Source: Apostichopus japonicus
Lineage: Eukaryota; Echinodermata; Holothuroidea; Aspidochirotida; Stichopodidae
Length of the DNA stretch: 64,000 nt
Direction of reading: 5' to 3'
Assembly: GCF_037975245.1 (NCBI RefSeq)
Contig: NC_092581.1
Span: 16,433,303 to 16,497,302, forward strand
The notes beneath the pieces were generated by a model. That model searched no databases. It was not told where the DNA came from and saw nothing but the letters and a program-made list of their open reading frames with translations. Position numbers and translations under genes: made by a program. Numbering within the stretch: the first letter of the stretch is position 1; every line of letters begins with the position of its first letter. This document shows positions 1 to 64,000 of this stretch, piece after piece.

Positions 1-275
1 ATGTGTTTAGTCTTTTTGGCAGATTAATTTACCATTACAATAAGGCCATACTTGAGAAGAAGAAGAAATGTCAAATCATGTTGTTTTGCAGAATTGATAG
101 AAGCATGTCAACCTCTAAGGGTGGGTGTGATTTGAAAGAAGATATGTAAATATTATTTTACTGATCACTAAATGACTTATAACTACCAGCTCATCTGTAA
201 AAAGTATAAACTTAAGTATTATCTTCACTGGCATATCACAACATACTCTGTATGTAAGAATTTCATTTATAATGT

Positions 276-475
276 CATTCCCGACATCCCATCACACAGG
301 GTAGAATGAATTCCCAACATTCCATCACATAGGGTAGAAATGTTTCCTAACATTCACGACATACCATAACACATGGTAGAAATGGTTCCTAACATTCCCA
401 ATATCCCATCACATAGGGTAGAAATGGTTCCTAACATTCACGATATCCCATCACATAGGGTAGAAATGGTTCCTA
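276..475. repeat. About 42-bp minisatellite just 3' of the ARFGEF3 stop
   Basis: Five imperfect copies of a unit around TCCCATCACATAGGGTAGAA, ATGGTTCCTAACATTC. It starts 57 bases after the stop codon, so it is probably in the 3' UTR. No other element is recognised in bases 1-532. Confidence 0.85.
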
Positions 476-532
476 ATAAAAATTCTGTAAAGTTGTATTA
501 GCTTAATCTCCTTATTCCTGTACTGTGATAAG

Positions 533-2147
533 TTAAACAATTTCGTTCAACAGGGCCACCCTTTCCATGAATTCCAATATACCACTTCTAACTTTACCAT
601 TGGTCACATGACATATCAGCTGACTCACCGAGGGAAACACCACCGGCAGTAACCGTTGGAAGATGTCGTCGGGGAGGAGTTGAAGCAACTGTAATAAAGT
701 GAGAATCATCTCTGACCAAGTGGTGATCATTGCCTCTGTGTCTCTCATTATCGACGATTTTTGCTCCTCCTGTATCTCTCTCCGCCTCTTACGCTCGTCC
801 GGAGTCAGAGACAGATCCCGTTGCTCCATCAGCTTGATGTACTTCTGCTCCTTGAAGGTCGGTTTCTTCACGAACACCGACCTGGAGTGCTGATTCTTCC
901 GTTTCTTGTACTCCTGCATCAGGCTCTTGATGGTTTTCTTGGTGGCGACTGTGTAGAGGCTGCTCCCCTCGTTGTTGCCCGGCGACTTCCCGCCCTTCTT
1001 TCTCTTCTTCGCCTTCTTATGCAGCACGTCCACGATTTGTTCGTCCTCTGAGAGCTGGACACATTTCAGTTTGGGAGACCAGTGAGATGCAAACTTCCAG
1101 TCCTGTCCGTCGTCTTTGCTCCCTTCTTCATCTGGTGTCGCTCCGTCTCCTCCTTCTGTTTGCCAATCTGAATGACCCTCTTCTCCTTCGTGTTCTTCAT
1201 CATCACCATTCTCTTCTACCCTTTCATCATCTTTACCCTCCTCCTCCTCTTCCTCTCTGTCGGGATCCTCCGAATGGTTCACCGGCTGGAATTCCAGAGC
1301 CTTGGGCGCCACCAGGAAGAAGAGAGGCAGATCGCTGGTCCGATCCAGACATTCCTCTTCTTGGCTCTTGGCCAAGTGCATCTGGATGTAGAAGGAGCTG
1401 ACTTCATTGCAGATGCCGAAGAGACGCTTGATGATCCAGGAGAGGTCATTCGCCAGGTCATCTGAGCTGGCATCTGTGGGGTTAAAGGTCAACTCTGAAG
1501 CCAGATGATACGGCTCACTGCCGGCCCTGCCTCTTGAGGAATTGTTGCCGGTACTGGTGGTGCTGTCTGCCGTCTGGGAGCGGGGCCTGATCTCTTGACC
1601 GTGTCCATCCTCTGACCCTGACTCAACACCCTGCTGTGCCTCTTTACCTCCACCAGATGGGGGTACAGGATCGGCAGCAGCTCTGTCTACACCTAGTGAC
1701 TTGATGATTCCTTTGATGTGGTCTTTGTCCATGGACTCTAGTTGTATGTGGTGACAGACCTCTAAGAGGGTGTGTAAGTAGAATGTAAAACTCATACCAG
1801 CCTGCCAATATAAGTTCACTGCTACTTCAAACTTGGCAACCTTCTGCAACAGAAACTTCAACCCAGGGCGAGCATTAAAGTCAAAGGCGGTCTGGTAAGA
1901 TTGAACGAAACACTCCATGAGCAGCGAGAGATTCTTGGCAGAGAGGTACGGCAGGAGGCCCGGGAGGGCACCGGATGGGTGGCTGTCACTGGAGTCCTGA
2001 CGGGCCAGACCCCCTGGTAATCCAGAGGTCATGATATTCTGTTTGGTCGACAAGGAACTCTCCGAGCCATGCAGGAGGATTGTACCAAGTGTCTGGATCA
2101 GAAGTTGATGAGCCAGTAGGCCAAGGACAACACTTCTGAACGATACC
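533..2147 (-). CDS. ARFGEF3: ARFGEF3 last coding exon (28)
   Basis: 1,615 nt between TTGCAG and the stop TAA (535-533). Starts VSFRSVVLGLLAHQLLIQ (family VSFREIVVSLLSHQVLLQ). It then has GLLPYLSAKNLSLLMECF, a long Ser/Glu-rich linker with an almost purely acidic run, the basic run KKAKKRKKGGK and TIKSLMQEYKKRKNQHS. It ends VFPSVSQLICHVTNGKVR near the C-terminus. The linker is low-complexity and probably disordered. No clear poly(A) signal could be picked in the 530 bases that follow. Confidence 0.96.
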
Positions 2148-5100
2148 CTGCAAGAGGTCAGAGATTAATTATGAAAATATGCTGAAACCAAAACTATGAA
2201 ATATATACCAATTAATGAAACATCTCTCTGAAGCACTGAGTATTCAGATTTCTTGTTTTTGGAAACTCTGAAATTGGCTGAAGTGGGGGATGATGTAATT
2301 TTCAAAAATCTGATGAAATCTGCAAAATATTGACATATTGTTTCTGTTACAAAAACAACTTTGGATGAATAACACAATGTATTATGATCACATGTTGTAT
2401 TCAATGATTTAAACAGCAAAACAAATGATCAGTGTTCTCTTAAAGGAGCATTTCAGGTTGTCATGAATAGATAACTGACTGCAGAGAAAGTTTGAAACTG
2501 CTCAATCAGTTTGAGACAACATTAAGACCTTTTGACAGTCAATTTTACAAAAATGTTAAATTTCTTTACGAATCCTTGATTGCGATAAAGTATGATAAGA
2601 CTATTAAAAGCACTTAAAATTACTAGCAGACGCTGGGAGCTTTCTTCAAACGGTTTTTCAGATACAAAGGCTCCTATAATAGTGCCTGGTACTAAGCAAG
2701 AAATAAAAGCAGAAGTTTATGACACAAACACATTAGCCAGGCAGACGAGTAGTACCTTCATGCATACCCCTGAATGCTTTCATTAATGGAACCAATCCTT
2801 CACATCAAGTAGAAAATACTTGCACCCTAACCCCTACTCTGTAAAGTAAACCAACACGGGACCAAATTCTCTTCTCTTAGCTATGAATTCAACATTATAA
2901 GTTATAACCAACTTAACTGCAAAAGGAGAGACCTACCTATCCTCTTTGCATCTCCTAGCTTCCCCCACCCCCACCCCAAACACTTCCCACCTCCCACACA
3001 GGCATACTTTCCAAGAGAAGGTCCCATGTATATTTTTCCTTAATCATGTTGTGTGTTCTGTTTGATCGTTCTAACACAGCAAGGAGTTTACAGTAACCAA
3101 CTATCCTATAATAATCCATATTTAAAATAAATTCTCAATTGGTCTTGATGACACCAACACACTTTGTAAGAAGAGACGGGAAAGCTAGAAGGCGTAGCGA
3201 TGACTTGCTCCATTTTACAGATATGAGAGCATTTAATGTAAAGTGTACAATGTATTTGAGTACTGTATTTATACTCTAAATACTTAATAAAGTGAATTCC
3301 CACACCCAGTGAGAAGTTCATCTGTTTTACTTTGTGAGTCGACCAATTTTCCTTCCAGACAAAAGGGATCTTCCACTAAATTTGGTTGAACCACATATCA
3401 GGTATGATGTAAATCCAAGCTTCACTTTGAAGTCATCATGTATACAATGATTTCAGAGTTTGACCTCTGTTAAGCTCAAATCACCTTTGAGCTCTACAGA
3501 AAAGGATACTTTTCTTCTACTCAAGAAGGTGGATCCACATAACTAATATGTAGTTCACCCATCAAATAATTTGTGAGTTATCCTGTTTACCAGCCAAGGC
3601 ATCACACACACACACACTGCTGCAGACACACACCTATGTCATCGCATAGATTCCTTGTTTCCCGATAAGGCATAAAACTAGAGCAGTAATGTTGCAGAAT
3701 CTCAATACTACTGATGTGTGTACTGGTGCTCAGTTTCTCTTTTAAGACAGGCATAGCGAGGTATTGTGGGTGCAAGGTATTTAAGCCATGTTTATTCACA
3801 GATATTTTCATGCATAGAGTATTAGTAACAACCGGGATTTTTTGCAAATAATATAGCATCACTTAAAGGCATTGAAGACTCGCCCCAAACCGCGTGCCGC
3901 GCTCTGAAAAAGTTAACTTTACGTTGCTTGCAAGTGACGTTTTGTTTGTGATGCAGACAGTAATGAAACGTGATACCTTGTTATCTTTAGCTGTACCTGA
4001 GATGTCCATCACTGCTGCTATGTACACTGTGTTGTGGGTATTGACCGTAGCTGCATACATATTGACTGTACACTAGTGTCTAATTACCAACGGTAGCAAG
4101 CTGTGTGTATTTTCTGGGATCCATGGTGGTGTCTAACACTTCTGTTACACCTCATTCGAAACTAGGTCAGATTACCGGCATGGAGACGTTTCTTTGTGCA
4201 CAAGTCTTCACACCCTTTAAGGACAAAATTTTCATCCCTTTGTAGTTGGTTTACTGACAATATGTTATCCCTGAATCTCGGGAAGACTGCAACTATTTTG
4301 AATGAATTCCCAATCGTATTGTATATTATTAAGGGATTCCACTTTCAAGCAATCATTTTCATTTCCAGGTTGCAATTTGAGTTTACCTAAGCCATTGTAG
4401 CTCCATGGTCACATCAAGATTAAACTGCCAAGGTAAGGAATCTCTGTGCATGCTATTGATACGACAGTCACATTAGCACAGTTTGTTACGTAATTGTTCT
4501 GTCAAGTGTGTCAGTAGATCCTACAGTTCTAAAACCACTTTGGATGAATAACATCCTTGATTTACCTCTTCACTAGTAAATGACTGAGGGCATTTTAGAA
4601 TGGTCAGGAACCATGTTACATACTACAACTAATGATGTAATTTGCAATCAGTTCATAGGAAAGCAATACTAGATATCAGAACATGAACAATATACACATG
4701 ACACCACAGACAATAGCATACTGGATATCAGAACATGAGCAGTTTACACACCAGGCCATGACACCACAGACAATAGCATACTGGATATCAGCACATGGAC
4801 AATATACACACCAAGCCATGACACCACAGACAACAGCATACTGGATATCAGAACATCAGCAATACACACACCGGGCCATGACACCATAGACAACAGTATA
4901 CTGGATATCATAACATCAGCAACACACACACCAGGCCATGACACCACAGAGAACAGCATACTGGATATCAGAACATCAGCAACACACACACCAGGCCATG
5001 ACACCACAGACAACAGCATACTGGATATCAGAACATCAGCACTACACACACCAGGCCATGACACCACAGACAACAGCATACTGGATATCAGAACATCAGC

Positions 5101-8100
5101 ACTACACACACCAGGCCATGACACCACAGACAACAGCATACTGGATATCAGAACATCAGCAATATACACACCAAGCCATGACACCACAGACAACAGCATA
5201 CTGGATATCAAAACATCAGCAATATACACACCAAGCCATGACACCACAGACAACAGCATACTGGATATCAGAACATCAGCAACACACACACCAGGCCATG
5301 ACACCACAGACAACAGTATACTGGATATCAGAACATGATCAATACACACACCAGGCCATGACACCACAGAGAACAGCATACTGGATATCAGAACATCAGC
5401 AATATACACACCAGGCCATGACACCACAGACAACAGCATACTGGATATCAGAACATCAGCAATATACACACCAGGCCATGACATCACAGAGAACAGCATA
5501 CTGGATATCAGAACATCAGCAATATACACACCAAGCCATGACACCACAGACAACAGCATACTGGATATCATAACATGAACTACATAACACACCAGGCCAT
5601 GACACCACAGACAACAGTATACTGGATATCAGAACATCAGCAATATACACACCAGGCCATGACACCACAGAGAACAGCATACTGGATATCAGAACATCAG
5701 CAATATACACACCAAGCCATGACACCACAGACAACAGCATACTGGATATCATAACATGAACTACATAACACACCAGGCCATGACACCACAGACAACAGTA
5801 TACTGGATATCAGAACATGATCAATACACACACCAGGCCATGACACCACAGACAACAGTATACTGGATATCATAACATGAACTACATAACACACCAGGCC
5901 ATGACACCACAGACAACAGCATACTGGATATCATAACATGAACTACATAACACACCAGGCCATGACACCACAGACAACAGCATACTGGATATCATAACAT
6001 GAACTACATAACACACCAGGCCATGACACCACAGACAACAGTATACTGGATATCAGAACATCAGCAATATACACACCAAGCTATGACACCACAGACAACA
6101 GCATACTGGATATCATAACATGAACTACATAACACACCAGGCCATGACACCACAGACAACAGCATACTGGATATCATAACATGAACTACATAACACACCA
6201 GGCCATGACACCACAGACAACAGTATACTGGATTTCAGAACATCAGCAATATACACACCAGGCCCTTGACACCAAAACAATAGAAAGATACCAGATGATT
6301 AAACAAACAAATGAACAAATTAAGAGAAACTGACAAACACAAACAAGAGAAAATTTAAGGAAGAAACTATGAATCATTTTCAAATGGGCCTAGTCCCAGT
6401 ATTAAATATGTTAGTAATGCTCTACATGTATGTGTCTAAATAGAAAGTAGAGTAGATTCTATATGACTGACTAAATAAATCTTTTACCAGAAAAGAAATC
6501 CACTGCTAATGATTCCCAATACTTGCCACTTTTTATAAATCAATATTAGCCTTGCTTAAAGCTGTAATACAAATGGTAAAAGTGTTAAAAAAAACACTAA
6601 AAAAAGAGAAAAAATAATAAGAGACAGAAGTAAGCTGTAACATTCATTAGTCCAAGCTACCTTTGAGAGAATCATAAAGTAGTTTCTGAGAGTGTGTAGT
6701 CCATGATAATAGCCCCATATGATTAAATGCTATGTGTTAATGAGAGTGAAAACTCCATCATAACAGCCCAATGGGATTTAACACTATGTGTGAATGAGAG
6801 TGAATACTCCATCATATTAGCCCAACAGGACATAACACTGTGTGTTAATGAGAGTGTATGTACTCCATTGAAATTGACCAATTATGTATTTATGAGAGCT
6901 TTATACATAGTACATTACCAAACTACCATAGTAATAGAATTCTATAACATAGTTTTAATACTTCCACTGTACATATAGTACATAACCAATCTACCATAGT
7001 AATAGAATTCTATAAATATTGCCAATTTACCATACAGAAAGAATTCTATAAGTATTACCAATCTACCATAGTGATAGAATTCTGTAAGTATTGCCAATCT
7101 ACCATAGTGATAGAATTCTATAAGTATTGCCAATCTACCATAAGTAATAGAATTCTATAAGTATTGCCAATCTACCATAGTAACAGAATTCTATAAGTAT
7201 TGCCAATCTTCCATACAGATATAACTCTATAAACATTCCCAATCTACCCTAGTGATAGAATTCTATAAACATTGCTAATCTACCCTAGTAATAGAATTCT
7301 ATAAGTATTGCCAATCTACCATAGTAACAGAATTCTATAAGTATTGCCAATCTACCATAAGTAATAGAATTCTATAAGTATTGCCAATCTACCATAGTAA
7401 CAGAATTCTATAAGTATTGCCAATCTTCCATACAGATATAACTCTATAAACATTCCCAATCTACCCTAGTGATAGAATTCTATAAGTATTGCCAATCTAC
7501 CATAGTGGTAGAACTCTTTACAAGCATTATCAATCTACCATATGTTTAAAATTCTATAAGCATTGCTTTTATGCTTACACTTCATGTATAGTGCATTACC
7601 AATGTACCATATTGCATTATTGATAAAACTTGACAAGCACCACGTTAATACTGTCGTTATAGAATCCTTCAGACATCACTTGCTGATGCTGCTTGTGGTA
7701 AGTATGAAGGCTAATACTCTACCAGAGTTAATGAATCATTCAAGCTTCCACCTTGCTACATTAGTAATATTGTATCATGAGAGAACTAAATGAAAGTAAT
7801 ATGTAAGTATTTCCCCTGAAGTTTGTGGCCTCATTCAATGATGCATGCAAATGATATAGGTCAGAGGTCAAATGTTAGTGATCCGTGCAAACATGCTATG
7901 AGCATTACCCAACTTAAGTGTCTCAATTTCTTAAAATATAAGAACTTACTTTGCTTGGATTCTTCAAGGGGAAAATAGAAATTAAACAAGTTTAATCTAT
8001 TTATCCTTCTGAACTGTGCATCACAAAAAATAAATATCTAGCATAAAAAATTCTCAATTTTAACTACAACTGACTAAACAGAAAGCTTGAAAGGGCAAAT

Positions 8101-11100
8101 AATTTGGATTTGAACATAGTTGTAACTGGAATGGGATTTAAACAGTACCTTGAATAGGATTTGAACACAGCTGTATATTTAAACAGTACACAGAATGGGA
8201 TTTGAACATAGCTGTATTAAAATAGTACCTAGTATGGGATTTAAGTATAGCTGTATTCAAACAGTAACTAGAATGGGATTTGAACATAGTTATAAAATAG
8301 TACCTAGAATGGGATTTGAATATAGCTGTATTCAAACAGTACCTAGAATGGGATTTGAACATAGTTATAAAATAGTACCTAGAATGGGATTTGAACATAG
8401 CTGTATTCAATGGGATTTGAATATGTAGACTGATATTCAAACCAGTAACCTCAGAAATACAAGTACTCTACCAACAGAGTTATTAAATGGAAACCATACA
8501 AAATGACCTTTTTTTGTCTCACATTTACAAGTTACAATGGTTAATTTCAAAACATTTTGAAGTGAAATATGAACAATGAAAATTGCATCTCTCAAATGAG
8601 GGTTATTATTACGATTTCTATCTCTGCCCACGTGCCACTCAATTGAAAACAAAATTTTCGAGAATACCTCCCTCGCTTTCCAGCCTCCTTCATCTCTAAG
8701 ATACGCACCTATTTTTGATGAGGTCAATGCTCATGTTAATGTCAGCATCTGGAGGATAAATGATGAAGATGAATGACCTGATGGAATCTTCATCTGCCTC
8801 TAGGTCCATGACGTCATGGCGCTGAGATTCCACCAAGAATACCTATTAATAAAGAAGGTTTAGATAAATATATAGTAGGGTAAAAGCTGATACTAACAAA
8901 GGAACCTGTCAGTAAAACAATTGAACGAAAAATATGTTTTTGTGATTCATTGATGCGAGAAAGACAAACTCAATACTATGTTTTTAAAAAGTTTTAAGAA
9001 GACTAGACTGATAAACTCAAGACTGAATTGTCATGTGACGTTACTGCGAGCCTTGGTTTTTAGTTTTAGGGAGACTAGAATGATGAGTTCATTGCTATGT
9101 TGTCATGTGATGGTACTTTGAGCCTTGGTTTTGAGTTGTAGGGAGACTAGAATGATTAACTCATTACTATGTTTTTAAGTGACCTTCGAGCCTTGTTTTT
9201 CGTTGTTAGAAGACTAGAATCATGAGTTCATTACTATGTTGTCATGTGACGGTACTTCAAGCAGCCTAGAATTATGAGCTCGTTACTATGTTGTCATGTG
9301 ACGGTACTTCCAGCAGACTAGAATCATGAGCTCATTACTATGTTGTCATGTGACGGTACTTCAAGCAGCCTAGAATTATGAGCTCGTTACTATGTTGTCA
9401 TGTGACGGTACTTCCAGCAGACTAGAATCATGAGCTCATTACTATGTTGTCATGTGACGGTACTTCAAGCAGCCTAGAATTATGAGCTCGTTACTATGTT
9501 GTCATGTGACGGTACTTCCAGCAGACTAGCATCATGAGTTCATTACTATGTTGTCATGTGACGGTACTAGAATCATGAGTTCATTACTATGTTATGATGT
9601 GACGGTTCTTTGAGCAGACTAGAATCATGAGCTCATTACTATGTTGTCATGTGACGGTTCTTCGAGCAGACTAGAATCATGAGCTCATTACTATGTTGTC
9701 ATGTGACGGTACTTCAAGCAGCCTAGAATTATGAGCTCTTTACTATGTTGTGATGTGACGGTTCTTCGAGCAGACTAGAATCATGAGCTCATTACTATGT
9801 TGTCATGTGACGGTACTTCAAGCAGCCTAGAATTATGAGCTCGTTACTATGTTGTCACGTGACGGTACTTCCAGCAGACTAGCATCATGAGTTCATTACT
9901 ATGTTGTCATGTGACGGTACTAGAATCATGAGTTCATTACTATGTTATGATGTGACGGTTCTTTGAGCAGACTAGAATCATGAGCTCATTACTATGTTGT
10001 CATGTGACGGTTCTTCGAGCAGACTAGAATCATGAGCTCATTACTATGTTGTCATGTGACGGTACTTCAAGCAGCCTAGAATTATGAGCTCTTTACTATG
10101 TTGTGATGTGACGGTTCTTCGAGCAGACTAGAATCATGAGCTCATTACTATGTTGTCATGTGACGGTACTTCCAGCAGACTAGCATCATGAGTTCATTAC
10201 TATGTTGTCATGTGACGGTACTAGAATCATGAGCTCATTACTATGTTGTGATGTGACGGTTCTTCGAGCAGACTAGAATCATGAGCTCATTACTATGTTG
10301 TCATGTGACGGTACTTCAAGCAGCCTAGAATTATGAGCTCTTTACTATGTTGTGATGTGACGGTTCTTCGAGCAGACTAGAATCATGAGCTCATTACTAT
10401 GTTGTCATGTGACGGTACTTCAAGCAGCCTAGAATTATGAGCTCGTTACTATGTTGTCACGTGACGGTACTTCCAGCAGACTAGCATCATGAGTTCATTA
10501 CTATGTTGTCATGTGACGGTACTAGAATCATGAGTTCATTACTATGTTATGATGTGACGGTTCTTTGAGCAGCCTAGAATTATGAGCTCTTTACTATGTT
10601 GTGATGTGACGGTTCTTCGAGCAGACTAGAATCATGAGCTCATTACTATGTTGTCATGTGACGGTACTTCAAGCAGCCTAGAATTATGAGCTCTTTACTA
10701 TGTTGTGATGTGACGGTTCTTCGAGCAGACTAGAATCATGAGCTCATTACTATGTTGTCATGTGACGGTACTTCAAGCAGCCTAGAATTATGAGCTCTTT
10801 ACTATGTTGTCACGTGACGGTACTTCCAGCTGACTAGAATCATGAGCTCATTACTATGTTGTCACGTGACGGTACTTCCCGCAGCCTAGACTCATGAGTT
10901 CATTACTATTTACCTGTTGAGCTAACTGCTGCAGACGAAGGTAATCCTCTTCGGTTACATCACGTCGGGCAGCTACTTTGACTTGACAAGTATCTCCCAG
11001 AAACTCCTCAGATCCAGGATGAAAACAGGCAATCAACTGTTTGATGCTTCGAAGGCTAGCTGCCACAGCCCTCTGCATACCTCGACAGGCTACGGTCCAC

Positions 11101-14100
11101 AAATCTTGAGTGAAGACCGGACCAACACTAAGACACATATGTCTGATTGTAAACAAGATCCATATAATGGTCTCAGGGTAGATAAATTGTTCTGAGATTT
11201 TTGAACCTTTACATATGGCTTATTTTTTTCCATATAATGACTCATTCAAGTATGAATATAAATTTTATAAAGAGGAGTCATAGAATACATTAAAAGGAAG
11301 AATAACTAATATAAAAGGAAAAGAAAACATTTTTAAGATGATAGGATATCATATAAAATACATCTATGAATACAAAAGTTAATGTACAAAAAACGATATC
11401 ACAAACAGACTACAACTAACATTCTAAGTGATCGGATTGAATGTATAAAGCAGCACGGTTTATAAAAGAGTTTCTATAAACTTGTGTTCTGTATTTTGGC
11501 AAGATGTGGGGATATTTTAGATTTCTGTTCAATTTGTGCAGGACACTTTCTAGTACAGTATACACAATTCTATCACTATGGTAAATTGGTGATACTTACA
11601 GAATTCTATAACTATGGAAGATTGGTAATGCTTATACATAAAGTGGAAGTTTTAAAGCAATGCTTAACAATTCTACCACTATGGTAGATTGGCAACGCTT
11701 ATAGAATTCTATCACTACAGTAGATTGATAATGCTTATAGAGTTTTATCACTATGATAGATTGGCAATACTTATTAAATTCTATCACTATGGTAGATTGG
11801 CAATACTTATAGAATTCTATCACTATAGCAGATTGGCAATGCTTATTAAATTCTATCACTATGGTAGATTGGTAATACACTATATATAAATATTCTGAGC
11901 TTCTTGTTATTGTTTTAGGCCAAGCTATCAGTTTGTACTCCCTGCCATGCCAACTGTTGTTCTGATCTGTTCACATTAAATCAGTCTTACCTTATACAAG
12001 AACATCCCAGTCGAGCCACAGACTCATTGGCCTGACAGATGCACTCAACCATTAGATCCAAAAACTGTCTTAATATTAATGGAACCCCGACCGAGTCCCC
12101 AGATGAGGGCAACAGATGAGAAAAGTAGTTGACGACAAGATCCGTTGTTAAGCCACACGCATGCTTGAAGTTGGAGGTCGTAAAATCCCAGGTAGAGTGG
12201 ACGTGTCGGTTTCTCCGTACCCAAGATTGCATCATGGGAAGGAGAAGTTCTGTCACTGCAAAAATGGCAAATTCTTCACCTGTACCAACAATGAAAGGTT
12301 GAAAATCTTTTGGAAGAGCTGAAATCACTATCATATGACAAAAATGTTGTTACTCATATTTAAGGCATTATTTCAACCATTTTTACAAAGCTATGAAAAA
12401 TGTTGTTCGCTGATAGCGAAGAGCTAGTAAGCAGTATCTGTGTTAATATGGGTAATGGTCTTACTGTATGCAAACAAGTGTAAAAAGAGTGTAAAAAGAG
12501 GTAAAACATTAAGCAAGCAAAAGTATCGCACTATTGGGGGATATTGTTATTAACTATGTTGTTTGTAACAACTTTATTGCTATTAACTATGAAACATAGA
12601 AGAGTATATCCTTGGCAGTTGGATACTTAGGACCAAATCTTAGCTTTTTCTGATGTAAGAAGCAAAGATTGAATGAAAATGAAAAATTTCTCAGGGTTTA
12701 AACGATAAGAGGCTTTCTAGATAATAAAGAAATCACATAGGTTGTGGTATTTGTTCATTTCTTATTGCTCCTTTTGTTTCTTAAAAGATCTGATTTCTGA
12801 CATTGCTCAGCTCAGTTTCAGCACTCCCACACTGCCTTACACACCAAAACAGCCTCGTGGATTTAATTTCCTGTCTTATGAATAAATAATTTAGGTTTTA
12901 ACTTATCATCTGTCAGAAAACCATACCTGGTGTGTCAATAATGGAATTAAGAACCTCATACAATAGCTCTAGGGTTGGTGGTTGGTACTTCTGTGGACAG
13001 GTAGACACAGCGCCAGTTAACCCCTCTAAGAGGAGAAACCACACCCTCATTAGACCAGAGTCATCATCTACTGACTCCACAAGAACATGCTGAAAGAGGA
13101 TGGGACCGCACTTTTCTGCCTCTGGTTGAAGGCTGACCGGGCTGTAAGAGGATGGAAGTATTGACTTAATAAAGAAAGAACATTGTCTTTCATCTAGTGA
13201 TTTCAAATTTAAAATGAAATAGTGGCAAATACTATAAAAATAAAGAAGCTGGCCTCATTCATTTGAGCAATCCTGACAGGAGCATGTTCTAAACCAGATA
13301 GACTCCTTAGATGGTTAGATAGTTACATGGAACCACACATATGTAGAAAAATTCATCCAATTGTAGGCAAAAACAGACTAAGACTTAACATAGTGTAAAC
13401 AGCAAGGCAAATAACACTAAGAAGAAAAATGTGTGTAAATTTCAAAACTGAGGAAATGCTGACTTAAGGGTAATTGTACATGCCTGCCACACATTATCAG
13501 GGACTGTTTATATAAACCAGTAAGAAGGCCTGACGTTTCGATCTAGCTGGATCTTCTTCAGAGGCTGAATGTCGGTGAGCCTCATTCTGTGAGCCTCATT
13601 CAGCCTCTGGAGAAGATCCTGCTTGGATCGAAACATCGGGCCCTCTTACTTTTACACATTCTCTTACATATAGGCTCTTTAGTGGATAAGCAATTTGCTA
13701 ACAGTTTTTGTTTTATTTTTAAATATACCAGTGTTCATTATGTGAGCACATTACATGTGCACATTATCAGGATAAACAGAAAGTGAAAAAGAAATAAAAA
13801 CCGTACTAAATCTGTAATTTTAGTTCATATATTAGGTCAGATTGGATGTTACTAACTTCTACTGAATTTTAAAAAAATCTCTGGTGAGAAATGCATGTCC
13901 CCGCTGTGCATTTAATCCTGGTTACACAATGTGACCGGATTCAAGATTTGTAAATGATCTAACCACTTCTGCTACATACCTTTGTGGAGCACTGCTTTGG
14001 CTGACTGTTTCGCTAGCTCCTAATTTGATAGACTGTGATCCTCTGAACAGAGGATGTGCGGGCATGCTGTAGATAGTCGCAAGAATCTTGTGGCATCGAT

Positions 14101-17100
14101 GGAGATAATTGAGTGCTGGAAGACACATATCAAAGGACACCTGACGGGCAGATCGATCCCCGGGGGATGGTGGAGGGGTCGGGAATGGACCATTGCTTGC
14201 AAAAGTTGGTGGTGGTGAGTCTGAACTTGCTTCATCACATCCTATGAAGTTTAAAAGTTATAAAGTTATAAAGTGGAAGGTTTACATTCTTTTATCAAGG
14301 CCAGAGTCTTCTCGTACGACTTGACAACGGTTAATCTCTAATCGTTGATAACTTGTCGCACCAATGCACAAACGAGTGTGAAATTCAAATAGTCCATCCC
14401 AGGGGTTACTAATGATACGGCTAGGACAAAATCCTTACATCACAAATCCACTTGCCTTTACTATTTAACCACAACACTTTCAAGTGAGGAAAGCCTAAAC
14501 AAAGGCAAAAAACAAAGGCAGCAAATTTCTTTGTGTTATTTTAGGCACATTGGAATGTAATCTGTGTGATATACTGGTAGTAGCCTAATACTTAAATTGG
14601 GATGCAACATTTTGACAAAACAATTTTTACTTCAATGCAGATATGACTACTCCTTCAGACAAAACCAGAGAAATATTATCTACAGTAGCCATCAACACTG
14701 GTAATTTTTTGGGGTAGCTGTTCTTCAAATCACAAGAAACAAAAAAAAGATTCTTCAGTGTTAATCAAATCCTATTTCCAACAATTTGTATCAGGAATGT
14801 TCAAATTGACCTCCATTAACAAAGGATAGTTCTTCTAACATTTTTAACTGACCCTTCAAATGACTCTACCATTCCAAACCCTGAGTGATAATAATTGTTT
14901 TACATTCTTACCGGTTGATCTTACAAACTTGAGAAGACACAGAATGCAGTCAATAGCAGCATTGGCGAACACGGCAGCATTGTCTGTGTTAAGAAAGGCT
15001 TCAAAGACGTTACAGACTGGTGCCAATGGATGTTCAGCAGCAGCAGTACTATGGTCCCCAGAGGCTTCTTGGGTGGCAGCAGACTGGGAAAATCTCACTG
15101 CTCTTAACGCACCAAACAGAGGGCGCCATCCTGACTTGATATTAGTGAATGAGGCCTCAACTAGCTCGCAGATAGATGTAACAACCTATGGAGATAATGA
15201 TTTGCTGACTTATTTAAATTTTAAAGTTCTTACTATACTTTATGTAATTTTATCACACACATCTCCATTTGATTCTATATTTTGTAAGGTTGTGTCAAAA
15301 ACTTGCAATTATGTAACCAGAGAGAAAGCCCTCCCAGCAGTTACTTGCCTCTAAATACATTACATATGCAGCACAAGAGTAGTTTGCAAGCTAATCGTGG
15401 CTGAAGTACCTAAGCCGACCTTTGACCTCCACCTAGAACAGCAAGGAGGTTCTACTACATATGGGAAAGTCAAATTAGCATTCCCATCTTTATTGAGACC
15501 TGTCCTTTAGAAATTTGTAGGTTGTAGGGTTGACTTCTGCAAACCTTAAATGAGCTTTCCCTAATACCAAATTGTGGAGCAATTTTACTTATCATTTGGA
15601 TAATCTACAAGTTATCTTACAAGCTAGCGATTCACATACACACACATACACACCAACTTAACTGCATAGGTTACCCAAGTAAATGAGATTTGAGGGAACT
15701 AGGTCTCTGCAGTTGACAGCCATCACAAATACTTGGCACCCTCCTTCCCCCTCACTCCAGCCACAACCATGTTGCCCTTAAGTCTACATCCAACTAACCT
15801 CTCCACTGCCTCTGTTTAAGCCACTATTACCACTGACGCATTGTACACTTGTAGCAGGATCACAATGCAATTCTTTAGTTTATATGTCAATTCCAAATAA
15901 TGGAAATATAAAGCTATGACAATTGCAAGACTGCTTTGCGTGTGATTACAATCACACGAAAGAATTCTTGGGCAATGAAATTTCCAGACCCAAAGGTATT
16001 ATCAAGTGATGTGGTGACAAGGTTGTCTCACTTCATGATCAGTTTAAGTCTTACTTTGAAAAAAAAACTAGTTATATTACTCAATACTTTTGGTAAAATT
16101 GTCAGAATTTGGCAATACACAACAAAATCCAAAAATATTGTTCCAAAAGAAGTAAAATTAAACCTCACCTGGTCTTGCACATCACTGTCACAGAGCTCCA
16201 GGCAGAGTAAACTTTCAAAGGGTTTCAGTAAGGCCTCATGGAAATGAAAATAATCCAGCTCCATCTTACAAGTGAAGATCTCGGTCAGAACGTCATGAAT
16301 AATGGCCGTAGCTCTCTTAGAGACGTGACGGTCCTTGTGGCATGCAGCCTATAATGAATGAAAGCAAGAGAAGACAAGATAACTTACAGTAACTAACTGG
16401 TTGCCAAGCAAAACCAAAATCATAATAACATCTCAGATTCACTCAAATTATTATAGCAATATCCTCTACAAAAATCTATGAAATTTTACTTTTTTACTGA
16501 ATGCAAGCCACAGCAGGTAATGACCAAATGATATCAGATCAAAATATTACTAACAATGTAGGCTAGGCTAATGTCTCTCCTGTGATTAGTGTGGTAGGTC
16601 TAGGTAAGTAGTGATATTGGTTTTAAAGGCAACACACTTTAAGTGGTGAGATCAAGGCACAAACACACTATTTTCTGTATGAGCAGACTTAATTATGAGA
16701 GATATTATACTGGAATTGCAACCAGCTAATTGAATTATTATGTTTGAGTTTTCTTTTACAGTTATTCTATAGGATTAAGAGATCAACTTATCTCATAAGT
16801 GTAAGCAATCAAGGTTAAGGGAATTAAAATTGATAATTTACCTCTACAAGATGTGGAGCTACCATACTCCAGGCCTGCATGAGATGGAGTAGTGGTCGAC
16901 TGGACTGCCTGACACATTTCAGGATGACATCACCCATTCGATAGAGATGAAGAGAGGTCTCAGCCTTATCGCTGGTGGAGACAGATTTACTGGGAGAGGT
17001 TGGTATAACTAAACTCTTCACCTTCTTTTGAGTCGGGTAGGTATTGTAGAGCTGTAGCTGAGAGGCAGCACAAAGCTCTTGGAGAAAACTAAGGAGAGCT

Positions 17101-20100
17101 TTAAGATTTAGCTTTAAAGCAGCTTCTTCAAACAATCTGTATGTAAAATGGAAAGACATTTTAAAAACCATGTGTACAGACGATTAAAGTACAATGTAAT
17201 AGAAATCTAAAAAACTTCATACTTGCCAAAATGAATGAACTTTGTGCAAATTTGACTGTAACATAAAATCTAGTTAAAGAGCAGAAGAATTACTTAATTC
17301 ACAATTTGTCACTTTTCAGCCTTTTCCTACATATATTTACACAATTTTTTTGAATATTTTCTTCACTTTTTAGATCTCTCGCAATTCTTAAATTTTTTTG
17401 CATACCTTTACATTCTTCTTAAATTTTTAAATTCTTAATTTTTTTTATATATCTTCATCACATATTTTTTTTAATTTCTTGCTCATATTTATTACGGAGC
17501 AGGAGCAAGGTTTTGATTTTCGATGTGTAATATTTTTATACATTGGTTGAATAAATGATTTGAATTTGAATTGAGAAATGGTCACAAAGAGGGGAACCCT
17601 GATAGACCCAGCCAATCAATAGACTCAACACAACTTGTCACGACATATCCAAAGTATGTTTCTTTTACATGAATCCATTACTTTGTAAAAAAACTTCAAA
17701 CTAATCATGCAAAAGCTGATTAAATCAAATCAATTTGACAATTATGACTGAATTTTTAGTTATGAAAGTCACAATAACTGAACAGCATGCTACAGTCGTT
17801 AACATTATGCTCAATAGTAGGACCAAATCATAGCCATTCATGAATTTTCTCTAGGGCTACAGTTGACGAACATGGGCATGACTGAAATGCTGGTTTTGAA
17901 AGTATCTCCATTGCTGGATTTTTCAGACATTTTGCAGAAAATGTTTCTATAGTTTTCGGAGTTTGTGATCCAAATACCAAGTTATCTCTCATGCATCCTG
18001 AGCTATGATTGGTTGGCGTGGGAATCTGGTGGGTTGGCGTGGGAATCTGGCGGGTTGGCGTGGGAATCTGGCGGGTTGGCGTGGGAATCTGGCGGGTTGG
18101 CGTGGGAATCTGGCGGGTTGGCGTGGGAATCTGGCGGGTTGGCATGGGAATCTGGTGGGTTGTGGCGCAGTCCTCAATGGAGGACCATGAGTAGTGGGCC
18201 TTAAAAGTTTGTTGACCACTACTCTAGCGCAAACTAACCTGTCAACCGATGAGGATAAGCTACAGAGCACTTTGGAAGCACAACTAGGGGCCAGGAGTGC
18301 TCCAGTCGCAGAGCTTATCTCAAATCCTTTCTCCATTTTCTCTTTCTTAACGATGTCTTGAACCGACTGATCTGAGTCGAAGTCCGACTGATCTGGAGGA
18401 AGACTGACTGGTGTGTACGCCGGAGCGGAATCGAGGTTGCCAAGGTCAAAGGTCGCCTCGCCTGCTTTGGAATCATTCACTTTTGGGATGATAGTCTGAG
18501 GAGAAGGAACTCCCTTGTCCTTGGTAAACTGTGTGTGCTCTAACTGGGACACGTATGCACAACATCTGTATGAGAGAAGAGAAACAGATGTAGAGGAATT
18601 GCCGTAACTAAGACCACATACTGATAAGATGATCAACTGTAGAGATCTAAAAGGTACAGGGATCTATTGACTTCAAGTATCCGTGTGTTTTTTCACAAAT
18701 ATTTTTATAAATAAAATTTAAAATAAAATTAAAAAAAGAAATAATATGTTTTCACACGTACTAATAATAATATAATAATGATAATCAGCAGTTATTTTTA
18801 CGATGCTTAAGTGACCACAAATGTGGGAGAAACCAGCAAGTCTTATGGAATTGCAACTTACACGTCGGGTGGCTTCCAATTCAACATTTTAACTCAAATT
18901 TGGAGTCATTTCACATGAGAAAACTGTTGATTGCTCTTGGATGAAAAACCAACCTTACTAAGACACCGCCAGGTATCGAACCCGGAACCTCCCGATTGCT
19001 AAGCCTCATTGCTTCAAATGCCACCGCCTTTATCCACTCGGCCACAGCACCGGCACTATTAGATTAGTAATTCAAGTGACCTAGTTCAAATTCACATCTA
19101 ATTCTCTTTCATAGCTCCATAGTTTGGAATTGTACGGATAGCTACATATGCTACATATTCTATTGTTCTTTCCTGGTTATGTTGATGATAAATGCTTCCT
19201 ATCCTCACCTCTAGGTATAGCCCCACACCACTCTGTATCATAAAGACTATAATATATCGGAATAACTGACAATTGTTATAACTTCTACCTGTGTATTATT
19301 TCCCCCTGACAACGATTGCATAAATATTTAGTAGTGTCAATCATTGATAAACACACAATGCAAGCTGCTGGGACATATTTACTACCAAATTATGAGGATA
19401 TTTATTTACTGTCAGATGAATTTGACTCCATTGAGCAGCAGGGAATTAAAATAGTTGTCTGACAACATGCAGGGATGTGCCCAGGATTTCCTGAGTGCCA
19501 GGTATACTGATCGCCGTCCTGGGGGAGGGGGTGTCCCCCTCCCCTTTGGGAAATTTTTCGATTTTTGAAGTTGCTCAGATGCCAAATGCTGGCACTTGTG
19601 TAGCTTTTTTAAGCACATACACAAGTACTAGTTTTGCTAACTAACATTTTTTAATTTTTTTTTTTTAGTGAAATATATTACGTACCTGGTAAAAGTTATT
19701 AGTTTGTTTGAAAGAGATTTTAACAAGGGACCGATTGAGAGCCGTAAATAATGTTTCTCGCATGCGTAATTGATGCATCATTAGTCTGTATGATTTTGGC
19801 ATAGGCTAGGCCAATTTATGTTGAATATATTGTTAGGAATGTCAGGATTTTAGATGAAAATAGTGCTGGGTGGGATTCACAAGTTTTAAGACAGTGCTGG
19901 GCGGTAATTTTTAGTGCTGGGCGGGCCGCCCAGTGCCGCACAGCATGGGCACATCCCTGAACATGCTTTCAACGTTCCGCAACTCTGCCTGCTCAATCTT
20001 TCTCAATTTATGAGAATATTACTCATACAAGCAGAATTGGGACATAACTGACTCAAAACAGGGATTTAAGTGTAATCCCTACAGACATGCTTCTAGCTGT

Positions 20101-23100
20101 TTGCAACTAAAACATACCCCTTTTAATCCCAACATGACTAAAACTATTAACCCCTTATAGACTTAATGCGTGGACTACTCAAAACAAAACAGGGCCTTTG
20201 TTTAATGATTATACCTGAAGACATGCTTCAAGCTGTTTGCAACTAATACATACCCATTCTAATCCCAACATGACTTAAACTATTCACCCTTATAGACTAA
20301 TGCATCAACTACTCAAGACAAAACGGGGCCTTATAATAATTATACCTGAAGACATGCTTCAAGCTGTTTGCAACTAAAACATACCCCTTCTAATCCCAAC
20401 ATGAATAAAACTAATAATCCCTTATAGACTAATGCCTCCGCTACTCAAGGCAAAACTGGGCCTTATGATAATTATACCTGAAGACATGCTTCAAGCTGTT
20501 TGCAACTAATACATACTCCTTCTAATCCCAACATGACTAAAACTATTAATCCCTTATAGACTAATGCGTCGACTACTTAAGACAAAACGGGGCCTTATGA
20601 TAATTATACCTGAAGACATGCTTCAAGCTGTTTGCAACTAATACATACTCCTTCTAATCCCAACATGACTAAAACTATGAATCCCTTATAGACTAATGTG
20701 TCGACTACTCAAGACAAAAACCGGGGCCTTTATTTAATAATTATACCTGAAGACATGCTTCAAGCTGTTTGCAACTAATACATACTCCTTTTAATCCCAA
20801 CATGACTAAAACTATTAATCCCTTATAGACTAATGCGTCGACTACTCAAGACAAAACCAGGCCTTATAATAATTATACCTGAAGACATGCTTCTAGCTGT
20901 TTGCAACTAAAACATACCCCTTCTAATCCCAACATGACTAAAACTATTCACCCTTATAGACTAATGCATCGAATACTCAAGACAAAACCAGGCCTCTTTA
21001 TTTAATAATTATACCGGAAGACATGCTTCAAGCTGTTTGCAACTAATACATACCCATTCTAATCCCAACATGACTAAAAATATTCACCCTTTTAGACTAA
21101 TGCATCAACTACTCAAGACAAAACCAGGCCTCTTTATTTAATATTTATACCTGAAGACATGCTTCCAACACTCTGCTGAGTGACTGCCCATTTCTACACC
21201 CATAGACAGTATAGCATCCATACTAAGTGCATGCACGGCGTGAAGTCTCATTCCCGATGGTGTTCTGCTGGGCCATACTTTACGAGATCTATTCCCCTTT
21301 TCGTTGCTGCTGTCCGATCCCGTGTCGGTGCAGGAGGCTTCAGCTAGATGTGCAAATACTCCTGCGCATCTCTTTTGTAAGCCTGACAGACAAAAAAAAT
21401 GGTTAAAATATTGTTAGATTTGGTACTAATATTCCTGAGAGAAATTACATGTGTATTAAACAGTGAATGTTTCTTTAAACATGTACAGTATGTAACATTA
21501 TTGCTATAAACATAGACTAGGCATGTTCCTGTTTACTGACTGCTCTATGGAATATAAAGAGACTCATATTTGAAAGCAAAATTATATTGAATTCATATTG
21601 AATAATATCCAAAAAGAAAGAGGACTCTTAGGCACCTTCAAACATACATATGAAATATATGACTTCAAAGCATATCAGAAAGGTGTGGGGGATGCCATGT
21701 AACAACATGAAATACAAGGAAAAGGGTTCAATGATGACAAAAGTGTTATGGGAAACCACGCCCCCTCCCACCCCACAACAATGACAAAAAGTAAATAAAA
21801 CTGGTGGCCTAACTTGCATAAATATTTACCATAAAATATTATTAAAACCATAAAATTTGAAATCTCCCAATTTCTTATCTTTCTTTCAATACTAATGTCA
21901 TGATACAGGATATGCCCCTAAATTCATCTTCCATACAACAAAATGAAATAAAAGGAAAAGGGTTCAATGATGACAACATTGTTATGAGAAAGCCATGCCC
22001 CCCCCCCTTGAAAATTATAACAAAACTGGGGCCTAACTTGCATAAATATTTACCATAAAACCATAAATTTGAAATCTCCAATTTATTATCTTTCTTTTAA
22101 TACTAAGGTCATGATACAGGATATTCCCCTAAATTCATCCTTAAAATTTACAAACAAATTCCTATTCCTTATGGTGTGGCTTAGAAAGGGGTCAATGATT
22201 CACTGACCTAATTTACAGGTAAGTTCTGCAGCTTTGCGTAGTCCATCTAAGCTGAGACAAAGGACATCTTCATCTCTGCTCTTGCTCTCTTTGGATGAAC
22301 TTTCTTGACCTTTGACCTCCACTGACAGATTAGTACTTATTGGGACTGATAACACACTGAGGATGTTCTGCCAAAATGCTGTCAAGATATGTCTTGTGAA
22401 CTTTGACCCTGATAGAGAGGAAAAGAAGAACAACTCTCATTAATATAGAAAACTATTAATATGTTAGGTGTGACAGGGAGAAAAACATACTTTAATCTGT
22501 ATGAATAATGCTTTTACCCTGTTTTATTTTGTTATATTTACTTAAATAGATAGATTTAGTAGACACAAAGTATGCGAAGGTCTAAGGTTAAATTTCTTTC
22601 ATCAAAATTTTTCTCTACCAGTTCTGAATATTGCAACTTATTAAATTCTTAATGAGCAGAATAAAGCTCAATCAATAAATGAATTAACCAATCGATGCAA
22701 ACTGTCCAGCGTTCAAAAGTGAAATACAAATTCATCTTTGGTGGCCTAATTATAAAGACAAAACCAAATATTCCTTTCTATTGGTTTGCAAATTTACAGT
22801 ACTCCAAGACACCAACATCTTCACAGGTGGTTTTTGTAATGGAATTAGAAATCAAATTATCATCTCTCTCGATGAATCTATTTCAAAATAAAATGAATTT
22901 TTGGCTTCTTACCTGCCTGAGGAGCTGGGTGATGATCTGCTAGAAAAGCCTGAGCAGACTGGTCATATAAAAATGATGCTTCCTGTAACAACTGCCCTCC
23001 AACAGCTTGGCTTCCCATGCCATCAATATCTATCAAATAAATATTCAAGATTGGTTAAATTTATGCAGGATTATTATCATTTTATTTCTTGGTGGGGGGG

Positions 23101-26100
23101 GGGGGGTAGTTACAACATAAATCACTTGCTTAATGAATTATTTCACAACAGTTGAATTTTTTTTCTCACAAGACTTCTTTACTTTTGTCTGAAATTTTCA
23201 ATCTTTCAAACAAAATGATTTCAACACCCTAGTCTAGGCCTTCAACACTAGAAAGAAATGCAAGAATGCATTATGGTTTTGATGTTATTAGTTGCATCCT
23301 TTAGTAAACCGATACCTGGACGTTCCTTCTTAAGGTTTCATTCTTGTGAGGTTTCTACAGTTTGTTCTCTGCTTCACAGGTATATAAAGGCCATCGACTT
23401 CCAAGTCGGTAGCTCAATTGACTTTTTTTTTTTGTACAAAGTGATTTGTACCATATTATGGTTCATAGTTCACACACCATGGAAGAATTTAACCATTCCA
23501 AGTTATTGGAGTGTGTAACAGATAACCCAATTTGAAATACTGTTACTTTGTCCTCATAACTCTTGGAAATCATGGAAGCTTGTCAGTAACTGATACCACT
23601 CCTTCACAAGAGGAAGATTTTGAAATTAACTCCAAATGTATATCAATTGAATAACCCATCCATTCAGGTATTGCAATATTTTCAATACACATTGACCTTC
23701 TGACATATGTTAAATTAAGTATTTCTCAGTTGTTGAAACAAATTAATAAATAATGTGATGTTTAGATTGTTCCCATTATTCTTTGCATATTTGAATATCA
23801 ATACTTTCACAAACAGTTCAATTGGATTGTCCAAATGTCTTGACATTGACAATGAAAACAAAGATAACAAGGGATACCTTTAAGGAATGTCCTGAGTCCT
23901 CCTCCAGAGATTTCCTGATTAAGATGGTATCCTGCCTCTCCCAGTAAATCCCTTGTGATGAGAATACGATAGAGTTCACCCAGCCAGGTGGCAGACAGGT
24001 ATACCAGCACACCACTACTATGAACACCATCAACGAATTGTTTCTGTTGATATTAAGGTTATACCTCATCAGTGAGAACTTAATTTTTTCTTTTACAAAG
24101 AACTATTCTTTAAACTTTACATGCTTGTGGTTCAATGAAGCAAAGAAGCCAAAATGTATTAAATGATAGAAAAATTTGCGTTGAAAATTGTGATCAGAAT
24201 ATTACTGCGCCATACTTGTCTAAGAGGTAGATTACTGGGTAGATATACTAGGCTAGTAATACATGTAATAGTCATACCTACTACAAGGGCAGATATCAGA
24301 GCTGCTTCTAGCTTCGGATCATAGAATGCTCAATAGTAACCTGGCTAAGAGGTAAGTTAATGGCTCATCATAGAGAGAGTACAGTTACTTCACCATACCT
24401 GTATAAGAGGTAGATTACTGGGTGATATACTAGGCTAGTAATACATGTAACAGTCATACCCACTATAAGGGCAGATATCAGAACTGCTTCTAGTGATCAT
24501 AGAATACTCAATAGTAACCTGGCTAAGAGTTAATGGCCTTATCATAGAGAGAGTGCAGTTACTGGTCCATACCTGTGTAAGAGGTAAATTACAATTACAG
24601 TCCTGCAGCAGCCCCCCCCCAACCAAATACTTTTGTGAACATTTGGGCAATATGCTGAGAATTTTTCAGGCACCTACTGAAAGAAAATAAATTGTAATGA
24701 TGTAGCTAAATGTAATTAATAGTGTGAAGAAAAACCCCCCTCCAGCCTTCCCACCTCCTACACCTATGGTTACTGTGCCACAACAATGTAAAGCACTGCT
24801 ACATACCTGTGTCAAGGGTAAGTTTCCTGGGTTGTTGTAGTGGTCACACATTAACAGCTTCATGTTCAGCAGCAAACCATAGCAGGTAGAGACATATATG
24901 CCATCAGCATTGATAACAGGTGTCAAATTCAGTTTTTGACTCGTCTGAGATTCAGAGTGGTCCGAAATCGGTTTCTTCATAGTATAACCTATGTTGGATA
25001 GAAGCAAAAGCCTACAGGTTGAGATATTTTAAAAGTATTTTAATGAATGACTATACTTAGGTATCAACTATTTAGTAAGGTGACAAAATTTCTTCCAAAG
25101 TGTCAGTGATTGCGAAGGGACACGACTGCCTGAATGATATCACATTGATATCACAGTCACATCAAAATAATATCACAATGATATTGCACTGGTATCACTT
25201 TGATATCACAATGGTGTCACATTGACATAATTGTGTTCTCACTGTGATATCACATTGATAACGCATTGATATCACAATGATATAATGGTGATCTCATGGT
25301 GATATCACTATATCATATGGTATCACATATTTATTGCAAAGTCACAATGACATCACCTTGATATTACAATAATATCACAGTGATGTGACATTGACATAAT
25401 TGTGATCTCATTGTGATATCATGAAATTGTTGTAGAAGAACAACTGGCAAATGATATAACAAGCATTGTAGCAAGTTATCTCATTCGGTAGCGTTTGGGC
25501 GCTATGGGAGGGACATGGGAGTCCTCATTACTTTGACAGAAAGCAACATAATAAGATTATATTTAATATGAGACGCAATTGGCTGGTATTAATTTGAGAA
25601 TTCCTGTCAATTACAGATTTAAGTCAACCTCAAACTGGTGTACCTGAGCCTTTAAATGTATGTTATTATTTTTGTCCAACATTGTTTTGCCCACCAATGT
25701 CATTTGGGAGGGCCAAGATATTGACTTGGGGATCCCATCCCCTGCTCCCCCCCCCCCCCCCCCCCCCCGTTATGCAACTGGTGTAAACAAACTAAAAATA
25801 TGCAACCAAAGTGCAGTTTACTGTTATTCTAAAAGGAAGATATTGAACAACGAAAATAACAATAACAATATATTTTTATGTAGCACTTTACATGATTGAA
25901 GATCTTCACACCAACACTTTTCTTATACCTGCCACAAACTTGGAAGCAAACTGTTGTAAGGCCTCATCTACTTCTGTTACATCCATCATACCCAGGATCC
26001 TGGGGAGTAGCGCCACCAATCCGTCCGCATAATCTCGGGCTCCTTGTTTCTCTCCTTCTGCCTGCATCTTTGCTATTTCATCAGATCTACTGCTCAGCCC

Positions 26101-29100
26101 ATCTAATACCAATTCACCAACTCCTCCTCCTCCTCCTAGGGAGGATGGTTTCATCTCATTCCGCTGGTGGTTCATCTCCAAACCTTGGACTGGAGCCTTA
26201 CTCTTCTCTGAAATGTTGTTGACTAAAAACAAACCAGGGAGGACGGCACATCAGTAGTGCAGTAATGAAATGGAATTTGAAGGCAGATGTGCCACAAGAC
26301 AGGTGCTTTAAGGAATACAAAACTATAGTTACATTATGCTGAAGTTTTTTTTTATTAACTTTCAAAGTGCTGTGAATAAGTCACTAGGCAAGTCAGGATT
26401 CACTATTCATAACTGACCAGTTACATAATCCATAAAACTAATTTTGCTCAAACACAGCTGTAAAAAATTGAGTTTTACCACTTTAGTACAGCCCCCCTCC
26501 TCCCCCATCCCTTCCCTGACCTACCACTACTAACCTGAAACACCTACCACTACTAACCTGAAACATTCAAGTTATACAGAATGCTTTCACATAAGTAATC
26601 TTTATTAAATAGACAATGTGAGTTTGGTAGCCAGCTAAAGGTAGTATTTCCCAATACTTACCACCAGGATTGCAGACGTTGGTCATCTCATCCTTTGTTG
26701 CTCCTTCAGCCTCTTCTCTCTCTCCTAAGTCATCTTCGTCTTTTTCTTGTTTCTCGGTCCTCCCGTCATGGCCTTTGCTGTTTGATTCATGTTCAGATTC
26801 AGATGAAGCGTTCATGCCTGATAAAATGAGTAATAACACAGTAGATGTAAATAAAAAATATGGTTTAAATCCCAACATATCAAATCAACCCCTTTGGTGA
26901 CCAGCATATTAACAAAGACTAGTAAATCATTTTTATTTTCATAACAATGTCATCATGTAGGGATGGTATACTTTATTGTTAAATGTTCTCATAAAGGACA
27001 TCAATAATGGCAATCTCTCAATATTGCTCTGTGGTTAAGGTTTGTCCTTCAAGTATGTGATTCCATCCATGGCTTGGTCAGATCTGCCCGAAAAAGACAA
27101 AATTTATACTTGCAAAGCTCTTGCGTCAAACCAATCAAAGCCACAAACAAATTTCCCTAACAGCATGCATGCATACAAAAATTTACTTTATAATTAAAGT
27201 AAATGTGTGTAACATTAATGCTCTTTTCCCCTTCTTCACTGAATAGATTTTAGACCATTTTTCCATTGAGGACTATAACTTTCACACCTGGCAACTGCAT
27301 TATATATCAGTGTAACAACATATAACATGACAAGTAAAGTTACCTGTAACCACGATACTTATTACATAAATTGTGACAAAGTCAGCTGGAAAAATTGTAA
27401 TTGAAATATTTTTCATTAAAGGAAAATGTCAAGGTGACAAAGACCCTTTCTTTAAGCCAAGTTCATAAGGTGGCATACTCCAATTAGAGTCTATATCCAT
27501 CTTCAGGAAAAGTGCCAAAAGCCTTAGGAGAGAACATCTTTTTTGACCTGTTATCAATCATAGTGTGGAATCATTTTGTGGATTGCATGTTGAAGAGCAT
27601 GAATTGAAGTACATGTGGCCAAAACATTGGGTCAATTGAGGCAATTCTAAAACCCTTTAGGCCTCCCAGGAGCAGCGTAGGAAATTGTTTACTACTGCGT
27701 GAAGAGGTTTGTTTACAAGTGACGAAAACTTCCGGCTCGGATAGCAAAAAAATCTACAGGGTCATGATACAGAAAATTGTTGGTGCCATGAAAGGCCAAC
27801 TTGTCAGCTATCCGGTGATGGGTTGGGTTTAGCTAGTGAAAACTTCTATCTAGACTTTAATAGAGACCACATTTCTTTTGTGATTTAGTGTGTAAGTCAA
27901 TGGGGCCTTTAATGGGCGTATGCTACCTTAAATTAGAAGGGTTAGATCCTTTAATCATTCCAATAATTCAGATGGTGTCTCTCTCTCTCTCTCTCACAGA
28001 GGTATTATGTTACCAATGCCTGGAGTAGATAATCAACGGTCCACATCAATACCTTAAAATGTACGATTTCAGATAACCATTATTAAAGGGGAAGCATTAT
28101 ATCGACATCATTATTAATGCAGTTGAAATGAGCAACTCTTTACTATATGCTAAGGTCTTCATACAATCATACAGCTCTCATGAATTCTATGGGATACTAA
28201 ATCATTCAGTGTATGGTTCAGTGAATGATAAAACCATAACCATTATCACCACCAAAGTCTAAAACAGTGGATTGTGATTATTTAAACACAAAAAGCACAG
28301 TCAGGACCTATTTGGTCAAATTATGTGGGACAATATTCTTTACTTAAGAAGCGAATCCAACATTACCATCCAGTGTATGTGAGTCTTCTTTCTCTTGACT
28401 CTGAAAGTATTTCAGGATAATATCAGCCTGCTGTGGTCTAATCCCCTGACCTTGGTGGAGTTGCTCAAGTGAAGTGAGAAGTGAGTAAATACACTTTACG
28501 CTGGTGTTAGAAACATGACTGATCTTGCTCTCGGCAGCCTCTGTGATACCGTCAATCAAACTGAAAAGAGGAAGGGGAAAATATTGACTGTAGTAAAGTG
28601 TAGTATCTCAAACGATGTAATCTGATCAATGTCAAGCTTACCAGGATTGTAGCCTATGGAGTGCCATATGATACTCTAGAATTGTACGTGTCAATACCCT
28701 TAATACAGCAGGACTGATGAACCATTGCTCGCTCCATGGACAAACAACATATAGAAATATCATGATAATGGGTGATTACCTACAAAAGTGTTCAGATGAT
28801 GATATGTAATTCCAGACCCTGATACAGTATGTACTGATATGTTATGATATAATATGTAATGATAGGCAATAATATGTGTCATATGATATGTATCATATGA
28901 TATGTAATGCTATGACATGATATGTAATTTTATGTAATAATATGATATGTAATGATATAGATTATATATGTAATGATATATATTATATGATATATAATGA
29001 TATGTAATAATATATATGATATGTAATAATATATATGATATGTAATGATATGTTAGATGTGATATGATATGTAATGATATAATGCTATGATATGTAATGA

Positions 29101-32100
29101 TATGTAATTATATGTAATAATATTACATGATATGTAATGATATATATGATATGATATTAATGATATGTAATGATATATATGATATGTAATGATATGAATG
29201 ATATGTAATGATATGAACGATATGTGTGATATGTTATGTTATGTTATGATATGTAATGATATGATGTGATATGTAATGATATGTATTGATATGTTTGATA
29301 TGATATGTAATTCCAGACTCAAAGCTTAAACTGGAGAACACAGTCACTGGTCAGTGGATAACCTCCTTGGATTAACAGACACCAGACTTGTTAAGGCTCT
29401 AAAGCAATGTAGTCATCAGAGCATTTTAATCAATACAGGGGTGTGTGGGAGGGGGGGGTGGGGGGTGGATATCCTCCGCTCTTTGTGTTCACATATGGCA
29501 ATTGCCTGGTTTCCCTTCACCATCACATGTATTAACACATGATTATTACAGCAAGCTCTAAGATCATATTTAGTGCATGAGCATTTACATAGCCACTGTA
29601 TGATTACCTTATATTCATCACAATTTCCTTATAAAATGCTAGAATATAATTTTTTTTCAGAAGCAAACTTACAGTTTAAGTAAATCCAAGTGAGCGGCCC
29701 TGTCTTTTCGTGGATTATCTTCTATTGAAGGTGGCATGGCAATATCCAACAGCTTCTCAGGGGTTGAAATGACCTTCAAAGAAATAGTTAACAAATATGA
29801 AGTTGATGGAAAACCATAAATATATCCATTTGTGTATCAGTAACTTGTATTTCATAAAATCTTGTAAAATATTGAAAGTGCAAGAACCTCTTTGGCAAAA
29901 ATAGTATTTGCAATCACTTACATCAAATTTACTACCTCTTAAACATGTATGTCCTTCTGTATGAGTAAATATTAAGAGTGTGCCTTCAAACAAGATTCTG
30001 ATCTAATTGAAATTCCATGCATTTTAACTATTAAACATTTATCTACACAGTTGGTTAAACTTTTTAACAACATTTTTCTCTGTTAGAACCTGAAAAGAAA
30101 CAATTTCATGGCCAGGATGGTTTTCAAAATACTCAGCTCAGGAAACAAATCATATAGACTAAGCAACCTTGGGCAGTCCATACTAATCAAAAAGGTCCAC
30201 CATCACAAGGTATGCACAGCTCCATAGATTCAACTTAACCCGGTTGCACAAGTCACTGCTTATAACCCTGGGGGGGGGGGGAGGTCAGCTCTAACATGGT
30301 GGATGGTAGGGTACCTCACAGGGAAGGGCGATGACTTAAGTTGGTGTTTGAAATTTAAATCCCGTTCTTCTGGCCAATTAATCATTAACTCTTCCAAAAT
30401 TTGCTAACAATTTCACAATTCAGTTTTACACTCTCATCACATTCTATGTTAGTTGGATATTAATAAAATTACACACTTAATGATGTTAATCTGATAAATG
30501 AAGATAAAATCACACCAACCCAGATTAAATGATATCGCATCATCCTAACTTCTAAGCCTTACCTCTGCCACCATTTTAAGGGCTTCATTTCTTTGGCTCG
30601 GAGGAGGAAACAGTAAGATGCGGTGATACAAAGATGCTAATACCGTCCGCATGGATTCGACTCTACCGAAACACCTCAACAGCTCTGAAGCGATTGCAAA
30701 TATCACTTGTCTGGCCGATTTAAATTTAACTGGACCCTGTGATAGACTACTTGAGCCACGGCCGTGTTCCAAAACTCCTCTGACATTTTCTGAATCGCTG
30801 TTTTGGCTTGGCGTTGCTGTTGAGCAATATGCAATGACGGCTTTCTCATCTTTTGGTATCCCAAGGATACCAATGAGCGTTGGACACAATTCTTGCCTAA
30901 AGAATAAATTTGAGGAAGTACAGTTTATATATATAAATGTATATAGCAAATAAGTAAAGAATAACACACCAGAAACATTCCACTTCACGGCAGGTTTCGT
31001 CCTTATTTGAGACTCATCAGGCGAAGGTAGGAATCGAACCCTGGATCTTTGTGTCACGAATCGAAGTCCGTACCACTCGACCACAGTGATTCTACTGGTG
31101 TGTTATTGCGTATAAATTGGCTTTGAATAACTGTCATTAAGGGTGTATTACCCAAGTGTTATGATTGTACATAGTGCACCCTGGTGCTTTTGAATCTGAC
31201 AATCTTACACAGAATAACCACTCTTTATAGGCAAGCCAAGTCGTAAATAACATATTCATTAAATATATATACATAAATTTATGGCACAGATGCTGCGGAA
31301 ACATTTAAATTTAAAGAGAGACCAAAATTATTAAGAAAATGTTTTTATCTACTATGTAGGTAAATGTGTATATGCGATCTTCTCCACAGACAGACTGTAT
31401 TTTACAGCCTGAAGCAGCTTACCATATAGTTTTGGTTGGTGGTTCACAGTATTAGACCATACAGCCTTCAGAAGGGATTTCCCATTATGGGCTGCCTTGA
31501 TAAATCTCTTTACCACATTATTGTTTAGTACCCAATATTTCTTTTCAGGGATTTACTAGCATATTTACAGATTTGTCACACCATGGCTGCAATATTATTA
31601 ATGACAACTCAACAGCAAATGAAGTTTAGCAAAGTTTTAATGAAACTTTTCCAGTTTGCCTTGATCATTTTGAAACCAGACATGACCAGTCAAAGATAAG
31701 GGAAGTGTCTTTAGAGTAAATGGAATAACTCAACTTCACTCACTGCTTTTGCAGAATGTGAAGTTTACAAAATGTCTTCTTGTCGTTCTTTGTGGGCTTC
31801 TGTGTGTGCACATGTGCGTTTGTTTTGTATTCTGACCGAGGACTTGAACAAAAGAATTCCAGGTCCTCGGTTGTGATTTCTAAAGAATCACCACGTCCTC
31901 GGAAGAATTCTATTGTCATGGGGTATTGTTAAGGTTAGGGTACGTGGATTTGAACAATGGAAAATACAATGAGGTCCTCGGTCTGAATGTAATACAAACA
32001 TGTGTGTGTGCGTGTGTGTGTGCGGAATGCACTTCATGGAATGTAGATTATTATTATTATTATTATGATAACTACTAAACAAAGGCTATTGAAGCGGAGG

Positions 32101-35100
32101 AGGGGAAATGCTACTCACCAAATGCACTTCTGGAAATCCTGGTTTTCACCATCCTTTTGAAGTACATTCGATAACGTGGTATGAATTGCCTCCAGTTGTA
32201 GTGTAAGTAATTGGTTTTCTTGAAGGGCAGGTTTTGTGGCTACCTGGGATGATCTTCAAAAGAAAGAGAAAAAGAATATAATAACTTGTATGTCACACAT
32301 GTTGAATTATTGTAAACTAATTTCTCTTGTTAAGAACACAATGTTCAAACATTAAAGACAATATTATGCATTCCACTACAGTATAAGGATGCACAAATCA
32401 ATGCGTATGATAATGCCCAAAATCATGTTTTAGCTTTGATAGGTTTCCCTACAATCACCTATATAATGATGATGTACTTCTTTTGCACAGGAATTAATTA
32501 ACCTTCTTAAAGAATAAGCAAATGGAAATGTTTGTTTATATCACACAACTTCCAACCTTAAACTGTAACGTACATAGCCTACACTTGTTCTTGCCATTGA
32601 ACATGTCTGAACAATAAACACAGAATGAGGTACCTGAGATTCATTGGTTAGAAGACTTAATATATGAATACATGCCATATGTCCAGTGTCACTATAAACC
32701 ACTATATGTGTTAAAACATACTAGGTTCTCTGCCCATCATAAATCCTCAAGTAACAGTGTTATACCAGAAAAGTTGTTCTGTTTACAAAGACAATACAAT
32801 ATAATTAATTAATTGTCTTTTACTGTATGGGACTGGCATAGTACTGTAAATTAATCAAAAACATTGTTGGTACATAACGAACCACATTGGTTTAAATTTG
32901 ATTGATTTCTGACATTATGACATGTGTTACCATAATCATATCTGATCATCTGCTAAAATTTGTTAGCTTGGATGATAAGTACTCACTTGTGAGTTTCTGA
33001 GACCTTCGTACACAAGAAAGAGACCACTTCAATGATATCAGCCATGTTTGTTTCTCCTATGAAGAAAAATATTTTTTCTGAAGTAAAGAAACAGCGAACG
33101 TTCCCCTTATATGAAGTTTTCTAAATTTCAAGATGTAATTAAGGCCAAAGACACTCCTTACCATTGTTGCAATAACATAAACAAAAGAATAATTATACTG
33201 TGTATATGGAAGATCTACAGTGCAATAACCATCCAAGTTATAAGGGTTTGAAATACCACCCCTAATCAGGAATTGCTATGGACATTACGGTACCAATAAG
33301 TCGATTTTACTTAAAAGCTTATTAATCTTAGAACCAGCCATTAAAAGTCAAATATTTTGTTTTTTGCATATATCTATTTCACAGAGTTGTTCAACGTTGT
33401 TGGTATCATATGTAAATGTCAGTTGCCTCTACTGATATGAATCTAGCTACATCATAATAGTCATAATAATAGCATTTGGCTTGCTACCAGCAGAAAATAT
33501 TTAATGATACCGACCAGACATTAACCAAATATCAGTGATAAAATTGCAAGCATAGTAATCAGTGCAGGAAGATTGTCAGAGATATGTACAGAATTAATTT
33601 CAGTCTATCAGATTTTGTCTATTAGTGAAAATATCCAAACTTGATCTTCTTAACTGACAGCAGGATGCTGTAAATGTGTGGCTAAATATGGTTAATAAAT
33701 TTTTCATATCTTAACCTGGAGTTAAATGCTCTACTCATAATGCTAAACTGACTGTTGCCGTCAGTCGTTGAGATCTATCCGTAATATTTTATGCGGATAG
33801 AGGTTGAGGAAATTGGTAAAAATCGTTCAACTTTGAATAAAACTAAGGAATAAAATTACATTGGGTAATGAGTAGGAGTTGCTTTCTTCAACATCATCTA
33901 CTGAATACCATTGATGGCAATGCATCAATTGGTTCAATTAAACCATTTCTTACCTTTGCTTGGGTTCTCCTTTGTTGGTGATGATTCAATCATTTGTTTT
34001 GGCTGATGAAACAAAAAAGGATTCTTTAAAAATTATTTATCCACCACTACTTCAAAAATGTTATTTCAGATGAAACACTAAAGTATTAAAAGGAGTGCTA
34101 ACAGTTTACATTTGCTTTCATGAAAGGAATATTTTCCAGATTCTAATCAACAAAATTTTGCAAAAAATATGAAAGATTCAAGAAATGTTACCTTTCTAAT
34201 TATTTTTTGGCTACTTTTTTTTCTTTTTCATTCCTGACTGAAACAGAACAAGATTATTTCCTGAATCTTCTCACATGGTGAAATGATAAAAATTTTGGTG
34301 TAATATTTTACACCGATATGTGAGAAGAAAAGGAATTTAGGCTAGTCAGGCTTTCATCAACAAAACAAGGTAAATTTTTGTGTCAAAACACCTTTTTCTC
34401 TGTATCAAATGAAGTACTGTATATTAATGTGTATATAATATTGTTTAACACTGTACTACTTGAGTGAATATGGTGGGAAGTGGTGTATGGTAAACAAACT
34501 TTAGTGACAAAGCACAAGTTTTGATTGCATCGGTCAACTAGCTACTGTAGGCTTTATGATACGTGATAGATTTTGCTTGAGTATGAAGATACATGACAAA
34601 TGGAAAAGGTCAACAAGATAAATGAACTGAAATTATAAACACTCAACTCTAAACAAAAGTTTTAAAATGAAGTTGATATAAAGGGACTGGCCAACAATGA
34701 ACTAAATAAGGAATTCACACAGAGAAATGCAAGAAGGAAGGATAAGGTGACCAGACATTCCCAATTTCCGGGGACAGCAGCCCCCCCCGCCCTCAATTAT
34801 ACCCCAGAATTGTCCCAGGAATACATGTACTTCCCATAATCATTCCCAAATTTGTGAAAAGGCCCAGAATATTATAAATTTAAAATGAAATCCATGTTTC
34901 TAGATGATGTATTTCTGAAATGTGAGCATTTGACCTTTGATCATGAAACATACAGTAGCATCATTATTGAACATTTTAGATCTCAAATCACGCCATCCCT
35001 TAAAACAGATAGTATTCATACTACCCCTTGATGTCAACAAGGGGTCAACATCAAAATCATGTCCCCTGAATTTCTGCAAAAATATGGTCACTTTAAGGAA

Positions 35101-38100
35101 GGAGAGACTGGGGGGTGGGGGGAGGGAGAGGGGAACCATGTTTGTACACTAACCAGGGAATAAACTTATCCAACATTGCATACAAAACATGCTATGCAAA
35201 TAAGCTTTCAGCCCAAATTGCTTAAAAAAATATGTAACAATGTAAATAGCAGGTTTTGTACATGCAAGAACCCATACTGTTTTTCAGTTGTTGTATTTTT
35301 TTTTTTTTTACTAACAAAATAAAGAGATGAGATTTGCTATGCAAATTTTAGACAATAAATTATTCCTTGAGAATAGTGTGCTATTGTGTCAAATCCAGAT
35401 GTTTGTTTGACGAGCGGTTGCCATCTGCCACTAATAATACATAATTCAATGTTACATCAATATTAGAACAATACCAATGTTGAATATCAATGGCAATATT
35501 TTAGTCAAGATGATTTACCCAATTTGGCAACAGTTATAGTTGAGCCAACAGTAATGCCTCGGTACAGTATTTCTTCTCAAAGGACATAATTATGATATTA
35601 ACAAATGAAAGAAATGCAACTTTTAATTTTTCAAACAACTATTCCATAAGGCTGAAAAAGAGAGAATGAAACTTGGACTAAACAAAAGGAAAGTGAAAAG
35701 AAAAAGATTACATGAATTAGGTTCAAAAATGTATGTTTAGAGTTTAAAAATTCACATCAAGAGAGGTAGCAACAAAAGAAGATTTAAACAGCAGAGCAAA
35801 CGAAGCAGCCAATTAATCTTGAGAGTCTTCTCAATGCAAACTTAGACAAACATTTTATCTTTCTCTCTTTGTTCAGTGTTAAATCAAACCTCTGTGTGTC
35901 ATTTTTAACTAAGCAGTGATTATTTTAATAAATGCCTCAAAAAGGAAGATATAATCAAGGATCCAGTGTTGGATCTTGTCAGCTAATAATGGAATTCATC
36001 CTTGACTTTTAAGTCTTAAAGCCAAAAAAATGTTCTACTAATACTGGTAATTGTTAGATATTGAGCACATGAAGACTACAAATACATAATTTTAGTCCGA
36101 ATTGGCCAATTTCATTCTTAAATCAGACATGGGAAATTTGGAATTGGGCTACAGATTACATAACCAGAGTTGAAATGGTGCATCATTTAAACTGTGATGG
36201 GACATGATAATATATAGCAAGTCATGCATACAATTTGAGATTATGTGAGAAGAATGATATCCATACTAACACAGGTTTACCACATGCCACTAACAAGATG
36301 CAAATTTATTATCGGGAATGTGAGAGGAAAAATGAGAAAGAAGGCAACAAAAAGACAGCAAGAAGACAAAGAAATATGAAATGAACACTACCAGCTTGTA
36401 GTAACAACAGCATCAAATTATTGAATTACTCATTCCTCTGGGAATCTGTTTCCAAATTATAAATAGATGCCAGCTGTATTTTGTGGCACTTGTATGTTTT
36501 GAGAGCATTTATACTGTAACCAAGTATCATTGCATTGAGTTTTGAAGTATTTGTACATAGTTAATTGGACTTAGCACAGCATACTGTATGCATGCAAACT
36601 CCATCGATATTATTGGAAGTTAGAGCCATACTGTGTAAACATAGAACACAGTGTGGTCTATGCTAGTATAGTTTATATCACGCACAACAGACCCACTGGA
36701 TCATATTAAAGTATAAAACAGACAAATTAGTTTCAAAGGCGTAAAATGAACAGATACAACTTGAAAAGTCAAATCAACAGCCTGCCCTACTTACACAATT
36801 GCTTGACATTGGATACAAAGATGCAATCATGTTGAATTAGGTCTCTTTTGAAAAAGATTAGCACACGTGAATCCCTTCAATCAACAGCACCCATTTTAGA
36901 GAATTTTATGAGGTAACAGGTACAACTTTTATTTCAGCAAATTGGCCTTAGGCAAAATAGTAACAGTTTCAGCTATAAAGTTAAGATTCTCACTTTTGAA
37001 TTTAAGCTCAATTTCTTTACTGATTATGTTCCAAAAGCTTCATCTTTGAATGGCATAGCAAGTGAAAGCAGAAGATAAATTGAAATGAAAGCGAGTGGAC
37101 GATATTGAGGTAGACGTTGGATGACTACATGCAGAATATCTAAGGGCCAATCATAATTTACCTGAGCTGTACGGTGGCTCATAAGAGCAATGTCAGTCAC
37201 AATTTGTAAGACTGTGACCTGACAAGCCTTATGAAGCTCTGCTTTGCTCTTGGCAAACACTGAGAGACAAAACTGGTGGGGTAATAAATTAATAATGGAA
37301 AAATGTTACTACTGTGCTGGTAATCCTGTAAACTAATTAAGATTCCTTTGAATATTCATGAGAAACCCACATGCAACAGCCAATCCTGTGACAGTATTTC
37401 TCAAGAGAACCGTTTTGTACAGTTTAATATGTGTTGCATGCAATGAATAAAGATTGTATCTTGATGCATATAGAAGGTATTGGACATCCACCAGTCGAGA
37501 GGAAACAGTATTAAAGGCAAACATTTTGGTGACAGATGATTTGGGAGAGGGGCTGGTCAAATATTTGGACAGTATTTTTACATAAACTTATCTACAATGC
37601 TTTACCTAAGAGTAGAGTGACAAAGTTCTCCTGTACTTTCTCTCTGGAAAGGGAGGGAGGGAGGGAGGGAGGGAGGGGTAGTCTTTTCAAATGCAAATTA
37701 TATTGCCTGAACAGCCAATCAGATCTTGTCCTGTCATATTGTCGATGAGGTAGATATAACCTACCTCATATCTGACCAACGTTTAGACAAACCCAAGGTT
37801 TTTTCGCCAAAAATAATTTTCCTCTTTCTTTGGTCTGACAAAGGTGTCACCCAACATTTATGCATACTACAGTAAACCATAATGAAGTACATATGATAAC
37901 AGACTCGACAAAGAGGAATATATCATAAGTTTCTTTCTAGCGGTGCTTGCTTTATAAAGAAGAAAACTGGTTACCTGATTTTGATGCCTTGCAATGCACA
38001 TATTAACACCAGTGTATTTAATGGCTATAATTCAACTCAATATACTACATAATTGAATTTTATATTCCTTCTATAAATGTTATAATTGGATGGCTCCAGG

Positions 38101-41100
38101 GACTTTCAAACAATAGTACAAACCATTAAGAAACTATAAAACGTAGGCATTTTCCTCAGTTCCCTTGTCACCAGTGGCAGTAGTGAAAAAGACCAGACAT
38201 GCTAGGCGTAATCATAAGTTGCCTGAAAGTAGAGTACCTTCCGACTAGTTTAATGATGCACATGCATTGAGAAAGATTTGGGTTTAATTCCGGGTAAATA
38301 TATTGGTGGAAAAAAATTCTTTTCCAACTCATTGGTAAAAAAGCCTGGTAAAAACTGGTAAGTGTCAGAATACCTGCTATCATTAAAACTATCTGTGGGT
38401 TTAATTTCTGGATGGTCATGTTAAGTCAAAATTTCACTTTTCCAAACAACTTCACTTAGGATATCCCAGTTAAGGCATGCAATGTTATTCAAATCTTATT
38501 ACCAGTTATGGATCCTAACTAGCGGCCAGGAAGAAATAGATTGATAGAGCACAGAATCTTTAAGCTTTCAGCAAGCTGAGTGGCCATTATTAACTTAAAT
38601 TGTGCAGCCTTTGTACCCTCAAAGGACTAATTTCACGTGAAACAAATAATCCCTGTTAGTTTTGATGTGTCAGTAGCCAGTGTGTTGGGATGGTACGACT
38701 GCGCTACAACTCACGTAGAAATACTATATGACAGAAACTGTTCCAATCCAGAATAATACTGCTAGCTACTGCTAGTAAGTCTGTATAAATTAATAACTAT
38801 TGCCTTGGGCATAGCTGCAGTGATTAGTTACGTTTGGCATATTAATAAAGTTATAAAATTGATTTAATTAATTCTGCTGGTAAACACGAACAGACGATTA
38901 CTCTAAATGCAAACATTTCTTTGACAATTTTCAGAGAATCTTTATTTTATTTGCTCATGGCTGTGACAACAGTCTGTGTTATGCAGTGTATTATGATTGC
39001 TTCACAGACCCAAGACCCAATTATCTTCCTTAAATATCTCAGAAAGAATTGCAGATTGTAAGATGATCATAAAGAAAGTTTCATCTTCCTCTATTTTGCC
39101 TGCTTTACTCAGAAGAGATAAACCAACAAATTATTTTACATTTTCTTGAATTTTGGTTCTCAAAATTTCCGTTTTTCACTGCAATTTAAAAGTTCGTTTT
39201 GCAATCAATGCGATAGTCTGTCTGACATCATCAATGGATCATAATACTATCACAAAACCAGAAAGCCAGCTGGTTTTGTGATTCCTTGCCATATAATTTC
39301 AAATAACTATCTGACTAATGTAGAGCAAGTGAGTTAAACTTGTCCAAGAATTAAGAGAGAACCAGAAAAAAATCAGAGATTATTTCCAGCTTGTATTTGT
39401 AGCACTCAAGTGTAGGTAATCAACCATTTCATTCACTGGTAAGGATGTTAAAGTATAGAATTTTTATTCCAAAATGTTCCAATATGCAGAAAGACCAGTC
39501 TTCCTACGTGAAATATAGACACAGCTCTGCCACCTAGCAACCATCCCTTTAATGTTAGTGTTATTAATGAATAAGAGCTCTACATAATATTGTTTATACA
39601 CTGTAAAATATTCTCACAGCTTAGCTAAAGCAAAAGTCATCAGTTTAATCATAGAGAAAATGGCCAATTTTGAGTTCATTTGAGACCTTAGGGGGAGATA
39701 AACGATCAATCTTTTATGTAAGTACCTTCTACTAAAATTGTATCTAAGTAATAAGGTGAAAGAGAGTGCTAACCTCTAAAATCCTGAGCAGTGACTTCAC
39801 ATCCATCTTGCAACCAGCTGAGCAAGTCATGACCAGAAGTAGCTAAATAAAATAGAAAAAAACGAAATTTACTTGGAACTTCCTTCCTCCAATCAAGGAT
39901 ATGGTGCTCTCACCAATCATTTCTTAACATAAGAATCATGTGCTTCAAGATGAGGAGATAACCTTCCTTCTTCATGAACCTTTTCCTTTTACTTTTTCAG
40001 GTTATCTTATTTGAGCTACCTTTATATGAGATGTGAATTTGACACAAGCCTGAACTCCCACCCTCAATTTCTGTCTTGCATATCTCCTAGAAGCTTAGCT
40101 TTCCAGCTAACCAGTTAACTCTACCCCACACAGACCTTCCATATCTATCCTATCTCCTAGAAGCTTAGCCTTCCAGTTAACCAATTAACTCTACCCCACC
40201 TAGACCTTCCATATCTATCTTATCTCATAGAGCTTAGCCTTCCAGCTAACTCTACCCCACCCAGACCTTCCATATCTATCCTATCTCCTAGAAGCTTAGC
40301 CTTCCAGCTAACCAGTTAACTCTACCCCACCCAGACCTTCCATATCTATCCTATCTCCTAGAAGCCTAGCCTCCAGCTAACCAGTTTAACTCTACCCCAC
40401 CCAGACCTTCCATTCATATATGCTGCGTGGTATCCAACCTTTAATATTTAAACTTGCCCTCCCACTGCTCCCCAGCGAACAAATACCCTCCACCCTACCA
40501 CGGCTCCAGGCATGAATGCTAAATTCTATCCTATCTTAATTAGCTCTACTTGCCTCTCCAATAGCCCTCCAACCGACCTATACCCTCCACCCTACCTGGC
40601 TCCAGGCATGAATGTTAAATTCTATCCTATCTTAATTAGCTCTACTTGCCCCTCCCATAGCCCTCCAACCAACCAATACCCTCCACCCCACCTGGCTCCA
40701 GGCATGAATGCTAAAGTGTATCCTATGTAAAATAGCTCTACTTTCCCCTCCCATAGCCCTCCAACCAACCAATACCCTCCACCCCACCTGGCTCCAGGCA
40801 TAAATGCTAAAGTGTATCCTATGTAAAATAGCTCTACTTTCCCCTCCCATAGCCCTCCAACCAACCAATACCCTCCACTCCACCTGGCTCCAGGCATGAA
40901 TGCTAAAGTGTATCCTATGTAAAATAGCTCTACTTTCCCCTCCCATAGCCCTCCAACCAACCAATACCCTCCACTCCACCTGGCTCCAGGCATGAATGCT
41001 AAAGTGTATCCTATGTAAAATAGCTCTACTTTCCCCTCCCATAGCCCTCCAACCAACCAATACCCTCCACTCCACCTGGCTCCAGGCATGAATGCTAAAG

Positions 41101-42868
41101 TGTATCCTATGTAAAATAGCTCTACTTTCCCCTCCCATAGCCCTCCAACCAACCAATACCCTCCACTCCACCTGGCTCCAGGCATGAATGCTAAAGTGTA
41201 TCCTATGTAAAATAGCTCTACTTTCCCCTCCCATAGCCCTCCAACCAACCAATACCCTCCACCCCACCTGGCTCCAGGCATGAATGCTAAAGTGTATCCT
41301 ATGTAAAATAGCTCTACTTTCCCCTCCCATAGCCTTCCAACCAACCAATACCCTCCACTCCACCTGGCTCCAGGCATGAATGCTAAAGTGTATCCTATCT
41401 AAAATAGCTCTACTTGCCCGTCCCATAGCCCTCCAACCGACCTTTACCCTCTACCTCGACCAGGCCTCACATTAACACAAGTGATATCCTACCTTAATCA
41501 TCTCAACTTGCACATCTTCATTCATGTTTGGTGTGTTAACTAACGCCTCCAGTACCTGGTTGACTAACACATCATCTTCTGTCTCATTCTCATCTCCAAG
41601 TAACGACTGGAAACGGTTTTCAGCAAGTATTTTCTGGAAGATTCATGACAGGTCAAAGGAAAACAAATGACAGTTACGTGCGGTTTTATAAAAGCAGAAA
41701 CACTTTTTTTAAGATTTCACTCAAGGCTGGAGCACAAAAAACTAGTAAAAATTGTTCTTATTCAATTCAGTTTGAACCACTTGAATAATTACCCGAGTAC
41801 TTGTATACATGTTTTATGTTACTAATATCTTTTACAAACTCTACTACACACATCAAACTTCATAACACCAGCTGTACGCATTTTCAACAGCATTTTCATT
41901 TTTGTACAATTACTGTATGCCAACCTTGCTATTCTGTGCAATACTTATTCCAAGATTTTTCCAACAAGAGTCCAATGTTTCTAATACCCTGTAGCTATTA
42001 CATACTTTTTCCCCTATAGTTAACCATTTTCCCTGTGGTTATCTCTCTTAATTCCCATATGGGTACCCAATATTGCACCTACATGCATCCCATGTTTATA
42101 TAACAACTTTCTCCTTACCTGTAATCCTGTAACTCCCAGGTTAGACACTTTGTTGTTCTTTGCTTCCAATGCTAATTTTATTGGAAGGAGGCAGATTTGT
42201 CTTAGTTCACTGGCTTTCTTGGATTGCCTGGCCTTCTCACCTAGAAGGGTTGCTGTGGAGATAACATAAAAACTGACATTACAAGGTGCACCAAACTAGA
42301 TCACACAAGACGTGCTTTAAAAGTAATTAAACTTAAGTGTACACATTTCGTAGCAAACCCAATCGCAAACCATAAAGAATCCTCTCACATGGGTACTGTA
42401 TGTAAGACAAAGGATGATATTACAGAAATCCAGCCTTTATGCAATTTTTTTATCTTTGCAATTGCTGATTTATTCTGTTTTAACTTATGAGTGCAGCAAA
42501 ATTAGCACAACTATTTGACAATTTATCATCCAGTATATGTTTGACATATCTGAACGGAATGAAAAAACATGATATATTAGATTTTTTTTAATTTTCAGCT
42601 CTATTTTCATAGTTTGATGAACTTTGCAACTTTTTTTTCTAAATGTAAAGGATGACTTCTCAATACATAAAGGTATTACAGATATGCAATCTGCACAAAG
42701 TTAGAAGTGGATACAAATCATGCAACAAATCAAATCAAAACTAACTTTGCCTACAGCCCGTTACAAATTAAACTACATACCTTTGGCCTGAGTCGCAGCT
42801 TCCTTCAAGGCAGTCAGCTTGCTGGAGTGTGTTGCCTCTTGAACGATATGAGACAATATTTCTTCCAT
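533..42868 (-). CDS. ARFGEF3: ARFGEF3 (BIG3), BIG-family Sec7-like Arf-GEF homologue, 28 coding exons
   Basis: Whole-gene entry; exons are listed separately. Joining 28 exons gives 6,594 nt (2,198 codons with stop), and every junction is GT..AG with matching phase. The protein is colinear with vertebrate ARFGEF3 from the first residues (MEEIL) to the C-terminal block (VFPSVSQLICHVTNGKVR). Family knowledge: BIG-type proteins have N-terminal DCB/HUS, a Sec7 region and C-terminal HDS repeats. In vertebrate BIG3 the Sec7 region is degenerate and lacks the catalytic glutamate, and the protein acts as a regulator and scaffold on secretory granules. Here the Sec7-equivalent region is about residues 590-780, HUS/HDS-like helical repeats lie on both sides, and the last exon has an acidic run (about 1955-1995) and a basic run (about 2040). 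BIG1/BIG2 are less likely because the C-terminal extension matches BIG3. Function is inferred from family only. A possible further 5' exon lies at 44535-44603. Confidence 0.93.
2148..4671. other. Proximal part of ARFGEF3 intron 27
   Basis: No coding exon is recognised. It holds an inverted-repeat element at about 3864-4222, a short CA run near 3602 and otherwise AT-rich sequence. Confidence 0.6.
3864..4222. mobile_element. Small inverted-repeat element (MITE-like)
   Basis: The left end TTAAAGGCATTGAAGACTCG is mirrored by a right end whose complement reads TTAAAGGGTGTGAAGACTTG. Both ends begin with TTAA, which might be a target duplication. No transposase is visible. Confidence 0.5.
4672..6263. 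repeat. 60-bp tandem satellite, about 26 copies
   Basis: Unit around CTGGATATCAGAACATCAGC, AATACACACACCAGGCCATG, ACACCACAGACAACAGCATA. The proximal part has a strict 60-bp period; after 5570 a 61-bp variant (CATAACATGAACTACATAAC) alternates. Because 60 is a multiple of three, long spurious open frames (over 200 codons) exist on both strands. It lies inside ARFGEF3 intron 27. Confidence 0.95.
6685..6866. repeat. About 57-bp minisatellite, three copies
   Basis: Repeated motif GTTAATGAGAGTGAA.ACTCCATCATA..AGCCC. Intronic. Confidence 0.75.
6905..7570. repeat. 36-bp satellite, about 18 copies (orientation 1)
   Basis: Unit GTAATAGAATTCTATAAGTA, TTGCCAATCTACCATA, with an EcoRI-type GAATTC in most copies. 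The same family appears reverse-complemented at 11571-11881. Confidence 0.93.
8106..8425. repeat. Minisatellite, ~35-50 bp units
   Basis: Repeats of GAATGGGATTTGAACATAGC followed by TGTATTCAAACAGTACCTA; unit length varies because of internal deletions. Confidence 0.85.
8709..8842 (-). CDS. ARFGEF3: ARFGEF3 coding exon 27
   Basis: 134 nt between TTAATAG and GTGCGT, encoding VFLVESQRHDVMDLEADED and DADINMSIDLIKNR. It aligns to the variable segment VFMLDTQ..LIIELPPDE of the family. Support comes mainly from the opening VF.L..Q, phase (0 to 2) and position. Confidence 0.85.
8995..10907. repeat. About 50-bp satellite with higher-order structure, ARFGEF3 intron 26
   Basis: Unit around GCAGACTAGAATCATGAGCT, CATTACTATGTTGTCATGTG, ACGGTACTTC. 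Unit types differ (AGACTAGAATC, AGCCTAGAATT, a shortened CGGTACTAGAATC form) and recur in a fixed order; one compound block at 9527 repeats at 9885 and 10487. The array runs up to seven bases from the splice donor of exon 26. Confidence 0.95.
10914..11142 (-). CDS. ARFGEF3: ARFGEF3 coding exon 26
   Basis: 229 nt between AATCAG and GTAAAT. Encodes GPVFTQDLWTVACRGMQRA and LIACFHPGSEEFLGDTCQVK (family GPVFTEEMWRLACCALQDA and LLGCFHSGTESFSGEGCQV). Ends on a codon boundary. A satellite array begins seven bases after its donor. Confidence 0.96.
11571..11881. repeat. 36-bp satellite (orientation 2)
   Basis: Unit CAATACTTATAGAATTCTAT, CACTATGGTAGATTGG, the reverse complement of the array at 6905-7570. 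About eight copies, in ARFGEF3 intron 25's neighbourhood just downstream of exon 25 in transcript order. Confidence 0.92.
11991..12279 (-). CDS. ARFGEF3: ARFGEF3 coding exon 25
   Basis: 289 nt between GTACAG and GTAAGA. Encodes FAVTELLLPMMQSWVRR, NFKHACGLTTDLVV and ARLGCSCIR; the FKHA.GL and GCSCIR motifs are typical of the C-terminal part of BIG proteins. Ends in phase 2. Confidence 0.96.
12927..13141 (-). CDS. ARFGEF3: ARFGEF3 coding exon 24
   Basis: 215 nt between CTTACAG and GTATGG. Encodes DDDSGLMRVWFLLLEGLTGA and QPPTLELLYEVLNSIIDTPG, equivalent to DDDTGLIEVWIILLEQLTAA and QPPTLDLLFELLRDVTKTPG. Ends in phase 1. Confidence 0.96.
13519..13650. repeat. Palindrome with two CTGAAGA..GAAAC hairpin motifs
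   Basis: The arms 13519-13571 and 13597-13650 are imperfect reverse complements of about 53 bases. Each arm carries CTG(A/G)AGAA, a 4-5 bp GATC(C) stem and GAAAC. Between them GAGCCTCATTCTGT is followed by another GAGCCTCATT. It lies in ARFGEF3 intron 23. Confidence 0.8.
13980..14241 (-). CDS. ARFGEF3: ARFGEF3 coding exon 23
   Basis: 262 nt between TTCATAG and GTATGT. A Pro/Ser-rich start, then CLPALNYLHRCHKILATIYS, matching CLPALDYLRRCSQLLAKIYK. Ends in phase 2. Confidence 0.95.
14912..15185 (-). CDS. ARFGEF3: ARFGEF3 coding exon 22
   Basis: 274 nt between TCCATAG and GTAAGA. Encodes SGWRPLFGALRAVRFSQSA and NVFEAFLNTDNAAVFANAA, equivalent to SGWRPLFSALETV and DVFEAFLNTDNIQVFANAA. Ends in phase 1. 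Confidence 0.96.
16169..16348 (-). CDS. ARFGEF3: ARFGEF3 coding exon 21
   Basis: 180 nt between TTATAG and GTGAGG. Encodes AACHKDRHVSKRATAIIHDV and HFHEALLKPFESLLCLELC followed by DVQDQ, all matching the HDS region of BIG3. Phase 0 at both ends. Confidence 0.96.
16842..17136 (-). CDS. ARFGEF3: ARFGEF3 coding exon 20
   Basis: 295 nt between ATACAG and GTAAAT. Encodes LFEEAALKLNLKALLSFLQE and RPLLHLMQAWSMVAPHLVE, matching LFEDATDKLNLMALGGFLYQ and RPLLHVMRCWSLVAPHLVE. Ends on a codon boundary. Confidence 0.96.
18008..18165. repeat. 21-bp GC-rich minisatellite, seven copies
   Basis: Unit GGCGTGGGAATCTGGCGGGTT. A period divisible by three leaves all frames open over a short span. It starts about 70 bases inside intron 19. 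Confidence 0.93.
18239..18565 (-). CDS. ARFGEF3: ARFGEF3 coding exon 19
   Basis: 327 nt between ATACAG and GTTAGT. Starts CCAYVSQLEHTQF (family VCEYVGTLEHNHF), runs through a variable Pro/Ser/Asp linker with SVQDIVKKE, and ends KVLCSLSSSVDR (family KVVLTLSTQADR). Phase 2 at both ends. Confidence 0.94.
18765..19058 (-). mobile_element. tRNA-derived SINE
   Basis: Read on the minus strand: box A TGGCCGAGTGG (19044-19034), a class II (Ser/Leu-like) spacer and box B GGTTCGATACC (18982-18972). A body of about 190 bases follows, then a TATTATTATTAG-type tail. Polymerase III promoter boxes plus body and tail fit a SINE rather than a functional tRNA gene. Confidence 0.75.
19470..19959. mobile_element. 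Non-autonomous DNA transposon with 14-bp terminal inverted repeats
   Basis: Starts CAGGGATGTGCCCA and ends with its exact complement TGGGCACATCCCTG. It is flanked directly on both sides by AACATG (19464-19469 and 19960-19965). The CAGGG end resembles hAT elements, though those usually make 8-bp duplications. No transposase is visible. Confidence 0.8.
20065..21145. repeat. 131-137-bp tandem array carrying exon 18 splice-donor copies
   Basis: Eight units in ARFGEF3 intron 18. Copies of TATACCTGAAGACATGCTTC start at 20210, 20341, 20473, 20605, 20742, 20874 and 21010 (the last with one change); a degraded one lies near 20075. The same 20 bases form the true exon 18/intron 18 junction at 21146-21165, 136 bases after the last copy. 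Confidence 0.95.
21151..21382 (-). CDS. ARFGEF3: ARFGEF3 coding exon 18
   Basis: 232 nt between CTGTCAG and GTATAA. Encodes ALSMDAILSMGVEMGSHSAE and CWKHVF, equivalent to VLCMEAILSVGLEMGSHNPD and CWPHVF. Its last 15 bases and donor are the seed of a tandem array in the next intron: seven spaced copies precede it on the plus strand. Confidence 0.96.
21690..22175. repeat. Tandem duplication of ~250 bp
   Basis: Two diverged copies share GGAAAAGGGTTCAATGATGA, GCCTAACTTGCATAAATATT and GTCATGATACAGGATAT, about 250 bases apart, in ARFGEF3 intron 17. Confidence 0.85.
22208..22408 (-). CDS. ARFGEF3: ARFGEF3 coding exon 17
   Basis: 201 nt between CTATCAG and GTCAGT. Encodes FTRHILTAFWQNILSVLSVP and CLSLDGLRKAAELTCKLG; the second matches CMSLDGLRKAARLSCALG almost residue for residue. 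Phase 1 at both ends. Confidence 0.96.
22913..23029 (-). CDS. ARFGEF3: ARFGEF3 coding exon 16
   Basis: 117 nt between TTGATAG and GTAAGA. Encodes DIDGMGSQAVGGQLLQEAS, matching DIDGLESSAIGGQLMASA. Phase 1 at both ends. Confidence 0.93.
23878..24043 (-). CDS. ARFGEF3: ARFGEF3 coding exon 15
   Basis: 166 nt between CAACAG and GTATCC. Encodes GVLVYLSATWLGELYRILIT and RDLLGEAGYH, equivalent to GVLMVFSQAWIEELYHQV and RNMLGEAGYW. Ends in phase 1. Confidence 0.95.
24213..24600. repeat. About 180-bp repeat carrying degraded exon 14 ends and donors
   Basis: Segments like CATACCTGTATAAGAGGTAG (at 24216, 24399 and 24573) resemble the exon 14 junction CATACCTGTGTCAAGGGTAA. They are interleaved with TAACCTGGCTAAGAGGTAAG-type segments (24341, 24519). 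All lie in ARFGEF3 intron 14. Confidence 0.75.
24807..24988 (-). CDS. ARFGEF3: ARFGEF3 coding exon 14
   Basis: 182 nt between AACATAG and GTATGT. Encodes INADGIYVSTCYGLLLNMKL (family: MNADSLYTAAHCALLLNLKL) and ends NNPGNLPLTQ on a codon boundary. Degraded copies of this exon end plus its donor occur several times in the following intron. Confidence 0.93.
25130..25425. repeat. TGATATCAC-rich repeat
   Basis: Many short units of TGATATCACA and its complement, so the tract is rich in short palindromes. In ARFGEF3 intron 13. Confidence 0.85.
25744..25769. repeat. Poly-C tract
   Basis: Long run of C; similar G or C runs occur at 23093, 29450, 55040 and 57860. Exact lengths are unreliable in sequencing. 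Confidence 0.8.
25929..26222 (-). CDS. ARFGEF3: ARFGEF3 coding exon 13 (start of Sec7-like region)
   Basis: 294 nt between TTTTTAG and GTATAA. After a Gly-rich linker it encodes LVALLPRILGMMDVTEVDEA and LQQFASKFVAG, clearly matching LEGLLPRLLSLSNVEEVDTA and LQNFASTFCSG. This opens the degenerate Sec7 region of BIG3. Confidence 0.95.
26662..26817 (-). CDS. ARFGEF3: ARFGEF3 coding exon 12
   Basis: 156 nt between TATCAG and GTAAGT. Low-complexity acidic segment rich in Glu, Asp, Ser and Lys (for example EKDEDDLGEREEAEG). It takes the place of the longer variable Ser-rich linker of the vertebrate protein. Supported by phase and splice sites. Confidence 0.8.
27465..27935. mobile_element. Degraded inverted-repeat element
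   Basis: Left AAGGTGGCATACTCC and right (complement) AAGGTAGCATACGCC face each other about 465 bases apart in ARFGEF3 intron 11. No coding capacity is seen. Confidence 0.45.
28367..28560 (-). CDS. ARFGEF3: ARFGEF3 coding exon 11
   Basis: 194 nt between TTTTCAG and GTAATG. Encodes LIDGITEAAESK and LLTSLEQLHQGQGIRPQQ, equivalent to LIMDGMTEAC and LDELSQGKGLSEGQ of the family. Ends in phase 1. Confidence 0.93.
28830..29312. repeat. AT-rich ATGATATGTAA repeat
   Basis: Roughly 480 bases of irregular GATATGTAATGATATG units, prone to slippage. In ARFGEF3 intron 10. Confidence 0.93.
29673..29773 (-). CDS. ARFGEF3: ARFGEF3 coding exon 10
   Basis: 101 nt between TTTGAAG and GTAAGT, encoding VISTPEKLLDIAMPPSIED and RAAHLDLLKL; the latter matches KSHLDLLKL of vertebrate BIG3. 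Ends in phase 2. Confidence 0.93.
30563..30896 (-). CDS. ARFGEF3: ARFGEF3 coding exon 9
   Basis: 334 nt between TCTTTAG and GTAAGG. Contains ELCPTLIGILGIPKDEK and LASLYHRILLFPPPSQRNEA, two strongly conserved BIG3 blocks of the HUS region, joined by a Ser-rich linker. A tRNA-like repeat lies about 60 nt upstream in the intron and is not part of the coding sequence. Confidence 0.95.
30960..31107 (-). mobile_element. Short tRNA-like element with inverted ends and hammerhead-like core
   Basis: On the minus strand: AATAACACACCAG at both ends in inverted orientation, box A TGGTCGAGTGG (31083-31073), perfect box B GGTTCGATTCC (31040-31030), then CTGATGA, a GUC/GAC stem with a 9-base loop, and GAAAC (31020-30994). 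SINE-like in its promoter; ribozyme activity is unproven. It is about 60 bases from exon 9. Confidence 0.7.
31829..31989. mobile_element. About 160-bp MITE-like inverted repeat
   Basis: Left ATTCTGACCGAGGACTT and right (complement) ATTCAGACCGAGGACCT; internal CCGAGGAC copies with GAATTC also mirror each other. Confidence 0.55.
32119..32253 (-). CDS. ARFGEF3: ARFGEF3 coding exon 8
   Basis: 135 nt between TTGAAG and GTGAGT, encoding LLTLQLEAIHTTLSNVLQ and FQKCIW. Aligns to the LLYLECILSVLSS..TDLIW segment of the family. Phase 2 at both ends. Confidence 0.9.
32987..33056 (-). CDS. ARFGEF3: ARFGEF3 coding exon 7
   Basis: 70 nt between TTCATAG and GTGAGT, encoding ADIIEVVSFLCTKVSETHK. Equivalent to DDVVSVLTVLCEKLQA of the vertebrate protein. 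Ends in phase 2. Confidence 0.87.
33954..34002 (-). CDS. ARFGEF3: ARFGEF3 coding exon 6
   Basis: 49 nt between CATCAG and GTAAGA, encoding PKQMIESSPTKENPSK and ending in phase 1. It falls in the poorly conserved linker before the VVSFLCTK block. It is supported by splice signals and phase rather than sequence identity. Confidence 0.75.
34003..37161. other. ARFGEF3 intron 5, no recognised feature
   Basis: About 3.2 kb of AT-rich sequence between exons 5 and 6. Only poly-C/G runs near 34780 and 35110 stand out. No coding exon or clear transposon seen. Confidence 0.6.
37162..37272 (-). CDS. ARFGEF3: ARFGEF3 coding exon 5
   Basis: 111 nt (37 codons) ending in HRTAQ|GTAAAT. It encodes ACQVTVLQIVTDIALMSHR. 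I chose the acceptor CACCAG at 37273 rather than the nearer CTCTCAG because only the former keeps phase 0 with exon 4. Confidence 0.85.
37273..39773. other. ARFGEF3 intron 4, little recognised
   Basis: About 2.5 kb. A GGGA microsatellite sits at 37651-37677. Nothing else is identified. Confidence 0.6.
39774..39842 (-). CDS. ARFGEF3: ARFGEF3 coding exon 4
   Basis: 69 nt (23 codons) between TATTTAG and GTTAGC. It encodes LLLVMTCSAGCKMDVKSLLR, continuing the DCB helical repeats. Short, but phase and position agree with the neighbouring exons. Confidence 0.85.
40085..40425. repeat. About 66-bp minisatellite, five copies
   Basis: Unit with TCCTAGAAGCTTAGCCTTCC, AGCTAACCAGTTAACTCTAC and CCCACCCAGACCTTCCATAT. 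Its TATCCTATCTCC portion resembles part of the adjoining 96-bp array. Confidence 0.9.
40430..41484. repeat. 96-bp tandem array in register with the exon 3 donor
   Basis: TATCCT landmarks at 40527, 40623, 40719, 40815, 40911, 41007, 41103, 41199, 41295 and 41391 give an exact 96-bp period. The real exon 3 junction shows the same landmark at 41485, 94 bases further. The period (32 codons) leaves long spurious open frames on the minus strand. Confidence 0.95.
41493..41633 (-). CDS. ARFGEF3: ARFGEF3 coding exon 3
   Basis: 141 nt (47 codons), phase 0 at both ends, between TTCCAG and GTAGGA. It ends in NMNEDVQVEMIK, matching SLNEDLQVEVMK of the family. Its last ~20 bases and its donor recur in degraded form in the 96-bp array of the next intron. 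Confidence 0.93.
42119..42252 (-). CDS. ARFGEF3: ARFGEF3 coding exon 2
   Basis: 134 nt between CCACAG and GTAAGG. It encodes LRQICLLPIKLALEAKNNKV, equivalent to the REKCLLPLQLALESKNVK segment of the vertebrate DCB domain, and ends on a codon boundary. Confidence 0.92.
42781..42868 (-). CDS. ARFGEF3: ARFGEF3 coding exon 1
   Basis: Starts at ATG 42868-42866 and encodes MEEILSHIVQEATHSSKL, matching the conserved MEEIL start of vertebrate BIG3 (DCB domain). It ends in phase 1 at AAAG|GTATGT. An in-frame ATG lies 10 codons upstream (42898), and the frame stays open to a possible acceptor before 42925, so this exon may also be an internal one (see 44535-44603). Confidence 0.88.
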
Positions 42869-44534
42869 TGCTGCTCCTTCTTCTGCCCCAGATGGCATCA
42901 CACTGTCACGGAAAGTATCTTCTTGCTAGGTGAACCATACATTCAAGTACAGTAGCTACTTATCATGTAGACAAGGAAGAAATTAGAAGAACATTTTAAA
43001 TTTCGATAAAATCCTTGCTTGTGCAGACTGAGATAATTCAAAACCATGCAATGTGTTGTAAGGTACATTAATTGCTCCATGACAACGACTTGCATACAGG
43101 GCACTGACAGTTTAGTAGAAATTGCACTCAGTAGAGTTGACTTTTTCAAGTGTTTCTCTTCTCACAAGAAATGTGTCCAAGAAATGCAGTAACCTCACTA
43201 AAGCTGTTCATATCCATCCACACATAGACTCACATAAGATAAAAGGAAAACAGGTTCGTATGGTAACCCTACCAATGTAGATGTGTCTGAACATATTAAA
43301 GTACTGTATATATTGAAAGTGTATTTTAATAGCTCCAGTACATAGCATTGTAATGTCAGAAAAGAACATGATTAACTGGTACAATTTGTTAGCGGTATTG
43401 GTGGGGCACAGTTATTTTTAAAATAAAATAACAGTAGCATCCAGACTGAGAGAGGTCCATGTGAGAGAAAACAATCATACAGTAACTCAAATTGGTCAAA
43501 TCATTTTGTATTAATATTCATACTTAAAAATATGTACATTGAATCACTCTTTATTTTTTTGCAACTGACTAAATATTACTTTATATTGCTTCAGACAAAA
43601 ACTGGCCATGAACCTGGATAGCCCTATATTGTTTTGAAAGTATGACTGATATCTTAAACAACTTAATAATCTATCATAATAAAATACAGTATTGATATTG
43701 ACTGTCCTTTTTGTGATAGCAAAAATATTTACATTTTAAATTATGTCCCTATAACTTGATGCACCAACTACATGATGATCGTCTTATCTTATGCAGATAT
43801 GTGAAAAGCTTTCAGTTTACAAATTTCCGCCCAAACATTTAGCTTAAACTTAAATTCCGTGCATATCCACTGCCTCCTTTTGAATCACCCTCGAAAATAA
43901 AAAAAAATCCTTTTAGGTCTGGAGCAAAATGGAAGCTTTTCATGATCATGTGAATTGTGATTATTTACTTCACAATACCTAAAAAGATTAGACGGTCAAG
44001 GTCACATGCAGAATGGGGCTTTAAGATGAGGTGACGAATTAATGATTGCAGCTAACAGTGATCATTCTCCATACATACTATATTTGCAAAACCCTAGTAG
44101 TACTAGTAGTAGTAGTGTAGTGGCAACTTTATGACTGCTACTGTTTCCTCAGTCATAAGGTCACCAGGGTAACGTTTTGAAAATGGTGGCTGCTTTAAAG
44201 CTATCTTCTTGTTATGTTTTTCCAAAAATTGAAAATCGAAGTTATGGAAAGTTAGGCCTAGATGTTTCATCCGAGTTATAACTTTGGGGATGTTGGAACA
44301 GACTTAGGCCCTAGCCTACAGTAGGCTACTACTGAGTACTACAAATATATTGCCGCAGCAATTCACGCTTGCCTAGGAAGTTGCATTAACCAGTTCCACG
44401 AACAAGACAGAATGACCAGTTTTGTACTCCATCCATTTACTTGACAACCATGCCAATTCCACGACAAGAGAGGCTATTAAAAATAAAAATGTAATAGAAT
44501 CAAAACAATTTCAGAAGGAAACAAAGTAAATTAC
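42869..44534. other. Upstream intron or flank of ARFGEF3
   Basis: About 1.7 kb without further recognised features between the MEEIL exon and the candidate first exon. Short CTAGTAGTAGTAG run near 44095. Confidence 0.5.
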
Positions 44535-44603
44535 CTTAACATGCAGTACTAAGCAATTGGCGTAAAGAAATTCCACGACAGCAAGCTTCACAGCTGTTGA
44601 CAT
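44535..44603 (-). CDS. Candidate extra 5' coding exon of ARFGEF3
   Basis: ATG at 44603-44601 opens 23 codons (MSTAVKLAVVEFLYANCLVL...) and ends exactly at a donor AAG|GTAATT. If joined to an acceptor CACCTAG before 42925, the frame runs through 19 more codons into MEEIL, giving a 42-residue N-terminal extension. Vertebrate BIG3 begins at MEEIL, so this could equally be 5' UTR or chance. An overlapping upstream ATG in another frame (44624) would shadow it. Confidence 0.4.
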
Positions 44604-45184
44604 TTGCGATGTTTGTGATGTACATCCGGGACTTGCTAACGTAACGGTATATGGTAATGATTATTCATATATCAATATTTGTGTTTTCGTAAAGTTGTTA
44701 ATTAAAATTTGGGTTTAGTAGGTCTGGCATGGAAAAGAAACATGATTTTTCTAGTTAGGCAATACTTTAAAATATTTCAAACCCTAGTGGGGGTCTAGAG
44801 GGTGGGTGTAAAACTCCCGACAGGGACAGCGGTTTTATATATTTCTTGTTCATTCTTAGCGTTCGCATTAAAGCACAAAAATACATGAGAGACACAGAAA
44901 GAGGATTTTAATTTCTCTGGATCGCATTTCAAAGGCCTCCACGTGCAGTGGGGTCCTTGGTCAGTGAGCCCACGGAAGGTTTAGGAATCCAGGAGCAAGG
45001 CCTTCGGGCTGCACCGTTTGGAGATTGTACTTTTATTATCTCGAACTGGGATAAAAAAGGCAAAAAAAAAGTGAAATAGAAAAAATTAAATCACCTCTCT
45101 ATAGCATTTATTTCAATTTCCTGATGGGAGTCCAAGGCAAAGTCCCGCGGCGAAACCAATAATTTCGCCCGTTTCTCTCGAAGC

Positions 45185-46353
45185 CAGTGGCGTCGTGCCC
45201 ATTAATTGGGGCCGGGGGCACAGCCCCCCCCCCCCAAATTTTGTCAAAGGTGTCATAAAATGTTGTCATAATTTAAAAACAAAACAAAAATTGAAATCGA
45301 AAAGTAGACTAAATAGTCAATTGCTCTTTGCAAGGTCGTTGCGAATTTTCCACACACCTCAAAGACGCGCGGAAGTGTGCAAGCAGACTGCCGTTGACTC
45401 ATTTTGGAACCCAACTCAGCGACGTTGAATGAGAACAGTGTCAGCAACTGAATTTCTTGTAGGGCATACGAGAAATGGGGCTTCTGTTGAATGCTTGGTC
45501 AACGGTTGTTAATTGTTGATATTCAGTCAATCGAAACAGTTAAATAATTACTGGTTGATAACTAATGAACCAAATGTGCCGTCAACGCTGCCATCGTTGA
45601 ACAATATTATACATATTCCCAGAGTAAGTGCAACCCGTTACCTTTGCCAAAGTCAGTCAATTTTCCATGAAAAACTGGCATTTTTTTTATTGTTTTCTAA
45701 GCCTGTAACAAAGTTCGGAAAGTTAAGATAAATGTATTGAACAGAGATTATGGGACTCCATGTGAACTTCTTCTTAAGTAATGCAATCAGTTCGCTAAAA
45801 GGTCCACCAGGATAAAGTTTCCTCATGAACTGATAGGTAGTTTCGAGAAAAAAAATGAATAATAATAATCATTTCAAATACAGTCACAATTAACCTGGAA
45901 AATAATCACTTCGTTAATTATCGCACGTTTTACCTTAGGTTTCGCTACTTTCGCTTTTTTCTGCCCATGTTTTCAAACGGCATAGCTTTTTCTTCACCCA
46001 GTCACCACTTCTCACGGGCATGGGCGGCATGGATCAGCCAACACAAAAATGTTTCGATTTCTTAAATTTTGGGCGCTTCTGGGAGACGAGGATTTGGTAA
46101 ACTGAGGAATAAATGGCGATCACTTCCTTCGAGAATATTTCCCAAAATAAAAAATTGCCGGAATTTTTTATCAATTTTAGGGGTGTTGCTTAAACTGCCA
46201 TAAGGCACGGTAAGTGCCGTTTCCTGCAATCTGAGGGGTCCGTGCCAGACGAAAATGTTCTTGTACGCTGCGCGCCAACCTGTGGTGGCGCTCCGCTTAT
46301 AGTCATCACCTGCTCACGGGCCCCCCAAAATTTATTTTCGCACGACGCCCCTG
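45185..46353. mobile_element. Non-autonomous hAT-type transposon
   Basis: Ends CAGTGGCGTCGTGC and (complement) CAGGGGCGTCGTGC, 13 of 14 identical. It is flanked on both sides by the perfect 8-bp duplication CTCGAAGC (45177-45184 and 46354-46361). 1,169 bp long with no transposase frame. It sits between the divergent ARFGEF3 and LYRM2 genes. Confidence 0.9.
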
Positions 46354-46361
46354 CTCGAAGC

Positions 46362-47722
46362 AACTTTACTTCTGACAAGGACGAACACACAATTGGCTCT
46401 CAGATAGAGAACTGTTACGGTTCTCTTGAATGTGTTCTAAACCCTGTGGGTTGTGGCTTCTGGAAAGCGGGCCAGAATTTTTTTTTGGACTACGTTATAT
46501 TACCTGCTTATATATGGGACCGATTTGTGATTGTCAGTACCAACTGACAATCTACGTTCCGCTCTCTCTCTCTCTCTTTCGGTCGCTTATGTTTGATGTA
46601 TTACTAATGATTAAAAATCCCCCCCCCCCCGACTGATTAACTTGCATGTAGTTAAGCTGATCGAACCTTTATATGGGAGGGTCAGACGGCTAATAAAGGA
46701 TTTTATGATTGAGGGGCCAGGCCGGGGTAATTTCGCGTGACCCTAAATTCGCGTACTTGTAGTTGAACTGAAATATAGCCACTGCAGTTGCCGTGTTCAT
46801 AGGTCAAATTGGCACTTTTTCAATCGCAATTAAATCACATGTAGCTGAAGGATCATGATCGAAATAACCCATATTCTTGGTCAAGACGTCTTGGTCAAGA
46901 CGTTCGTTCTATATATAAATATCGTCGAATTAAAACACTAACTGAAGGCGCACTTCCACAAATCTGCATGTCAGGAGAATTAGCCTAGTTAAAACGATCA
47001 TTGACAGATTTTCAAAAGATGTAAGGGTACACTCATGTTAATTGTAATAGAGTTCTTTAAAGAACTCTTAATTGTTGTAACAGGCAAAGTAACTGCAGAA
47101 TACCAGGGTATTGAACAAGATTAACTAACCCACTGAACAAACTCAGCACGGCTCCCTTTACAATAAATTTATTTAATTCCCTTACTGTAGCGAATTACCC
47201 GTATATAATCCATACTGCAGTAAGTATAAAACATCGCGTTGTCTTTTTGGCGAAAATTACATAATTTTTTTATTTGTTTTTAAATTCATTGGCTGGAGAA
47301 AAATAAAACGTCCAGCATTTTGGGTTTTTCTCAGTCGGACCTACCAGAAATAGCAGCTGAAAATTGCTAAATTCCACCAAAGAACAGTTTAATCATTTCT
47401 TGCTATTCAGTCCGACTAATTGCCAACGCGTCGGTAAAAACATCGGACACCATGAATATTGCAACGAAATTGCAAACAGATGATTCCTAACAATGTGCAG
47501 GGTCAATTGTTGCAAACTAACAGCAAATTCTTATTTGGCTCTTATTCATTCGATTTGGCCTGTTGCGTAAAAGTAAAATTGGCAACCCTGGTATTAGAAC
47601 ACCTAGATCATTTTCTATGAACAACACTCATATTGTAGCCAGTGCCTATGTGACGGAATTGTGCGACTTTGGATACCGCCTTACTCTAATCTGAAGGAAA
47701 CGTTTCCACCAAATCAGTTATT
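46362..47722. other. Upstream region of LYRM2
   Basis: About 1.4 kb without coding sequence; CT microsatellite near 46562-46578 and a poly-C run near 46620. Presumably contains the LYRM2 promoter, but no element could be identified with confidence. Confidence 0.5.
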
Positions 47723-47764
47723 ATGACAACTAGATTACCACCACATGCGCTCAATTTGAAGAAG
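47723..47764 (+). CDS. LYRM2: LYRM2 exon 1
   Basis: ATG at 47723; 14 codons (MTTRLPPHALNLKK) ending AAGAAG|GTATGT in phase 0. The RLPP and LK positions agree with vertebrate LYRM2, supporting this start even though the exon is too short to detect on its own. Confidence 0.88.
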
Positions 47765-50128
47765 GTATGTTTTGGTACTTTTAACACCATCTCGATTGTT
47801 TAATTTGAAACTTGGACTAGTTGTGTAATGTTCATATCTATCTGATAACCAGTTCCACGATAAAAAAAATGTCAGTGTGACTGTGACGGTATCCTAGGTC
47901 CATAGTACGTTAATGGTGCTACAGGGTAGGGCGTTGCCCAAAATAACTAACAGAACCAAGAAAATATGGACCGTAATGCGCTCTGGTTAGGCCCAAACGT
48001 ATGTGTTTACTTTGGTTATTCGATAGGTATTTCATGCAAGAAATGTACAAACAAAATACCTTGATATCATAAGTAACACAAGAAACCCATAGTAGGCTTA
48101 ACATGGGAAGCTCAGTTCCCATTATCACTCTGTTACACGCTAATTCATATCCTTTCGTGATTGACAGGTCCTCCATTGAACGCATAGATATAAGCCAAAT
48201 GTGAAGTTTTCCATAGTAGCCCTTAACTTCTTGTTGCACTCATTGTCTGAGTGATGATACATGTATCGATGTGAACTGCAATTTTCTATTATCTTTCAAA
48301 CAATCAAACTGCTGATGGAATGCATGTAGCATCTATCAGGATTGTATCTTTGTATATGGACACAAGCAGCAGAAGATTCGCTGTTCCCTAGCAACACAAG
48401 TCTCTATGCCGTACATACACGCAACAAGCACCTAACAGGATACCAGTGATCCCCATACTCTATATGGCCCTGCAGTGTGCATATAGAAGGGTCCATGCAG
48501 AAAAGATATCTCTGACAAATGGAAGTAAATTTCAACCTCCATTATCAATCATTATCTCCAAGCATGCAATCTTAAATTATCATCATTTCAAACTCATAAA
48601 ACTACTGGCAAAATTATTACTATGTATATCACCATGGAGCAAGCCACATGATCCTCCATGTATAATACATTTTCTTAATAACATTTTCTTACTGTGTAGT
48701 GAGATATCCAAGTTAATGTACATGTATATGTCGTTGGATGCATGCAACCAGATGAGAAGCCTACAAAACATACCACATGTTTACTTTATATAGTGTCACA
48801 ACAGTTGAACTGAAACAATGCTTAGTATTGTCCTAAATTTGTAACAGTAGTGAGCACCCCTGTTATGGTCTAGTGCTATCAGCCCATCACTAGTAATACC
48901 ATTTATTCAAAGTCAATATTTCAAAAGCAAACTTGAATAAACCCCAATGACAGCATTCTTATCTCAAGTTTTAGTTACTGAGCACATGGATCTGTACTGT
49001 AACTATCATTAGAATCGGCTGTAATGTAGGTTAGGAATTTTGAACGCTAACCCTGACACAGCCAGACCCGATACTTCCTACAATCTACAGTTAACCTAAC
49101 CAGCACTGGCATACTGGCAATACTTGTTACATTTCCAAAACCCGTTCAATATTATACCTGCTTACTTTAAATCTTAAGTTCTCTCATGTTAAACAATCTT
49201 TGCCCAGGTTTGTATGTTTTCACAAACCAGTATATTACATTTATATAAGTTTAGTAATAAAGAACAGTTGCTATAAATGTCTATAGGTGTAAAGTTTTCT
49301 TACTACATTCTTTTATTAATGAGTTTTTCGTATTCCACAGTTTCTCCTCAGACAGCAAGTGATTAAACTCTACAGGGATGCTTTCAAGGTTATTCGTACA
49401 GTAGAAGAAACCAATCAAAAGGCTGAACTGACACTCTGGACCAGAGAAGAGTTTAAAAGGAACAAAATGCAAACTGATGAGGTAACAATGTATTGCTGAT
49501 ATAGTTGTTGTAAAGAAAATATTTGTAGAAGATAAGTGACTTGTTAGTAACTTGTACTGGTGGGGAGGGTAAGAGAATAGCATCACATATATAGCATGAT
49601 AGGGACCATTATCAGCAAACACATTGTAGCTTCATAATTGTGTTTTCTTTGGTATTTGGTATTGCTTTATGTTTCATGTAATAATATTTACATTTAACAT
49701 CCTCATTGCGAATTTTCAATAACATCTTTTCCGTTGTCGTAGTTAAAATTCTTTAAAAATTCATTCAAACCAAAGGCCTAGACAGCTTTGAAATGAAAGT
49801 TTAATATGGTGACGAGCCCCTAACCCTTAATCCTCTATTTAAATTATCAGTGTTTAAAAGCGGCTGCATATGTGAGCTATACTCTACTCTAGTCTTTTCT
49901 TTGTCGTTTTATTGGTCAATCAACCATTTTATTGACAAAGGTTCTCACTGTAGTCAATTCATGAATTAAGATAATAGTTTGTAATATTTATAAATTTATA
50001 CCTGAGTAGCCATTCATTATTTAATGAGTAAAACTTTTTGAAATTCACAGGCAGCAATTAAAATGTTAATTATGCAAGGAAGGCAGACTCTGAATGAAAT
50101 GCAGCAGGCTGTGAATATGGCTAAATGA
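47723..50128 (+). CDS. LYRM2: LYRM2, LYR motif-containing protein 2 (three exons, complete)
   Basis: Exons 47723-47764, 49341-49481 and 50051-50128 join in phase 0 to an 86-residue protein; vertebrate LYRM2 has 88. The N-terminus MTTRLPPHALNLKK resembles the short basic start of LYRM2. Next come LLRQQVIKLYRDAFKVIR with the LYR signature, WTREEFKRNKMQTDE, and a C-terminal helix IKMLIMQGRQTLNEMQQAV. Family knowledge: LYR (Complex1_LYR) proteins are small mitochondrial factors that bind acylated acyl-carrier protein, and LYRM2 is linked to respiratory complex I assembly or activity. Role here is inferred from orthology. The gene is divergent from ARFGEF3 and convergent with the astacin gene. Confidence 0.95.
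47765..49340. other. LYRM2 intron 1
   Basis: About 1.6 kb; no recognised exon or repeat. Confidence 0.65.
49341..49481 (+). CDS. LYRM2: LYRM2 exon 2 (LYR motif)
   Basis: 141 nt (47 codons) between TTCCACAG and GTAACA. Carries the L-Y-R tripeptide, the downstream EEFKRNK block and the following acidic TDE that define LYRM2. Confidence 0.96.
50051..50128 (+). CDS. LYRM2: LYRM2 exon 3
   Basis: 78 nt from acceptor TTCACAG to stop TGA (50126-50128). Encodes IKMLIMQGRQTLNEMQQAV and the terminal NMAK, equivalent to IRMMITQGNMQLKELEKTL of vertebrate LYRM2. Confidence 0.95.
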   Translation, partial: AAIKMLIMQGRQTLNEMQQAVNMAK

Positions 50129-52717
50129 TGATTACGTATGAGCTGAAGAAATCAGCCTTGCAGGTGAGTCAGATGAAGGCTTGTGACGGTATTTAACATG
50201 GAAAACATTGGGAGAGTCACAACATTTGTCCAGACTTCAGAAATATCCTTAAAAATAACTAAACTATTCCATGGAATTTCATTGTCAGATATCTTGTTTC
50301 TATGAACACAAGAACAGGGATTTCCCACAAGCAGATTAGAACTTACTGTTATACTAGTAACTCATAAAGGTACTCCTCCAAAGGGATGCCACATATTTAT
50401 AAATGTAAACTATATTACAAAGCCATGATAGTAAATGAAACACATGTCTCTAAAAGCTATCTATACAACTGTTTTGTTCCTCTTGGTCATTCAGAGTGGG
50501 TTATGCTTCACATGTAACATTAACTTCCTGGATCACCAGAAAAAAAGATTGCAGACCACTGCTGTACACACTCAGATGCCAGCCCTCTTTTTCTGGAAAA
50601 ATATAAATGTATATTGCTCATCTAGATATTTTGATGGTTGAAAATTTTAACATTTTATTCTCATTCTTTAAACACTAAACTATCTTTGATTTGTAGGGTC
50701 TATGATGAACATGCTAGTATCGGAGTGATGGTGATGAAGGTAACAATACAATCTCTAACGGTCAGCTTGGTTCAGGATGAGACAAGGCTACCAGACTGGC
50801 TGGGGTTGTTTATTGGAGCTCTAACAGTCACCTTGGTTCATGATGAGGCAGGGTTACCAGACTGGCTGGGCTTGTTTAGTGGAGCTCTAATGGTCAGCTT
50901 GGTTCAAGAAGAGGAAAGATTACCGGACTGGCTGGGATTGTTGAGTAGAGCTCTAATGGTCAGCTTGGTTCAATGTAGTAGCACAAAGCAACGTTTCAAT
51001 GTTATAACAATTATTATTTATGTTTATAATTGCTGGACAGATGCTTGCAAACATTTTTCTTGTAATTCAGCATTTTATGTTGGGTGCTAATGTTTTGTCA
51101 TTTTGATCATGTTATATTCAGATATATCAGGGTACTCATCAATCTAACTGAAAGACATATTAAAAAATACGTTTCGTCTTTCCGGGTGAATTTTTTAGGA
51201 GAAATGGTATTAAACGGGTATCTTATCTTTAATTTAAAATGTTCAAGAATGGTAATATCAGACTGTAGCATATTTAAAGCAAAAGGCAGCTTTGATATGA
51301 ACCAGGTCTAAAGATCATCATTGATGGAGAAATTGGTGGGGAGGTGGGGGGGGTGGAGGGCAGGGTTCTGGAGAGAAAGATGTTTCCTGAGCAAACCATT
51401 GCAATTTTACTCAGGTAAAATATAGTCAAGCTACTATTTAGCATATATTAGAGCAGGTAGTAGTTTAATACTGTACATTTGTTTTGGTGACTTTACATGA
51501 CAGAGGAAAGGTGTATGGTCTTGCAAGCATCACAGAGAGGTGAGACATCATTTCAATATGTCCACTGATTTGGAACAATGATCATTACAAAAACATTTCC
51601 AAATTTGTCTTTTCTTTTTGTATTGAATACAAAATTATTATTGTTTTACCTTTCGTTACAAGAGAGGAAATGATATTTAATAATCATTTACGAAATCTGT
51701 GTGTATTTGCATATTGCATTGTCATCTTACAACTGATAACAAATTCAATAAGTGCAGTTATACGAATATTTCAGGAAGACAGTTACAGTACTTCTGCTTC
51801 TAGCTATGAAGTTATTAAGATTTTCATAAAGTTAAGTATATAATAAAGTGTGTAATGTCAGAAAGAAATTATTGAATATTGCATTACTGATATCTCGTAC
51901 CAATTCCCTTCAGATTGTACTGCTAGTAAACCTTAAATTTGCAATGCGGTCAAACACAGGGTTAACACCAACCTCTCATACCGAGAATTCCTCAATCGAG
52001 TAAAGTACAATTTCATCTCATTTCGAATTGCATGCGGTCAAATTGAAGAGACTCATAGTATTCAATTTCATGGATGATTTTGGAGGGTGTCCAACCACCA
52101 ACCCCCTCCATCGCCCCTCCCTATCAATTCACACCCTATCCCATAAAATGAATATGTAACCTTTACCAGATTAGATTTGTCCACATCATAGTTAGGTAGG
52201 TGGACAAATAGCCTGGGCAATATCTGATACATCTGATGTATGATTTGGTTTCCCATTCACTGTACCTCTAGCTTAGAACCGGAGTGACACATTGCTATCA
52301 TCTCTGGCGTTACACATTGTAGACTATAATACTGCTGAATAACTTTGACTTTTGTTTACACGAAAGCAAACTTGGAACCTACTTCATCCCGCAGCAGGTG
52401 GTAGGTCCGAGTGGATACATTACCGGGGTAAAAAAAAGAGCCCAGGCAATATTGGATAAAGAATATTGTATTTCTTATTTTCATAACATGAGACCCGGAC
52501 ATAATTGTCCTAAGTGATCAACCTGTCTTACAGTCTGGTTCCCCATCCCTCCCCCTTCACCGCCCAATATCCTAAAGGCACAACCTCGAGAGAATCCCCT
52601 AACATCTCAGTAAGCATTTACAATATGTAAAATATCAATATTTTGAGGTCGGTCGCATAAAATCCAGTCGTACATGGATCAGTTGAGATATTTGGTTAAT
52701 GACGACTACTTGCTAAC
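50129..52717. other. Region between the convergent LYRM2 and astacin genes
   Basis: Contains the 66-bp minisatellite (50750-50985), then about 1.7 kb with no recognised feature. AATAAA at 51842 is a possible but distant poly(A) signal for LYRM2. Confidence 0.5.
50750..50985. repeat. 66-bp minisatellite, 3.5 copies, open frame
   Basis: Copies begin at 50761, 50827, 50893 and 50959. On the plus strand each unit reads as 22 residues of the type SLVQDETRLPDWLGLFIGAL without a stop. The open frame continues on both sides (50638-51090), but no start, splice or homology supports a gene. Confidence 0.85.
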
Positions 52718-52980
52718 CTAACATAACTTTATTGGGCAATACTGCCAGCGAATTTTCTTGTGGTTTGTAAAACACCAAGGTTTTTTCCGTTTGCTATCCG
52801 GATTGCGGCAGTAATTATGTTCTCCGAGACCGTTCCGTTCGTTCTTGCGCGGTTTGCTACTATACTGTTCGTGTTTGTGAGGCCACTGAGCAGTCCATTT
52901 TTGACAGGTGATGAAATCGTCAGTATAGTTGATCTCGCCACGATATTCTTCCCCCTTTCCAGCTTCACTCTGGAAACATT
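52718..52980 (-). CDS. Astacin gene, kringle-domain exon and stop
   Basis: 263 nt from TTTCGTTCAG to stop TAG. One kringle with six cysteines (CFQ, TCQKW, NYCRNPD, PWC, QYC, KLC) and the diagnostic blocks WPHKHEQ, GLGEHNYCRNPD and KPWCF. The domain is complete and ends the protein. Confidence 0.94.
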
Positions 52981-55900
52981 CTGAACGAAACAGATGGAAC
53001 ATGTTATAACAATGAGGGTGGTGAAGGGGGTTGGGTGGGCTGGAAAAAATGTTCACAGGTATACGGGGGGCAATACTCATATAAGGATACATTGGTCTTT
53101 TGTTTTCATAATACGCCCCATCCCTTTTCATATAGCTGATAGGTTGTTAATAAAGCCTGTACTTCTGTCACGACATTTGGACTTGGCGAATTTAACACAT
53201 CTTCGAAGTAAGTATGAAGTACCGCAGAAATATCCGCTTTCACATTTTGTAGAGAATTTGCGAATCCAAAATGCATCCCTATACGTAGTGTACTGGGGAT
53301 GAGGTTTTGTACTAAATTGTCGCACCCCTTGAGCTACTAAAACAAACTGGGGTGGTTGATATGATTTAAAGGGGGGGGGGGAGGAGGAGACACAGGGTTA
53401 TAATAAAGGGAAATGTCATCGCCGGGTTGTAGCTAATACAATAGAAAACAAATGTGTGAACGAAAAAGTGTCACGAACTCCTAAACCGTACTAAGAAACT
53501 ACGTGGGTGTGGACATGAGATGTAGTGCCTCCGTGAATTATGACGTAAAGGGTCATATGTCAAAAACAGCATTTTGATCATTATTGCGCGTACGCAAATG
53601 ATAAAAATGGCTGAAACCCATGTGGGATATCAGACTGCAAGTTAAATGCATTAATGTAGAATGCTCATGGTCACGATCATAGCAAATATGAAGCTTTTTC
53701 AAGTTTGTGTGTTGTTGCGAGGGTTTTAAAGTTTGACCTAAGATAACCTCTGACCCCTACATAACATAATATGGTATTTGTTTTCACTGAGATGGATACA
53801 CAAATCAAGTATGAACATCATCAAAACTTTTGGATGTATCATGTCTACGAGGTTTTCACACTTGAATGTATACTACGGTGGATTTCTTTACCAAGTATGG
53901 AGCTCATTCAAGTTGTAATATTTGAGTTTATCTGGTTTTCAGACTTTGACCTCGGATGACTTTGGACCTCTACACAACATCACAGGGTCTCTGTATTCAC
54001 TAAGATGGATCAACATGTCAAGTATGAACTTCACCAATCTTCAGTTTTGTAGTAATCATGTCTACAAGTTTTTCAGACTTTGACCTAAAACGATTTTTGA
54101 CCACGACAAAAACCAACAGGGGTTTTGCATACTGTACACTAAGGTGCAGTATACTAAGTAAAATGTTCATCCCAGCTTGACATATTCACATGTTTCCAAG
54201 AATTTTATAGAATTTCTGTAATGCGGACTTCAAATAATACATTTGACCAATTTCAATAGGCTTCTCGCACTCTTCAAGGGAGATCTACATACCAAATATA
54301 ACGCTCAACCAATTAGTTGTCCTTCTCGAGTTATCATGTTCAAAATGTTTTCCGACTTTGACCTCAAATGACCTTTGATCTCCACCAATTTTAGTAGGCT
54401 TCGTATACTCACTAAGACACTTCCATGTACGACATATCAAGTTCAGTTATCATGTATTTTTGGAGTTACCGTGTTTACAAGCTCGCTTCATATATACACA
54501 CACGTCAACCTGACTGCCAAGTTTAATGTCTGCCTAGGTTACTGTCAGCCTAAGGCAAGTAACCGATAACAGTCAAAGGGATGGAATGTGTCCGGGAACT
54601 GGCAGATGGTTATACCAGGGAGTTGTTCCATTACAGCTCCCTGGCTATACAAAGGTTCAAAACGGGATGATTTCCCAGTAGAGAGATTGTTAATGCAGGT
54701 AGTTGTCCCATAACAACTCCCTGGTTAATGTAGGATAGCAGCTCCCTGTTAGGATAATGCACACAACACGTAAAAATACTGAAGGCAAGTTAATACCCAA
54801 TAGTTGTGCGTCAACATATATAGTGTTCGGATCAAGGGCGCAAATATTCGTGTCAATATTTACGACATGTCAATGTTGTAAAAGTCGTTGGCCTATATAA
54901 TCAGGTTTACACTGTCCCGAATAAATGCGGTTTCTCGGCAGCAGCAATAGACCTGACGATTTTGCATTTAACTGACATGAAGACAGAGTAACACCATGAA
55001 AGTACGTCGATTTTTATGGGTATCTGTACTAGAGGAGGTGCGGGGGGGGGGGGGGGGGGTTACTTGCACGGTATACGAGGCACCTTGAACACAATGACTA
55101 GGGCCTGTCACCCCGCAGGGGCCGACTGGTGATGAATTAAGACAATTGAGAGTACTGCAGAGGCCATCCCTTAAAGACGAACAGGAACTGACCTAAAATA
55201 ATTTCTTTTTGAAGGGAGGGCCAGGTCTTCTAATGGAAGCCCTCTTTGTCTATTCGAATATGTCGTCCAATAATCCATATTGTATTCGGTGACAAATTTG
55301 GTTCAACGTTAGGTACATTTATTCCCACAAGGTAACGGAAATACCAACCTTCTGACGGTGGTTTCTTCTGATTACATTCGTACATAGCATTGACCTGGGC
55401 GATGTCTAGGTCACTGAGTCTGTCTTTCATTCCTAACTCGGTGGACGGTATATCGCGATATTCCTTACGCACTTTCATGGTAGGTGCTCCGTTCTTTGTA
55501 AATGCCAAAGCGTCGTAATGCATCACACTATCGAAATCGTACGGATAGCCCAAGGATGTGATGTTCTCGATGTCGATTTTTTGAAAGTTCTCTGCTGCTC
55601 CGGGGGCGATGTTTGCTTTCACTACTTTGATGTATTTATCACGATCTCTCCGGCTCTGCATAGAAACAATGACAGGTCGTGACGAAAATTGCACCGAGCA
55701 TACGCACCTTATATACCATAACTATATAAAGAATATTCGATTGTTATATATCTATTTTAAAAGTGACATTGAAGGACAGATAAGTGACGTTTCTTAACGT
55801 GGGACAGGCCTGGTGAGATCAAGGGGCTACAGACTCGGGACCCTGCCTCAATAGGGGGTGTGTGTTGAGAGGGCCGGGGGGGGGGGGTGACATATAACGT

Positions 55901-58900
55901 ACTTATAAGATGTACACGGAAATGCTTAACTTAATGTTAGCGATGAAATACATTATACAGATATGACGACAACATATGGAATGTTTACATACCGGTATAC
56001 CGTACTTGCGTGGATCACGTGACATATTAAACTATAGTAGGCAGTATGCCAGGCTCTGGTCTGACGTAAAATTAGGCCTAGTTTCGGCTGCCGCTGGGAC
56101 AATCCCCAATTATAAAACTCAGACCTACATTTTTCACTCAACGTATAGCTGCCATAGCATTCACTCCCTCGATAACCGCTGGTTTGTATCATTGATCCCA
56201 TTCTGTTTTCTTTCACATACTGCATTCCATACTGCAGTGATATACGTACCTGTTCATGCCATAAGCCAACGGCGTGCCCGATCTCGTGTACAACTGTTCG
56301 CATTGTGTTACAAGTAAACCCGACGGACAGAATCTGCTCCCCGCCTTGCTTACCAATAAAGGACCAACACCTGTAATTATAGACAAAGAAAAGTTAATTC
56401 GTAGGACTAATGATGATGTATCAAAGCATGCGGGATGGGTCGGGTAAGAAGGTCACTCTAAGGGCGTGCATATAGCGTCTATGTACATCTCAACGGTAGA
56501 TACGGGTTTGTTCCGCACATATTAACAATATAATCATGTACTTACCGGCAACGGGGGTGCGGTGTGGATAATGTTCAATGCTGTACCAAATGTAAAATCT
56601 ATAAAATGATACACAAACGGGCGCAGTTTGGTGTCCCAGAACTGACTATATATATATTTATATATTGCCAGCCCACCTCACCCGCCACAAGTTCTCCCAG
56701 ACATATAGCAATCGCGATGCAATCTGGGCACAATTGCAACATTTTGCCATTCGGCCACTGAATCAGGCTAAATAATATTGAATCATATCAAACTGGTCAT
56801 TCCAGATGTGTCAACCTAGGATAATATACTTGAGAAGTTGAGATACTAATTAAGTTGCCGAGGATGAATATTCAAAGACAAAGGCCCTACCCTGGATAGA
56901 ATGCAAACCGAAGGTAGTCTTTCTTCTTATCAGTCTTTGCCACAAACTGGACGCAGGTTCTCCTTTCCCAATGTCGCATCCCCATTCGAATGACTGTTTT
57001 GTAATCGTCCGCTGAAACCAAGAAACATAATATGCAAATATTGATAAAATCACATATAGGCCATTTGCTAAGCATGTAATAATGTATTTATGAATCCAGT
57101 GGTTAAACTTATCGATCGGGGAGTTGATAGGGAGGGGTGATTGAGAGGAGGAGAGGGGGGAGGGGAGGGGGGGACGGGAACGAGTAGATGAAAAGAAGTA
57201 TCTTACGGTGTATTTCTATTATACATCACTAAACATACTATACTTTTAGCCTGTTATGATTTTGATGGTTTCATGGTTTACGTTCTAAGCTAGTTTAATC
57301 AGTGTTTTGACGTATCGTGGTTGAATTCAATCAGTTTTTTATCTTTCTCATTGTATCTTCATTTCGACCATTGTCTTTATCTGCCTTTATCGGGTTTCTA
57401 CTTTAATTGAAATTTAAGACGATACAAGCAGCTTGTTAGCGAGGAACATATGGCAGTGGTTCCTTGTTGTGTAGGCACGGCTTCTCATATCTGATGCCCG
57501 GCTTTGGGCCTACTAATGATTGGTATTTATGCTTTAAAATATAAAAAAATATAAATTTATCTTCGTTATAGCGCTACTATCAACTATCACCTTAGAAGGA
57601 AATATCTCAAAACGTATTTCTTTCCGGTGTTGTGATTGATTCAAATGTGTGTGCTGTTATACAATCAAGTGCATTACACGTACATGATGCTGGACTCTTA
57701 TGTTGAGTAACTTACGTATGTAGACCTATACATTGCGGGCTTTTCGAACACAAATTCAAGTCTACCTTATACACAAAATGATTGCTCCGAAAACGTCATG
57801 CTGGAACCTGAAGGGTAGTATATTCGTTCAACACTGTGGGTACATACAGGGGTAGGAATCGGGGGGGGGGGGGGGGGCAAGTGCCCCCTCACTTTTTTTT
57901 CCAAAATAGCATATGTGCCCTACTGGAAAATAAATTGTGCTCTTTTGATGAAGAACTGTCGTTTGGATATCTTAAGCCTTTGTTAATTTTAATATTTTAT
58001 TTTAATTATTCACGTGCACCATAAAAGTAATGATAGCATACTAACACATCTTATATATATGATATGGCCGGTGTGTACCGGTTTATAGCATAACGAGTGG
58101 TGGTTGTGGAATGAGATAGCGCCCCTCTGATGTTGTGCACCCCTCCACTTTTTGGAAGCTTCCTACCCCCCCCCCCCCTGGTTACATACACTATACATGC
58201 AATCATACGCTAAGGCACAATGATGATTTTGAATTAACAACGATAGTAAGGACGCCCTCATTTACCGAACTTAAGTAATATAGGTCATCCCCATAAATGT
58301 CGCCTTTTTTTTTTTCTTTACTTTTCTTTCACTTTTTTTTTCCTTATAGAAACTTGAAGGTAGGCCTACTTCAGATCCAAATTTATGATATTAAACATTT
58401 TAGAGGTAAACAGAACTTATTAACACAGGCATGTGATATTCTGTATCCTGGAAATTGCTTTAATCATACATTTTGACCTGTTTCCCCAAATGAAGGGTTG
58501 TCATGTGTTGTTATTGCACCTTTATTGTGTTGTGTAAAGCTTCAGATCTATATGAACAAACATCGCCAACGATATATTCGGATGTGGAAGTCCGAAGATT
58601 TCCGTTATAGCCTATATGCGAATCAAAGCATCCAATGAAACACCAAACACTATATAGGTGAGTGTTATGAAAATAAGCGAGGCTGCCAGCTAGCGTTCAG
58701 GTACTATGGTAGGCCTATATAAGCTTGCTTCCCTATCCTACAAAGTACGTTACCCTGGTTACATTCGTATGCATGGAGAATTTATACAATCCGCATGATA
58801 GGTTTAAAGAAATTGTTGCTGTTCTTAAGGATGAGGTTCCCTCCCTCTGAAAATGCAGCGGACCGGCTGGACAGCCAGCCAGTTGGGACAATTTCCTAAT

Positions 58901-61615
58901 GCTAATACCTCTATAAACTGTACTCCAATATCATGCTCTCAAAGCACTGGTATTGACAGTACAAACAGTTCCTAACCTTGATCTGATAGAAACATGATAT
59001 TCATACAGCTCGTACTGACAATACAAGTGCTCTGAAGCGGGACATAACACTACAGTATAGAAAAAATGTCCCAACTGGGTGGGACAGCTGAGTACAAACG
59101 GTGAACAGTTAAAGGACTTTTATCACACTATTAAAGTTGATATGCCATAGACAGCCGTCCACAAATTAAAAGGCGCCAAAAGTTGGTCGTGAGGGTTTTT
59201 TCAATAGGTCGCCGGAACTTTCCAGACGTCGGAAAAATTTATTCCTCATGTTTCGGAGCTTATCGACGTCCATAATCCAAGGTAGATTTGGAATGGCGCA
59301 TGTCGGGGGGGGGGGAGGGGGAGGGGGGTCGTGCCTCAGTCCTCTTTGAAGCTCATATAGTTCGTGGGCCTAAAAGTTGTCGGACCGCTGTTGCAGCAAT
59401 GACTGCAGGCGGTATTTATATACTACTTGTAATTTTTTAGAAATGTCCATTTGAAACAGCCGAGGCTCATCAATGACAGCCACTTGACCATTTTGTCTAC
59501 AAACATGAACACAAAGATTAATAGGCCAGTTTCCCAGATGCGGAACTGAACTCAATAGGCAACTATAATACTTTTTATGGCCTGACATATCATATTCGCT
59601 ATGCTTTATAAATTAGTCACGGACAAATGGAGCAGAATGTCACCCACGGGTGGTTTTGTTTGTGTGAAATTAAAAGAACTTGTCTTGATTGACTTAATTA
59701 TCAGAATTTTGAAAACAATGTCTTAAAATTAACATTTATAGGTCAGCCACTGATGATCTGACATCATCACCAATTTGGCTTGATAACGATTATTCCAAAA
59801 TTTACTTTTATGTTGAATTTCGTGCAACAGGAACAGCCACAAATGCATAATAATATAGATGCGAAGCTCTTTTCTCTTGGGACTACAATATAAAAACTTC
59901 AAATTCATCCTCAAGTCACCCTTTAATGAATCTTAATGTTCTAGTTTAAGCACCCTATGAATAACAATATAGTTATGGTCTGTGGTTTCCATACTGAAAA
60001 CTATATTGATGTATTATATGCAATTTGAATGCTTTCAGGATGCCGTCCTACTTTTATAGGCGTCACGTGACTAAATATTTTCCATATGTTTCCTATGTGG
60101 TTTAAACTACAATGTACAACAGGCCAATGGATTGCCCATGTATATAGAACTAGCGTGCAGCATGACCTATACACATGCATCGTAATGGAGTGATAACATC
60201 ATTCATTATGCCACCCTTGGTTGCATCATGTAATGAGTTGCAAGAAAAGTAAACTAACTAATATGAAACGAAACGAAAAGAAACGAAGCGAGCCGTCTCG
60301 ACAAAATAAAGTCAGCTGAAATTAAGATTCTAAAATTACGAGATATGAAAATGAGTTGTGCAAATAGCCCCACAAGATGACGACGACGACGATTATGATG
60401 ATGATGATGATGTTACTATGCCAGTTGGTAACAGTTGCCATAAATTCCAACAGTTAAATCATAAAAGGAGCGTATACTGTATTCATTTATATTCCCGGTT
60501 TGCAGGTCTGAAAGTTCACTGAAAACTGTAATTATAGGTACTTGTTAAAAGGTCACAAGTATCATAACCACAGGTTTACTAAACGCATTTGCGCCAGGGG
60601 GGGGGGGGGGGCATTAAATCTTACTTTAAAGTGATTTTCGCATTGCGTTCTTTATTTGCCAGGGCCCTTGCCCTTTTAGCCTGACTCCAAATACTAATAC
60701 GGGCCGATGGACAGAAAAGAATACGCGACAGACTCTAAAAAACCATTCATCTGGCAACCATGATTACCTATATAGACGTACATCGATCTTAATTGTGCAA
60801 TGGGGTTAATTTGTTGGAAACCCATAGAAGTGTTCATACTTAATGACTTCGGTCAATCATTTATGTTGATCTCTATATTACTCTAATGACCCACAGTTGA
60901 ATGATATTTTCCTTGTAATTATGAAGCGTTGCTGCAAGATAGCCGCTACACCACTTAATGAGTTTACGCTGCAGAAATATCATATGTACCTTGACAAAGT
61001 CAGAAAAACAAAATCAGCCATAACCAACTTATTGACCACTACAGAAAGATAAAAAATAAAATAAACGCAACGAATGGAACCGTTTTATTACTATAGACCA
61101 GTTCTAAGTGTATATATTGCATACAGTTTCATACTATATAGTCTATACATAATCATTTTACTTACGTAAATTGTCGTCAATCGTGAAGGGTATGATTCCA
61201 TTTTTCCAGCGAAATTCCTTCGGTTTAACAAGAGCTCGTTTTGTACGTCTACTGCTGCTACTACTTGAGTAGGTTCTTGAATGGTGGTGGCGTACGTAAG
61301 ATCCTCCATGGGTACGACTAAAGCCGTAGCCACGGTTCAGTTGTGTGCCTGTCTTGTGTGAGGTAGATGATGATGATGTGATGACTACCCGATGGTTACC
61401 CCCGGATACGACTGACGTCACAACATAAGGGCGTTGACGTCCGCCACCATCCTCTTCTTGATGCTGGTCTTCGTTGTCTGTGTTACTTGTCACCTCCGGC
61501 CTTCCGTCTTGATGTTCCTCTCTCCTCGCAGCCCGAGACTCTTCAATCATCCTCCTCGTGGAGGTACCCAAGACGATATCACCTTCAAAGAAGGGGCTGG
61601 TGTAAGAAAGGCCAT
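52718..61615 (-). CDS. Secreted astacin-family metalloprotease with C-terminal kringle domain (5' end incomplete)
   Basis: Five exons (61166-61615, 56891-57011, 56250-56370, 55349-55655, 52718-52980) join with matching phases into about 420 codons. Order of parts: the end of a prodomain with FFEGDIVL, resembling the astacin F.GD aspartate-switch motif; a Ser/His/Arg-rich linker; a furin-like RTKR site; the catalytic domain start RWKNGIIPFTIDD; the zinc site HEIGHAVGLWHEQ (family HExxHxxGxxHE); the Met-turn SVMHY; then one kringle with six cysteines. All catalytic residues expected from the family are visible, so an active extracellular zinc protease is inferred. The signal-peptide exon is missing. 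Substrate unknown. Confidence 0.9.
52981..55348. other. Astacin gene intron before the kringle exon
   Basis: About 2.4 kb. It includes diverged repeats with TTTGACCT..TGACC..TGA(C/T)CTC motifs (about 53730-54400) and GGAGTTGT/ACAACTCC palindromic bits near 54600-54750. No further exon seen. Confidence 0.55.
53720..54410. repeat. Diverged ~200-bp repeats with TTTGACCT motifs
   Basis: Recurring order: TTTGACCT, (T)GACCTCTAC, CACTAAGATGGAT, AAGTATGAAC, ATCATGTCTACAAG, TTTTCAGACTTTGACCT. At least three degenerate copies. Confidence 0.6.
55349..55655 (-). CDS. Astacin gene, Met-turn exon
   Basis: 307 nt between ATGCAG and GTTGGT. Opens SRRDRDKYIKVV (continuing HEQ), contains YDFDSVMHYDALAF with the Met-turn SxMHY, and ends SDLDIAQVNAMYECNQ, the last cysteine of the catalytic domain. 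The donor in GAAG|GTTGGT was chosen because phase 1 fits the kringle exon. Confidence 0.93.
56250..56370 (-). CDS. Astacin gene, zinc-binding exon
   Basis: 121 nt between ATTACAG and GTACGT. Encodes GCWSFIGKQGGEQILSVGF, a conserved cysteine, then TVVHEIGHAVGLWHEQ, the zinc-binding and catalytic glutamate signature of astacins. Ends on a codon boundary. Confidence 0.95.
56891..57011 (-). CDS. Astacin gene, second recognised exon
   Basis: 121 nt between GTTTCAG and GTAGGG. Encodes GMRHWERRTCVQFVAKTDKK, the W(E)..TC..F block of the astacin catalytic domain, including the first conserved cysteine. Enters in phase 1, leaves in phase 2. Confidence 0.92.
57012..61165. other. Large intron of the astacin gene
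   Basis: About 4.2 kb holding an inverted-repeat transposon (57847-58180), G-rich runs near 57150, 59300 and 60600, and a short GAC/GAT run near 60378. No exon identified. Confidence 0.6.
57847..58180. mobile_element. Non-autonomous hAT-like element (334 bp)
   Basis: Ends CAGGGG..TAGGAA in inverted orientation with long G/C runs. Flanked by GGTACATA (57839-57846) and GTTACATA (58181-58188), an 8-bp duplication with one mismatch. Confidence 0.65.
61166..61615 (-). CDS. Astacin gene, prodomain/linker/start of catalytic domain exon
   Basis: 450 nt between TTCGTTAG and GTAAGT, phase 1 at both ends. Contains SPFFEGDIVLGTSTRR (switch motif), Glu/Asp-rich then Ser/His/Arg-rich low-complexity sequence, SSRRTKRA (furin-like cleavage) and EFRWKNGIIPFTIDD, the usual astacin N-terminal strand. 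The start codon lies upstream. Confidence 0.88.
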
Positions 61616-62078
61616 CTAACGAAACCAAAAGAAAAAAAAAGTTTTGAAGCGTCATTCAACATCATCAATGAGGTTATCATAATAATATTGCTTAGGATTT
61701 GGCATTTCTCATCGACAAATCACTTTTATTTCCCTCACATCACAATTTAATTGATTCCATGTACCCCTCACACCACCCCTCCCCCTCCGTCCCACCTCCC
61801 TCGTATATAGATATAATCTCTAAGCGAAGATGTACCATTTTCAACTGAAATAGGCCTACTGAAGGCTAAATGTTCATCATCAATATATGGCGTACAAATA
61901 GTTACGTTAATTCTTTTCATTCAATGGATTACTAGGTGTATGACGAAAAAGGTAATGTTTAGTTTCAATGAGATTGGGACATGTGATTTATTGGTGGTTA
62001 CTTATATCATTCTGCTTCCATGCAAGTTTGATCGGTGTTATGATAAAAAACAAGATTGTCAAAAGTATACCACAAACA

Positions 62079-62260
<182 letters not shown>

Positions 62261-62553
62261 TGGTAGACATTTCGTAAGAAAAACATAAAATACTGCATGA
62301 TTGGAAACTAGCATTCGATGTGAGCTCCTCAAACGACATACTAGGAGTACTTGGGTACACTTCTCAGAGGACATAAACTATGAAAACTTGCGTGAACCCT
62401 TCAGACGACATTACCTGCAGGGTGCACTCCTTCAACCCCCCGGCGTTAACCACTGAGCTAACACTCCTAGAGCTAACAGTCCTCAAGTGACAGGAAGAAA
62501 AACAGATACAACAGATGACTCAAAGGACAAACTATACAGGTTTATAATTATTA

Positions 62554-63106
62554 GGTGACATCCCTATGTTCCGACGTCCCTATGTTCCGACGTGTCTACA
62601 TGTTCAGACAAAAAGAAAAAATTGGGAGCAATTTTTTTTATCCAAAAATTTGGTTGTACCAAGAAAACTAGTTTTGTGACCCCATTTTTTTTGTAAATTT
62701 TTTTGGACCCAAAGTTTTTCGAACCCAAATTTATTTGGGTGGCTGAAATTTTTTTGACCCAAATTTTTTCAGACCCAATTATTTTTAGTGGGACTTAATT
62801 TTTTTGGACCCAACTTTTTTTCACAAAAAAAAGGGCCAAATTTTGTTATGACCCAAGTAGTGCTTGTGACCGAAAATTGCTTGTGACCCGAAATGTAATT
62901 GTTTGTACTCAAATGTTGGTCCAAAAAAATAGTCCAAAAAAATTTTGGTCCGAAAAAATTTGGTCAGAAAACACGGTGGTCCCCCAAAAAAGTTAGGTCC
63001 GAAAAAATGTTGATCAAAAAAAATTACGAGTCCAAAAATGATTTCGTATTGTCGGAGCATAGAGACGTCGAAACATAGAGACGTCGGAACATATAGGGAT
63101 GTAACC
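62554..63106. mobile_element. Foldback element with long inverted ends
   Basis: Both ends carry repeated ATGTTCCGACGTC(C/T)CT blocks in opposite orientation over about 55 bases. The inside is a T-rich half (TTTTTGGACCCAA units) facing an A-rich half (GGTCCAAAAAAATT units), so nearly the whole 553 bases can fold back on itself. Confidence 0.8.
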
Positions 63107-64000
63107 AGTTATGTAGATAAAACCATAGGCAGCTGACGGAAGTTAGATGGCGCCATTACAAACCTACCGTCTGAGGTACATAATGAGGAAAGTGGCTCCG
63201 GACATCTGCTCTCATTCACTAGTTCTGAAAATGAAAACATTAAAGAAAAAGTTTGTAAATGCTCTACAAATATCGCTACTATTGCATCTTATTGGAAGAA
63301 TTGCCAAAGAGTTAGCGTGGTCTATGTGTGCCGTATCAAACTGACTTGTTTGTTAGTTTAGAAAATGTATGATGAGTTTGGAAAAATACCTTGTCCAATA
63401 TGATCAAAAATTTCCATTTTCAATGCTTATGATTTCATATTGTTCTTATGATTTAATCGAAGTCCCTGAAGAGCAATATTGTCACCTTTTGTTAATAACG
63501 GTTAATGTCAGCCTTTCGTTTGGTTGAATTATACCGGCTGCACAAGACCAAATGCCCCAGCTATAAATGTCATGTTTTATCGCCTGTGAGTAAATATATA
63601 ACATTGTCATAAAAACCATAAATATAAAACTAATAAGACGTGTGTTTAATAACCAGACTTGCCAAATAGTTGAACGAAGAAGATGCTTAAAAGAAATAAG
63701 ATTTGATTTATGGCCGCGGACACTCTCAAATCAATTCTGATAAGTTGAAAGCAGGAACCAAGAACAGACTGATTGGGCATCGATTTGGGGCCAACTTTGA
63801 TTGGTTCTGGTATCAACGTCGGTCAAAAATCAATATCTTGTGAGGTAAAGCCACCGTTTGTGAACACTAGGCTGGTCACCCGGCCCATCCACACTATCAT
63901 CACGAGTGAGTGTAAAGTTTGTTGAATGTTACAAAATATGTCAATTATGTATAAACTTGAGTACTTGACCACAAGCTTTACAAACATCCTAATATACCAA
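63107..64000. other. Right end of the window
   Basis: No clear gene. May contain the missing 5' exon(s) of the astacin gene; only the weak candidate at 63390-63417 was found. Confidence 0.45.
63390..63417 (-). CDS. Possible upstream exon of the astacin gene
   Basis: ATG GAA ATT TTT GAT CAT ATT GGA CAA G|GTATTT: nine codons ending in phase 1, as the next exon needs; the joined codon would be GAT, giving MEIFDHIGQDGLSY before FFEGDI. It resembles the segment preceding the switch motif in other astacins but has no signal peptide, and a stop lies upstream in frame, so it may be chance. Confidence 0.25.

Follow-up and report, generated by a model that had tools for sequence, protein, structure and literature searches.

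Minisatellites that duplicate exon-intron boundaries have been described in lancelets, in Adh3, the globin genes BflGb6 and BflGb9, and PGBD5, and the name 'mirages' was given to the Adh3 repeats (PMC3087553, PMC3902484). Unit lengths are 10-72 bp in Adh3, 60 and 108 bp in PGBD5 and 150-160 bp in the globins (PMC3087553, PMC3902484). BflGb6 units are 81-100% identical, many mirage units keep AG/GT, and concerted evolution is described; according to the authors, splicing is undisturbed and array length is unstable (PMC3087553, PMC3902484). The same reports treat exon-edge minisatellites as a lancelet phenomenon from which new introns might arise (PMC3087553, PMC3902484). In the Rogers model, as cited in PMC3087553, an intron is gained when a sequence with an AG|GT site is duplicated in tandem.

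Literature on minisatellites at splice sites in echinoderms was searched with subscription papers mostly outside coverage, and the PGBD5 paper alone was found. A search for sea urchin tandem duplication at exon-intron boundaries returned a single paper, which deals with tunicate glycosyl hydrolases. As far as these searches show, the structure is already known in lancelets and new for the phylum. The array described here lies in a stretch of 64,000 nucleotides, which was analysed as a whole and is referred to as the window.

Gene model

The minus-strand gene in the window was identified as ARFGEF3 (BIG3) by exon-by-exon alignment to a human sequence. A Sec7-like_HDS domain was found in its middle part. 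The gene model consists of 21 placed exons, for which 20 donors and 18 acceptors were located. Ten consecutive exons (22408 to 10914) join stop-free. Between the exon that ends at 10914 and the last one (2147) the join is out of frame, and 22/22 stops of the joined chain fall in the last exon, so that the model probably lacks or misplaces an exon there. Exon-wise alignment to human ARFGEF3 gave no ARFGEF3 exon between 41490 and ~30980; the ordinal of the exon at 21151..21382, named exon 18 in the initial annotation, is therefore putative.

This exon (minus strand) was delimited by its splice sites and by alignment to human ARFGEF3, and its last 15 bases most likely seeded the array. Its acceptor is TCTGTCAG|GCTTAC and its donor TCTTCAG|GTATAA; the exon end reads …GAAGCATGTCTTCAG|GTATAA, with 21151 as the last exon base. 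The join to the next exon (18565-18239) is in frame, reads ...ECWKHVFRCCAYVSQLEH... and continues as ARFGEF3. The acceptor of the array-bearing intron lies 2.6 kb from donor 21151. When these two neighbouring exons served as queries in a protein search, matches came from this window only.

The array at donor 21151

Tandem repeat finding (TRF, period 132) and unit alignment placed the array at 20083..21165 on the minus strand, with eight units of 131-137 bp, spaced accordingly, and an 11-base partial unit. Minus-strand units start at 21165, 21029, 20893, 20761, 20624, 20492, 20360 and 20229, and the partial unit at 20093. Pairwise identity among the eight full units is 86-96%. The true junction, that is the 15 last exon and 5 first intron bases (21146..21165), opens unit 1, so the real exon end shares the register of the array, as the initial annotation had stated. 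Seven decoy junctions were located on the same strand by motif search and alignment: CCG|GTATAA at 21010..21029 (decoy 1) and CAG|GTATAA at 20874..20893, 20742..20761, 20605..20624, 20473..20492, 20341..20360 and 20210..20229 (decoys 2 to 7). The report of seven further copies of exon end and donor at 131-137 bp spacing, six of them identical over 20 bases, was thereby confirmed. GT is indeed retained in every full copy, with the correction that the odd copy reads CCG|GTATAA and not CGG. TATACCTGAAGACATGCTTC has eight matches in the window at up to three mismatches (seven exact, one with a single mismatch at 21010), against a chance expectation of 0.02.

The partial last unit GAAGCATGTCT (20083..20093, minus strand, by alignment) is followed by TAG|GG and thus holds no donor. 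Both ends of the array carry the same 11 bases. An AATAAA shortly past the donor, with a T-rich stretch after it, occurs in three of the eight units (21165, 21029 and 20761); AATAAA is absent from the other five. A search of the 671.6 Mb genome, in which very common words are skipped, gave no second locus of the 132-bp unit.

The array had originally been given as 20065..21170. It does lie there, within TRF limits of 20083-21165, and the sequence below 20083 is not clearly above shuffles. Candidate degenerate units at 20082-19940 were compared with three units and rejected, shuffled sequences scoring at least as high in 224/1000, 32/500 and 452/500 cases. The score of a degenerate core further downstream, AAGCATG--TTCAGGGAT, was reached by 14/500 shuffles. 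BLAST alignments of the array in some cases trail on to 20054.

Donor scoring and conservation of the junction

Donors were scored with a position weight matrix built from the gene's other donors and with U1 pairing energies. On these scores, donor 21151 (CAG|GTATAA) ties for ranks nine and ten among the 20 donors of the gene; the donor tied with it, at 25929, is identical over nine bases. The U1 complementarity scoring of the copies that had been proposed earlier was thus carried out, and six decoys score equal to donor 21151, one (CCG|GTATAA) is weaker and the partial copy has no donor. Consequently, local sequence cannot separate donor 21151 from six of its copies. Irrespective of the length added, splicing from any of the seven decoys would run into a stop after three codons beyond the true exon end, which bears out the predicted ladder of donor-like sites with early stops on use.

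Of all 22-column windows of the unit, the junction core is the most conserved, with 2 changes; 166/20000 random column sets were as low. This conservation could reflect selection, or else homogenisation with one copy that coding constraint keeps fixed.

Direction of copying

The end of exon 21382-21151 encodes W-K-H-V-F-R-C. Human ARFGEF3 has W-P-H-V-F-R-V at the exon end (common pattern W-x-H-V-F-R). The Sec7-domain protein PDB 8ucq has W-K-D-V-L-L-C at the corresponding place (common pattern W-K-x-V-x-x-C); this match is a local piece of 1.5 bits, not significant alone, next to a piece of 28 bits. Since the end residues are common to relatives and the unit was found at no other genome locus, the exon is most likely the source of the intron copies, as judged from these comparisons. 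The exon end is thus probably older than the array, a direction supported by protein similarity.

Further arrays in ARFGEF3 and in the genome

A second exon-seeded array, with a 96-bp unit made of the last 24 exon bases and intron, was identified at 40457..41516 on the minus strand by homology across the junction of donor 41493 (TRF limits 40457-41455). Its best unit matches 19/24 exon bases; the best score was reached by 0/500 shuffles and the mean score by 6/500. In all nine aligned downstream copies AT stands in place of the exon's GT (GT kept in 0/9). A third array (9028..10909, minus strand, TRF with merged rows) abuts donor 10914 from intron position +5. This donor was placed by splice site and protein similarity, and its join to the last exon is the one out of frame. 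Alignments of the third array extend into the exon, but its exon homology was not significant, shuffles reaching the mean score in 134/500 and the best in 170/500 cases, and the array was called abutting only.

Arrays with exon homology therefore cross the junction at 2/20 donors of ARFGEF3 (21151 and 41493), leaving out of the count a single weak 30-base match across the junction of donor 24807. None of the 18 acceptors of the gene is crossed by an array; two weak matches sit within introns. Array edges lie at donors for 3/11 arrays of the gene against 0.40 expected by rotation (P ~0.01, of little weight as the window of -30 to +45 was picked after seeing the data). ARFGEF3 also holds a 36-bp minisatellite family at two sites and in both orientations.

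The genome was sampled through kinase exons: of 134 exon matches listed by a Pkinase search, the donor sides of 20 were taken, chosen for matches ending inside the domain. The best-scoring site near the match end was used as donor; its score was poor in two cases (L030, L041). Arrays of exon end and donor were found at 2/20 kinase donors, in a CDK11-like exon at 6.33 Mb and at 9.61 Mb of contig C11; a single weak match across the junction of another donor (L040) was left out of the count. The 70-bp unit takes in ~60 bases of the exon end and ~10 of the intron, and the two arrays have 12 and 11 units with GT kept in all. The peptide YTPIVVTLWYRAPELLLA aligns against YTPVVVTLWYRAPELLLG of a CDK11B chain in PDB, so that the exon is plainly the source of that array; NCBIfam gave for this peptide just two bacterial kinase models, far below cut-offs. 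The two loci are alike in 95/96 exon bases before the array and have the post-array intron sequence and a 67-bp variant unit in common; owing to this likeness they were counted as one origin, copied. The difference of 12 and 11 units is suggestive of length instability, in another gene than ARFGEF3.

None of ten kinase exon acceptor sides was crossed. Overall, junctions are crossed at 4/40 donors (three origins) and 0/28 acceptors, a difference not significant by itself (~0.11). Minisatellites are dense in this genome at large, a sampled 220 kb containing 42 arrays with a period of at least 20. An uncurated scan of their edges by open reading frame and splice score, made without homology evidence, gave 2 rows at one site on the donor side and 10 rows at 8 sites on the acceptor side and does not support a donor bias.

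The assembly also contains a mitochondrial contig of 16,099 bp with the order cox1, nad4L, cox2, atp6, cox3, nad3, nad4, nad5, reversed nad6, cob and tRNA-Phe, after which nad1 and nad2 follow on the strand of cox1. AAA stands for asparagine at conserved cox1 sites. Gene order and code are taken by us to be those of an echinoderm, in the arrangement of sea urchins and sea cucumbers and not that of lancelets.

Discussion

The array in ARFGEF3 is very probably a minisatellite of the mirage type, seeded by a duplication across the exon end and tolerated in the intron. Its unit holds an exon-intron boundary that keeps the register of the real junction, the array lies in the adjoining intron with the frame intact through the exon-attached site, and GT is kept in 8/8 and CAG|GT in 7/8 full units. 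Content, register, retained GTs, decoy stops, the single locus and the other seeded arrays were the points shown for this reading. One tandem duplication would have spanned the exon 3' end, the splice donor and ~117 intron bases. The extra copies would be wholly intronic and thus nearly neutral, as long as the exon-attached donor stays in use. Unequal exchange or replication slippage may then have produced eight copies and kept them alike. Of the two origins offered by the initial annotation, seeding across the junction is favoured by the residues found in relatives, the unit at one locus, and other exons with their own unrelated arrays; homogenisation of junction and array may act as well, the 22-column core being the most conserved part of the unit. 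Conservation of the core above the rest of the unit is not predicted by pure neutrality, and recombination between two pre-existing short repeats would also fit the same 11 bases at the array ends.

It is unlikely that the decoy donors are maintained by a function such as U1 snRNP binding, splicing regulation or suppression of premature intronic polyadenylation. Retention of GT in 7/7 decoys, six of which match the real junction from -15 to +5, the position of the core as the most conserved window, and the AATAAA with T-rich stretch past the donor in 3/8 units would agree with such a function. In AT-rich introns, however, AATAAA should turn up by chance, and 5/8 units lack it; published mirages were reported without disturbance of regular mRNA splicing in PMC3087553. 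The sister array at 41493 has AT for GT in its nine aligned downstream copies, and this decay of donors would speak against a general need for decoys.

Very unlikely is the landing of a foreign or dispersed minisatellite by the exon, with later conversion of the exon edge to match. Dispersed minisatellites do seem to exist, as the 36-bp family with its two sites and both orientations in the gene indicates, but the 132-bp unit was found at this locus only (very common words skipped), the exon-end residues are common to relatives, and the CDK11-like arrays are mainly conserved coding sequence. An assembly artefact or chance is the least probable origin and hardly credible: although the evidence comes from a single assembly, full units differ by 4-14%, unlike a stuttered assembly, and eight matches were seen where 0.02 were expected.

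With seeding across the exon end as the preferred origin, three independently seeded exon-edge arrays in an echinoderm suggest a phenomenon of greater age or wider occurrence. It is a doubtful proposal that 5' splice sites of this echinoderm genome, like those of lancelets, repeatedly give rise to minisatellites, and that acceptors do so less often; it is weakened by the array-edge scan, which, uncurated as it was, gave more acceptor-like than donor-like edges. If true, there would be a deuterostome-wide, donor-linked route that copies exon ends into introns and leaves many ready-made decoy donors. The near-identical donor series (8 in ARFGEF3, 12 and 11 in the CDK11-like loci) provide a natural test of donor choice by position alone.

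The minisatellite of human IFI6 (6-16) reportedly has a 12-bp unit and multiple splice donors, more than one of which is said to be really used. As in that case, the ARFGEF3 repeats are formed around a splice donor and run on into the intron; unlike there, decoy use in ARFGEF3 would truncate the protein. As in the Rogers model, the tandem duplication includes the donor site, whereas the ARFGEF3 intron pre-exists, with its acceptor 2.6 kb away, and no new intron is shown. Compared with the lancelet mirages, the host here is an echinoderm, only donors are crossed (0/28 acceptor sides) whereas in globin BflGb6 an acceptor side is duplicated, and in one array (41493) the aligned downstream copies no longer have the donors. 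The present array is known from sequence, the lancelet ones also from RT-PCR. In common with the lancelet mirages, the ARFGEF3 units are arranged in tandem, are of comparable length, include the boundary and often keep AG/GT.

Sequence elements in and around the ARFGEF3 array

In three units of the ARFGEF3 array (21165, 21029 and 20761; window 20761-21165, minus strand), AATAAA was located about 13 bases past the donor and was followed by a T-rich stretch. Judged by sequence, AATAAA together with the T-rich stretch is a possible candidate for an intronic polyadenylation signal next to each U1-like site. The same intron also holds a stretch of tRNA-like, SINE-like appearance (18900-19060, minus strand). 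A 21-bp array (18011-18162, minus strand) begins 77 bases past donor 18239, the end of the next ARFGEF3 exon, and the frame of the exon upstream remains open throughout this array.

Minisatellites of 36 bp were found in two introns (6986-7566 and 11566-11876) in opposite orientations. From their consensus units, they look like one and the same minisatellite; since it apparently sits in both introns, some minisatellites here may be dispersed. The gene region next door (52721-56393, minus strand) codes for kringle and astacin protease domains.

Repeats elsewhere in the genome

Two copies of the CDK11-like exon (loci L046 and L047) were located on contig C11, separated by 3.3 Mb. Their arrays comprise 12 and 11 units. 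Among the sampled sequences, L017 (G000:C10:11000001-11010000) consisted over all 10 kb of a 22-bp satellite. Period-22 arrays were also present in L007, L008, L013 and L053.
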